A stretch of 64,000 bases of DNA, from contig JAFCMP010000542.1 in NCBI GenBank assembly GCA_017506865.1, positions 558,001 to 622,000 of the forward strand, in the 5' to 3' direction. This DNA comes from Tribonema minus (Eukaryota; Sar; Xanthophyceae; Tribonematales; Tribonemataceae). The notes beneath the pieces are model-generated. The model saw nothing but the letters and a program-made list of their open reading frames with translations, had not been told where the DNA came from and did no database searches. A program made the translations under genes and the position numbers. Shown here one piece after another: positions 1 to 64,000 of this stretch. How positions within the stretch are numbered: position 1 is the stretch's first letter; every line of letters begins with the position of its first letter.

Positions 1-452
1 GTAGCATGCATAGGTATTTCAGCCATTCGTCTGCATGCGACTGCTCCAACAGTCTTGACGACTATCATACACATACACACTCTCCTCTGCACCCCTTGAT
101 GATTATGTTCCATGTACATGTTCTTGTCAACTCTACGTTCACGCGTAGTGCTTTGAAGTGTGTCCAGAGCATGCATGCCAGTAACATCAAATATATTCTG
201 GAGCCTTTCATCTGTGTGAGTGCGCATGTCCAAACGCAAAACATAGCCATTATTTTCAACATGCACAGGGACGCGTTGCCTGGTTGGATGCCCGCTCATA
301 GGGTTGGGGTTAGGGTAAGAGTAAGAGTGCATGACCTATTGTAGAGGATTGGGACGAGGGTTGCAATTTAAGTTTTGAGATTGGGGTCAATCAACTGCCG
401 AATATCAGTTTCACTTTGATGTTTCAATGACAAATGGCCATGCTGCCTGCAG
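1..452. other. sequence upstream of the first visible glycosyltransferase exon
   Basis: I see no convincing exon here. The stretch ends in an intron acceptor (AG at 451-452) and contains a short TTAGGG-like run near 300-330. The first exon and start codon of the downstream gene probably lie before the window or in this stretch. Reading back in frame from 453 meets a TGA at 417-419 with no ATG in between. Confidence 0.4.
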
Positions 453-3400
453 GGTTCCGGGGCCCAAGCGGAACAGCCACCATCCAAGGTGACAACCACG
501 CCAGCTCAGGGCAACAGCAGCGATGCTGACACCAATGCAGATAGTGATAATGCAGCACCGCTCAACCCAATGGCGCTGTACTTTCAGCAGCAGCGTGCGC
601 TCCAGGTGAGCTTGCAGCACACTCATGTTGAGGTTGACAACTTCAATTTTGAGGTTTAAGATTTCACGAGTTGTGCCGCTGTACACTGCTGCTTCTGTGA
701 GCGCTGCGACTTCAGGTTGAGGTTTCAACTTCAAGGATTGTGCCGCTGTACGTTGCTGCTATCTGTGAGCGCTGCAGCCAGCAAGTGAGCAGTCACATCA
801 TCAGCATGAATGGTTTGTTGGTCAAGCCTGTAGCTGGTGCCATGATGGAGAGCATGCAGTTAAAGACATTACTGGGGAAGGGCTAGAAAGCAAAGAGTAC
901 GGTTGACATAAGTTCACCGGCTTGTTGCTCAACACAGCAGTCTACCCACATACAGGAGAAAAGTCATGAAAGACGCTGTAATATTGTTGTTTTGAAGCAT
1001 GCTGTGGCACATCTGGTACATGAAAATATACATACATACCCTTCCCTGCTGCACCACTCCAAATTGCAGGGCGCATCCTTGTAGACGTCATTGAGAGTAG
1101 TTGAAGTACACTGCATGACTGCCAGCGCTTCACCATGTGACTTGCCCCTACACACTCGCGCCCCTCCCCCCACAGCAACAACAGTCACCCCCGACACAAC
1201 CACCAACACCGCAAGCCACAGCCTCCACCGGCAATCCCAGCACCAGCACCAACACCGCCGCCATCATCGACCGTTGGAAGCGCAACGCCAGAGCCTCAGT
1301 GTCAAAAACCGGTCCCGATCAGAAGTACCTGGCTGATCAGCAGCAGCCTTCAAGCTCCTTACTGCGAAAGACCCCATCCCTGCAGTGGATCACCTCGTCA
1401 TGGAAAGGAAACAACGACAGCGCGCGCGCCAACGCAGATAGCGGCGGCGGCCATGCAGATACTATTCGCAAGCAGGAGTCGGGTGGGCAGCAGGGGCCTG
1501 CTGACTCTGGGGAACAGTTCTGGAACAGGCCGCAGCATATTCCTGAGCCGCAGAGGACGGAACTGCTGGCGAGCGCGTTGTGGATTCGCATCTGCGCGCT
1601 GCTCAATCTCATCTGCTCGGCCTTCTACCTGCACTGGCGGTGAGGCGTGGCGATGTGATGTCCATGGCTGTCCTCATGAAATGGAGGTTGAAGTATGTAC
1701 TTGAAGAATGTGTTCAATCATGTAGTGTGATGCATGGATGCAAGTTTTTTCAGACGCACTCGCAGGCGACGTAGAGTACTACTTCACTGTGTGCTGATGC
1801 TAGGCCTCCCCCCGTCCTTCCCCCCCCCTCCCCGCAGGCTCACCAAGTCTCTGGATGGCATCAAGTACCCCATCTGGGGCTACATCTTCTTTGGCGCCGA
1901 AGTGCTGCTAATAGTGGGCCTGCTTGTGAGCCACGTCAGTCGAGCCTTTCCAATACACCGGGAGAGGGTGACCATGGATGAACTCGTGGACTCTGATCCA
2001 CAGACGGGAGATCTCAAAGTGGCCATACTGCTGCCCACCGCTGGCGAGAAGCTGCAGGTACGAGTACACTTCAACATCAACATATGTACTTGAACGTACA
2101 CTCATGTGCAACTGATGGGCTGGCCAAGCTGCAGCGCTTTGTATGCGACATTTGCGGCATGCGCTGTTTAGGGTATGCGTGCATTGTTCAGGGTAGGTAT
2201 AACCTGTTGGTGTATGGACCCTGAGACTGCCAGCATTGAAATGTGTTTTTTGTCTTGTCCATCTGATGCGACCTTTCAGCTTGTGTCTGCAACCCGCTTT
2301 TGCACTCTCAGCGCACACTCACCTATCACACAACAACAAAAAATGAGTTGTCTTCCACATAGGCATATGATGGCACACTCACCATGTATGGCCCCTGTTG
2401 CCTCATCTGACTCACTTGCGGTCACCTATCACATGACGCTGAGTTTGCTTCCCACACATGTACAATGGCACACTCACCATGTATGCCCCCTGTTGCCTCG
2501 CCTGAATCACCTGCGGCAGGTCATGCTGCAAGCGCTGTTTGGGGTGCTGCAGCTGCGCCTCTGGTCCAGCAGCCGTGCGCGCTGCGACACGCTGCGCGTC
2601 ATCATACTCGATGAGAAGCGCCGCTGGCAGGTGCAGCAATTGGCTTCGCTGGTCTACACGCTGGCAGAAGTTGTCCTGGACAAGTGAGTCAGCATCAGTA
2701 GGTATATACTTTGCAAGTATTGATTGATGTATGCACATAGTGGTTGATAAGAGTTATTGAAGCAGTACTTCCGCTAGTGCAGTGTTGCGTGAAGTGCACA
2801 CTTGCATTGGTTCAACATACAAACAATGACTTAGAAGCAGCATGTTTGTTCTGACTGCCTTCATTGCAATGCTCATTGTGGCTACATGAATGCTGGACAA
2901 GCTGTTGTAGTAACTAGACTACTAGTACTGGCTTGGCTGCATAGCCTGCTGCAGAATAGTTCCAGTGAACTTCTGACGACATTGCTCCTCAAACTGCCTT
3001 GCTGCTGTCGTTTTCATACTTGAAGTATGTCAATTGGCACATGTGCAGTACTGCAGTCCCAGAAACAACTTGAAGTGAAACTTCAACGAACACTTCAAAC
3101 TGTCCTTGCTGGGATGTGGCTGAACTGAACCTGAACAAAGTGGGTGTCATAGCGTAAGCGCTATAGAGCAAGTGCCCAGCAGGATATGAGCAACGACTTG
3201 CAGCACGGGCAGCAGTACTCATCGCACACACCTGAGATACATGCTGTTACTTGCAACTGCCATCAGATAGACTGTATATATACTTCACACCACCGCGTTG
3301 TAATGGCGCGTAGCTCAAGTAGGAATGGCACAGTTCAGCAATCCCTCTTTTGATGTACTTCAACCGCGTGCTGCTATCTTTTGCAGGGGAGTGAGGGACA

Positions 3401-6400
3401 TTCTGCGTCGGGAGGAGGTGCCTGCGTCAACTGCGCGTGCCTTCTATGAGCTCTTCTCCGATGGCCTACGTCGCCACACCATGAACACCGACAACCTCAT
3501 GTTCGTGCGCGGCGTTGCCATCGTTGACGAGATCGACAAGGTCAGTGAAGGGCTTGTAAAGGGGTATATATATATGGTGGTACTGCTGCCAAAGCAGTGC
3601 TCAGCATGAAGATCAACCACTGTTGCATCAGTGAACTGTCATGTTACAGCGCTGACCACTAAAAGCTAGTTGTCTGGGGAGCTGTTGTCATTACATGCAT
3701 CTGCCAACATGTCATGTCGTGGCTGCTTGATTTCAGGGATAAGACAGCGTTTGTGTGGTGACATTCAGCAATCAATGCACAGGTCCGTCATCTACTGCAG
3801 ACTTCATTATCCCCCCCCCCCCCCCCGGCCCCCTCTGCCCCCCCATTTACTCACGCCCTCACCCATGCCCCCCCCCCCCCCCCCCCCTTTTCTCTCACAC
3901 AGCTCCTGCACGACAGCGACGGCTCCGTCCACCGCCTGGACGGCACCGCCACCACCAGCCTCGCCCCCCCCCCCACCACCACCACCATGCAGCGCGCGCC
4001 TACTACCACGACCGTGCGCGCGCGCCGCGCCTCATGCTTCGTCCAAAACACCATCTCCCCGGGCTTCACCAAGACGTGGGCGAAGAACGCACGCCTCCCG
4101 ACCCTCGTCTACCACAGCCGCACGGACGCCGGCATGCCGCGCGTGAGCCCGAAAGCCGGCAACATGAACTGCGCCATCTTCCGGAAGGACGGCAAGGGCG
4201 AGACGCTGATTGCGGGCGCGGCGGTGATAGTGGTGAACGATGCGCGCCACGCACTCCAGCCCGAGTTCCTGCAGCGCGCGCTGCCGTACTTCTTCACGCG
4301 CGACGCGCGCCGCGCCGGCGCCTACGTCTGGGCCGACGTCGCCTTCGTACAGACGCCTCAGCGTTTCGACGATGTCCCCCAGTGGGCAGATCCCGACCCC
4401 CTGGGCAATCAGGCCGCGACGCAGTTTGACATTGTGAACCCGGGGCGGGATGGGGCTAGCGGGGTGCTGAGCTGCGGGCAGGGGAGCCTGTGGCGCGTGG
4501 CAGCGCTCAGGGATGGGATTCGGCCCGACGGCAGCAAGTACATTGATACGAAGGCGGACAGGGAGGGGCTGATTGGGAGGACGGGGGGGCTGGGGTTCAG
4601 GAGCGAGGTGCTGATAGAGGACACGCATACCTCACTGGACTTGCTGAGACAGGTGCGCACATACTGCGGGGTTGCTGCGCGTCGTGGTGGAATGTTAACT
4701 TGCTGTATGAGTGTCAAAATTAAGGGAAGAATCAGGGTTTGTGGTGCATCGGATCTTTCATGCATGCACTGGCCAATGGGGGTTATGGTGGTTGTGCTTG
4801 GGAGTTGTTGAAGCAGTGAAGCATTTGTGTACAGAGCTTATCAATGCACTGAATTGTTTAACTTGTTGGCGACTTCTCATTCGTGAGCTGGGCCAATAAG
4901 TGTATACTTTCTGCCTTTCAATTGAGGGTCAGACCAGGCGATTTGTTGGTGTAAGACTTACAGTTGGCCACTGCAGATCGCGGCAGAGGCGCTGACAATA
5001 GATGCCGCATGTGCACATGTGAAAACGCTGACGGCATAACTTGCGTCCTAACCCTAACCCCAACCCTAACACTATCCCAAACCCTGACTCATGTTTGTCC
5101 CTACCCCCCACCCTAACTCCTTATTCTCTGTCTGCCGCCACGCGTGTCATGCACTGACTCTGAATTTGATTCTTATTCTGACTCTGACTCACAGGGATGG
5201 CGCAGCGTCTATGTCGTGAGCCCAGCATCGTCCAAGGGAGAGGTGCTGGCACGCTGCACACTTCCGCCGGACAGTGTCACGTGGCGTGTCAAGCAGGTGA
5301 GCACTGTGACTGGATAACAGAGCCTTGAAGCTGAATGGTTGCTCGTGTCAACGCAGCAGGCGCCATGTACATTAGTGAAGTAGCTTATCTGCGCATAGCA
5401 TCAAGTATTCCTTGTCATCTTGAGTTATCCACAGGGGTTAGCGTTAGGGTTTAGATTAGGGTTAGGATTAGGGTTAGGGCATGGCGCGCGCTGAAGCGGA
5501 GCGTTGTTCCAGTACAGTCAGATGGTATGTTGTGAACTGCACTGCATTGAAAGCTCATAAAGACAATGCCAAGGTAGCCCATTAGTCCGTTCAATTTGTG
5601 GAATTCGTCTTTGCATTAGACGCTGAGTACATGCTTGTCACCAACAAAATTATTAGCAAACAAAGTGACTCTGTTGCCCCCACCCACACTGTCTTTGCTC
5701 TTGGCAACATGGACGCCTCAGCTCATGTGCTGGCACCCGATAGCAGTTCAGCTTGTCACCACAATTAGCCTCTGTAGATCTTCAATTTGAAGTTGCCAGC
5801 TGCTTGTGTGGGCAGTGCCCGTCACCTTGGGGCCCTAAGCACTTCTTTTCCATTGGCACTTCACCATCAAGCTGGTAGGCCAACAACACTCTCAACAATC
5901 TCCCATAGCACTCAAAACACAGTGCTCACCCCAAGCTCCCTCACCTCACTTTTCTCGTCGCAGGTCCTGCGTTGGCACCAGGGCGCCGTTCAGCTGGCCC
6001 TATCTCACGGCTTCGCATACGTCTTCGGCAGCGGACACTGGGCCAGCCCCTGGCAGCGCGTCTTTGCCTTGGACGCCATTACCTACGTCCTGCAAGCCTT
6101 CGCAGGGCAGATTCTGCTGGTGTTCCCCATCGTGTATGGGTTCACCAACCAGTCCCCCTTCAACGCCCTCAACCTGCAGTTTGCGACCTACTTCTTCCCC
6201 TTCCTCATCACCGCCGCGCTGCCGACCATGGCAGCGCTCGGCTGGCTCAAGACCAGCAGCGACCGCGTCATGCGCGACGAACAGGTCTGGTTCGCAACCA
6301 CCTACGTACAGCTTCAGGCCGTGTGCAACGTCATCTGGTGCAAGCTGCTGCGCCGCGATCCCGCAGATGCCTGGACCGCAACCTGCCCCGTATGGCCCCT

Positions 6401-6638
6401 TTACGCACAGTTCCTCGCCATCGCCGCAGCCATGGTCGCCAACACCGGCTACTGGATTCAGCGCGGCTTCACATCGCCCTGGGTCTGGGTGAGTTGTATG
6501 GGGGCGGGACTGTTCGCTCTGCACTCGCTGTGGCCGCTGGTGAGCTTTGGGCTGGGGGTGACGCTCCCCCCCGCGTACTACAATAGGGTCTTTGGCATGC
6601 TCATACTCATGACGCTGGTGGCATTTTGGATGTTGTAA
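453..6638 (+). CDS. cellulose synthase-like family-2 glycosyltransferase (5' partial)
   Basis: Membrane-embedded processive glycosyltransferase, expected to polymerise a beta-glucan from a UDP-sugar. Eight exons joined by hand keep frame: 453-605, 1176-1639, 1838-2057, 2520-2683, 3387-3540, 3903-4652, 5195-5296, 5964-6638 (893 residues visible, stop TAA). The N-terminus is polar and Gln/Pro/Ser-rich. Two membrane helices follow (exons 2-3), then the GT2 domain: LDEKRR at the first Asp, KAGNMN, NDARHAL at the usual DxD site, SCGQGS matching the FxCG region, IEDTHTSL for the TED motif, and QVLRW for QxxRW. About six helices follow. No PilZ domain is seen. BcsA normally has DDG and DAD where this protein has DEK and DAR, so substrate or activity may differ. 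The order of motifs makes the family assignment firm. Cellulose as product is inference. Confidence 0.88.
5047..5070. repeat. telomere-like CCCTAA tract in an intron
   Basis: Near-perfect run of CCCTAA with one CCCCAA variant, inside intron 6 of the glycosyltransferase gene. Similar tracts occur in several other introns and spacers of the window. Confidence 0.75.
5435..5480. repeat. degenerate TTAGGG tract in an intron
   Basis: About seven variant units (TTAGGG, TTTAGA, TTAGGA, TTAGCG) in intron 7 of the glycosyltransferase gene. The units are on the opposite strand orientation to the 5047-5070 tract. Confidence 0.75.
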
Positions 6639-8290
6639 TAAGTAGGGTAGGGGGGAGGGGGGGTGCAATGTGGTGTGTGCGTAAAGGGGGAATGTGGTGG
6701 TGGTGTGGTGGTGGTGGTGGTGGTGAGAGGCACTGTTAGGGCCCTGCTTGGGCCAGTTTACTACAGCAGCCGAGGCACAGTATGTTGAGGGGTGTTGTGG
6801 AGTGTTGTGGAGACATGGCATGTATTAAGAGCGCACTGCCTGCGCTGTGCATTGACTCATGTCTCGCATGGTCCTCAACTTCAAGTGTTTCACACGGAGG
6901 TGTGTGAGGGCGCCACTCTTGCGCACACAAAGGATGGCATTTGCTTCCAGTTTTTTAAAGAGGCGTGTTTACATGGCACTTTGTTTTGTTTATGGTGAAG
7001 ACAAGTGCGCAACCGCTGCTGCTGCTGCTGCTGCTGCTGCTGACGCCCGCTGTGTGTCTTGGTGTGCCTCATGTCTGGTCACGCATTACCAGCTAGCATT
7101 AAAGCATGCATGCGTACTGTATCCGTGCATCAAAGCCATCATGCACACTCGGTCAGCTTTGTAGCCATGATATTGGCAATCGAGTTCTTACCACCCCGCT
7201 TGCGCTGTCGCCTATGTGTGTTCGTTGGCATGCATACTCAGGCATGGAGGTCTGCCAACTACATTTATGCCGATCACATTAGATGAGGCACTCGAAAAGC
7301 GGCATGCATACTTCAAAATACTTTCTGCACAATCTGCATGTCATGCGCCGCTGCAGCTTTTGTGGACGTCAGCGCTACACTTGTGGTGGGTACGACGACA
7401 AGTCACGACGGTGTACGATAACTGTTGCACCCTCACCAAATGACTCTCCATACAGAGTTGACATGTCTGTGGGAAACTGGACGCTTCACACGTTTGCAGG
7501 TGATTCTGATCATTCTGTGCTATGAACTTGCTGTGGCGATGAACCAAACGTGAAGCCACTTTGCAGAATTGGTGCAATCGCGCCAAGGCGCGTACACAAA
7601 ATGCTCTTTTGGCATTAACCGTTTTCATGATGTGTCAGTTACTGCTTGGTGCCACATGCAGCCAACTCAACAGATCATTGCACTCCTACAACGCTGACAG
7701 GCCTGCAAATAGCAGATTATTCCGTGACTTCTTGCAACGTAGCATCACCAATGACATTGCATGACACAACAACAACACCATCACACCGTCTTGCTGAAAT
7801 CATGCGCAGCAGAACTGATTGTGAAAAAGATAGTCATCATTCCCCTCAAGTGTGCGCGTGGCGAAGCGCAGTATAGCAGGCTGAAACAACGACCTATGCA
7901 GCGATGGACGCTGCAAGTCTGAGTGCAGCACTGCCAGTGCTGCTGCCGATGTTTGGGCTGTTAGTGGTGGCAGATATGCCAATGTATGCAGCTCCAAGTG
8001 AACCCCCCCCCCCCCCCCCCCCCCTTCCCTTCTACTCCCGGTGACCCCCCTTGTTCCCCCTTCATCGCCCTCCAAACAATCCTGCTAGCTCATCAAGGCG
8101 TTGATGCCTGCGTACTTCACCCATGCTGCTGCTGACGGGACAGCGCAAACTGAAGTAATGGCGGAATTTGGAAGAACACGCGCGGCGCCTGGGTTACACG
8201 AACTATGTGCGCGGGGCTCACTGCGTACATGCCGCTTCGCGCTGCGGCGCAATGGGAGCGCGCTGCGCTGGCAGCGGCGGCGCAGACAGA
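6639..8290. other. gene-poor spacer after the glycosyltransferase gene
   Basis: This holds G-rich and GTG-rich low complexity at 6645-6725, a (GCT)9 run at 7015-7042 and a poly-C run at 8003-8023. A short + ORF at 7283-7525 has a Cys-Ser-Phe-Cys pair but no recognisable domain. No exon chain could be built. Confidence 0.5.
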
Positions 8291-8299
8291 CCGAGCTGC

Positions 8300-8420
8300 T
8301 GCTGCATGTACTTGTGCTGCCACGGCTTGTCTTGCTCGCAGAGCTGCAGTCGTTGGCGAGATGTCGTGTGAAGCACGTGGTATGCTGAGCGCTGTCACCT
8401 GATGCGCAAAGAGAACACAA
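8300..8420 (-). repeat. dispersed repeat E, copy 1
   Basis: On the minus strand this segment contains 'CAGGTGACAGCGCTCAGCAT' and a following CATCTCGCCAACGACTGCAG stretch. Clear relatives lie at 21340-21410 (+), 27335-27375 and 33033-33060. The copies diverge at the ends and none carries a conserved reading frame, so I treat it as an old dispersed repeat. Confidence 0.5.
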
Positions 8421-8849
8421 CGCGACAAGGGATCGGTTAGTAGCGCACAACACACGCGCTGAGCATTTGAGCCGTATACCGAAATAAGGGATAGCGCGAC
8501 CAGCGCCTTCAATCATGCACTGGAAAGGAATGAGCTTTGAGTGCTGAAAGGCTCAGGAATTTGACAGACACGCTTGAACGTTAACCAAGCATGGCAACAC
8601 GGGGACGGCTCACGCAATGCTGCGTTATTTGAGTTGAGAATGAAGATATCTCTCCTTGCACGAGCTGCTCTATGGTGGCATTGCAATTCCTGCTACTATT
8701 CATATCAACACGCATCCCAGCCACAACTTCACAACGCAGATGCCTGGCCACCGCAGTAAAGGGCCTGTACTGATTCACTGTGCACACCGTTGTCAGGAAC
8801 ATCAAGGCATACCTTTCAGCATCCTGTGACGGTCAAAGCACACATCAAG

Positions 8850-9965
8850 AGCTTCGCACCTGAATCTTAAATGGGCAGAAGCACAGAAGCGCAGAGTGCC
8901 CACACACATCTCACTCATGTGAATTGTACATTTGAAGTTGTGTGAAGCCTTGCTTGTACGCACTGAGCTTGGGGGCATGCAACGATGCCCCATTATTATA
9001 GTATTTCTGACATCACCATGACCTGATCGAGATGTAATATAAGGCTCGTTGACCAGCATCAGCATCTGTTGCTCAAGCACTGATGCAGTACATCACAGTA
9101 GGATGTAGCCTCATATCTCACAAACCACATTGTGTTCGCGTTGTTCTATCTGTTGTACCCAGATGACACCAAGGCGGAGGAGTCCATTACGTCCACCACA
9201 CCCAAGTCAGTAACGCCCCCGGCCGTTGCCGCTCAAGCCGCCCACCCGGTGCGCACCATGCCACCGGTGCTGCGGCTTGAAAGCGACAGCATGGTGCCGC
9301 TCGCCCCCAGAGCTGCAGCTGCGGCACCGGCGCCCATTCACCACATCAGCCGTAAGCTGATCCTGAACGAGGTTTCCCGGATATCAGCTGGCCCTTGCGG
9401 GTGACACTGCCATGCGCACCGTTGGAGCCACCACGGTAGGGGGGGGACTTCTGATGACGGAGGTGGACATCTACTGCCCCTACCCTTACCAGTGGCGCGA
9501 CTTCATGGCTGCCCTGAACACTTGTCGCTCAGTCGCTGACGCTTGCAGCGTGATGTTCACAGTCGGCAGCGCTTGCATCCGCATCACCACACCATGCGGC
9601 ATGCACCTTGATGCTGTAGGAATCTACCGCGTCCCGGTGATGCGCAAGCTGCGGGAGGTGTCGGTGCTGCTGCATGCACAAGCTGTTGCCAATCCTGACA
9701 ACGGCCTCACTACGTGTGAAGCTGCTGTTTGCACGGCGCTCGCCCCACTGCGTGTACCACCCAGCAGTGCAGCGACCATGCAGTTCTCCCCCCTCCTAGA
9801 TGGGCTGTACTGGGGGCTCGCTCAGGTCGGGGATGAGATTGTGAGGCTTAGAGTCCTCACATATACGGACCGGGCGCAGCATGTCGTATGCCGCCTAATT
9901 GTGGGGGATGCGTAAGCAGCAAGTAGGAGAGCAGGGGGGGGGCTCAGACTCCAAGTAGAAGCAGC
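8850..9965 (+). repeat. left arm of large inverted repeat (pair A)
   Basis: This 1.1-kb arm is the reverse complement, with roughly 75-95% local identity by eye, of 10978-12085. It contains one copy of the YWG-family gene plus about 270 bases of upstream sequence. The outer part is more diverged than the gene part. The loop between the arms is 9966-10977. Confidence 0.8.
9163..9915 (+). pseudogene. YWG-family gene copy A-left (frameshifted)
   Basis: Member of a family I do not recognise. An intron acceptor (AG at 9161-9162) opens an Ala/Pro-rich segment, then HHISRKLILNEV. The frame then slips by one base near 9371. Reading resumes with GYQLALAGDTAMRTVGATT, TEVDIYCPYPYQWRDF, and the C-terminal signature LDGLYWGL ... 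VRLRVLTYTDRAQHVV, ending with a TAA stop at 9913-9915. The same slip is present in the inverted copy at 11029-11746, whereas the 14-15 kb copies lack it at that point. Function is unknown. The protein has Cys-rich spots but no known catalytic motif that I can see. Confidence 0.6.
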
Positions 9966-10977
9966 AGTCAAGGCTGCATAGAAGCGACGTGTGTGCAGGT
10001 GTGTACAGGGGGGTGCAGGGTACTGCAGGGGGATGAAGGAACCCATGGGGCTCAGGATGGCCAACTGGTGAAGTTGGTGTGTGATCGCGAAAGCGAAAGG
10101 AGAGTGTGTGGGAGAGGCTTCACGAAATGCTTTCTGCTTGTGCTTTGAGGCTTATGGTACATGCAGTGCAGCAGCAGCGAGTGTTTGTGTGGACGCTTGT
10201 TGTCACGACGCAGCATGGACACACTTGTTGTCACGATGCAGCACCAACCGCTACAGTCACTGTGTCTCTCAACAGCGACGAAGGGATGCAGGGGCAATGA
10301 AAGATTCTTGGGAACGCATAGACACTCGAGCACTTGCATAGAAGTACATACTTCAAGTACATTGGCCTAGCTGGCAGCATTGGGCCATTGGCAGGGTACG
10401 CTCCGAGTTCCGGCTCGGCAGTTCCAGGAAGAGGTTTAAACTGGTTCAGGGCCGGTGGCTGGGTCTGTAGTAGCCGGAACCTCCGGAACTAGAAAACATT
10501 CGCAAACGTCACAAAGCACGTCTGCCAGCACCGTAAGCCTGCTGCAGCAGCTCACACGTCTGTTTCCGAGCGTTGCCTTGAAGTGCAAGTACGGTTGCGA
10601 CCACTTGCGACTACTTCCGCCTGCAACTCTAGGTCTAGGACTAGGGTTATACCAAACCCTAGAACTAGGGCTAGGGTTAGGGCTAAGGTTATGTTGCCGA
10701 CTGCAACTAGGGTTATGTTCAAAGTGTGCATTTTGCTCACACAAGCCAATGAGGCACCCACTGTGGGCACTTAACGCCCTCCACGGAGTGTAAAGGCTGT
10801 CTAGACACCTGCTGACGCATGTGGTGACAGTTGAAGGCCGCAATGTAGTTCCGGAGGTTCCGGGAGTTCCGGCAGGAGCCGGCGTTCCTGAACTGAAACT
10901 CGGAGGCCTCTGAGGTTTGTGCGCGTACCCTGGCATTGGCGGCAGGCAGCCCCCCGAAAGTTAGACTTCGCCCTTTC
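9966..10977. other. loop of inverted repeat A, itself containing a second inverted repeat
   Basis: Within the loop, 10395-10500 is inverted relative to 10846-10945, with shared CCGGAGGTTCCGG and GCGTACCCTGGCA stretches. The innermost segment 10506-10845 contains TTAGGG/CTAGGG-like motifs at 10629-10716. 9966-10394 looks like an insertion present only in the left half. No exon recognised. Confidence 0.55.
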
Positions 10978-12085
10978 GCTGCTTCTACTCGGAGTCTGAG
11001 CCCCCCCCCCTGCTCTCCTACTTGCTGCTTACGCATCTCCCACAATTGGGCGGCATACGACATGCTGCGCCCGGTCCGTATATGTGAGGACTCTAAGCCT
11101 CACAATCTCATCCCCGACCCGAGCGAACCCCCAGTACAGCCCATCTAGGAGGGGGGAGAACTGTGTGGTCGCTGCACTGCTGGGTGGTACACGCAGTGGG
11201 GCGAGCGCCGTGCAAACAGCGGCTTAACACGTAGTGAGGCCGTTGTCAGGATTGGCAACAGCTTGTGCATGCAGCAGCACCGACACCTCCCGCAGCTTGC
11301 GCATCACCGGGACGCGGTAGATTCCTACAGCATCAAAGTGCATGCCGCATGGTGTGGTGATGCGGATGCACGCGCTGCCGACTGTAGACATCACGCTGCA
11401 GGCGTCGGCGCTGTACTCCGATTGAGTACAAGTGTTCAGGGCAGCCATGAAGTCGCGCCACTGGTAAGGGTAGGGGCAGTAGATGTCCACCTCCGTCATC
11501 AGAACTCCCCCCCCCACCGTGGTGGCTCCAACGGTGCGCATCGCAGTATCACCCGCAAGGGCCAGCTGATATCCGGGAAACCTCGTTCAGGATCAGCTTA
11601 CGGCTGATGTGGTGAATGGGCGCCAGTGCCGCAGCTGCTGCAGCTCTGGGGGCGAGCGGCACCATGCTGTCGCTTTCAAGCCGCAGCACCGGCGGCATGA
11701 TGCGCACCGGGTGGGCGGCTTGAGCGGCAACGGCCGGGGGCGTCACTGAGCAGGGTGTGGTGGCCTGAATAGTCTCGTCCGCCTTTACATCGTTTGTGTA
11801 CAGTTACTGTAGGAAAAACAACACTATGTGGTTTGTGAGATATGAGGCTACATCCTTTGTACAGCAACAGATGCCGATGCTGGTCGAAAAGCCCTGCACA
11901 CATCTTGATCAGATCATGGTGATGTCAGACATAATAGAAGATAGGCATTGCTGCATGGCCCGAGGCTCACTGTGCACCAGCATGGCTTTATACAACTTCA
12001 AGTGTGCTGTTCACAAAGCAGGCGTGTTTACACCGCGCTTTGTTTCTGCCCATTCAAGTCAGGGTCGTGACGAGCTTCAATTTCC
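10978..12085 (-). repeat. right arm of large inverted repeat (pair A)
   Basis: Reverse complement of 8850-9965. Beyond the gene copy it continues into sequence also found as a direct repeat at 15350-15650, so the arm is part of the larger duplicated unit described at 11760-14022. Confidence 0.8.
11029..11746 (-). pseudogene. YWG-family gene copy A-right (frameshift plus nonsense)
   Basis: Inverted partner of 9163-9915. It shares the partner's frameshift after LILNEV and additionally turns a GAA codon into TAA at about 11224. The rest of the frame (AAVCTALAPLRVPPSSAAT, then LDGLYWGF and RLRVLTYTDRAQHVV) stays readable down to 11029. It is therefore disabled at two places. It faces the left copy tail to tail. 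Confidence 0.65.
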
Positions 12086-14022
12086 AATTACTTCAGAAGT
12101 ATACCATGATTCAGATTCAAAGCAGACCTCTGAGGATATGACGCCCATAATTTGAGTGGTCTCAGCCAAACCCAACGATGTCCGGGCAAGCCGATTCAGG
12201 TAGGCTGTGAGATTGCCTGACCATGCTGAAGTAACTGATGAGCCCAAGCGACAGACAAGCTTGATCGCATGCCATGCATGCCCTCTGTGCTGTCACCAGC
12301 AGTGTAGCTGCATTGAATGCCTTCATGATTTCATGGGGCTCATCACAATCCCAGGGCCTGAGCGCTACTTGTTACACTCATAAGACTATGAGTGTGCAAG
12401 TGCACTGGTAGCCACCAAGAAGAAGAGTTCGTGTGCCGCAGCCTGAGGGCCTTGCAAATTCTGCTGGAAGGACCGCCGCAGTTGAGACACACCATCAAGT
12501 CTTCAGCGTTTGCTTCAAAGTAATTAAAGGTGTATACAAGTTTTGACAGCCTCACCTGGCGCCTTGGCGGCTGCTGACGATCACAGGCGTCGCAGAAATG
12601 CCCCCCTCCTCTGCACTCTGTGGAAAAACAGAATTGGTGGCAACATACAGGACATCTGCATTGTCACAATTGAGTCCATTGGTAGGCAGCACACCGACAT
12701 GACACATTGTCAATGAAAGAGGTTGTGCATTGCTTGTGGGTACTGCTGCAATGGACCGACCAATGGGAGAAGTCTGTTAAGACAGGGGCACCTCCAAGTG
12801 TACCACAAATGGTTGCGCACTATCTGGTCAGACTTCCTTAACCAGATAGCCAGTTGCCTCACATGCATGATGCACCCCTACCTCACAAGTCCTCATTCGC
12901 CATGTGGCAGGGGAATGTAGGGAGCATAACATAACACATGCTCAACTCATTGTTTGCTCAACTCAATGGCCTTGTCATTGAGATCTTGAGATATCGCGCA
13001 GTTCTCTCTTGACAACGGCAATTGCAACCCCCCCATATAATGGTTCAGGGTATTGAAGGTGGAGTTATTCATGAGGTGCGCATAGTATAGTATTCCATAG
13101 ACATGGAACAGGACAAGAATGTCAAGACGGAGAGTGCATGGGGTATCTTCAAGTTCCCAACGTGCAAGCATAAATGCAATGCTCAACATGCGTTGAATGC
13201 TGTCAACACCTGCCTTGACAATGTACCCCCCCCCCCCCCCCCTAAAACACATACAAGTGGCCAGAAGAAGCTTGCCAAACGAACAGCATGCACCACTTTA
13301 AAGCAAAGCAATCTGCGCTTGTAGGCGGCAGAAGGAGCTTAACAACAGCACAACACAACACTCCAGTAGGTGAGATTGATGACAGACGCATGGCCCTATA
13401 TTAAAAGCTCCAGCTGCGCGCCAAACCAAACTTCAAGTTCTAATGCATTTGCTGAGACTCACCTCTCACAGTAGCGTCCTTTTCAACCAACTCCCTGGTT
13501 ATTGAAGGCTGCTTCACTAGGAATCATGAAGCCACTATCCTGCGAGTCCCAGTCTTTGAGCAGAGCATTCGCTTACTGGCACCACCTGCTGCGCATGCAG
13601 AGCAAGGCACGACACTCAACATTGTAAACACATGTGCTGATAGTTGAGCAAGAACCATGGAGTCAAGGACTGCACACGTATATGGGGGCTCTTTCAGCAC
13701 CTTCGTGGGTCTCTCTCAGTACAGTGAATGAGCTTGCACATGGCTCACCACCAAGCCCACGTACCACGCTGAGGTCGACACCATGGCAGGGACTGATGAA
13801 TCCGCATGCATGATGCAGGCAATCTCGACCACCGTATGATGTGGCAATGCAGGACTTGTGGAACATTTTGGTACAGTAACTGGCATGACATTATAATATC
13901 GTGGTATTGTTTGACTCAGGGCCAACTGCTGCAGCAGCGGCGACTATGGTGATTGGCGGAAGGCACTGGCGGCTAACCATTCCTTGTCACCTAGACCTCT
14001 ACGATCTTTTTTCGGTTTCATA
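11760..14022. mobile_element. element 1: right part of a TIR-bearing repeat unit
   Basis: This 2.2-kb mostly non-coding block matches 15350-17458 over almost its entire length, with small indels. It ends at 14022 in sequence that reads, on the minus strand, TATGAAACCGAA then AGATCGTAGAGGTCTAGGTG. That is nearly the same end as element 2 (17458). I could not find its left terminal repeat upstream of 8850, so the left boundary of element 1 is unknown. A poly-C tract lies at 13225-13242. A fragment of repeat R (see 34140-35115) is embedded at about 13710-13790. Confidence 0.6.
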
Positions 14023-14254
14023 ATCTGGTGCAGCAAAATGATAGTCATTGGACCAGCAATTGTTTGATGTATGAAAAACGAATCAAAGATCGTTGAGCTC
14101 TAGGTGACAAGGGATGTGTAGCACATACGCGTTGCAGCATGGAGTACCATTTACAGGAAAGGCCAAATCGCTTAAATCTTGCATGCACATAGCTTTGCAC
14201 AAAGTATTTCCGCACGCTCTGTGCAACATGGGCACTTTGCTCCATCTTTGGTAT

Positions 14255-14830
14255 AAAGCATGCCGCCGGTGCGCCGGCTTGACAGCGACAGCGACAATCC
14301 CCATCCGCAGCTGCGGCAACGGCGCCTGAATACCCTATCAGCCGTAAGCTCATCTTCGATGGGGTGTCGGTGTACCAGCTGGCACTCGCAGGCGACACTG
14401 ACATGAGCACCATCGGAGCCACCACGGTGGGGGGGGGCTCATGATGACGGAGGTGGACATTCACTGCCCCTACCCCTACCAGTAGCGCGACTTCACGGCT
14501 GCCATGAACACCCGTCCTCAGTCGAAGTACAGCGCTGACGCTTGCAGCGTGATGTTTACAGTCGGCAGCGCGTGCATCCGCATAGCGACTCCATGCGGCA
14601 TTCACCTTGATGCGATAGAACTCTACCGCGTTCCGGCGATGCGCCAGCTACGGCAGGTGTCGCTGCTGCCAGTGCTGCATGCGCAAGCTGTTGCAAACCC
14701 TGGCAACAGCCTCACTACGTGTGAAGCTGCTGTGTGCAGGGCGCTCGCCCCACTGCGTGTGCCACCCAGGAGTTGGGAGACCATGGTGTTTAACCCCCAC
14801 TTGGGCAGGTGCTACTGGGGGTCCCCCCTC
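14255..14830 (+). pseudogene. YWG-family gene copy B-left
   Basis: Reads PVRRLDSDSDNPHPQLRQRR-like then ISRKLIFDGVSVYQLALAGD. It shifts frame at a poly-G run near 14430 and has TAG at 14482-14484 in place of the Trp codon of YPYQWRDF. It then continues with ADACSVMFTVGSACIRIATP and a final PHLGRCYWG before running into the inverted copy. At least two disabling lesions are seen. The coding part downstream of the stop is well preserved, so decay is fairly recent. Confidence 0.6.
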
Positions 14831-15345
14831 TCCACTTGCGCATGCACTGGCAGCTGCAGCAACACTCGCCGCAGCTGGCGCACCACTGAGACACGGTAGA
14901 TTTCTATCACATCTAGGTGAACGCCGCAGGGCAAAGCAATGCAGATGCACGAGCTGCCGACTGTGAACATCACGCTGCAAGCGTCAGCACTGTACTCCGC
15001 GTGAGGGCGGGTGTAGAACGCAGTCGCAAAATCGCGTCACTGGTAGGGGTACGGGCAGTAGATGTCCTCCTCCGTCATCAGGAGTCCCCCCCCCCACCGT
15101 GGTGGCTCCGACGGTGCGCATGGCAATGTCGCCTGCGAGTGCCAGCTGATAGCCTGGCACGTCGGTCAGAATCAGCATGCGGCTAATCGGGTACACGGGC
15201 GCCGTTGCCGTAGCTGCAGCCTTAGGGGAGAGTAGACCCATTATGGCGCTGTCAAGTCGCAGCACTGGCGGCATTGTGCGCACTGGGTTAACGGCCTGAG
15301 GGGCAATGGCTGGGGGTGTCGTTATGCAAGGTGTGATGGCCTTGA
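14820..15345 (-). pseudogene. YWG-family gene copy B-right
   Basis: Inverted partner of 14255-14830 with almost no spacer. On the minus strand it reads VLRLDSAIMGLLSPKAAATA, then YPISRMLILTDVPGYQLALA, keeping frame through the point where pair A is shifted. It slips at the poly-G run, and the Trp codon of YPYQWRDF is TGA here. The C-terminal YWG part is missing, lost at the palindrome centre. Confidence 0.6.
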
Positions 15346-17458
15346 AAGTCGCTTCTGTCTTTACGTCGTTGGTGTTGTGTACAATTACTGTATGGTTTGT
15401 GAGATATGAGGCTACATGCTATGTACTTTTAACAGATGCCGATGCTGGTCGAAAAGCCCTGCACACATTTTGATCAGATCATGGTGATGTCAGATATAAT
15501 ACAAGATAGGCATTGCTGCATGGCCCGGGGCTCACTGCAAAACCAGCATGGCTTCATACAACTTCAAGTGTGCTCTTCACATGTCAGGTGTGTGTAGGTA
15601 CACCGCACTTTGCTCCTGCCCATTCAAGTCAGGGTCGTGACGAGCTTCAATTTCCAACTACTGAATATCATAGTTCAGATTCAAAGCAGACTTGTAAAGC
15701 CCATAGTTTGAGTGGTCTCAGCCAAAGTCAGCGATGTCTGGGCAAGCTGATCCAGGTAGGCTCTGAGATTGCCTGACCATGCTACAGTAACTGATGAGCC
15801 CAAACGACAGATAAGCTTGATTGCATGCCAGGCATGTCCCCTGTGCTGTCACCATCAGTGCAGCTGCATTGCATGCCTTCATGATTTCATGGGGCTCATT
15901 ACAACCCCAGGGCCTGAGTGCTACTTGTTATCATAAGAATACAAGTGTGCAAGTGCATAGGTAGTCACCAAGAAGAAAAATTCGTGTGCCGCAGCCTGAG
16001 GGCCTTGCAAACTCCGCTGCAGGCGCCGCCGCCTGAGTTGAAACACACCATCATGTCTTCAGCGTTTGCTTCACAAGTAATTCAAGGTGTATAGAAGTAC
16101 ATGTTTTGACAGCCTCACCTGTCTTGGCGGCTGCTGACAATCACAAGGAGCCGCAACAATGTTCCCAGGAGCAGGACTGCCTCTGTGGAAAGGAAATTTG
16201 TGGCAACAGACAGGACATGTGCATTTTCACAATGGAGTCCATCGGTATGCAGTGGACCGACATAATACAATGAGAGATTTTATGGTTTTATAATGGGTCC
16301 TGCTGCAATGAGCCGACCAACAGGAGAAGTCCTCATCTGCCATCTGGCAGGGGAACGCAGGGAGCATTGCACAACACATGCTCCACTCACTTTAACTAAA
16401 CTCGGGGTCCTCTTCATTGAGATCTTGAGATATCGCGCAGTTCTCTGTTGACAACGGCAATTGCAACCCACATGTGTTTCAAAGTAACGAAGGTGGATTC
16501 TAAATCCTCGTTCCTGCGGTTATTTCATGGACATGAAACAGGACAAATATGTCAAGACAGAGAGTGCATGGGGTACCTTCCCAATTTGCAAGCATACATG
16601 CAATGCTCAACATGCATTAAATGCTCGTAACACCTGCCTCGACCATATACCCACCCCCCCACCCCCCCAAACACATACAAGTGGTCAGAAGGAGCTTGCC
16701 AGGAGAACAGCATGCACCATTCTAAAGCAGAGCAACCTGCGCTTGTAGGTGGCAGAAGGAGCTTAACAACAGCACAACACAACACTCCAGTAGGTGAAAT
16801 TGATTACAGACGCATGGCCCTATATTGAAGGCTCCAGCTGCGCGCCAAACCATATTTTAAGTTCTAATGCATTTGCTGAGACTCACCACTCACAGTAGCA
16901 TCCTATTTGACTCCCTGGTTATTGAAGGCAGCTTCACTGGAAATCATCAAGCCACTCTCCTAGGCGTTCCAGCCTTCGCGCACAGCATTCGCTTGCTGGC
17001 ACCACATGCTGCGCATGCAGAACAAGGCAAAACACTCAAAGTTGTAAACATATGTGCTGATTGCTGAGCCATCAGCGTGCATTCAGTCACAAACCGGAAG
17101 AAGGAATTCTCGACGGCAGTGAAGCGGGCGTGTACATCAGCAGTGCACTTGAAGTGGTGGCTGTTGTGAGCATTAACTGAGCACTGTCCCCTTGAGCCTG
17201 GCAGTTGAGCACTGCTGCCCGGGCTGTCAATCGCGGCAGAGGGCGTGAAGTTCCTCGCAAACGCATGAGCGGTGTCAAACAAGCAGCAGAAGTATGATGA
17301 AGTCATAACATATCAGCACGCCAACGTGGATATGGTGGCGCTGTTTGGCTCGTGGCCAGTTGCTACAGCAGCGGCGACCACGGTTATTGGTTGAAGGCAC
17401 TTGCGGCTAACCACCCCTTGTCACGTAGACCTCTACAATCTTTTGACTCATTTTCATA

Positions 17459-19239
17459 GATGCGATGAATGTGTGAGGTGGTTTCATGCAGTCTGGATCC
17501 TAGCACCACCTCTATACTTCACAGTACAGTACATGCAAATGATGACACAATAATCCTTGTGAAGGCCATGCCTGGACTCATGCTAAAATGAACTGTCAAG
17601 TGTTGCAAGCCATGCCTCCGCACTATAGTATACGCAGTGCTTGAAGTTTGTATTGTGCTGACAAATGTCAAGGCATGATGCTACTTTGCAGAGCCATCAG
17701 AACCGTACAACTCCTGCAGCTGACTGTCACCCACGTAGCCCACTGAGAAACAAACACAGTAATCAGGAGTAACAGTTGCTCGAGACAGCGGCAACAGGGT
17801 GTGTCCCCACGTTAAGCCACCCGTTGAGGCGTGGACTGACCTGGAAAAGGTGCAGGACCGCTTGTTCGCGCGGCAAATGTCGTCATCATCCGCCGTGCTG
17901 ACTTGTTGAATGTGTGCGTCCAGGCGTATCGGCGCCTGTACGACATAATGGATAGAGTTTCAGTCTCCGAAGCTGAAGGCTGCAGGTTCGTGTCCTGCCG
18001 AGATCGCCATTGTGGTGACTGGGTGGTGTCCCAGCTCACAGTGTTGACTCTTCAGGAGTGAGGAACTGCTCCATTGCTCCAGTTAAAGCCTAAAGCCTGC
18101 GAATGTTGCCTTGACAAAGCAGCGGCGCTTGCAACTACTCTCTCCAGATACCAAGTGTCATGGCGCCGGTAAACGTGGCGGTGCAAAAGCAGACAAAAGC
18201 CTTCCTTAAAGCATGTAGATCGGTTTCTGATCATTAGGCGAACACAAGCACAAATGCAGCTGAGCGCTGCTGCCATTTCAACTTGAGGAGCCTGTTGTAC
18301 AAATACGGGCACAACTCTCCAACTGAGCCCTGGCCACCTCAAGGCGTGCTACGTGCTGCCAACACACATCTATCATCCTAATGCACGTTAATATGCCGCT
18401 TCACGACAAATGCTGCAGAAGATTGACGAACCGCCCAGTGCAACGTGCTGCCGCGTTAGCCTCCTGTTGAGCTGTACATCGTGCCGCACATCCATGTTGA
18501 AATAATCGTGTCCGTCAGTCCAGCGTGCATAGTTGCCTGGAATAGCATACAGCACGCACAATAGTAACGCAATGGCGTTTCATGAAACTCAAACGCGGAG
18601 GGTAGAGGCATAGGTCAACAAGTCAGAGGCGACACTCAGACGCACAAGCCAAACACTTGAATGGCTGTGATCGAAGACGTTATGCAAGAGCAGCAGTGCG
18701 GTGACGAGAGCCTGCTGTGTCAGGTGCATTGCATCAGGTGCCAAGTGATTGAAATCGGGAGTCATCAATTTGGTTTCTTGCAATTGATTCACAATCACAG
18801 ATATAAATCATATGATGCACTCGTGGCAGGCTAGACCAGCAACACAAGGGCATGCCTGCAACAGATGCAGGCAGAGGTGGGGTAGGAGAACTGGTAAAAC
18901 ACACAAACACTTTGACGTTGACAGCAAGTAGATGTGACAGTGCTAATCGACCGCGCCGCATATCACAACGGAACGCCATTCCGACTATGTTCATAGTGAT
19001 TCAACACCGACAAATACCAGCAATAACAGCTAGACGCACGGTTGTATGTCGAAACCGCTGACAAATGGCACAACCTCCTTTGCTGTACGCAGGTGGTGAT
19101 GAAGGAGGGAGGGGATCAAGAGCTTGGACAGAGTGGGCTGCAGCGTGGACGGCCGCCCGAGCCGCCAGACGCAGGTTCTCAAAGCATCGCTTGTCGAGCT
19201 GGCTTGCGTATAAGTAGGGACAGTACTCGGCAAGCAGCT
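17459..19239. other. spacer with SINE-like piece and no resolved gene
   Basis: No exon chain found. The only structured item is the tRNA-Arg-like segment at 17930-18010 (own entry). ORFs on either strand are short and lack recognisable domains or consistent splice signals. Confidence 0.45.
17930..18010 (+). repeat. tRNA-Arg(CCG)-like segment, probably a SINE head or tRNA pseudogene
   Basis: The sequence contains TAATGGATA in the D-arm position. A five-pair anticodon stem TCAGT/GCTGA encloses the loop CTCCGAA (anticodon CCG at 17967-17969). A T-arm GCAGG/CCTGC follows. The T-loop is TTCGTGT, lacking the near-universal A58, and no matching acceptor stem pairs with the 3' side, so it is not a working tRNA gene. 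The flanking 3' sequence CCTGCCGAGATCGCCATTGT recurs with one insertion at about 30486, consistent with a dispersed SINE-like family. Confidence 0.45.
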
Positions 19240-20240
19240 AGGAGTACAACAGACCACAGAGGCTACTGCCAGAAGGACAACAGAAGGCCGCGTGGTCGTC
19301 TCCAAGGATTTTCCTCGGAGGCGGCCTGCGGTCCGCGACCTCCTGCCCTGCGAGCTTGAGGTCTGTGTTTTGCCTAGGGCGATGCAACAAATCCACGAGA
19401 TGGCATGACGCACGCCCCAGACGCTGCCCAACTGTCTGACAATGGCATACTACAACACTAGGGCGCTGGCACCAGAATCAGCCTGGTTTGTCGGGGGGGC
19501 ATTAGTGCTCTCTTTTTGTTGCAGCATTACACACACTTGTGCTTGCTGCTCAAAGCGCCCTCTGCTGTTCGGATGGTGTGTCCTCTGTGATCTACTAACA
19601 TATTAGATGGCGGAAGTAGAGCCCAGAGGTACCATCGTCCTCGCAACATAGATGATGTTGACCGAACTTAGACTTGAGGAGACTTGTTCCAGAACTCGGT
19701 ATGCGTCTACTACACATCGAGCACCTTGGCCTGGGCTTGTAGTACATAGCAAGACATGAGCATGAATGCATGTCTCAACAAAACACGACATAGCTGGCAT
19801 CGGACATAGGCCAGGCTATCCTCTGGATTTGAGAACCCCCTGCGGCATGGAAGGGGAAGAAGGGTGCTGTCTCTGGCGGCCCCCCCAACCTGCTGCTCTC
19901 GCAGAGGCTCTGTGTAAATAGCGTGGTTGCCTCTCGATAGTACACTAACACTGACGGCGGTTGGCGATGTGCATGCAATACTGAACCGCAGGAGGGTAGC
20001 ACTAGCTGTTTTCCCTCCTCTGGGGGTATGGAGGTATTCCGCTGCCTCCATGCTTCCCGGGCCGTCCCTGTGTCGGATGCCAGCCGTAGATTATTTAGAT
20101 AAGTATGGACATTAATAGCATGGCTGCGTAGCTGTGTTAGTCCCCTGCTATGGTCTCCACCTTGTTGTGGTGGGGGGGCTTGGTGGTGAGCCTTGGGCAA
20201 GTTCACTGCTGTACTAAGGGAGACCCGGGTAGGTGCATAG
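19240..20240 (-). repeat. repeat R, copy 1 (inverted)
   Basis: A 1-kb segment that is the reverse complement of 34140-35115, with high identity over its length, and also related to 35200-36190. Several frames stay open in one copy but not in the others, so I do not call a protein. Confidence 0.75.
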
Positions 20241-21430
20241 GCCTTGTTGTTAGTGGTGCAAGCAGGGGCCACTTTACTACACGCTTTCCAGTTGCTGCTG
20301 CACATGGCATGGCAGCACGTGGCGCTGCCATGCTGTCAGTGCTTGTGGCACTCTGCACCGAAGTGCTAAGGTTGCCAGCTGCTGTGGTAACCATGGGCAA
20401 CAAAGTTTGTTGGCTGCACACAGTTGTCTGCTCAAATTGCAGTGTCTACTACAGGTGACATCGCTGCAGAGCATTCTATAGCGTCATCCTGCTGAGCATT
20501 GCCACGGGAGCAGGGCACGCACACATGCCGCGCCTGCGCGCGCAGACAGGGATCATGGCAGCCAGCGTGTCACATTATCTTATAAGTAGGATGTACAGCT
20601 GTGATGATGATTGCGCGCCTCATAATGATGGTTTCGCAGCGCTACGTGCAAGCAAAGGGCGGGAGGGGGAGGGGGGTATAGTTTACACATTACGCTGGCA
20701 GAGTATTGTTGCTGCTGATCATCACTGATGTTGGATCATCATCCTGGGGATAACACGTCGTTGTGATGCTCCTAGCTCATGACGGTGTGCCACATGAAGT
20801 TCACGACAAGGCTGGTCGGGTCGGACTTTAACAAGAGCGGCGGAGTTGACAGAATGTTTCTGGTCTTGAGAAGAAATCTCAGGTGAGCAAGAGACTTGCC
20901 CTTGTCTTGTTGTTTGAAGCAGCATGGCAATCCAGCATGCGCCTTCTTTTGAGCAGCACAACAGCTGAGTAGTTCCTGCACCCGACCCTTGTGTACAAAG
21001 TGGCATGTCGAACAATGCAGCTTTTCTATCAGGCATTCACTGCTTGTATCAAGATTCCTCGCTGATAATTGCATACAATGAGGCAGGCTGAAGTCATTGC
21101 ATCCAGCGTCTGTCACCGAGCAGGGGTCTTGCCGTTCGGGCGTCAGTTTATACCTGTGTTCATCATGCAGCATTTCGATGTTTCCAGCTCTCAGCATTTT
21201 CGTGCGCATGCTGATAGTTTCCAAGTCGTACTACATATGTTCATCACTTATATATACAGACACAGGTACCCAACACGAGTGATGTTTGATGCAAACTTGC
21301 CCCATGTGTCGGCCGTGTTGTGCTCTCGTTCCGTTTGCACAGGTGACAACGCTCAGCATCACACGCGCCTCACACTTCATCTCGGCAACCACTGCTGCTC
21401 AGCCAGAAAGACAATGTGTTACGACATCAT

Positions 21431-21462
<32 letters not shown>

Positions 21463-22204
21463 GCTTGTGTTCTGCGGAGAGCACTCAAGCAGGGGGCAGG
21501 GGGAACAAGAGATGCAAAGGAGCGCACTGAGCTTGCATATAGACACTATGAGACACTATGAGTACATACATTGGCACAGCTGGCTGCCAAGCATCGGTAC
21601 CAAGTGACTATACTTCAACAATTGCACGGCGTTAATGGCAGCATATGCCATTACACTGCTGTGCGCTTGTCAGCGCTATACATCCGTGAAACAGCGTCAT
21701 CAATAAACATGACACTTTTGAATCGGTTCTGACTGGGTCTGATTTTCAACAACGTTATTCTGGCGCTATTGTGTACTGCATATTATGCATCATAGCGGTG
21801 ATGTTGCAAGAGCTGATGTCACACACACACATTCTTTGCGTTAGTCTATGTATTGAGTTGGCTGCATCTAGCACAATGTTGTACTCCGAAGAAAACGGTC
21901 ATGTATTGTACTTTATAATAATTCTCGCTCAGGGCGCGAAAAAGCCCAGATGATTGGCACCTAGCTGTAAGGAATCTACATGTCGTATGACAGTCTGAAA
22001 GTGTCGCAACGACAACCACTCAAACGCCACCGCCGCCAAATGGCATCTCGGGGTCCTCCCCTACGTCCTCCTCCATGTGCCCCCCCCCCCTGGATTCTGC
22101 CATGTGTGTCATGACACGGCCAGAGTACGTGGGGGTGCCCGCTTGTATAGCCAGCCCTCACCCTCTGTATGTACCCCAAATCCGAACTCTTGTGTGTCTT
22201 GCAG
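20241..22204. other. spacer with one isolated exon-like segment
   Basis: 20779-20882 (+) is exon-like: it starts with ATG, encodes 34 residues including FTTRLVGSDFNKSGGVDRMF, and ends at a good AG|GTGAGC donor. Its phase does not join the next candidate exon at 22205. The stretch also holds a CAT/CAG microsatellite at 21426-21462 and repeat-E copy 2 at 21340-21410. The retrotransposon tail at 21918-22137 is listed separately. Confidence 0.35.
21918..22137 (-). mobile_element. 5'-truncated non-LTR retrotransposon copy (3' end only)
   Basis: About 210 bases matching the 3' end of the minus-strand element at 49845-51736, including the codons for the Gly/Arg-rich C-terminus (RDAIWRR, LSGCR) and the 3' untranslated part ending near ATTCTCGCTCAG. 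Truncation at the 5' side with a shared 3' end is the typical outcome of target-primed reverse transcription. Confidence 0.6.
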
Positions 22205-23539
22205 TACCCAGCATGGGTGGCACTCTACCCGTCACATCTGGGCGTCATGGGGGACAGGGGCGACGACAGCTGCATGAAGTCCGTCACCGGCATTGGCGTG
22301 CTGCTGCAGGTAATGAGAATGCATCGTGCCGTGTTCTGTGCCTGCACTCTGGTTAATTGCACTTGATGCATGACAACTGATGCTATGATTCTCTATTGGA
22401 AACAAAATGTATTTTCTTGTATAGCAGTCTTGGTCTTGGCAAGAACGTGTGGAAAATGCAGACAAAGCCGCAAGCGAGATTACTAAACGACAAGAGACCA
22501 CATGTGCCTGGTGTGCCTGACAGACTCTCATGGTGTACTTGCACCTCTCATGCATTAGTCCCCAGTCAGCATAAATTACGTTCGCATTGAAATTGTCTGC
22601 ATCCAACAAGGGTCATGCCTACTCAGATAGGAAACATCATCGTCTATATCAATGTATTCGTCAGGCTGCGCGCAGGCCCAGCACATGCACGCATTAAGGA
22701 CAAGCAATCCGGAACTACAGCGATTGGGTGTATCCTGGCTTATAGTTCAACTGCTCAGTACTTGTTTTTATGTGCAGACACACGCCTCGTGAACTCTTGA
22801 ACAGCGACGAAAGGCCCAGCCAGTACCTCCTTGTTACTTGCACAAGTTGCGCGACTATGCCACAGGTGCCTGTTGCTGCACAATTCAGCAGGTTCGTGCA
22901 GAGATCACGAAGCAGTCGCAGTGCCTTCAGTCATGGCATAAACATATCATCAACAGTAACAGCGGATTCGGCACTTGCAGGTATCGGATTGTTGGTTTTT
23001 GCTGTGCGCACTTGCGGCATTACGCTCATATGTCGAAGTATACTGGAACAGTGTCGTAGGTACCTGGATAGTTTTGAAGGTTCAACACAGCACGACATGA
23101 AGGCAAGGATTGAGGTGACAGCACGTACAAGAAACAACAAAGACCTACATCAGTGAAAGGAGATGTACGCAAGACACACATGCAGCTGCTGCATGATCAA
23201 TTCAAATTTAGCCATTGACCACATTAGGTTTATGATTGTCAGTATAAGCTACACGCACTCACTGTGCTATCTGCCGGCATCATGTTCACACAACGGCATG
23301 ACACATGGCAACAGGATACTTGATCTCCCCGTTAAAGTCTAGTGCCAGGAACAGCAGGATGTCTGCCCCACACTTTGCTACTTTAGACACCTCACGCAGT
23401 GTCCACACCATTCAACAACTGCTAGACTCCTGCAGTGCGAGACTCTTGCAGTGCGGGCGACAAGGGGTTACTGAATGTGGTTTCTGTACCCAGTGAAAAC
23501 GTACAAGTCGGGTCAAGTGGCCAAGGCATTGGACACTGA
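22205..23539 (+). CDS. putative three-exon gene, not recognised (5' partial)
   Basis: Three candidate exons with matching phases: 22205-22309 (acceptor CTTGCAG, ends CTGCAG|GTAATG), 22805-22980 (acceptor GAACAG, ends TGCAG|GTATCG) and 23452-23539 (acceptor CTTGCAG, stop TGA). The first encodes PSHLGVMGDRGDDSCMKSV, the second includes VRAEITKQSQCLQSWHK, the third NVVSVPSENVQVG. No family recognised. A further coding-looking segment, 23998-24157 (Ala/Val-rich, includes AKLAVLAVEGNQNLP), follows but is not joined. Phase agreement across two introns is the main support. Confidence 0.3.
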
Positions 23540-24157
23540 CAACGCGCTCAATGCAGACATAATCATCAAGTGCGGGAATGAGATGCACAAGTACGTGACA
23601 ACAATATGTGTTGGCAGGTAACTGGCTGCAGTATTACAATATGTCGCACGCTCTACGTGCACGTGAACGCCATCGACTGACCAGGTAGATCACCGTATGA
23701 GGAACCCTTTAATGCCCGTGCTGCTGGAGTCCACTGGTTGTCTCAAATGGCCTAGATACCGCGTGAGGTGTCTATGCAGCAAAGCGTGGGGCAAATATCC
23801 TGCTGTAATACCTGGGTAATCTACCAGCAAAATGACTCAGAGGTGGCAGCAGCACAGTGACTGATATCGAAGCACTTAATTGGACAGAGCTCGTGGTGTG
23901 ACAACTGCGATGATGTGTGCTGCATGACTAACTTCGCATGTTTTCCTCTCCATTTCCAGGTGCAGGTGTTGTGTCTGATGGGGACGTGCTGCTGCTAGTA
24001 GTACTATTGCGGCAGTGCCCGCTGTTGCTGCCGAAGTCCAGGCTGAAGGCAGTGTGCAGGAGGTGGCAGCTAAGCTGGCAGTTCTGGCTGTTGAAGGGAA
24101 TCAGAACCTGCCAGTGTGTGACTCTCCCCCGACGACACACTGCTGTCAAGCTTTCAG

Positions 24158-25100
24158 GTGCGTGCGTCTGCTGCGATAACTTCTGTTTTGAGGAGATGTT
24201 GAGTTTTGGAAAGTGACGGTCACACACATTGTGGAATGGCGGCGGCTGTTGGCCACGATAGTAGTAGGCGGTGGTTCCATTTGGCGCATTGCTATTTTGT
24301 GGTAGTGTCAGTTTTCTTGGGGCCTTCTAATCCTTAAAGCTTGCAGAAGAGGACAGTAGCGAACCTAGCACTTGTTGTGTACGCTGTAGTTGGCTGAAGA
24401 GGTCTTCTTGTAGCACCACTCGTCTCAATGAGCACCACTTGCGGGAATTCTGTGTGCCCGGTCAGGACATGCCGCCCTAACATGTTAGGATTAAGGGCTA
24501 GGGTTGATCAAACCCTAGGGTAACAGCTAGGGTTGATCAACCTCTAGCCCTAACTGTAAGCAGAGACGCATGTAAATCCTAACCCTAATCCACATGACGC
24601 TCATTCTCTGGTGCGTCAATCAGGGCATAATAGTATCAGCATGCGCTATTGATTTTTCATTTTAGCTACAGTACTTACAACTACTGTAACTTTAGAAAGC
24701 AGAGCGGGTTGGGGTTGGTACACAGCCCTAACCCTCTGATGCTGCGCAGGACAGCACAATCTATTGATACACGTCTGCTTTGAACCAAAACAGAGCAACA
24801 ACCTGGCCACGGTTCCAGGTTTGGCAGAGCATTAGAAGAGCAGCATGTCACGACAAAACAGTCATAAAGTGAATGGGAGCACCAACTGACTGCAGTCTTC
24901 TAAGACTCTTCTTGCTCTGAGCTAACCTTGTGCTTAGCACAGCATATGGCGTGACTCCTAGTTTTTTATGCATAAAGCATACTTCGAAGTATACTAATCT
25001 ATACTTGCATGAATATGTGTCACTACTGCACTCTGTAGTCTGCATGTCATGCAACTGACACATCACCCGGTGCTGCACCATTTTCTCTCTCCCTCACCGC
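24158..25100. other. spacer with telomere-like motifs
   Basis: 24480-24600 contains scattered TTAGGG/CTAGGG and inverted CCCTAA motifs in both orientations. A perfect 14-base palindrome ATACTTCGAAGTAT lies at 24979-24992. No exon identified. Confidence 0.5.
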
Positions 25101-25800
25101 ATGCTGCTGCAGGCGCCATCACCCGCAGCAGCTGTGCCCGCTCATGACACGGCAGAAGCAGCTGCTGCATGCGCAGATCCCCTCCCACCGTCCATCGCAA
25201 CGCTGCAGCAGAGGAGAGTCGCTATCCAGCGGCGCCTGATCATCAGCGCACGCGAGGGACTTCTGGTGGCCGCTGCTGCATCGCAGGACAATCACCTGTT
25301 CGCAACGGCTTGCGCGTTGCTTTCGGGTGGCCTGGTGTTGATTGACGTTCACATCGCCAGCTCCAACGCTTCCCACAACATGGCTGCAGTTACGAATGAT
25401 GAGCAGTATGCCCCCATGTTGTGACCACCAGTAGCAGCGGCTATGGCGCCATCTTCGCCCTGGCCGGCCGTAGCATCCTGATCTCCGGGGAGTCGTGCAC
25501 CGATGATGGGCGTGATATACGCACATCGATCGGCTGCATGACATGGCGATCCTGCGTCAAGTGGCGGAGACGACACGGCTGCCTCCCAACGATGCGGCCA
25601 TGTACTTACATGCCGTGCGCAAAGCCCTGCGCCCTGTGTTGGTGGACAGGTTTGGCTTCAACATGCACTTCGACCCGCCCTTCACGGCTGTAGCTGCCTC
25701 TGAAGCACGCAACCACACAGTGTGGCGCATGCGGTCGGCGAACCGAAACACTCGAAGCCTGATAGCGGCGCCCCGGTGGCCGAGGCTTAGGCCCCAGTAG
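25101..25800 (+). pseudogene. YWG-family gene copy C-left (frameshifted, C-terminus lost)
   Basis: Runs in frame from AVPAHDTAEA through VAIQRRLIISAREGL and LLSGGLVLIDVHIASSN. It then loses one base and hits TGA near 25422, resumes with GYGAIFALAGRSILISGES, slips again near 25515, and continues RQVAETTRLPPNDAA ... VDRFGFNMHFDPPF. At about 25685 it runs into the palindrome centre, so the YWG/RLRV end is missing. Its inverted partner is 25557-26459. Confidence 0.6.
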
Positions 25801-26459
25801 CACCCGTGGAGGGCAGGGTCGAAGTGCATATTGAAGCCAAACCTGTCAACCAGCACAGGGCGCAGGGCCTTCAAGTTACGCACCGCACCCAGGAACGTGG
25901 CTGCGTCGTGGGGAGGCAGCTTCCGAATCGTCGTCTCCGCCACCTGACGCTGCATGGCCATGTCCTGCAGCCGATCGATGTGCATATACTCACGCGCATC
26001 GTCGGTGCTGGACTCGCCCGAGATGAGGATGCTACGGCCAGCTAGAGCGAAGATGGCGCCATAGCCGCCGCTGCTTCTGGTCAGTGCGATGGGGGCGTAG
26101 TATTGGTCGTTGGTCACTGCCGCCATGTCGTGGGAAGCGTTGGCGCTGGCGACATGAACGTCCATCAACACGAGGCCACCCGAGAGCAACGTGGGAGCCG
26201 TTGCAAACAGGTGGTCGTCCTGCGATACAGCAGCGGCCACTGAAAGTCCCTCACGCGCGCCGATGATCAGGCGACGCTGGATAGCGACCCCCCTCTGCTG
26301 TAGCGTTGTGATGAAGGGCAGGAGGGGGTCTGCATGCGCAGCAGCAGCTGCCATTATTATGACATATGTGGGTGCATTACAGCATTCCAATGAGATGTCT
26401 CGCAAAGGAGTAGGAACTTGATATCCTGTTGGCAGCTCAAGGTTTCCAGTTTTTTTCAT
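25557..26459 (-). CDS. YWG-family protein, copy C-right (300-residue open frame)
   Basis: The only long uninterrupted member of the family in the window. From about residue 37 it reads AAAAHADPLLPF, IQRRLIIGAREGL, LLSGGLVLMDVHVASAN, GYGAIFALAGRSILISGES, VAETTIRKLPPHDAA, VDRFGFNMHFDPALHG, YWGLSLGHRGAAIRLRV, FADRMRHTVW. The last 50 or so residues are antisense of the inverted left copy, so the native C-terminus has probably been replaced. Compared with the 9-15 kb copies, the order of blocks is the same (RRLI/RKLI, LSGGLVLMDV/VGGGLLMTEV, YWG, RLRV, DR..H), which is why I group them. The start codon is uncertain. Whether it is expressed cannot be told. Confidence 0.45.
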   Translation of the reverse strand: MKKTGNLELPTGYQVPTPLRDISLECCNAPTYVIIMAAAAAHADPLLPFITTLQQRGVAIQRRLIIGAREGLSVAAAVSQDDHLFATAPTLLSGGLVLMDVHVASANASHDMAAVTNDQYYAPIALTRSSGGYGAIFALAGRSILISGESSTDDAREYMHIDRLQDMAMQRQVAETTIRKLPPHDAATFLGAVRNLKALRPVLVDRFGFNMHFDPALHGCYWGLSLGHRGAAIRLRVFRFADRMRHTVWLRASEAATAVKGGSKCMLKPNLSTNTGRRALRTACKYMAASLGGSRVVSAT

Positions 26460-27380
26460 GGCACAGTTTCACTTTCGAAGTATATTATGATTGCCACACT
26501 ATGAGGGCGTTAAATGCTGATCCGCTGTCGGACGGCGATCGCAACGATCATTGCTACATATACACGACAAAAACCTTGTGCACGGATACGTTTGGCCCGT
26601 TGAGTATTTGTTTGCTGCACAGCTGTGCCATTGCAACCGCCACGTGTTGTGTGCTGACCTTTATTTCAATTTACGCTCAGTGATGCACACACGCCCAAGA
26701 CAATAAAGAACTACGTTGCAAACCGGTCCCTCAAAAATTGATTCTTGGCAAAAAAAGCCTGCACCATGGTGTTGCAGGTGACATACCCCATTCATTCTGC
26801 CACTCTGGCGAGTCAAGTTCTCAGGGTGTCTTGCGATGCGTCACTGCAGTGCATGCCATGGCCATTGCCCCTCACGCACCAGTAGAGCTGCAAGGGGGTG
26901 CCTCTTGTTTGCTTTCTTTTTGTCTGGGAACTGGACAACCAGGGTTCCTAGTGCTTGATGACCTGGAGGGGCTGAATTCGACCTCTTAGTTTTTCCTAGG
27001 GACCTGACCTAACCCCAATTATGACTTAAAGTGCCGTTGCTCTGATTCTGTGCATGTGGGGGGACAAGCCTTGCATGCAGTGCCAACGGCGATGCGGTGA
27101 CTGCCATTACTCATGATGCAGTCAGTACAAGTTTTGCAGCCAGCAAAGCACAGTTGAGCAGCTGCCTCTGTGAATGCATGAAGTGCAGCATATGCTCAAG
27201 ACCAGCAGCACACAAACTATTACACGAGCACGAACTGTTTGTAATGTAATTCATTAAAAATTCTTGTGCGCTACACTACACTGATAGCCAGTTATACTAC
27301 CAATGCTGCCGCTGCTGCTGCTGCAGCTGCCATAGCTTGTCTTGACTGCTGAGCTGCGGTGTTTGCCGAGATGTTGTGTA
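26460..27380. other. spacer, no gene recognised
   Basis: Contains short ORFs without domain signatures, a (GCTGCC)/(GCT) run near 27307-27335 and repeat-E copy 3 at 27335-27375. The next block begins at the tandem-duplication boundary near 27381. Confidence 0.45.
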
Positions 27381-30300
27381 TGTGGTGGTGTGCCAACCAC
27401 AGAGGGTGAAAGTGTGTGAGACCCAGTCTCAACCTTGACTTGAAACAGCCGGAAATGCCAACTGCCTGGTGCCGTGGGAGGTGGACCGGAGCGCTCTCCC
27501 CAAGTGCAATATCACCCTGATATGCAAGCGTGGCTAAACAGGTAGAAGCAGAAGAAGCTGTGCCATGTTGAAGGTTAAAGTCGTGTCTGATTACTGCACA
27601 AAAGGCATTCGCAATGCAAGCCCTACTTCAACTACTGCTCCGCCTAGGGTTGCCTCACTACAATCGCCCCCTGCATGGCTCTTCCACTCCACAAGTCGAA
27701 AGCCATGCACTCATGTGAGCACTCATGTGAGGCGCCGTCGATACTACACAAGCAATACTGCTACAAAATGCAATGCAAGCACGGCTGTCATCCAGGACCG
27801 CCGAAACTCTCAAATAACACGGGCATATGGCATATACCAGCAAACCTCCGCCACCAACAAGTCTCAGAAAGACTGTGGCGCGTCTGGCTGGAGTGGCAAC
27901 TACATTGTTGCAAAACAACACATGACCTAACGCTGCAACAGACAAACTAACGAGCAAGCAACTGGCTCTGCTGCTATATGCGCCCCCGACATGTTGGCAC
28001 TGCGCAACCATCGCAAGCAAGCGCACCACCATTCTACAACTACTGTAGTATGTACGCCCCCGACATGTTGGCACTGCGCACTTATCCCCCCCCCCAGCGT
28101 TTGTGTAACACACGCAAAAGAAGTGCGCATGTACAGCTGAAACAAAACTAAGGGTGGGCGGGTGGGTTTGTGCGCCCAGGTGGTCAATGCAACACATTTC
28201 GACCTGTACGACAATCGCCCCCAGACACTACACTGCTGATGGTATGTAAGCGGTGTGGTGTCTAAACGTACAGGCTCAACAGTGAACCTGCAAACAAGCG
28301 CCCCCGTGAGCCAAACCGCTCAAGATGCACTGGTAATACACATGGCGCATAAAAGAGCTGCTGCCGTCTGTGTCTCACAAATGTCAGCGCAATATGCGCT
28401 AAGCACAGCCCGATTGCTGGTGGGAGACAATGCTGTGCTAATGTCAGCACCGCCGCGCCTCCCCGCTGTTGCTGAGTCTGGCGGCTGCGCGCCATCGCCA
28501 CGCCTCTCCTTGCTCGCATGCCGCCTGTGCAGCGCCTTATGCCGCGCCTGCCAGTCGCGGAGGCGCTGCTGCTCCTCAGGCGTATGCGCCGACCAGTACT
28601 CCCGCCGCTTCTGCTGCCGCCGCGAGAGCGGCCGTCCCAAGCTACTGCCTGCGGCGCGCATGCTGCGCCGCGCAGCGCTGATGCCGGCGCGCTGTTGCAT
28701 CGGTACCGTCGCCGTTACCGAGCTCGTCACACCCGTGCCGCCACTCTTGTGGCGTGTGCTGCCGCCGCCGCTGCTGCCGCCGCCGCGCGCGCCGCCGCTA
28801 CCGCCGCCGCCGCCGCTGCCGCCGCCGCGCGCGCCGCTGCTTCTGCCGCCACCGCCGCTGCCGCCGCCGCGCGCGCCGCCGCTACTGCCGTCACCGTCGC
28901 TGCACGCGCCGCTTCGCGCGCCGCCGCTGCGCGCTTGTGCAAGCACCCTAGGCAGTGCAGCAGCTATCCGCGCAGCTGAAGTGCCATCGTTGTGCGCGCC
29001 TCCATTGCGCGCACGCCCTGATGTTACTGCTGCCGCTGCCGGCGCTAGGAGCGGGGTTGCAGTGCCACCACTGTCACGCGCGCCGCTGTCGCATGCGCGC
29101 ACCGCTGTATGCGCCGCCGTTGTCGGCGCTGAGAGCACGGTGGCAGTGCCGCTGAGAGTGCCGCTGCTGCCAAGCGCGCCGCGCGCGAGAGTGCCGCTGC
29201 TGCCAAGCGCGCCGCCTCGCGCGCCGCCGCTGCCGCCCCGTGCTCCGCCGCTACCGCCGCCGCGTACGCCGCTGCAGCCGCCGCCGCTTCCGCCGCCGCG
29301 CGCGCCGCCGCTACTGTCGCCGCCGCCGCTGCCGCGCGGTGGGAGCGGGGCCGCAGTGTCGCCACTGTCACACGCGCCACTGCGTGCGCGCAGCGGTGAA
29401 AGCGCCGCTGTCGCCAGGGCCAAAAGCGCAGCTGCGGTGCCGCCGCTGTTGTGCTCGCCGATGTCGCATACAGGCACAGCTGCATGCGCCGCCGTCGTCG
29501 GCGCTGAGAGCACGACTGCAGTGCCGCTGCTGCCAAGCGCGCCACTGCTGCATGCTTGCGATGTTGAAAGCGCCTCCGTCGGCGCTGAGCGTGCGGCACA
29601 TACGCCGCCGCTGTTGTTGGCGCAGCTGTTGTTATCGCCTGCGCGCGCCGACGCCAGCACTGTAGCCATTCTTGCAGCATCCTCCTCCAGCTCCGACACC
29701 CGACTCCGCAGCTGCAACAGCGCTGCTGAATCAGCAGCGCATTGCCGCTCCAGCTCTCGCTGCGCTGCTGCCTCAGCCTTCTTGCTTTGCTGTAGCCGCT
29801 CTTGCAGGATGCTGACTCTCTGCTGCTCCTCAGCGACTCCCTGTGTGGCTTCTGCAAGGCACGTGCTGAGCCGGCGTCGCTCCTCCTGCAGTTTGACCTC
29901 CGCAGAGACAAAATAGGTCATTGCGCTGAGCACCTCACCAAGCTTTTCCCCCACGTCCCTGTCTCCGGTGCTGTAAAACCATTCCGAGGCTGAGCCCCAA
30001 CGTCCCTTCTTGAGCAGCCGGGTGTACACGCTAAGCGCTTCAGCCCGACTCGCAACAGCACGTTTCCCCCCCACCATTTTGCTTCCAGTAAAAGGCGTTA
30101 AGGTGCTGCTGAATAGTAGATGAGCACGTGCTGCCAGGAAGGTGGCAGTATGCTGAAGCAGCAGCTGCTGCTGCTGCTAAGTAGTGGAGAGTTGAAGGGC
30201 GCCTTACGACGAGCACGCCCCCAGCTATAGAAATCCCGAAAACTCTGCTGTCGCCGTTTACAGCTGCTGCTGCTGACCGGAACTCCGTGTGTGGCTGGTT

Positions 30301-30501
30301 CTGAAGCCCCTGGATCCACCGAGTGCTGTAAGTGGCCCCTTAAGGACGCCAGTAGACGGCACAGCTAATGGTGCAGAAGTTTGAACCCCAGCCACCTCAG
30401 GTTGCGTGCAGCAGAGGTGCCGACGGAAACAGCGAAAGCTGTGTGTTGGAGCACTATCCGAAATAGTACTGGACAGGTCAGCACCTGCCGAGATCAGCCA
30501 T
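27381..30501. repeat. tandem duplication unit 1
   Basis: Starts with TGTGGTGGTGTGCCAACCAC, which recurs at 30502. Units 1 and 2 are nearly identical outside the Gly-rich part of the gene and a few small indels. Within each unit a 28-base motif around CCCCGACATGTTGGCACTGC occurs twice (about 27983 and 28060 in unit 1). The last 430 bases of unit 1 (about 30066-30501), upstream of the gene on the minus strand, are not repeated in unit 2. Confidence 0.85.
28320..30077 (-). CDS. coiled-coil / Gly-Ala-Ser-rich protein, copy 1
   Basis: 585 residues if the ATG at 30077 is the start. Order: basic N-terminus with RAEALSVYTRLLKKGRWG; a coiled coil at about residues 60-145 rich in Glu, Arg, Gln and Leu (VKLQEERRRL, QERLQQSKKAEAAAQREL, LQLRSRVSELEEDAARM); a long Gly/Ser/Ala low-complexity middle with GGARGGGSGG repeats; then a basic segment with RRQQKRREYWSAHTPEEQQR and DWQARHKALHRRHASKERR; and a short Cys-containing tail. 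The minus strand is chosen because the heptad pattern and basic segment appear only there; the equally long + frame is a Pro/Ala shadow. I recognise no family. A splice acceptor just before KRAVAS is possible, so the start is uncertain. Confidence 0.5.
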   Translation of the reverse strand: MVGGKRAVASRAEALSVYTRLLKKGRWGSASEWFYSTGDRDVGEKLGEVLSAMTYFVSAEVKLQEERRRLSTCLAEATQGVAEEQQRVSILQERLQQSKKAEAAAQRELERQCAADSAALLQLRSRVSELEEDAARMATVLASARAGDNNSCANNSGGVCAARSAPTEALSTSQACSSGALGSSGTAVVLSAPTTAAHAAVPVCDIGEHNSGGTAAALLALATAALSPLRARSGACDSGDTAAPLPPRGSGGGDSSGGARGGGSGGGCSGVRGGGSGGARGGSGGARGGALGSSGTLARGALGSSGTLSGTATVLSAPTTAAHTAVRACDSGARDSGGTATPLLAPAAAAVTSGRARNGGAHNDGTSAARIAAALPRVLAQARSGGARSGACSDGDGSSGGARGGGSGGGGRSSGARGGGSGGGGGSGGARGGGSSGGGSTRHKSGGTGVTSSVTATVPMQQRAGISAARRSMRAAGSSLGRPLSRRQQKRREYWSAHTPEEQQRLRDWQARHKALHRRHASKERRGDGAQPPDSATAGRRGGADISTALSPTSNRAVLSAYCADICETQTAAALLCAMCITSAS

Positions 30502-32754
30502 TGTGGTGGTGTGCCAACCACAGAGGGTGAAAGTGTGTGAGACTCAGCCTCAACCTTGACTTGAAACAGCCGGAAATGCCCACTGCCTGGTGCCGTGGGA
30601 GGTGGACCGGAGCGCCCTCCCCAAGTGCAATATCACCCTGATATGCAAGCGTGGCTAAACAGGTAGAAGCAGAAGAAGCTGTGCCATGTTGAAGGTTAAA
30701 GTCGTGTCTGATTACTGCACAAAAGGCATTCGCAATGCAAGCCCTACTTCAACTACTGCTCCGCCTAGGGTTGCCTCACTACAATCGCCCCCTGCATGGC
30801 TCTTTCACTCCACAAGTCGGAAGCCATGCACTCATGTGAGGCGCCCTAGACACTACACATGCAATACTGCTACAAGATGCAATGCAAGCACGGCTGTCAT
30901 CCATGACCGCCGAAACTCTCAAATAACACGGGCATATGGCATATACCAGCAACCCTCTGCCACCAACAAGTCTCAGCAAGACTGTGGCGCGTCTGGCTGG
31001 AGTGGCAACTACGTTGTTGCAAAACAACACATGACCTAACGCTGCAACAGACAAACTAACGAGCAAGCAACTGGCTCTGCTGCTATATGCGCCCCCGACA
31101 TGTTGGCACTGCGCAACCAACGCAAGCAAGCGCACCACCATTCTACAACTACTGTAGTATGTACGCCCCCCACATGTTGGCACTGCGCACTTATCCCCCC
31201 CCCCCAGCGTTTGTGTAACACACGCAAAAGAAGTGCGCATGTACAGCTGAAACAAAACTAAGGGTGGGCGGGTGGGTTTGTGCGCCCAGGTGGTCAATGC
31301 AACGCATTTCGACCTGTACGACAATCGCCCCCAGACACTACACTGCTGATGGTATGTAAGCGGTGTGGTGTCTAAACGTACAGGCTCAACAGTGAACCTG
31401 CAAACAAGCGCCCCCGTGAGCCAAACCGCTCAAGATGCACTGGTAATACACATGGCGCATAAAAGAGCTGCTGCCGTCTGTGTCTCACAAATGTCAGCGC
31501 AATATGCGCTAAGCACAGCCCGATTGCTGGTGGGAGACAATGCTGTGCTAATGTCAGCACCGCCGCGCCTCCCCGCTGTTGCTGAGTCTGGCGGCTGCGC
31601 GCCATCGCCACGCCTCTCCTTGCTCGCATGCCGCCTGTGCAGCGCCTTATGCCGCGCCTGCCAGTCGCGGAGGCGCTGCTGCTCCTCAGGCGTATGCGCC
31701 GACCAGTACTCCCGCCGCTTCTGCTGCCGCCGCGAGAGCGGCCGTCCCAAGCTACTGCCTGCGGCGCGCATGCTGCGCCGCGCAGCGCTGTTGCCGGCGC
31801 GCTGTTGCATCGGTACCGTCGCCGTTACCGAGCTCGTCACACCCGTGCCGCCACTCTTGTGGCGTGTGCTGCCGCCGCCGCTGCTGCCGCCGCCGCGCGC
31901 GCCGCCGCTACCGCCGCCGCCGCCGCTGCCGCCGTCGCGTGCGCCGCTGCAGCCGCCGCCGCTGCCGCCGCCGCGCGCGCCGCCGCTACTGTCGCCGCCG
32001 CCACTGCCGCGCGCTGGGAGCGGGGCCGCAGTGTCGCCACTGTCACACGCGCCACTGCGTGCGCGCAGCGGTGAAAGCGCCGCTGTCGCCGGGGCCAAAA
32101 GCGCAGCTGCGGTGCCGCCGCTGTTGTGCCCGCCGATGTCGCATGCAGGCACAGCTGCATGCGCCGCCGTTGTCGGCGCTGAGAGCACGACTGCAGTGCC
32201 GCTGCTGCCAAGCGCGCCACTGCTGCATGCTTGCGATGTTGGAAGCGCCTCCGTCGGCGCTGAGCGTGCGGCACATACGCCGCCGCTGTTGTTGGCGCAG
32301 CTGTTGGTGCCCGCGTTGCCATCGGCTGCGCGCGCCGACGCCAGCACTGTAGCCATTCTCGCAGCATCCTCCTCCAGCTCCGACACCCGACTCCGCAGCT
32401 GCAACAGCGCTGCTGAATCAGCAGCGCATTGCCGCTCCAGCTCTCGCTGCGCTGCTGCCTCAGCCTTCTTGCTTTGCTGTAGCCGCTCTTGCAGGATGCT
32501 GACTCTCTGCTGCTCCTCAGCGACTCCCTGTGTGGCTTCTGCAAGGCACGTGCTGAGCCGGCGTCGCTCCTCCTGCAGTTTGACCTCCGCAGAGACAAAA
32601 TAGGTCATTGCGCTGAGCACCTCACCAAGCTTTTCCCCCACGTCCCTGTCTCCGGTGCTGTAAAACCATTCCGAGGCTGAGCCCCAACGTCCCTTCTTGA
32701 GCAGCCGGGTGTACACGCTAAGCGCTTCAGCCCGACTCGCAACAGCACGTTTCC
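30502..32754. repeat. tandem duplication unit 2
   Basis: Second copy of the unit at 27381. It diverges from unit 1 abruptly at GGAAACGTGCTG (32753 side), where the gene's N-terminal codons meet a third, rearranged fragment. Confidence 0.85.
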
Positions 32755-32806
32755 TCAGAAAGACTTGTTGGTGCGTCTGGCTGGAGTGGCAACTACATTG
32801 TTGCAA
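31430..32806 (-). CDS. coiled-coil / Gly-Ala-Ser-rich protein, copy 2
   Basis: 458 residues, the same architecture as 28320-30077, with the coiled coil and C-terminal basic part almost unchanged. The Gly-rich middle is about 120 residues shorter than in copy 1, and a small insertion (DGNAGTNSCAN) replaces DNNSCAN. The first 18 residues before KRAVASRAEAL come from the adjacent third fragment and differ completely from copy 1. One of the two starts must therefore be artificial. Either the true start is further in, or both begin after an intron. Confidence 0.45.
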   Translation of the reverse strand: MQQCSCHSSQTHQQVFLRKRAVASRAEALSVYTRLLKKGRWGSASEWFYSTGDRDVGEKLGEVLSAMTYFVSAEVKLQEERRRLSTCLAEATQGVAEEQQRVSILQERLQQSKKAEAAAQRELERQCAADSAALLQLRSRVSELEEDAARMATVLASARAADGNAGTNSCANNSGGVCAARSAPTEALPTSQACSSGALGSSGTAVVLSAPTTAAHAAVPACDIGGHNSGGTAAALLAPATAALSPLRARSGACDSGDTAAPLPARGSGGGDSSGGARGGGSGGGCSGARDGGSGGGGGSGGARGGGSSGGGSTRHKSGGTGVTSSVTATVPMQQRAGNSAARRSMRAAGSSLGRPLSRRQQKRREYWSAHTPEEQQRLRDWQARHKALHRRHASKERRGDGAQPPDSATAGRRGGADISTALSPTSNRAVLSAYCADICETQTAAALLCAMCITSAS

Positions 32807-33030
32807 AACAACACATGACCTAACGCTGCAACAGACAAACTAACGAGCAAGCAACTGGCTCTGCTGCTATATGCGCCCCCGACATGTTGGCACTGCGCAA
32901 CCATCGCAAGCAAGCGCACCACCATTCTACAACTACTGTAGTATGTACGCCCCCGACATGTTGGCACTGCGCATTGTCGTACAGGTCGAAATGTGTTGCA
33001 TTGACCACCTGGGCGCACATGTACGTACTT
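32755..33030. repeat. rearranged third fragment of the tandem unit
   Basis: 32769-32972 repeats 27882-28085 in direct orientation. It then joins, at GCGCATTGTCGTACAGGTCG, to the reverse complement of 28172-28213. It is thus a partial copy with an internal inversion, ending the array. Repeat-E copy 4 follows at about 33033. Confidence 0.7.
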
Positions 33031-34139
33031 GTACGGTGCTGAGCGTTGTCACCGGTGCACAACAGAACAAGACCACAACGGGCACATGGGTAAGTGTGTA
33101 TCAAACACAACTCGCATTGCTTCCCTTGTACAGTAGAGCGCAAGTCATGTAGTAGGATTTACAATTTGTGCTTCATAGCAGTGCTTCATCGCAGTGACAG
33201 GTGCAACCACAAAACGGGTCGAATACCGTCTTGTCGATAATTAAGGTCACTGGACGGCTTTTTTGTTAGTTTTAACGCCAGCATAAAAACATAGGACACC
33301 CTTTTAATTGCTTCACCAAAAAGATGTCCACCCCTTATTTTATTGCTTCAGCAATAAGATGTTCACCCCTTGTGTGCCACCCAGTACTGATGTTCACGAC
33401 GAAGTTCACTCTGTCAAAGCAAAGCTGAACTTGGTCGTGCTGGAGCTGGGCCATGCGGTGCTGCTGTACGTTGCTGCGGGACTGGCTTGAAACACATTAG
33501 GCGCTGTTTAACAGCTTCGACCTCTGCTCTATGAAGGCCTAGCAGCACTTTTTTGGCACACAGATGCACGCGGACCCTGGCGGTACATGATGAACACAGG
33601 TATACATGACAACCGCAGAGCAATACGCCTGACAAAATGCATGCAACACATCATGGTCACAGTGAGGTTTGATCTGTACGAGCAGCAACTCTTTGGGGAA
33701 AACGCTGCATGCACTAACCATGCCATTTCAGTAAGTTAACACACAAGAGTGTGGTGATCACTGCTCCATTTTGTGCTGCTCAAATGATGGTACAGCTTGA
33801 CATGTACTGCTTGTTTGTTGTTCACCTGCAAGGTCTTCTCAACACCAAGAACATTCCGCTGAAACTGCCACTTCGTTGGAAGGTTGGAAGCACAAACAAC
33901 CTTCATAAGTGTGCGGGCGTGTGGCACAATGTGTTGAGCGATGTTGCACATTGTGTTGGGCTCGCAGCATTGACACACGATGGAGTCCAAGGTGACTGAT
34001 CCAACATCCACGTGATGATCATCTCCCTTTACCAGCATGCGCGATGGCTCATACAGTTTGACATAACACACTTATGAATAATACAGCGAAAATGTCTAGA
34101 GAGGCAGGTATGTATCATCAGCTCATTAACTAGGGCATG
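33031..34139. other. spacer with a short tandem repeat
   Basis: Two imperfect 36-base repeats (TTGCTTCA..AAAAAGATGTCCACCCC and TTGCTTCAGCAATAAGATGTTCACCCC) lie at 33305-33372. A short + segment at 33389-33487 (DVHDEVHSVKAKLNLVVLE) follows a possible acceptor but cannot be joined to anything. No gene called. Confidence 0.4.
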
Positions 34140-35115
34140 AACCTACCCGGGTCTCCCTTAGTACAGCAGTGAACTTGCCCAAGGCTCACCACCAAGCCCA
34201 CGCACCACAACAAGGTGGAGACTGTAGCGGGGGGCTAACGCAGCTACACAGGCCGTGCTATTACTGTCCATACTTCATCTAAATGATCTACGGCTGGCAT
34301 CGGACATAGGGACGGCCCGGGAAGCATGGAGGCAGCGGAATACCCCCATACCCCCAGAGGAGGGAAAACAGCAAGTGCTACCCTCCTGTGATTCAGTATT
34401 GCATGCACATCGCCAACCGCCGTCAGTGTTAGTGTACTATCGAGAGGCAACCACGCTTTTTACACAGAGCCTCTGCGAGAGCAGCAGGTTGGGGGGGCCG
34501 CCAGAGACAGCACCCTTCTTCCCCTTCCATGCCGCAGGGGGTTCTCAAATCCAGGGGTTAACCTGGCCTATGTTCGATGCCAGCAATGTAGTGTTTTCTT
34601 GAGACATGCATTTCATGCTCATGTCTCGCTATGTACTACAAGCCCAGGCCAAGGGGCTCCCTAAACGCATACTGAGTTCTGAAACAAGTCTTTTCAAGTC
34701 TAAGTTTGGTCAACATCTATGTTGCGAGCACGATGGTACCTCTGGGCTCTACTTCCGCCATCTAATATGTTAGTAGATCACAGAGGACACACCATCCGAA
34801 CAGCAGAGGGCGCTTTGAGCAGCAAGCACAAGTGTGTGTAATGCTGCAACAGAAAGAGAGCACTAATGCCCCCCCGACAAACCAGGCTGATTCTGGTGCC
34901 AGCGCCCTAGTGTTGGTTTATGCCATTGTCAGACAGTTCTGCAGCGTCTGGGGCGTGCGTCATGCCATCTCGTGGATTTGTTGCATCGCCCTAGGCAAAA
35001 CACAGACCTCAAGCTCGCAGGGCAGGAGGTCGCGGACCGCAGGCCGCCTCCGAGGAAAATCCTTGGAGACGACCACGCGGCCTTCTGTTGTCCTTCTGGC
35101 AGTAGCCTCTGTGAT
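34140..35115 (+). repeat. repeat R, copy 2
   Basis: Reverse complement of 19240-20240. It begins with ACCTACCCGGGTCTCCCTTAG and includes GGCTCACCACCAAGCCCACG, a stretch also found alone at 13739-13765. Its 3' part contains GCGTGCGTCATGCCATCTCG, conserved in all three copies. Confidence 0.8.
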
Positions 35116-35199
35116 CTATTATGACTTCTACTTGGCTGCTTCATGATGTACACATACATAGAACTCAACTTTGTTCAGCATTAGAGTACAGTTCGACAT

Positions 35200-36190
35200 A
35201 TTGCCTCTAGCTCGGGGGCTATACACTTACCTGGATCACAGCAGGCACAGCAGCGAGCTTCGTTGAGGCTGACCACCAAGCCCCGCACCACAGCAAGCAG
35301 GACCACAGCGGAGTATCACCACAGCTTGCAGGCTATGGGTAGGGTTTGAGTCAATGCTTCATCTGATCTACGGCTTGCATCGGACATGGGGACGGCCCGG
35401 GAAGCATGGAGGCAGCGGAATACCCCGTACCCCCAGAGAAGGGAAAACAGCCAGGGCTACCCTTCTGCGATTTCGTGCTGCATGCATATCGCCAACCGCC
35501 GTCAGTGTCAAGGTACTATCGAGCGGCAACTACGCAATTTACACGGACCCCTCTGCGAGAGCAGCAGGTTGGGGGAGCCGCCAGAGACTGCACCCTTGTT
35601 CCCCTTCCTGCCGCAGGGGATTTCGATTCAGGCGTGAGCCTGCCCATGTCCGATGCAGCTGATTGTGGTTTTTGCTATGTAATTACTGTTCATCTGTCAC
35701 TACCAAGCCCAGGCCAAGGTGCCCCCTATGTAGTGAATGCAGACAGAGCTCTGGAACACGTAATAGCTCTGTCTTACTTTCTTCAGCTATACATGTATTG
35801 GGGGCACCCTGGTACCTCTGGGCTCTACTTACTTCCGCCACTAATATGTTAGTAAAGCACAGAGGATACTACCGTCCGAACAGCAGAGGGCGGCGCCTTC
35901 GAGCAGCGACCACAAAAGTGTGTGGTGCTGCCTCAAGAGGAGAGCACGAATGCCCCGGCAAACCAGGCTGATTCTGGTGCCCTAGTGTTGTGGTGCCATT
36001 GCCAGACAATTTAGCAGCGGCTGGGGCGTGCGTCATGCCATCTCGAGGATTTGTCGCATCGCCCAGGCACGGACACACAGACCTCAAGCTCGCAGGGCAG
36101 GAGGTCGCGGACCGCAGCCGCGTCAGGGAAGAATCCCTGAAGCTAGCCACGGCCTTGTTCCTCAGACAGTATTCTCTGTGCTCTGCTGTG
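35200..36190 (+). repeat. repeat R, copy 3
   Basis: Lies directly downstream of copy 2 in the same orientation and is more diverged, with several small deletions. Shared blocks include GGGGACGGCCCGGGAAGCAT, GAACAGCAGAGGGCG and the GCGTGCGTCATGCCATCTCG block. Confidence 0.75.
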
Positions 36191-37447
36191 ATCCCTCCTA
36201 GCTGCTTGTAATGTCTGGCGGCGGCTTAACAACCGACAGGTGTTGCTTAGAGTACCTGCGGATGGCCATCGTTCAGCCTTTCACTGCAGCCCACTCTCTG
36301 TCCAAGCTCTTGACTCCCTCTCTTCATCAGCAGCTCGAGCTCGTGATCACCCGCGTCAGTTGAGCGGTTGCAAGCGAGTGAAGGACTCGCTCAGCGCGCG
36401 AGTAACTCAGGATCAGGATCTAGGGTTAGGGTTAGGGCTAGGGACCAGGTCCATGAACGTCCTCATATGCATATGGTGCGATGTCGCGCTGCTGCTGTGG
36501 GGGGAGCGCCCGATTGAGTTCCGCCGTGGCGCGGGCTTTGGCAAGGCGGCCTCGGAGGCGAACATTCAGCCTCGAGGCGGATAGCGCTCCCTCTCTTCAA
36601 GGTGCTTGTTGCTTAAAAGTAGATGCCTGTGGGCATGCATATATGTGTGAGATGGGGGCAGGGGGTCAGCCAGGCCATGGGAGGTATCGGGAGGAGGCGG
36701 GGGGTTGGTTGACCACAAGACAGCCGAGCATCAGCATGGTAGGTAGCCCAAATGGTCTGTGGCAGTTGCGGTAGCAGCAGTAGCAGGAGTGCACACAGGT
36801 CACACGCAACATGTCCATTGACATATTGCCATGTGAGAGGCGTCGCCGTGATCAGTTCATGTGTGAGGGGCTGCGCACAGGGGGACATGCATTTCAGGGT
36901 TGGTATGTGATGTCAACCCGCACTATGGGGGCCCAGAGTCTGAGGCGGACCTGGCGAGTGACTCGTTGAGGCGTGCTGGCGCGGGCGCCGAGCACAACTC
37001 TTCGATCGAAGAGTTCTTGATGCCCTCAATAAGGTTCTTGATGTTTGGCCAGCATGAGATCTTCACTGCATTGAACATGTGTCTGGCGCAAAAAATCAAG
37101 CAGACCATCACTGATACTTGGGGGCAGCAATGCCAGGTATTGCAGCGGCAAGCAAGTACAGCATGAAAGCACGCCTAGATCGTTCAGATGGAATACGTGA
37201 GCCGTAGATTGTGTAAGTCGCATGACACCCCGGCTGCAATGGCGGTCACAACAAATACCACTAAAGCACATGGTGGCAGCGCACACTTATCCCCAAAGCA
37301 CGGCCGACAAATAAGGCATGCATCTGCCTCTGTAGCCTCCCATGCATGCGTACTGCCAGCTGCATGAGCCGGGCAGCGCCATGGTCGCCGCTCACCGGCA
37401 CAGCACCACGAGCCCACAATCTCATTGGACATGTTGACATCTGGCCT
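36191..37447. other. spacer before the epimerase 3' end
   Basis: Contains a TTAGGG tract at 36421-36443 and an 88-codon + ORF at 36900-37166 that matches nothing I recognise. No supported gene. Confidence 0.45.
36421..36443. repeat. telomere-like TTAGGG tract
   Basis: Three to four TTAGGG/CTAGGG units in a spacer. Confidence 0.7.
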
Positions 37448-43374
<5,927 letters not shown>

Positions 43375-43488
43375 GACGTCCCTCGCCTTCGATGCAAAGG
43401 CGTCTGCAGCTGGCTTTTGTTGTCCCCATCGGAATCCAACTTCAACGTCGTGTTGAAGTGCATGCTGTTGACGCTTCACCAAGGACTC

Positions 43489-44992
43489 ATGCGCGTTGCT
43501 GGCGCCGCTGCTGCAGCGGCTCTGCTCGGCAGCAGCAATGGCTATGCAATGTCGCTGAGACACGGCGTACCAGTCCGCATGATGGCAGCGCAAACACAGA
43601 CATGTTCAGATCGACATCTTAAGCCAGCCCTGGCATGTGCCAGGGAAGTGGCGCTCGTAGCATCCATACTCGCTGTCACATTTGCAGCACCACTGCACGC
43701 AGTGGCAGAAGGTATACCTGGCACAAGTGGATGTGCCACCATATCAAACCCCTCTGCAACCACTGTTACGTGTACGAGAGTGGGACTGGCACGAGACGGA
43801 AGGCTTCCGCCTTGCAGATCCAGCGAAAATTGCGTCAGCAGCAGCTCAGTCAGATCCCCCGCCAAGTTTTCAGCCCCTTGGAACTACGCAACGGAGACCA
43901 GTGACGCCAAAGTCGCATTCAACAAGCTGCTGGACGTGATTCGTGAGGTATGCTTTGATGTTCATGCTGTGATGTGTGCATTTGCTTGCGTAGATTTGCA
44001 GGCACATCATGTCCTAAGAGTGATTGACTGCGTGCTGTGTTTGCGAATGCGATGCACTTGTGTCTACGGACAGGCGGTGCTGTGGGGCTTATGATGCTCT
44101 AGCTGAGAGAGGCGTGTGCCGCACACGGAAGCACAATCAATGAGCTGATTGGTCAAGCCCTGTTGCGCCTGTGCTTGTTCCGGCCGCATTGTCTCGTGAG
44201 CTCTGCAGATCAAGGACGCTAACTTGGTGGATGTGAATGATGACAACCTATACATCCTGGCCGAATTTCCAGCTAAAGTGCCCCCAGGCAGCGTGGATGT
44301 TGTGGAGTTCTTGTTAAGGTACGTGGGTGTGGCCATGCATCGTGCTCATATGGAAAGCGGATGCAGCAACTCTTTGTACCAACTTTGGCACATCGCAGCT
44401 TGCGCAAACCACCACGCCACACGTCGCACTTAGGTCCTATGGGCTATACACCTGGCGCAGCGCCTTAATGTTAGTGCTGGGCTTATTGCTTCGGCCTCGC
44501 CCGACGTCTTTGTGCGCTTGCTATTGACACCGCCAGTCCTTTAAGCGTCAAGTGCCAGTGCTACATGTGCACTGCTGCCATACCTGAATGTGCAAGTCGA
44601 CAATATCGGCGATGTGAATTCTGGTATAGTTTTGCACTACACTGCTGCTTCATTGCCAGTGCATCAGGCCATTGAGTATGCACCAACCCTGCACCTTGCA
44701 GTTGACGGTACTGCATCATGGTGCACGATGGCACATGCTTTTCTGGACTTCATTCGAGACGTGGCTCACCATGCTCTGCAAATGCTGCTGCAATGTACAA
44801 TTGCAATGTACCAGGCCAGCGGACAATGTCTGCTCCTTCCGCAGTGCTACCAGGGACAGTGTTTTTGTGTACCCGTTGCAGCAGCCCGTGAGTGATAGGG
44901 GAAGCAACAGGGATAGGCTTGAAGCCATTAGAAACCAACTTGGCTGGGCGGCACTTCGATATGAAGGTGCCGACTTCTCAGGTTATGACTGA
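43489..44992 (+). CDS. DUF1499 protein with plastid lumen-type leader
   Basis: Three exons: 43489-43947, 44209-44318, 44815-44992 (248 residues; an upstream in-frame ATG at 43462 is an alternative start). The N-terminus looks like a bipartite plastid leader: an Ala-rich segment, then a hydrophobic stretch VALVASILAVTFAAPLHAVA with an Ala-x-Ala type cleavage site. The mature part has the DUF1499 features: NCVSSSSV near the start, DDNLYILAEF, VDVVEFLL, then CSFRSATRDS and SDRGSNRDRLEAIRNQL near the end. Function of DUF1499 is unknown; plant and algal members are usually plastid proteins. A TGTAA signal lies at 45079-45083. It is divergent from GALE with about 100 bases between start codons. Confidence 0.85.
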
Positions 44993-45825
44993 GGTTTGGG
45001 CGTGTTTATGAAACCACCTTGTTATGATGCGGACAGAGAGTAGCATGCACGGGTGCCATAGAAGTTAGACACAGTCAGTGTAACGAAGTTCGGGCCACTT
45101 ATACTTGTAGTGCACGTGCCCACCTCCCCCATCACACACAAATCAAACGTTTATACTAAGCACAGCCATCTGCTCAGCGCCTTGCCCAGTGTCTTGCAAT
45201 GTAACAGTGACATGCTGTGACCATCGTTGTGCATACATACATGCATGCATGTGCGTCCTGCTGCCATATGGACCTGATATGGTCTCTCACACTCATTGCA
45301 CAGTATAATTGTGCTGGCCTGTACTGTTAAAAGCATGCGTAAAAAGTGCTATATGCGCAGTAGTGCCTGTCTTTAAGAAAATGTTAAGTTGTTGGGCCTG
45401 TTCAATTCCGTATCAGATCTTTGTGGTAGCATCGCGTGTGCCCTATGCTTAGGAATTGCTGAGCAGTGACAAGTGGGACCATCACCTGCCTTGCCTGGAC
45501 TTGCACAATGATCACTCTTGCACGGGATCTGGTGGTGGGGCGTCTCTTTTCCAAAAGTAAGCCAGAACCTACTTACGACCTCGAACTTCAAACCCTCCTT
45601 GAACCTCATCGATTGCTAGAGGCGAGCTGCTTTTGCGCGTGCTGGAGGCTTGTCATAGGCTAGCGGTGCATTTCCTCGGGACGTAGTGCACGAACACTTG
45701 AGGAGGCTCGCCAGGTCCGCCAGCAACCTGTTTGTGGAAGCAGACATCAGAGCAGAGGCAAGCAACAGATTGCGGCAGAGCGAGAGCAGAGCGGCGACCT
45801 AGCTGTGACCAGTGCGGCAAGCGGA
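44993..45825. other. intergenic stretch: DUF1499 3' region and EMC6 5' region
   Basis: Contains TGTAA at 45079-45083, a likely polyadenylation signal for the upstream gene. 45500-45825 is probably promoter and 5' untranslated sequence of EMC6. No additional exon seen. Confidence 0.5.
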
Positions 45826-48800
45826 ATGGCGCAAGCAGGCATGAGCTCGGCTGCGGGAGAAGGGGATGACAAGGGCTTCCTGAACGCTCAAAATCTGATG
45901 CACAACATGAAGATCATAACAGCTTGCAGAACCAGCCTCTGCGCTGTTGCGGGGATTGCTACAGGTGAGCTTGACCTGTAAATCACCAGGCTATCATAAG
46001 CACAATCATAGCACGAGCTGTCTACCGTACAAGGCAAGTGGTATGCATGACTGATGGTATATAGTGTTGCACTCATGAAGATGCGCTAAGGAGTTAGTCG
46101 GGTTCACATGTGTTGGTTTCTGATTGTTGAAATTTTTCACACTTGCTTGCAAATGATCACAACTCGCACAATGAGTATCAGTTGATGCTTTGCAAATCGG
46201 CAGTTTTTGCTTGTTGGAGTTCGCACTTGGCTGGTGGTCGAATCCTGTGTTTACTGGTGGCACATCAGCCAGAAACTGCAACTTTTGCCACCAAAGTTTC
46301 AAAGGTGTTTGACTGTGTGGGTACGTTTGTGGACGCACATCACTGGGCGCACAAGAGCTTCAACTGCCCCGCTAGTCTGTGATAGCAATACTTGATACTT
46401 GGCGTTGCAAAAGTCATAGCATGCCTAGGGTCGCTGCGGTGCGTGGCGCGCCAGCAGACACTCGGCGATCCTTCATAGACCACTGTATGCAATCAGTTGC
46501 TTCGGCTTTTATGCTTGGGGACATGGTCGAGGGGCACTGCTCGCTGACCGTGCCATCTTTCATTTGCGCCAACATATAGACTGCTGGCGTGCTCACCGCT
46601 GTTGGCGTCGTCAGCCGCAGAAGCAGGGTCAAACCATCATGACTTCCTGCCATATGACGTACATCGCTAGCTGTGGCATAGCCTATTTACTGTTGGCTAG
46701 ACTGCAGAAATTCAAGCGCAGAAGAAGCATACAAGCTCTCGCGCTCAGATGCACAGCGGGAAGAAAACGCGCCTACGGGAACTGTGTACTCCGGGTTAGC
46801 GTGCTGCTTCGCGGTTCTTGACGCCATTTGTTGCGTTTGCGTCAGTATTTCAAGCGTTGTTTGGCAACTTCAAGGTGAAGCTTGACATGCGTGACTGTGA
46901 CGTGTGAAAGCACTGGTCCTATCGTAACAAAGACTTGCCTTGGCCAGCAGCAACGCTCTGGCTCCTTACGTGGCGACGCATGTTGCAAATGACCACAGCC
47001 CCCATAAATGCTGCAGCAGGCAGCAGAGAGCACGTACTAGAAGTGCGCAGCTTGACAGCGTACTACTATGTCCATGTAGTCATGTACACCATCATCTATC
47101 GTGCCATCGACACTTGAAACCCAACCTAAACCCCAACCCTAACTGCCGTGTACGTAGGGGTGATGACGTTTTCCGGCCATACCCAGCCATGCGCAACATC
47201 CTGAAATCGGTGCTTATTTTGGGGATCTCGCGCCCGTTGATTTGGCCACAATCGGAAAATATTGCTGCCATAAAGAAATAACCCAGAGTTGTGGCGCGGC
47301 GCTTGGTGCCAGAGGGCTTTTTCAGGCGTCGGCATTAAGTGCTATAAAACCTGCCCTTACAGGCCTCTGCTATGATACTGCATGTTACTTTCAGTTACAA
47401 CCAACTTGTAGCGGCGATTCTACTCGTCGCCTCACACGGCAATTTGCATGTAGCGGTTATACAGCGGTCAGAAGGTTGAACTGTACAACTTGAAGGTACT
47501 GTGCTGCTTCAGTTTCATCAGCGTACACTGCTGAAGACTGCTGACTTGCAATTTGGCTGCTTGTTTCGGTCAACTTCCACAGGCATCTTGGGCTGCACAG
47601 GATCAATGGGACTGATCTTGTACCTCATCACCTATGCCACAGGTGCGCTGCAAGCATCGACATTGTCAACCACTTGCTTGCCTGTCTCACACTACATCAC
47701 TCACCTGCACCATGTCCTGGTGTGTGGGTAATTTGCCATGTGTCAGTGCTTCATGAGCAAACGGAGCAGCCGGCTGCAGAATGTCGCAGGTTGTTGCCAA
47801 TGCTTTATCAATGCGATGCAGCTAGAGCAATGCTTTATCAATGCGATGCAGCTAGAGCATTCCAACGTGTCAGCAGCAATACAATCAGTAAGTATCTGGC
47901 AGCTGCATGGCTTGACTGTCGCTTGTGCATGTCTAAGTCATGCAGATAGCTTTGGTATTTGCTGCAAGTGCTGGTGTGTCTAGCCAATGGCACTCACGAT
48001 TTGGAGTCATGCTGTGATCTTGGCACAGCTACAGGAGCATGTGCACTCCAGCGTCAGAGATGCTGTTGTGAGTTCGGGAGCTGACGGCTATGGGACGGCA
48101 GGCTGCCGATGGATGTAGCAGCTGCCACAACACGAGCAGCATCAGCTTGTGTTTGCACAACTACTGTCGAGCTTTGTGACTTGTGCGCTTCTCGATGGTC
48201 AAGCAGCACGTACATGTGACATGCACTTCGTACAAGACGTGGCTACCATAAAGTTTGCACCTGAGCAGGTGACCTGGCTGCGTGAACGACAATTGTGATG
48301 AGAAGAAAATCCTTAGCGGTGGTCATATTAAGACTAAGAAGTGGCATGGTGCTCACGACAAATGAATGCCTGTTTAAGCAGGCAGCCAGCGCTCTCCTAT
48401 AGCTTGGTCTGTTGATGGCTAATGCAATGCTGTTGTCGGTGCTTGGCTGTTGCTCTCGCCCTTCCTATGACAGTCTCGCTGGCGCTGCTGGCTAAGATGG
48501 GCTTTGACCGGTCAGACTACACCGCCGCCAAAAAGGATAGTGGCATAGCCGGCTTCCTGCTAGAGGGTGAGCTCAACGGCTAACCACCAGCTTGACAGGC
48601 AGCAAACATCATCAAATTGCTCATGCATGATGTGCAGCGTAATGATGGAAGGTGCATACAGGGGGCAGAGTTGACTGTAGGGTTAGGTTAGGTTTGGCCC
48701 TATTGGTGACTGACCTCTAACCTCTAAATACATTGTCTGTGGAGATCTGCTAGCCTGCCATGTCATGCCAGCCAGCGACACAAAGCTGGCACTAGCAGTT

Positions 48801-49636
48801 ACAATGTGTGACTGGTTTGTGCATTGAGATACAGTGCGATGCGCTGAGCTAGTGCCTCCCCCTCCTGCCTCACTCTAACCCTAACTATATTGCTAATCTC
48901 TGATGGAAGTAACAGTAGCCCCACAGGGACTTGGTGCCCAGTGGCACTGCCCACAGTGCAGCAAGTAGTTGTAACTTTATGCAGCATATCTCTATTTCAA
49001 CTGGCATTCACATGCGCACAAGCTGATGCCTGACACAATTGAAACGGAGACTGTGGTAGCTGACACATATGCAGTTGTGGAATGGCGAGCGGCTGATATG
49101 TTGCCATCAAAGGACATGTATAGATGCTAGCGAAGCATGTATTGAGTGCTTCCAATATGCTCACCAACTGCTGGTCCTGGCCGGCTGTGTCGATGGTGCG
49201 TATTTGCTTACAGGTGTGCATGCTGCTTGCGTGACTATGATGATTAAAGGCGCATTATTGCCTCTTACAAGCAGTGGGTCCATGACTGTTTTCCTATACG
49301 TATGTTGCACGTGCCACATGCTGTTGCAACAATCTGAGCCATAGCTTCGGCCGCTACTGTTGTGATGCCATGTCATCTTCCCAGTTACGTGCGTGTACCA
49401 CTAATACGTAGCAGCTCTGATTGTTGTTGTATGCAAGGTGTGTGCAGCGCCTCACACCTACTGCTGATGGTCAGCTTTCTCGATCACTTAGTGCCAGCCG
49501 ATGCGAGTGCATTTGAGAGCTCTGACATATTGCATCTGTTTGTGCACTTGTCTTTGTTGGTGCAGGGCTGTTTGGCTTGTCGATCACCTTCATCCTCTTC
49601 TGGACGCTGGCATACGCTCTTGTCTATGTATACTGA
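45826..49636 (+). CDS. EMC6: ER membrane protein complex subunit 6
   Basis: Small ER membrane protein, part of the complex that inserts tail-anchored and multipass membrane proteins. Four exons: 45826-45964, 47583-47642, 48474-48566, 49566-49636, joined in frame to 120 residues (family about 110). Motifs in order: NAQNLMHNMKIITACRTSLC (family: N..N...I..CR), AGIATGILGCTGSMGLILYL (first hairpin of helices), AKMGFDRSDYT, LLEGGLFGLSITFILFWTLAY near the C-terminus (family: FVLFWTFAYD). The start ATG at 45826 gives an N-terminus of normal length. Introns are large (0.8-1.6 kb) relative to the exons; intron 2 contains a perfect 30-base tandem duplication at about 47799-47858, and introns 1 and 3 carry CCCTAA/TTAGGG-like bits (47118-47142, 48683-48690). 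Confidence 0.9.
47799..47858. repeat. 30-base tandem duplication in an EMC6 intron
   Basis: Two adjacent identical copies of a unit containing TTTATCAATGCGATGCAGCT. Confidence 0.85.
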
Positions 49637-49844
49637 TGCTGCCCTCAATGTACACATTTCTCCAGTCATATTCTGCGTTGGGCCTGCTACACACTTGCTC
49701 TTCCTACTGCGTGATTCTGCTGTGTCATCTCGCTGATGTCTGTACCATTCGCTGAGCTTGGTGTCTTGATCATATACACTGTGGCACTGATGCAAGGTCG
49801 TTGGGTGGTCAATTGTGCAGAGCACCAAGCACATGTACTTGTTA

Positions 49845-51736
49845 TTAATTCTCGCTCAGAGCACGAAAAAGCCCAGATGAATGGCATCTAACTTGAAGCT
49901 TGCTGTACGGAATCTACATGTCGTGTGACAGTCTGAAAGTGTCTCAACGACAACCACTCAAACGCCGCCGCCGCCAAATGGCATCTCGGGATCCTCCCCT
50001 ACGTCCTCCTCCATGTGCGCCCCCCCCCCTGGATTCTGCCATGGGTGTCATGACACGGCCAGAGTACGCCATGTGGAGCGCTGCCGACAGTGCCGAGCGT
50101 AGGAGCGCCAGGGCGATGCCCTTAAGTGCTTTAGGACGCGCTCCTCCAGGCATTGACATCCTGCTGGCATACTCCGTTGCCACAGCCTCCAGCAGCTTCC
50201 GCACCTGCTCCCCGATGCTGCCAAATGACCCGATTGTCTAAGTGGCAAGTTTGTAGCAATATTGATCATAATGACCAAAATAGTGGGTGTATTTGGGGGT
50301 CTTTTGATTGCAGCAGCAGCGTTCGGGGTCTGCTGCAGTCTTCGCCGCCCGCGACGCCACCTGTGCCTCGAAGCAGGTGACGTCCACCATGAGCGGTAGT
50401 TGACGTGTCGGATCGTCATACCCGGTCACCGGGAAGGCGTCGGCAGGCAGCATGATGTCCATCCTGCGACTCCCCGGCGGCCCGGCGGACCCCAGGAACG
50501 GCGTGTAGTCCTCGTTCACCAGTCCTGATTTGAGGTATTGCCGCAGGATGCGCTGCGTGGCCCTCTTGGCGTTGTTATGGACGATGGTGTCGTGCGCCTT
50601 GACGCGTGGCGCTTGACACAGTCGTGCATGCAGAGTGCCGCCCGGCGACTTCCCGCACACCTTGCAGCCTGTCGTCTGCTCCTCTACTCCGATGGCGCGT
50701 TTGACGGCCAGCTGCCAGGATAGGCCATCGAACGAAGCCAATGTGGAGTACATCGGCGCGTAGAGGAATGCAATGCCGATTGAGTGCATGTGGCGCTGCG
50801 GCCGGAATCGAGCAAGTGCTTGCGTGCGCTGCGTGCCCTGCAGCAACTGTGTCAGGTCCGCCTCCACTTTTCTGCAAGGTTGGTAGCGATGGCATCTGCA
50901 AGCGCATTCTGATTGAGGCGCCTCAGGCTACACTGCAATTGCAGAGCACTGACGTCAAGTACACCGCAAGCAGCATCTGCACCGGTGCCACCGCCTGCTG
51001 GCGGCGGCGACTGCTGCATTAGTGGTTGCTGCTGCAATGGCATTAGCTCTGGTGGCAGTATATGTTCCAGCTTGTCACCTGTTGCTGCACGTAGGGATGC
51101 GGCAGCTGTGGCAATCGTCCGCATGAGGGGCAGGCGCGCCACCTCTGCTGCTGCTGCGCCTTGTAGCATTGCTGATGTCGAACGCGCAGCGCCTGAATTG
51201 ACGGCTGCCGGTGCTGCGTGCGCTGGAGCAGCTGCGCCGCCTACCGTTGCTGCTGCTGGTGTTGCTGCTGCCGCAGGTGCTGATGCAGCACCTGCCGCAT
51301 TGGCCGCTGCCACCGCCGTCGCCGCTGTCGCAGCCGGCACGGTGGCGGCGCCGCCTGCTGCCGCTGCTCCTGTTGCAGGTGCTGCAGCAGCCGTAGGGCC
51401 TGGGGCAGCTGTGTTGCCTATGCCCGCAGCAGCTGCTGTTGATGCTGCAGCTAGTGATGCCGCCAAGGCCGCTTGAGGTGCAACATGTGCTGCCGCTGCT
51501 GCTGCCTCTGACGCTGGAGCAGCTGCTGCTGCCGCCGCTGCTGCTGCCGCCGGAGTAGTTGGTGCGCTGCCGCTGCTGCTGCTGCTGGTGCCGCCTGTGC
51601 TATCGCCGCGCGGCCACTGATCCAGCGGCAGCTGCGCCGTGTGTCCCGGAATGGCTGCGCCATCAGGGGCCGGCACTGAAGCGGCTGTGCCGCCTGCAGC
51701 CACTGCTGCATACTTCGAAGTATGTACTAGTACCAT
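49845..51736 (-). mobile_element. decayed non-LTR retrotransposon, 3' portion
   Basis: Minus-strand frames 51736-50852, 50867-50238 and 50204-49944 form one broken reading frame, with a one-base shift near 50865 and a TAG at about 50238. The upstream part is Ala/Pro/Gly-rich. The middle holds CKVCG then TLHARLC (C-x2-C-x8-H-x3-C), followed by RRMDIMLP and LPLMVDVT, which fits the CCHC plus restriction-like endonuclease tail of R2/NeSL-type elements. The end is Gly/Arg-rich. The 3' part recurs alone at 21918-22137. The reverse transcriptase domain itself is not visible, so the family assignment is tentative. Confidence 0.5.
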
Positions 51737-52421
51737 GTAGTTTCACCACAGTGATTGTGCTCTGTCGGCACTTGGCAGTGTCTTGGTGATGGGCGTTGGT
51801 TGATAGATGTCGGTTTGCTGCAAATTGCATACTTTAAAGCATTCCAACATCATCTGCATGTCTTTTTGTGTGGTTGGTACATCAAGCCCTCATGCTCTGG
51901 TACATGCCAACGCACATGCGCTGCTCTGCCGCTCAAGTACAGCTGCTAGGCATTCAGCTAGCAAACAGCAGGAGAGACACCAATGACATACAAATGCATC
52001 AGAGCATCTATATTGCACACAAACATACATTTATTGAATCAGTTGAGGGCATTGTATGTCCAGGGCCCTCGAGGAGCCTCCGCGAACTCAATAGTAGCAT
52101 GGAGGGAGTCTGTGTTCATTTAGACAAGGTGTGACTGCTGTCAGTGGCGAAGCATTGCAGACACTGCCAGCAATTGCGTATCCAGGCCCATGCTGAACGT
52201 GCCACAATGGCTCATTTCTATCACTAGGCATAAGCGCTTCATGTGCAAAGCAGACTTGTGCACGTGTCTGGACTGTGATGCACCCCAAACATGCAGGACC
52301 TGGTGTTCTGAAGGACACAGCCGGTATGTCCGGAGCCGCTCTGTGGTGCGAATATACATGGGAGTAGAACGCTCTGGGCCGAATTGCGGTACTTGGTCGC
52401 GAAAATAGAGTGTTCGTACTG
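51737..52421. other. spacer
   Basis: A perfect 16-base palindrome CATACTTCGAAGTATG at 51709-51724 marks the edge. No exon recognised between here and the 3' end of the next gene at 52422. Confidence 0.4.
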
Positions 52422-55400
52422 TCACTGCGTATACCTTGCCGTTGCTTTGTGCTGCAACAGTGGAGTGGCTTCAAGGTTGCTGACGGTACTGTTCTTGGCG
52501 TCGGTAGGTGCCCCACACACATAGCTTCCAAGCTTTCCCAGTAGATGCAGAGGTTGCACCCGAGCCCTTTTAAGTGCGGCTGCAACAACACATTGCGCAA
52601 CACATTGCGCACAGAGAGAGACAAGGAGCATGAGGTGCGGCACCGTGACTGATATGCTGATGATGCCTTGCCGCCTCTGTCAATGTACAGCAGTGTACCC
52701 AACCTGTTTCACTAGCACACAATTTCGAAGAGCACTTCAGGCTCATGCCTTACACACAGTTACAGGGGTTCCTGGCTGCAATTGCAACATGTCACATAAC
52801 GCTTCAGTGTGCACTCAATGCACCATGTCAAGCGTGTACTTAGTTCAGCAGACATGTGTGCAGAAGCATGTACATGTCAACTTACATGGGTTTGCCTCCC
52901 AAAAGTCTCGCTGAACAAACCATCAGCTGCTTTCTTTCGTTAATACATAGAACCAAGGTCAGGGCCCCGGTGAGGCTTTAGCTGGCTTGGAGCCATCGCG
53001 CGATAAAAGTGCAGTTGCCGAACAAGTTACTACTTTTAGTATGTACTTCGTCTCAAGCCACTTGAAGCTTTGGCATTGCTACAGTATACGCTGCACGCAC
53101 CCTGTGTATGCCTCACCTGCCTCGTCTTGATGACGCAGCTCCTGCACTAACGCCAGGAGAGGTGCCGTCACCGCATGTGGCAAGCCACACAGGCATTCTG
53201 TCTCGCCATTGAGGAGCCGAAAGCGCTCATAGGTGCCGAAACCGTGATACGGCAGGTATACGCTGTAAAACATGTCAAGCTGAGTTGGCAGCTGGGTCAC
53301 TGTCCCCTTTATGTCAGGACACAGGCGCCTGAAGACGTCCTGGGCGAAGTATGGCACATGCCAAATGAGCAGTTTCACCGGGACTGCAATACAAGCAGCG
53401 CCCACAGCAGCAGACACCAGAGGTTGTTCTTAGCATTGTGAACCTGATGGTACTTGCAACAAGGATAAGTAAATATCAGGGCGCCGACTTATCCCCCCAA
53501 AGAGTGGCCGCTGGGTGTCAGGTACAGAATGTAAAGTTTGGACCAAGAGTCGCGCATCTGATTGTGACGCTGCAGCAGCACTCAAAGAATGAGTGTGCAC
53601 TTCGCATATTACACGCAACACAACCATCAAAGTCAGGCCAAGCCTTGAAAGCTTGATGAAATGGCCGAGTTGAAATCATGATGTGCACAGGACCAAAAGT
53701 ACTTAAAAGTACTTGAATTCTGATGACGAATGATGACGTTTTCTTGTTAACAGCCAAGCACGCGACCCACTTGTGTTGTGAACAGCAAGCACCGATGTTC
53801 AAACTCATTACCCCTGTCTTAACTAAAGCCCTTGTCCAAATAGGGCAAACATGACAAGGTCAGTCCAAACTGCTGGTGAAAGTGAGTTTGAGTTCTTAGG
53901 AACCAAATCATATACGTATCTGGTGAAACTGTTGTGGCGCTCAGAAACTAGCTTTTTAACTTTTACATGAGCATGTGCATGTGATACCCCACATACAATT
54001 CTGCCAGCCCTCAAACTGGTCCGGCTCAACCAGTCACACTCAAACGCCACGGAAGTGACACAGTGACAAGTAAATGCGCCCTCACGTACACATCGGCTCC
54101 ACCCGGTGGCCATACATTGAGAGCGTGTTACAGTAGTTTGCAAAATGGCTGACTCACCAAAGTTTGGCAGGTCTTGAAGTTTGCAGACCTACACAAAGTC
54201 TGGTGGCAAAGCATGCCAGCGCTCAGCTGGTGCCTGCGTGTGCTCCTAGTTGATGACAGAGCACTTGGATTGTTCAAAGTTTAATGGTAGACCCATTAAA
54301 TCAATCATTCAATATTGCTCGCAGACTGTCCATCACAGAGCAACTTGACTTCAGCATGGTTCAGCGGCCCCCCAATGGGCTGGGGTTAAGTTGCAGTCCG
54401 GAGCATGCCAGCCAAACTCTCAGCTAGATTGGTATAAACTCAACCAAATATGATGGCAAGATCAGAAGGTGGTAATTCAAAGAATAATTTGCCCACAACT
54501 TGAATGTCCTTGAGATAGGACAGGGTTAGAATCAAGGTTAGGGTCAGGCTACTGTTGGATGTTGGATAGCTGCTGCAGGTGACAAATACCTGCCCAAGGG
54601 CAAGGATGGCGCCAATTCAAACCCAAGACTTGGCGCAACAGAGCAGCCTCTAGCCACATGGGAGTTCAACGACAGCAGCAGAGCAACATGCATGTGCTCG
54701 ATGACGACGTGATCATCACTACGAGGCCATCTCTAGGTGCGGCCTCTCATCAGATTCTGAAGCCGGTATCTTTATAATCATATTAGTAGCCCTTTGGTGG
54801 CAGCCTCTTCACTCAAGGATGAGAAGCCTTAGAGCGTCTCCACCGGTGCCTTTCTTATGCGGCTAGGCCAACGCTTGAAACTCAAGAGTTGCTGTTGGGC
54901 GGCGTCGCCCCGCACCGGCAGCAACCTCAGGCGGCTAGAGAGGTCATACCTGCTCGACAATCTAGCCGTCCAAGATAGGAGGCGAGATTGGAGGCGAGTA
55001 TAGCTCGCATATGGGATGCGGCAGTCAATGACGCATGGCTTTTGCATATCACCGCCAGGCATTGCACATCGAATACCACGCAACCTAGAGCTTGTGCATA
55101 CAGCTTATCATAGCCATGTACATCATTCGATAACAAAACAAAAGCGTCATCGCAGCACACAGCGCGCGTGCGCGTTGGCAGCTGCAGTAGCTAACACCAT
55201 GAGTGTGCTTGCACCTGTTTTCATGCAAGCAACGTGCATGCTTCAAGACTTCATGGTGCGTGCGCTGCACGCAGCAAAGCAGCTGCACAGCGCAAGCGCA
55301 ATGACGCCAGCTGGTGATGGATTTTACGAAAGGGTTGCAAATGAGCCAGGCTTGATGCTGCCGGTGTGCGGCGATACTCGGCCAGCAAGTTTTTGGTTGG

Positions 55401-55737
55401 GCACGTCAATTAAGTGGCTAGCCATTGACTGCCACGAGCCGCTGTTGGACGGCCAAGAAGAAGGCACCGGTGGAGATGCTCTTAGGGTCCAATGATACCG
55501 CATGAGTGGTAAATAATTGACACTATGGTACAGTTTGCATTTTGACGTACCGTGCTGGAGCATAGCAGCATCTTCATCTGCGTCGTTCAGACAGGACTGC
55601 AGCCACCCAAGCAGCTCCATGTCCGATTTCAGCTCATACCGCTGCTGCTCGGTCTTGCTTGATTCAGAGATGGCAACGCTGGCAGCCTTCACCAAGTCAT
55701 TCCGAAGTTCCCGTAGCCACAGCGGGCGGCCAGTCTC
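52422..55737 (-). CDS. unrecognised three-exon gene (5' incomplete)
   Basis: Exons in transcription order: 55737-55551 (acceptor GCTCAG; donor CACG|GTACGTC), 53383-53117 (acceptor ATTGCAG; donor GGCAG|GTGAGG) and 52579-52422 (acceptor GTTGCAG; stop TGA). Phases agree at both joins, giving 203 residues. The first exon is charged and helical (LRNDLVKAASVAISESSKTE, ELLGWLQSCLNDADED). The second is well structured in appearance (LIWHVPYFAQDVFRRLCPDI, LDMFYSVYLPYHGFGTYERF, ETECLCGLPHAVTAP). The last is short and polar. No start codon is visible in frame before 55737. I do not recognise a family. Confidence 0.4.
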
Positions 55738-57030
55738 CTGAGCACGTGCAACGGGAGCTCTGGACTAGGCTCGCCCAGGCTTTCGCTGCTCATGCTGCTG
55801 CTGCTGCTGTTGCTACCACAGTGTAACAGTGCTGCCGCCCGAGCAGCGGTGCTCTCTTGCAGCACCACACCGCTCCGTGTGTCTGATTGTCGTCTGCCCT
55901 TAGTCCTTGTCTGCTCTGAGTCTGCCCTTAGTCCTTACTCCTTGCTCCTGGGTAGTCCTGCTCTCGTAAAGAGTGCATTTATTCCGATGTCGCACTAACC
56001 CTAGGCCCAACGAAGGGTTACCCTAAGCAGCATCAGCAAAGCTTCATGACATCCTGCAGATGCTGCTTTACGGCACTCTTTCTGGTCAAACTGACATGTC
56101 GTTGACCCCTTTGTCGCGAGGCAGCTCAATCCCTAGAATTCAGCTGTATTGGACACGGCAACCTGGGGGTCTGCATCGTGGCACTAAATTAGTTTTCATG
56201 CACACATAGCAGGTAGTAGTGGCATCCAGCTAGCGGCCACTGTGTAAGGTATATACGCATGTATATATGCAGTGCATATGCACCGCCAGCAACAGAAGCC
56301 GGCAGCAGCGCACTCAGGCTGGCAGTTAGAGTAGCTGGCAGCTGCACGCAGACTCTGAGGGGCACGTGCGACATCCGATTCAGAAGTCGCCGAGACCTCC
56401 CCCACACGGCCAGAAATTAAGCAGCACCGCAGGCAGCAAGCGCCTGGCAGTCCCAAGCTATACGTTGTGTGTGTTCAGCAAACCCTTGCGGAATTTGAGT
56501 GAATTCGCAGCAACAGCAACAAGAGCATAAGAACTTCGAATAAATTCCTGGGTCGTAGACCCAGGTCTCCGTCGAGATTTCTTACGGTGGTGTGAAGATC
56601 ACGTTTGGTGCCAATCTCGCGACGCAGGCCGAGAGGCGCTAGCGGCTGAGGCTCGGACGAGAGCCTAGGGGACTCGCGAAGTTAATCTGGGGTCGCCGCC
56701 GTCTGCGGCCGCTGCGTGCCTCGGCACGAGGGAGAAGAGCCGAATGTTCTAGGCGGGCAATTAGGCCACGTGGCGTTTTTATTGACACGTGGATGGGCTC
56801 AGAGAGCTTTCACTACGCAGATTCACTGGGTGACGCGTGTTTTGACACGTGTCAAACGCTCGGGGCAGCACCTCGCCCAGCGGAGGCTGGCAGTGCCTTG
56901 CAGTCACCGTCATGCAGCGCCCACGGTGTGCAGCAGAGCAGGAAGCAACGCAAGCAGGCTAAGCGAATTTGGTGGTAACAGCGATCACCTGCACTTTAGA
57001 GGAAGGAAAGCACGGTACCTGTGACCTCCG
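55738..57030. other. spacer with hairpin and CTG run
   Basis: Contains a CTG run at 55792-55811, a short CCCTAGG/CCCTAA bit near 55995, and an 8-bp-stem hairpin CCTGGGTCGTAGACCCAGG at 56547-56565 whose relative lies at about 58218-58245. Possible upstream exons of the minus-strand gene could lie here but none is convincing. Confidence 0.4.
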
Positions 57031-57039
57031 TGCAGCAAG

Positions 57040-59190
57040 CGCCTGTTGGCGCCCAGGATTGCCATGGCTATTCTGCTGCAGTGCATACGGATGACAGAGC
57101 TCGGAGCTTAAGCGCGTTTGTGGAAAGCAGCAGCGCGAGCTCAGGTGCTGAGGGTTGGCGCGCGCTTAACGGGTTGTTGGGACCAGCCATGCCAGAAGCA
57201 AATACCAGCAGCGTCGGGAGCAGCATGAGCAGCACCGACAGCACCACCAACAGCAGCAGCAGCACCAGCAGCAGCACAGCCATAACTTCGTACACAGGCA
57301 GATCCTGGGGCCTGATGGCGCTCAGGATTGCTACATGCACTCCTCGGGAGTGTTGTTGCTCACATGCAGACGACGGAGCTTGTGGCTGGATCGCGGTCGT
57401 GGCATCGACGCCAGCAGCTGCAGCAGCGCTGGCAGCTCAGGATGGACCAATGAGCTGGAGCGTGCTTGGAGTGTCGGCAGCGGCATGCAGAGGCACCATC
57501 CTGTTGGCGCCCAGGATTGCTACTCCACTCCGGAACCCTTGGAGTGTTGCCCAGATGGAGGACAGAGCAAGTGGCCGGTGCGCGCTTGTGGGATTGCTGC
57601 TAGCAACAGCATTGCTCAGGACGACGCTAGGGATTGGAGCGCGCTTGTGGACTCGTTGGCAGCAGCAGCACCAGCAGCAGCAGGACCTGCATTCGTTGCG
57701 CACCTGCAGCAGAGGCACTTTCTTGGGGCCTATAGATGAATGCCGCCCATGATTGCTACAACCACTCCTTTGGAGTGTTGCCCGTATGAGGATGCAAGGG
57801 GGGGCTGGAGTGCGTTAAGCCTGCGCGCTAGCGGCAGCAGCAGCTTTGCCAGACCTAACCGTGACAGCACCATATTGTGGGGCTTGCTGCAATCACAATG
57901 GCGCTGAAGTGTCGCCCGCGAGCTGAGGGCGTACATGTGTTGTGGAGCGTGATTACAGTGAAGCGGTTGCTGGGACTTCCTCAACAGTTACTGCAGTAGG
58001 GGGAGGGTGTGTAGTCGTCGTAGTGGTAGCTGTAGTTGCGTAGGAATGGGATGCGCTTTGGCACACCCTGTGCCCCAGCTGCTCTGGGAGCAGTCGCTAA
58101 TGTTATTGTGTTTATATTGCATATGCTCTGCATCACACACTTTCTAACATACGCGCCTCACAGTCAAGCGCTGTGAATGTATAGCAGCGCGTTGCTCAGG
58201 CGCACACAATCCCGGGTTGGGTCTGGTCTACGACCCAGGACTCCGGCAGCGCAGCTGCTTTCAAGTGTTCTTCTATTAATTGCTGAGCATACTCAAAGCT
58301 TGTACACAGCCGCGCAACTTCCAATGCAGCGCTCTTTGACTCGAACACGTAAATATATATATATCATACACATATCACGCCACCTCATAGTATCTTCAAG
58401 GTTTGACACACTGCGATAGTCACTTTGGCAAGGTACAACGCACCGTTGCTTGTCATACCAATTGCTCTTTGAGCTGATCCGTGGCTGAAGCAGAAGGAGT
58501 GGGGCTCATGCAGCTGTGCGCAGCTGCTGCAGACTACGCCTGCTCGGCCGTCGCCAGGGCTCGTGCCTTCTCCGCCATGTGCCGACCAACCTGCGCTTGA
58601 AGTTCGCCACCAAGGACACTATCCCGGGGCTTCACGGCACCCTGGATTTTTGACCCTACTCCTATGGAGTGTTGTTCGTGTGGCGGCAAACCGCAGCTTC
58701 TGCTGGCACCTCTGGCCCCGACTGCTGCATCGGCGACTGTGGACAGCGGACCTGCGCTGCCTCCACCAGCACTTGCCGCCGTACACCGCATTTGCTGCCC
58801 CAGCACCTCACATCTGGACACTAACTTGGGACCTAGCGGTACCCTTGATTGTTGTTACACACACTCTTTCAGAGTCTTGTCCGTGGGGAGGGTCAGCGAT
58901 GCGGCGACGGCGCAAGCAGGTGGCGGCTTCGCCTGCTTGGTGGCCTACGCCGACGCAGCGACCGAGTGTCAAGCCTGCTGCCTGCTGCGCCAAGATCATC
59001 AACGCGAACACCAACACCTACAACCACACCGTCGAAGACTGGAGCCTATCCGCCGCCGTCCCTGCCGCCGGCGATGGCGCACGCCTTCAATCCACAACCG
59101 ACACAAGGACACTATCTTGGGGCCTCGCGGCACCCTTGATTGTTAGTCATACAACTCTGCGGAGTGTTGTCCAAGGCATGTGGTTAGAGA
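57040..59190 (+). repeat. degenerate repeat array with conserved small hairpin
   Basis: Seven recognisable units. Each has a block like CTTGGGGCCT, then GGCGCCCAGGATTGCTAC, then a 5-6 bp hairpin, then GTTGCCCGT. Hairpins: 57338-57352 (CACTCC/GGAGTG), 57526-57546, 57763-57777 (CACTCC-TTT-GGAGTG), 58658-58670, 58863-58875 (ACTCT-TTC-AGAGT), 59154-59165 (ACTCT-GC-GGAGT); the unit at about 57050 is diverged. Spacing is 188-291 bases inside two clusters, with a gap at 57.8-58.6 kb. Spacings are often not multiples of three, which argues against one conserved coding frame. Confidence 0.7.
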
Positions 59191-59379
59191 GCGGCGCCTG
59201 TGCGCGGCAACGGGGCAGGCGGCGGCAGCTGCGTGGCGGGAGCGGCGCGGAGGAGCAGGAGCAGGAGCAGCAGGAGGAAGGAGTTCGCAGCAGGGGTTCC
59301 AGTGTGCGGCCGGGGACACCGGGGGGGGTAACACTAGCAAATACAAGGGCGGGTTTTAGTAGATATGCTTGCTTGAGTG

Positions 59380-59810
59380 ACAGCATCAGCCTTTGCAGCA
59401 CCAGTGCCTGGCACTTAGTGATCCATGACCATTGTCCTCAGTTCTGGGCGCTGCCACCAGTAGCCCAGGCCTGCACAAAGCTGTTCACGGTTAGGACCAT
59501 TTTGGCAGAGACATGGGAGGCCTCAAAGTGGGTCTGGTCGTGTACAGGCAGTAGCTTAGGCACTTTGGTGCAGCATGATAGTGGGGACCGATCGGGGGTT
59601 TGGGTGGGGTTTGTTGGGGTTGGGTCGGACTCTTCGTAGCAACAGCATTGATACCCTTAGCACCAGTGCCTGGCGCGCAGTGATCATTTTGCATAGAGGC
59701 GTGATTCAGACGTGTCAGCATGGTCCTCAGTTCTGGGCGCTGTCAAAGGCGACCCAGGCCTGTATAAATCTTTTTCAAGACGAGACAAGTGTGCCTCACG
59801 GCTGGGCAAC
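59380..59810 (+). repeat. tandem pair of about 160-base repeats
   Basis: 59390-59475 and 59655-59765 share GCACCAGTGCCTGGC, GTCCTCAGTTCTGGGCGCTG and CCCAGGCCTG in the same order. G-rich GGGTTTGG/TTGGGG runs lie between and after them. Confidence 0.7.
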
Positions 59811-60619
59811 CCTAAGTAGGGTTTGGTTGTGGGGTGTTGGTGGTAGTGTGAAGAGGGGGAAGCCTGTTTGCGTTTGAATCTCTCTTCGGAGAAGGAATGT
59901 TGCATTGAGTGCACATCCAAAGAGAGGCCTTTTCGCGCCCCTTGCGAAGCGAAATTAAACAAAGTACAACGCTGTTTCAGCAATTGACGGGGCTTCTGTC
60001 ACATGCAGCCTGCCAGTGCCACTGGCACTGTAGGCAGCACCATATTTGTTCGTGCAGGGCTATTTGTAATATCGTTCATTAGCAAATGGTTAGTAGTGTG
60101 GGTTTAGCCCCAGGGGAAAACCAGGAGAAGGGGGGGGGGGGCGGGGAAAAAGGGAAAAAAAACAAGATTTCTTCGCCGCGTGCCGCGTGCAACGTGACTT
60201 CACTGGCAGGCTGCCAATGAAGTTCATAAATAAATGTGCATGCCTGCAGACCATGGTGTGTAGAGTCATTTATCAACAAGTGTGCAGTGCGCATGTGGCA
60301 GGCGCTGGCAGCCTGAGTGGAAAGGCACAGCTGCAGGATGTGTGCAAAAGCAGCGCCAATTGCGTCACGGTGTAATGAATTGCGAAACATTTTCCGCAAT
60401 ATCATTGAGTGTTAAGCTAAAGCAGTGCGATAGGTATTGGTATGCAGAACCTGTGCATCTAAAGTCTGTGTTCCATCATTTTCCTCAGGAAAGAAACAGT
60501 TTCTGAACCCTGCTCGGAGGGGTCGACCCCCATGGGCAGGATCCACATCCTCCGGAGATGAATTTGGAGTAGCACGACATAGAGCAGCATCCGCCGTATT
60601 CACCTCGTATCGCGCAGTC
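59811..60619. other. spacer before the calpain gene
   Basis: A poly-G/poly-A stretch lies at 60127-60160. The final 150 bases are probably 5' untranslated and promoter sequence of the calpain gene. No other gene recognised. Confidence 0.4.
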
Positions 60620-63239
60620 ATGGGGCTTTCGTCGCTTCTCAAGGACGCCAAAGAACTGGCCAAGGTGGCCAAGGACGTGTACCATGAGGCTGTAGCTGAC
60701 AACAACACTGTTGGACACAACGATTCCGATGCCGAGCCGGATGCAGAGGCAGACACCGACGCCGCGGAGCCAGTGCCCCCCGTGCTGCTGGCTACGGCTG
60801 ATCTGGACAAGTGCATCGCCACATGGTGAGCACCCACTTGACGCTTTCAAGTTGGTGACGAAAATGTAATGTGAATGGTGTCGCATGCAATTACAGCAAC
60901 GTTGGTTAACCGCGGATGCGGTTCGCTGGTAGGTAGCCCGCATAAGTCAGTGAGCGGAAACAATGGCCTGTGAAAACAATGGCTGTGTAGCCATCCATGT
61001 TTTCATATCTTCTTGAGTTTATGACATGGGTAGGTAGACTGATGTCGACACTGATTAGATCCGCACTGACTTCGGAAGCTAGCTGCCATATCGTTGGCGC
61101 GGGAAGAAAACACACGTGGAGCGCAAATGCTGGGCTGTGGTGCAGCGCAGGGAAGTTCAGCTCCAAGCTGAAGTTTGAAGTGCTCAGTCCTCACCAACTT
61201 CAACAGTGCTACTTCCACCTGACAACCTCAACATCATGTTGATGTCAGCCTGCTGAGCAGTTGCGTCATGCACTACTGTTGTGATTTCTTGGTGCAGCCT
61301 GTCGAAGTTCAACAAGATCGTCGCCAAGTGCCGAAGCGCAGGCACAAAGTTCACAGACGCCGACTTTCCCGTCACCACCAAGCCGACCAAGTGCCTGTAC
61401 AAAATTCGCCACCGTCCGAGCGAAAAGTTCCCGGCGCCATCAATGTGGAAGCGCGTCAGCGAGATCAGTGAGCGTCCGCAGATGTTTGTTGATGGAGTCC
61501 ACGCAGGCGACATCAAGCAGGGCTATTTAGGTAAATACGGCCGTAACGAAAATGACTGAGGGCATAAGATTGATGACATGTCAGTAAATTGACATGATGC
61601 CTTGAAGTCCCCATCTGCACTAACCCTTCGGCTAGTCGCCTGTAGATGATTTCAACAAACTTTGAAACTGACAGGTTCATGATGCCATGATGGCTAGTGG
61701 CTGCAGTTGCGGCGTAAGACCAGCCGTACATTGCATACATCATGATAACTTTGAAATTAGATGCCAATTGGCGTATATACATGTAATATCTGGACATGAT
61801 GCTCAACCAAGGTATATGGGGATGGTGCATGCCGGCACTGCACAGATGTGCCAGCATACATGCCGCTGCGCATGGCATTATGAGTGCACTCCCTGCAGGC
61901 ACAGCTCTTCCTCCTTTCGGCTGCTCTGCTTTTTGGGCGACTTGTCCTGATTGTGACAGGCTTATCAGCACGCAGGTGAAGAGTAATGAAATTATCAACT
62001 GCCGCACACAGAGCAATTGCTCACTTGTTTGTGTGGCTTTCTTCGGGCCGGAACCTCAATGCTTGTGCAAGTCAATAAGTGCAAGAACCTCAGGGCTGCA
62101 GGACATGCTGCTGGCAGGATGCTTGCCAGTGATGTCGGCTTATACAAGCTGTAAATGTACACCATACAATAAGGTTAAATTATATACGCCGTGTTGTAGT
62201 ATTATGTGTACGTACTTTTGAGTCTTCAGTGATGGTTGCACCTAAGGCGCCGGTGGCAAGTGCTCTCAGAGGCTATGGTATACCTTCAATCCACTCACTT
62301 GGAAGTACTCCACGCGTAAGTTGACAGCTGATGGCAACACATTTGGGTACGCCACATGCCACAGAACTCTCAAGTGCTATCACAATTCAGGCTGGTCTTG
62401 TAACTGACAGTGTGCTGACTCAGATCGGATGCTCTGAGTGAGCTGGTGCACATAGCTCAGGCGCTGCGTCATGATTCATGATCTATTACAACTAAAAGTT
62501 TCATAGCTGTGTATGATAGTGATTACAGACATTGTGTTGGAACGCCAGTCCCATGACAGATGAGCAACTGCTGATGTGAGGTCGGGTGCAAGTCATTACG
62601 TCCGTGCCATCTTGCCGTTGCCAGTGGCGGCGCTTGGAGTTGGCTGGCACTTTCCGTGGTGGCTGATTCCTTATTGACCTCTGGGTGACGAGCAGCACAG
62701 AGGTGCAAGTTCATCAGGTGACATGTGCAGACACGGCTTGATGCTGACTCATGATCTTCGAGTTCAACAATCTGCAGAATTTGAACTTTGAGATCATGAG
62801 TCAGCATCAAGCCGCAATGTGGTCGGGCACCATTGTGACATGCATACTGCATACTGAAACAACCAGCGGTTCTGTATATTGGCGCATATGGAATCCGTGG
62901 AGAATGACGTTTGCCGCCAGCAGGTCAGACAACAACTTTGCTCCTTTCAATGGCTGCTGAAGCCCATGCTTGGTGCGCACAACCGCCGCTGATCCCCATG
63001 TTGTCAACCCCGCCAACTTCATTGTGGCAGGCTCATGCTACTTCCTCGGCGCGCTGGCTGCCATTGCGGCGCACAAAGAGCATCTGGAGAGCCTTATAAT
63101 TGCGCACGTCTTCGAGGTTGGCATCGTGGCTCTCCGCTTCTTCAAGAATAACAAGTGGCAATCTTTGATCATCGATGACTACATTGGTCTCAAGAGCGAC
63201 AACACGATCCACTTTGCGAGCTGCAATGACCCTGATGAG
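60620..63239 (+). CDS. calpain-type cysteine protease (3' partial)
   Basis: Family C2 protease. Three exons seen: 60620-60825, 61298-61530, 63031-63239, in frame, 216 residues, then a donor (GATGAG|GTATGT) leading out of the recognised part. The N-terminus is an acidic linker (SDAEPDAEADTDAAEP). The start of the protease core follows: FTDADFPV, SMWKRVSEI, PQMFVDG, DIKQGYLG, then SCYFLGALAAIA with the catalytic Cys, and RFFKNNKWQSLIIDDYI. In most calpains the nucleophile sits in GDCWFL; here it is GSCYFL. The Cys codon is three bases after the 'GS' junction made by splicing. The catalytic His and Asn would lie beyond the window. An in-frame ATG exists further upstream (60437), but 60620 gives the more natural N-terminus. 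Confidence 0.85.
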
Positions 63240-64000
63240 GTATGTGGTGCCATGAAGTGATTACTGAAGCGATTACTGCATAGGGAGGCAGGTTTCTGAC
63301 CTAGACGCAGCCTCAGCGTATTGTAATTCCTACAAGCGACGAACAGCTGCAACGTGAGAGTAGTGCACGCCATGCGCAATGCGTAGTTGAGAGCCCTTGG
63401 TCTTGAACCACAACTGAGTATTAATAAATGGCATCCCACATCTAGTCTACTGCAATATTCACATTGCATGAGTGCATGCTGTCTTGCGAAGCCTACGGAC
63501 CTGTGCACCCTGACATGGGCGATTTTGCGTGTTCATGGAATGCAAAGGCACCCGGGTGAATGCAGTTGGTTGATGGACAGCACACATCTGCCAACCCACT
63601 GGAGAGCATTAGGCCTGACCAGCAGTTGCTTGCACGCCATGGTCCACATGCTCTCGCCATGCTTACAAGACCAGCTGCCACGTTTACCCATATAGCATTG
63701 TATGGCTGCCGCAGCGTTCAGTGCTGGCTTCAGGACATAGCCCACCACCGCAGAGCGGAAGCACATTATGAGTCCACCATACTCTGAACCACATATGTTG
63801 GGATTTTTGCGCCCTAAGTGAGAATCAACACTGTAGAAGTTACTCTTGTATGCACGTTCCCCCATTCTCATAGGGCCCTAGACTATGGGTCCGTGAGTCC
63901 ACATGTACCTGCCAGTGTGCTTCATCGTGCATAAATGAACACAAAGAATACCCTGTGTGCGCTTCAATTGGCTGTGGTGGCATATGCATAGACATAGAAG
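63240..64000. other. calpain intron or downstream sequence to the window edge
   Basis: I could not find the next calpain exon (expected to begin with a WPALLEKA-like stretch) in this segment, so it is probably intron 3. No other gene recognised. Confidence 0.4.

Follow-up and report, generated by a model that had tools for sequence, protein, structure and literature searches.

Tail-to-tail inverted pairs of one apparently undescribed gene family in Tribonema minus, candidate hairpin-RNA loci

Background

Palindromic gene pairs of the Y-chromosome type undergo gene conversion between their arms, and plant miRNA genes are said, after Allen et al. 2004, to be born via inverted duplication of their target genes. 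The best-known examples of hairpin-RNA loci derived from gene families come from flies and land plants. In one Drosophila study, hpRNA loci such as hp-pncr009 are reported to be interspersed with 825-Oak genes, and one hpRNA to have arisen just one gene from the locus it derives from; the authors measured the transcripts, the siRNAs and their dependence on Dcr-2, and the derepression of targets (PMC10317233). In rice, another study describes two pairs of adjacent inverted pseudogenes giving hairpin siRNAs, defined with small-RNA reads, with stems of ~155 and 185 bp that are 96% and 83% alike, the two pseudogenes of a pair lying <2 kb apart (PMC2708354). In green algae, miRNA precursors from inverted repeats of a transposon are reported in Volvox (PMC5093975), and hairpins that are rather long and imprecisely processed in Chlamydomonas (PMC5511227), which shows that green algae process long-hairpin structures.

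Here, we present a computational analysis of a genomic stretch of the alga Tribonema minus in which one protein family repeatedly forms inverted pairs. By analogy, Drosophila hpRNAs are the nearest working system: these inverted repeats resemble the genes of a family and are located among or close to its members, turn over fast and have been proposed to derive from their targets. Rice pseudogene pairs are likewise adjacent inverted paralogues, and plant inverted-duplication miRNA genes reportedly also start as an inverted copy of coding sequence that decays over time. The algal pairs, known from DNA alone, differ from each of these systems: RNAs were measured for the fly loci, whereas no siRNA-length exact match to a single copy is present here; two read-defined pairs were described in rice, against six pairs of one family here; and, unlike the plant miRNA genes, the arms are hundreds of nucleotides long and still partly protein-like. 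A conversion-like pattern between inverted arms at one locus recalls the Y-type palindromes, from which the algal pairs depart by their short arms, mostly broken genes and, in most pairs, strong divergence. Even without small RNAs, one family repeatedly making palindromes would be unusual, and a limited search of the open literature, by title and start of abstract, found no description of this family, nor of inverted pairs occurring family-wide in an alga.

Methods

The window, i.e. the whole 64,000-nt stretch analysed, corresponds to C539:558001-622000 of the 158-Mb, 554-contig genome, and was picked because pairs had been seen there. C-numbers designate contigs, L014 and L006 are sequence labels, and coordinates given without a contig are those of the window. 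Family loci were found by single-protein searches of the genome, so that all counts are lower bounds; weak matches at C59:168763 (E 0.035, adjoining a listed match), C80 (0.19), C290 (0.077) and C401 (0.29), as well as repeat matches to loci already listed, were excluded. Inverted pairs were defined by arms >=150 nt, a gap <=3 kb and a score >=100 bits, and were counted in 16 stretches (170,516 bases including the window), many of them chosen for the family and covering part of the family loci. Fold points were located by visual inspection of translations and arm ends.

Results and discussion

Three loci of the window each carry two copies of one protein family in sense-then-antisense order, tail to tail, and the arms align at all three, as originally predicted. 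At locus 1, the sense left arm (8859-9965, plus strand), with family frames at 9102-9404 and then 9367-9915, aligns with 12063-10978 at 87% identity, the right arm (10978-12063, minus strand) being the antisense copy. The loop (9966-10977) measures exactly the 1012 nt announced by the original prediction and contains an insertion-like element (about 10390-10934, ~545 nt) bounded by short, imperfect terminal inverted repeats. The 60-nt blocks of the arms are 93-100% identical from 9216 on, with one exception at 75% with a gap, and 55-78% identical in the outer part before 9216. At locus 2, the left arm (14259-14821, plus strand) ends slightly beyond the YWG motif, while the right arm (14835-15633, minus strand) extends further upstream and has its 3' end short of YWG; 14260-14687 aligns with 15274-14835 at 78%. 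The loop of about zero bases expected there depends on how the arm is delimited, with 147 nt between the paired arms and ~13 nt if similarity to locus 1 is used to prolong the left arm as far as 14821. Locus 3 matches its own reverse complement over 25158-26351 at 79% (blocks 60-90%), with 125 nt separating the innermost arms, close to the ~130 expected. Its left arm (25158-25690, plus strand) contains frame changes and ends near FDP. An open frame of ~300 aa (300-303) lies on the minus strand (25557-26459), where the plus strand has six stops; it covers the right arm, which reaches about 26351, and continues into a C-terminal tail read from left-arm antisense.

Independence does not hold for loci 1 and 2, which share a direct duplication of a segment comprising the right arm and ~2 kb of flank (11271-13649 and 14850-17069, plus strand, 80-83%). 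The family does occur as three real pairs in the window, although their independence had been overstated. Locus 3 is a distant member, with 34% amino acid identity to locus 1 over ~78 residues, and the YWG and RLRV landmarks align among family copies.

Across the genome, at least nine family loci were detected, of which six are inverted pairs and three single copies; outside the window, half of the loci (3/6) are paired. The additional pairs lie at C113:632609-634064 (85%, innermost spacer of 26 nt), at C16:40901-41554 (72%, spacer of 47 nt) and on C540 near 53.9-54.7 kb (a palindrome of 802 nt, 76%). Among the single copies, L014 (C113:578.9 kb) lies within a 703-aa open frame and is open across the domain, L006 (C113:622 kb) is divided between two frames, and the copy at C59:168.4 kb has one TAG within the match and no palindrome in the surrounding 3.1 kb. 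Most copies are consequently not single and intact, L014 being the only single copy open across the domain. All six pairs are in sense-then-antisense order, with spacers of 26-147 nt at loci 2, 3, C113 and C16, and the C113 pair lies ~10 kb away from the single relative at C113:622 kb. Protein likeness between loci on different contigs is ~30-45%, with the exception of C540 and L014 (60-67%). The homology of this L014/C540 branch with the window copies is supported by profile alignment (hhalign probability 94.9, E 4.3e-8, 179 columns).

The family had been described as unrecognised, which agrees with our scans. Members other than the C16 and C59 copies gave no Pfam match better than E 0.4, searches of the PDB by sequence returned just three matches, all at E 0.11 or worse, and two single-protein scans of viral contigs recovered no relative. 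The AlphaFold model had a mean pLDDT of 35. The family is apparently undescribed and fast-evolving.

Within the sequence examined, inverted pairs are concentrated in this family. All those meeting our definition in the 16 stretches belonged to it, except one at C113:614.8 kb, and no inverted pair of that size was present in six 5-kb samples, one from each of six contigs at base 100,001, although one sample had a palindrome of ~73 bp. For a control repeat family (window 19775-20302), the 91 matches fell into 42 clusters at a 3-kb cut, not one of them mixed-strand. Mixed-strand clusters of the family numbered 6/9 at 1.5 or 2 kb, 5/10 at 1 kb, and 5/8 at 3 kb, where the count is lower since loci 1 and 2 merge. 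The inverted pairs are not due to chance (Fisher p 4.7e-6 for 6/9 against 0/42, with one control family, possibly not a protein gene). As a possible seventh member, we assessed the palindrome at C113:614807-615447 and set it aside as background, its three-sequence profile matching the family with an hhalign probability of 0.1 (a weak test). With another gene also palindromic there, the tendency is not exclusive to the family. That palindrome has a single relative, placed ~0.7 kb upstream from the C113:622 kb member of the family.

Gene conversion has probably occurred between the arms of locus 1, as judged from site patterns. We compared its left arm (1L) and right arm (1R) with the right arm of locus 2 (2R), the sites differing in one sequence alone being read as unrooted branch lengths. 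Over 8859-9040, such sites numbered 27 in 1L, 6 in 2R and 10 in 1R; a mixed zone followed at 9041-9215 (23 in 1L and 25 in 2R); and in the core, from 9216, they numbered 8 in 1L, 98 in 2R and 12 in 1R. The right arm of locus 1 is therefore closest to locus 2 outside the core and to its own partner inside it. At this locus, the one tested, the arms are more alike than flanks and history predict. Adding the left arm of locus 2 (2L), 26 core sites grouped (1L,1R)|(2L,2R), none (1L,2L)|(1R,2R) and two the third way, which is consistent with homogenisation of the core at locus 1. This sharp switch of nearest relative would be most simply explained by an inverted pair at locus 1 that predates the segmental duplication and whose core was homogenised later.

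The fold points, in turn, suggest separate origins of the pairs, since they differ between loci. Locus 1 folds beyond the stop codon, with its long loop; at locus 2 the left arm ends slightly beyond YWG and the right arm is shorter; at locus 3 the left arm ends at FDP and the right arm beyond HTVW. Both C113 arms end beyond RLRV, the C16 arms end at ALAPLS (left) and LLGG (right), and those of C540 near PYPRCV (left) and at SYWS (right). Fewer and older pairs are possible, given that the fold points of three loci lie near YWG and that conversion can make old pairs look young. The arms of C113, C540 and locus 3 are closer to each other than to any other copy found (for C540, 75.7% to each other against 70.1 and 69.5% to L014), whereas at locus 2 the left arm is 79.0% identical to its partner, less than to either arm of locus 1 (81.6 and 81.9%). 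Synonymous divergence (dS) between arms ranges from 0.08 (locus 1 core) to 0.63 (C16), and is 0.02 in a short piece lying upstream in locus 1, so that the pairs vary in age or in how long ago conversion occurred. The idea of a mechanism that makes palindromes fits both the variation in fold points and the conversion-like signal between the locus 1 arms.

By eye, nine of the twelve arms now carry stops or frame changes, some of which may be homopolymer assembly errors, while the frame is kept over the part of the domain held in the right arms of locus 3 and C16 (the latter with an open frame of 213 aa) and in the left arm of C540; the C113 arms have an internal stop in common. Differences between arms fall preferentially at third codon positions (111/97/198 pooled over the six loci, p 2.5e-10; per locus, p 6.8e-5 at locus 3 to 0.12 at locus 1), and rough dN/dS values between arms are 0.28-0.44 at all six loci, the short upstream piece of locus 1 giving 0.76 on three changes. 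From this bias and these ratios, the arms diverged partly while coding, rather than being dead from the start. The C540 arms differ by 90 nonsynonymous and 41 synonymous changes, flat over codon positions (41/44/46), against 56 and 50 (29/24/53) on the L014 branch with its stem. Over the whole aligned stretch (Fisher p 0.016), the C540 arms look relaxed and the L014 branch constrained, a contrast that is not significant in the domain alone (p 0.14).

As for transcription, the original prediction of a long RNA hairpin is in line with the computed fold of locus 3, a single stem of -959.7 kcal/mol, as expected of any inverted repeat. The pairs are inverted repeats with gene-derived arms, as are hpRNA and inverted-duplication MIR loci, and the genome contains two sets of Argonaute exons (C50) and RNase III in three places. 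A strand-wise G-U bias, an optional sign of selection on pairing, was absent from the six family pairs (p 0.30-0.71), the palindrome outside the family (C113:614.8 kb) giving p 0.035 uncorrected. No stem has an exact 21-nt match to any of the three single family copies: the longest is 20 nt, between the C113 pair and the copy at C113:622 kb, followed by up to 19 nt between C540 and L014 and <=16 nt for the other pairs. Neither the G-U comparison nor the matches to single copies favours active silencing. Loci 1 and 2 have exact stretches of up to 38 nt in common, so that a small RNA originating at either locus could have a match in the other. A role of the inverted pairs in RNA silencing would be plausible, and active production of small RNAs from them may be considered a tentative possibility, less likely than not.

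We favour, with a probability of about 0.65, a DNA-level account in which inverted partial gene duplication and conversion between arms have produced candidate hairpin-RNA loci. The tail-to-tail pairs would most likely arise by inverted duplication of a gene part at or just before its 3' end, and the core of locus 1 would later have been homogenised by conversion between its arms. With the fold point inside the coding region, as at loci 2, 3, C16 and C540, the copies would lack ordinary 3' ends; a transcript from either side would hence enter the other copy and fold as one long hairpin, which the RNAi machinery might cut into small RNAs acting, now or formerly, on family relatives.

Two alternatives are readings of the role of the pairs, and the neutral one is compatible with this account: replication template switching would create palindromes, conversion would homogenise them, decay would follow, and any hairpin RNA would be without a role. 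We consider it close to an even bet, as the damage seen in nine of the twelve arms (by eye), the lack of G-U asymmetry in family pairs and of exact 21-nt matches to a single copy, and the nearby palindrome of another gene (C113:614.8 kb) all fit, against which stand the strong concentration in one family and the third-position bias between arms. The uniform orientation of the six pairs, the short spacers (26-147 nt) of four, the open single gene L014 alongside its sister pair C540, the exact sharing between loci 1 and 2 and the presence of Argonaute would rather suit dedicated hpRNA loci, retained since their small RNAs silence active family members; with exact matches to single copies of 19-20 nt at most and no sign of selection on pairing, this is doubtful. 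A further analogy, that of a silencing arms race, would have a fast-evolving, perhaps selfish family repeatedly answered by its own inverted duplicates acting as hairpin siRNA loci in the manner of Drosophila hpRNAs, with C540 a hairpin born from an L014-type gene and the C113 pair placed ~10 kb from a single relative; we regard it as unlikely.

It is quite improbable that the pairs are convergent coding genes, both arms long functional and broken only lately, with some breaks perhaps being homopolymer errors. The low dN/dS, the third-position excess and the open frames in the right arms of locus 3 and C16 would agree with such genes, whereas at least four loci fold inside the coding region, leaving one or both arms truncated, antisense-derived residues end the locus 3 frame, the C113 arms share an internal stop and the C540 arms seem relaxed across the full alignment. 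Pairs on four contigs could also evoke a single mobile palindromic element with insertions at many sites. The same fold point and arm limits, expected at every insertion of a foldback element, are not found here (by eye); fold points, spacers and arm limits are unlike between loci, and protein likeness across contigs is low, C540/L014 apart, making this reading very improbable. Palindromes are a known type of assembly artefact, yet the arms diverge by ~3% in the locus 1 core and by up to 28% elsewhere, their differences are coding-biased and their limits unequal, which renders an origin from fold-back reads extremely improbable, and inverted partial duplication with arm conversion remains our preferred account.

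The window itself has a low coding density, and also contains a cellulose-synthase-like exon and, according to Rfam, one borderline tRNA.

Repeats, duplications and palindromes

A repeat family of the window, with copies at 19091-20248, 34128-35141 and 35216-36335, returned 91 matches in 42 clusters genome-wide. Two mutually inverted copies of this repeat, at 628.5 kb (+) and 636.9 kb (-) of contig C113, flank the inverted pair of the undescribed protein family located at C113:632609-634064. On the same contig, a palindrome formed by another gene spans C113:614807-615447, its longest perfect stem reaching 33 nt, and the single relative of that gene lies a short distance upstream of the protein-family copy at C113:622 kb. 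Within the window, the loop of the first inverted pair of the protein family harbors an insertion-like element (10390-10934) bounded by short and imperfect terminal inverted repeats. The window also includes a direct tandem duplication (27381-30067 and 30502-32754), whose copies are 91-96% identical and of which one contains a 585-aa frame, together with a tandem repeat of 43-bp units at 42208-42372.

Protein-domain and RNA matches

A stretch resembling cellulose-synthase-like glycosyltransferases (3987-4808) matched Pfam marginally above the cut-off, DUF1499 was matched weakly at 43216-44094, with a score below the cut-off, and a tRNA-like Rfam match at 17942-17998 only marginally exceeded the gathering score. 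Elsewhere in the genome, two sets of Argonaute (Piwi) exons, at C50:27107-30150 (+) and C50:40388-43706 (-), face each other at a separation of ~10 kb.
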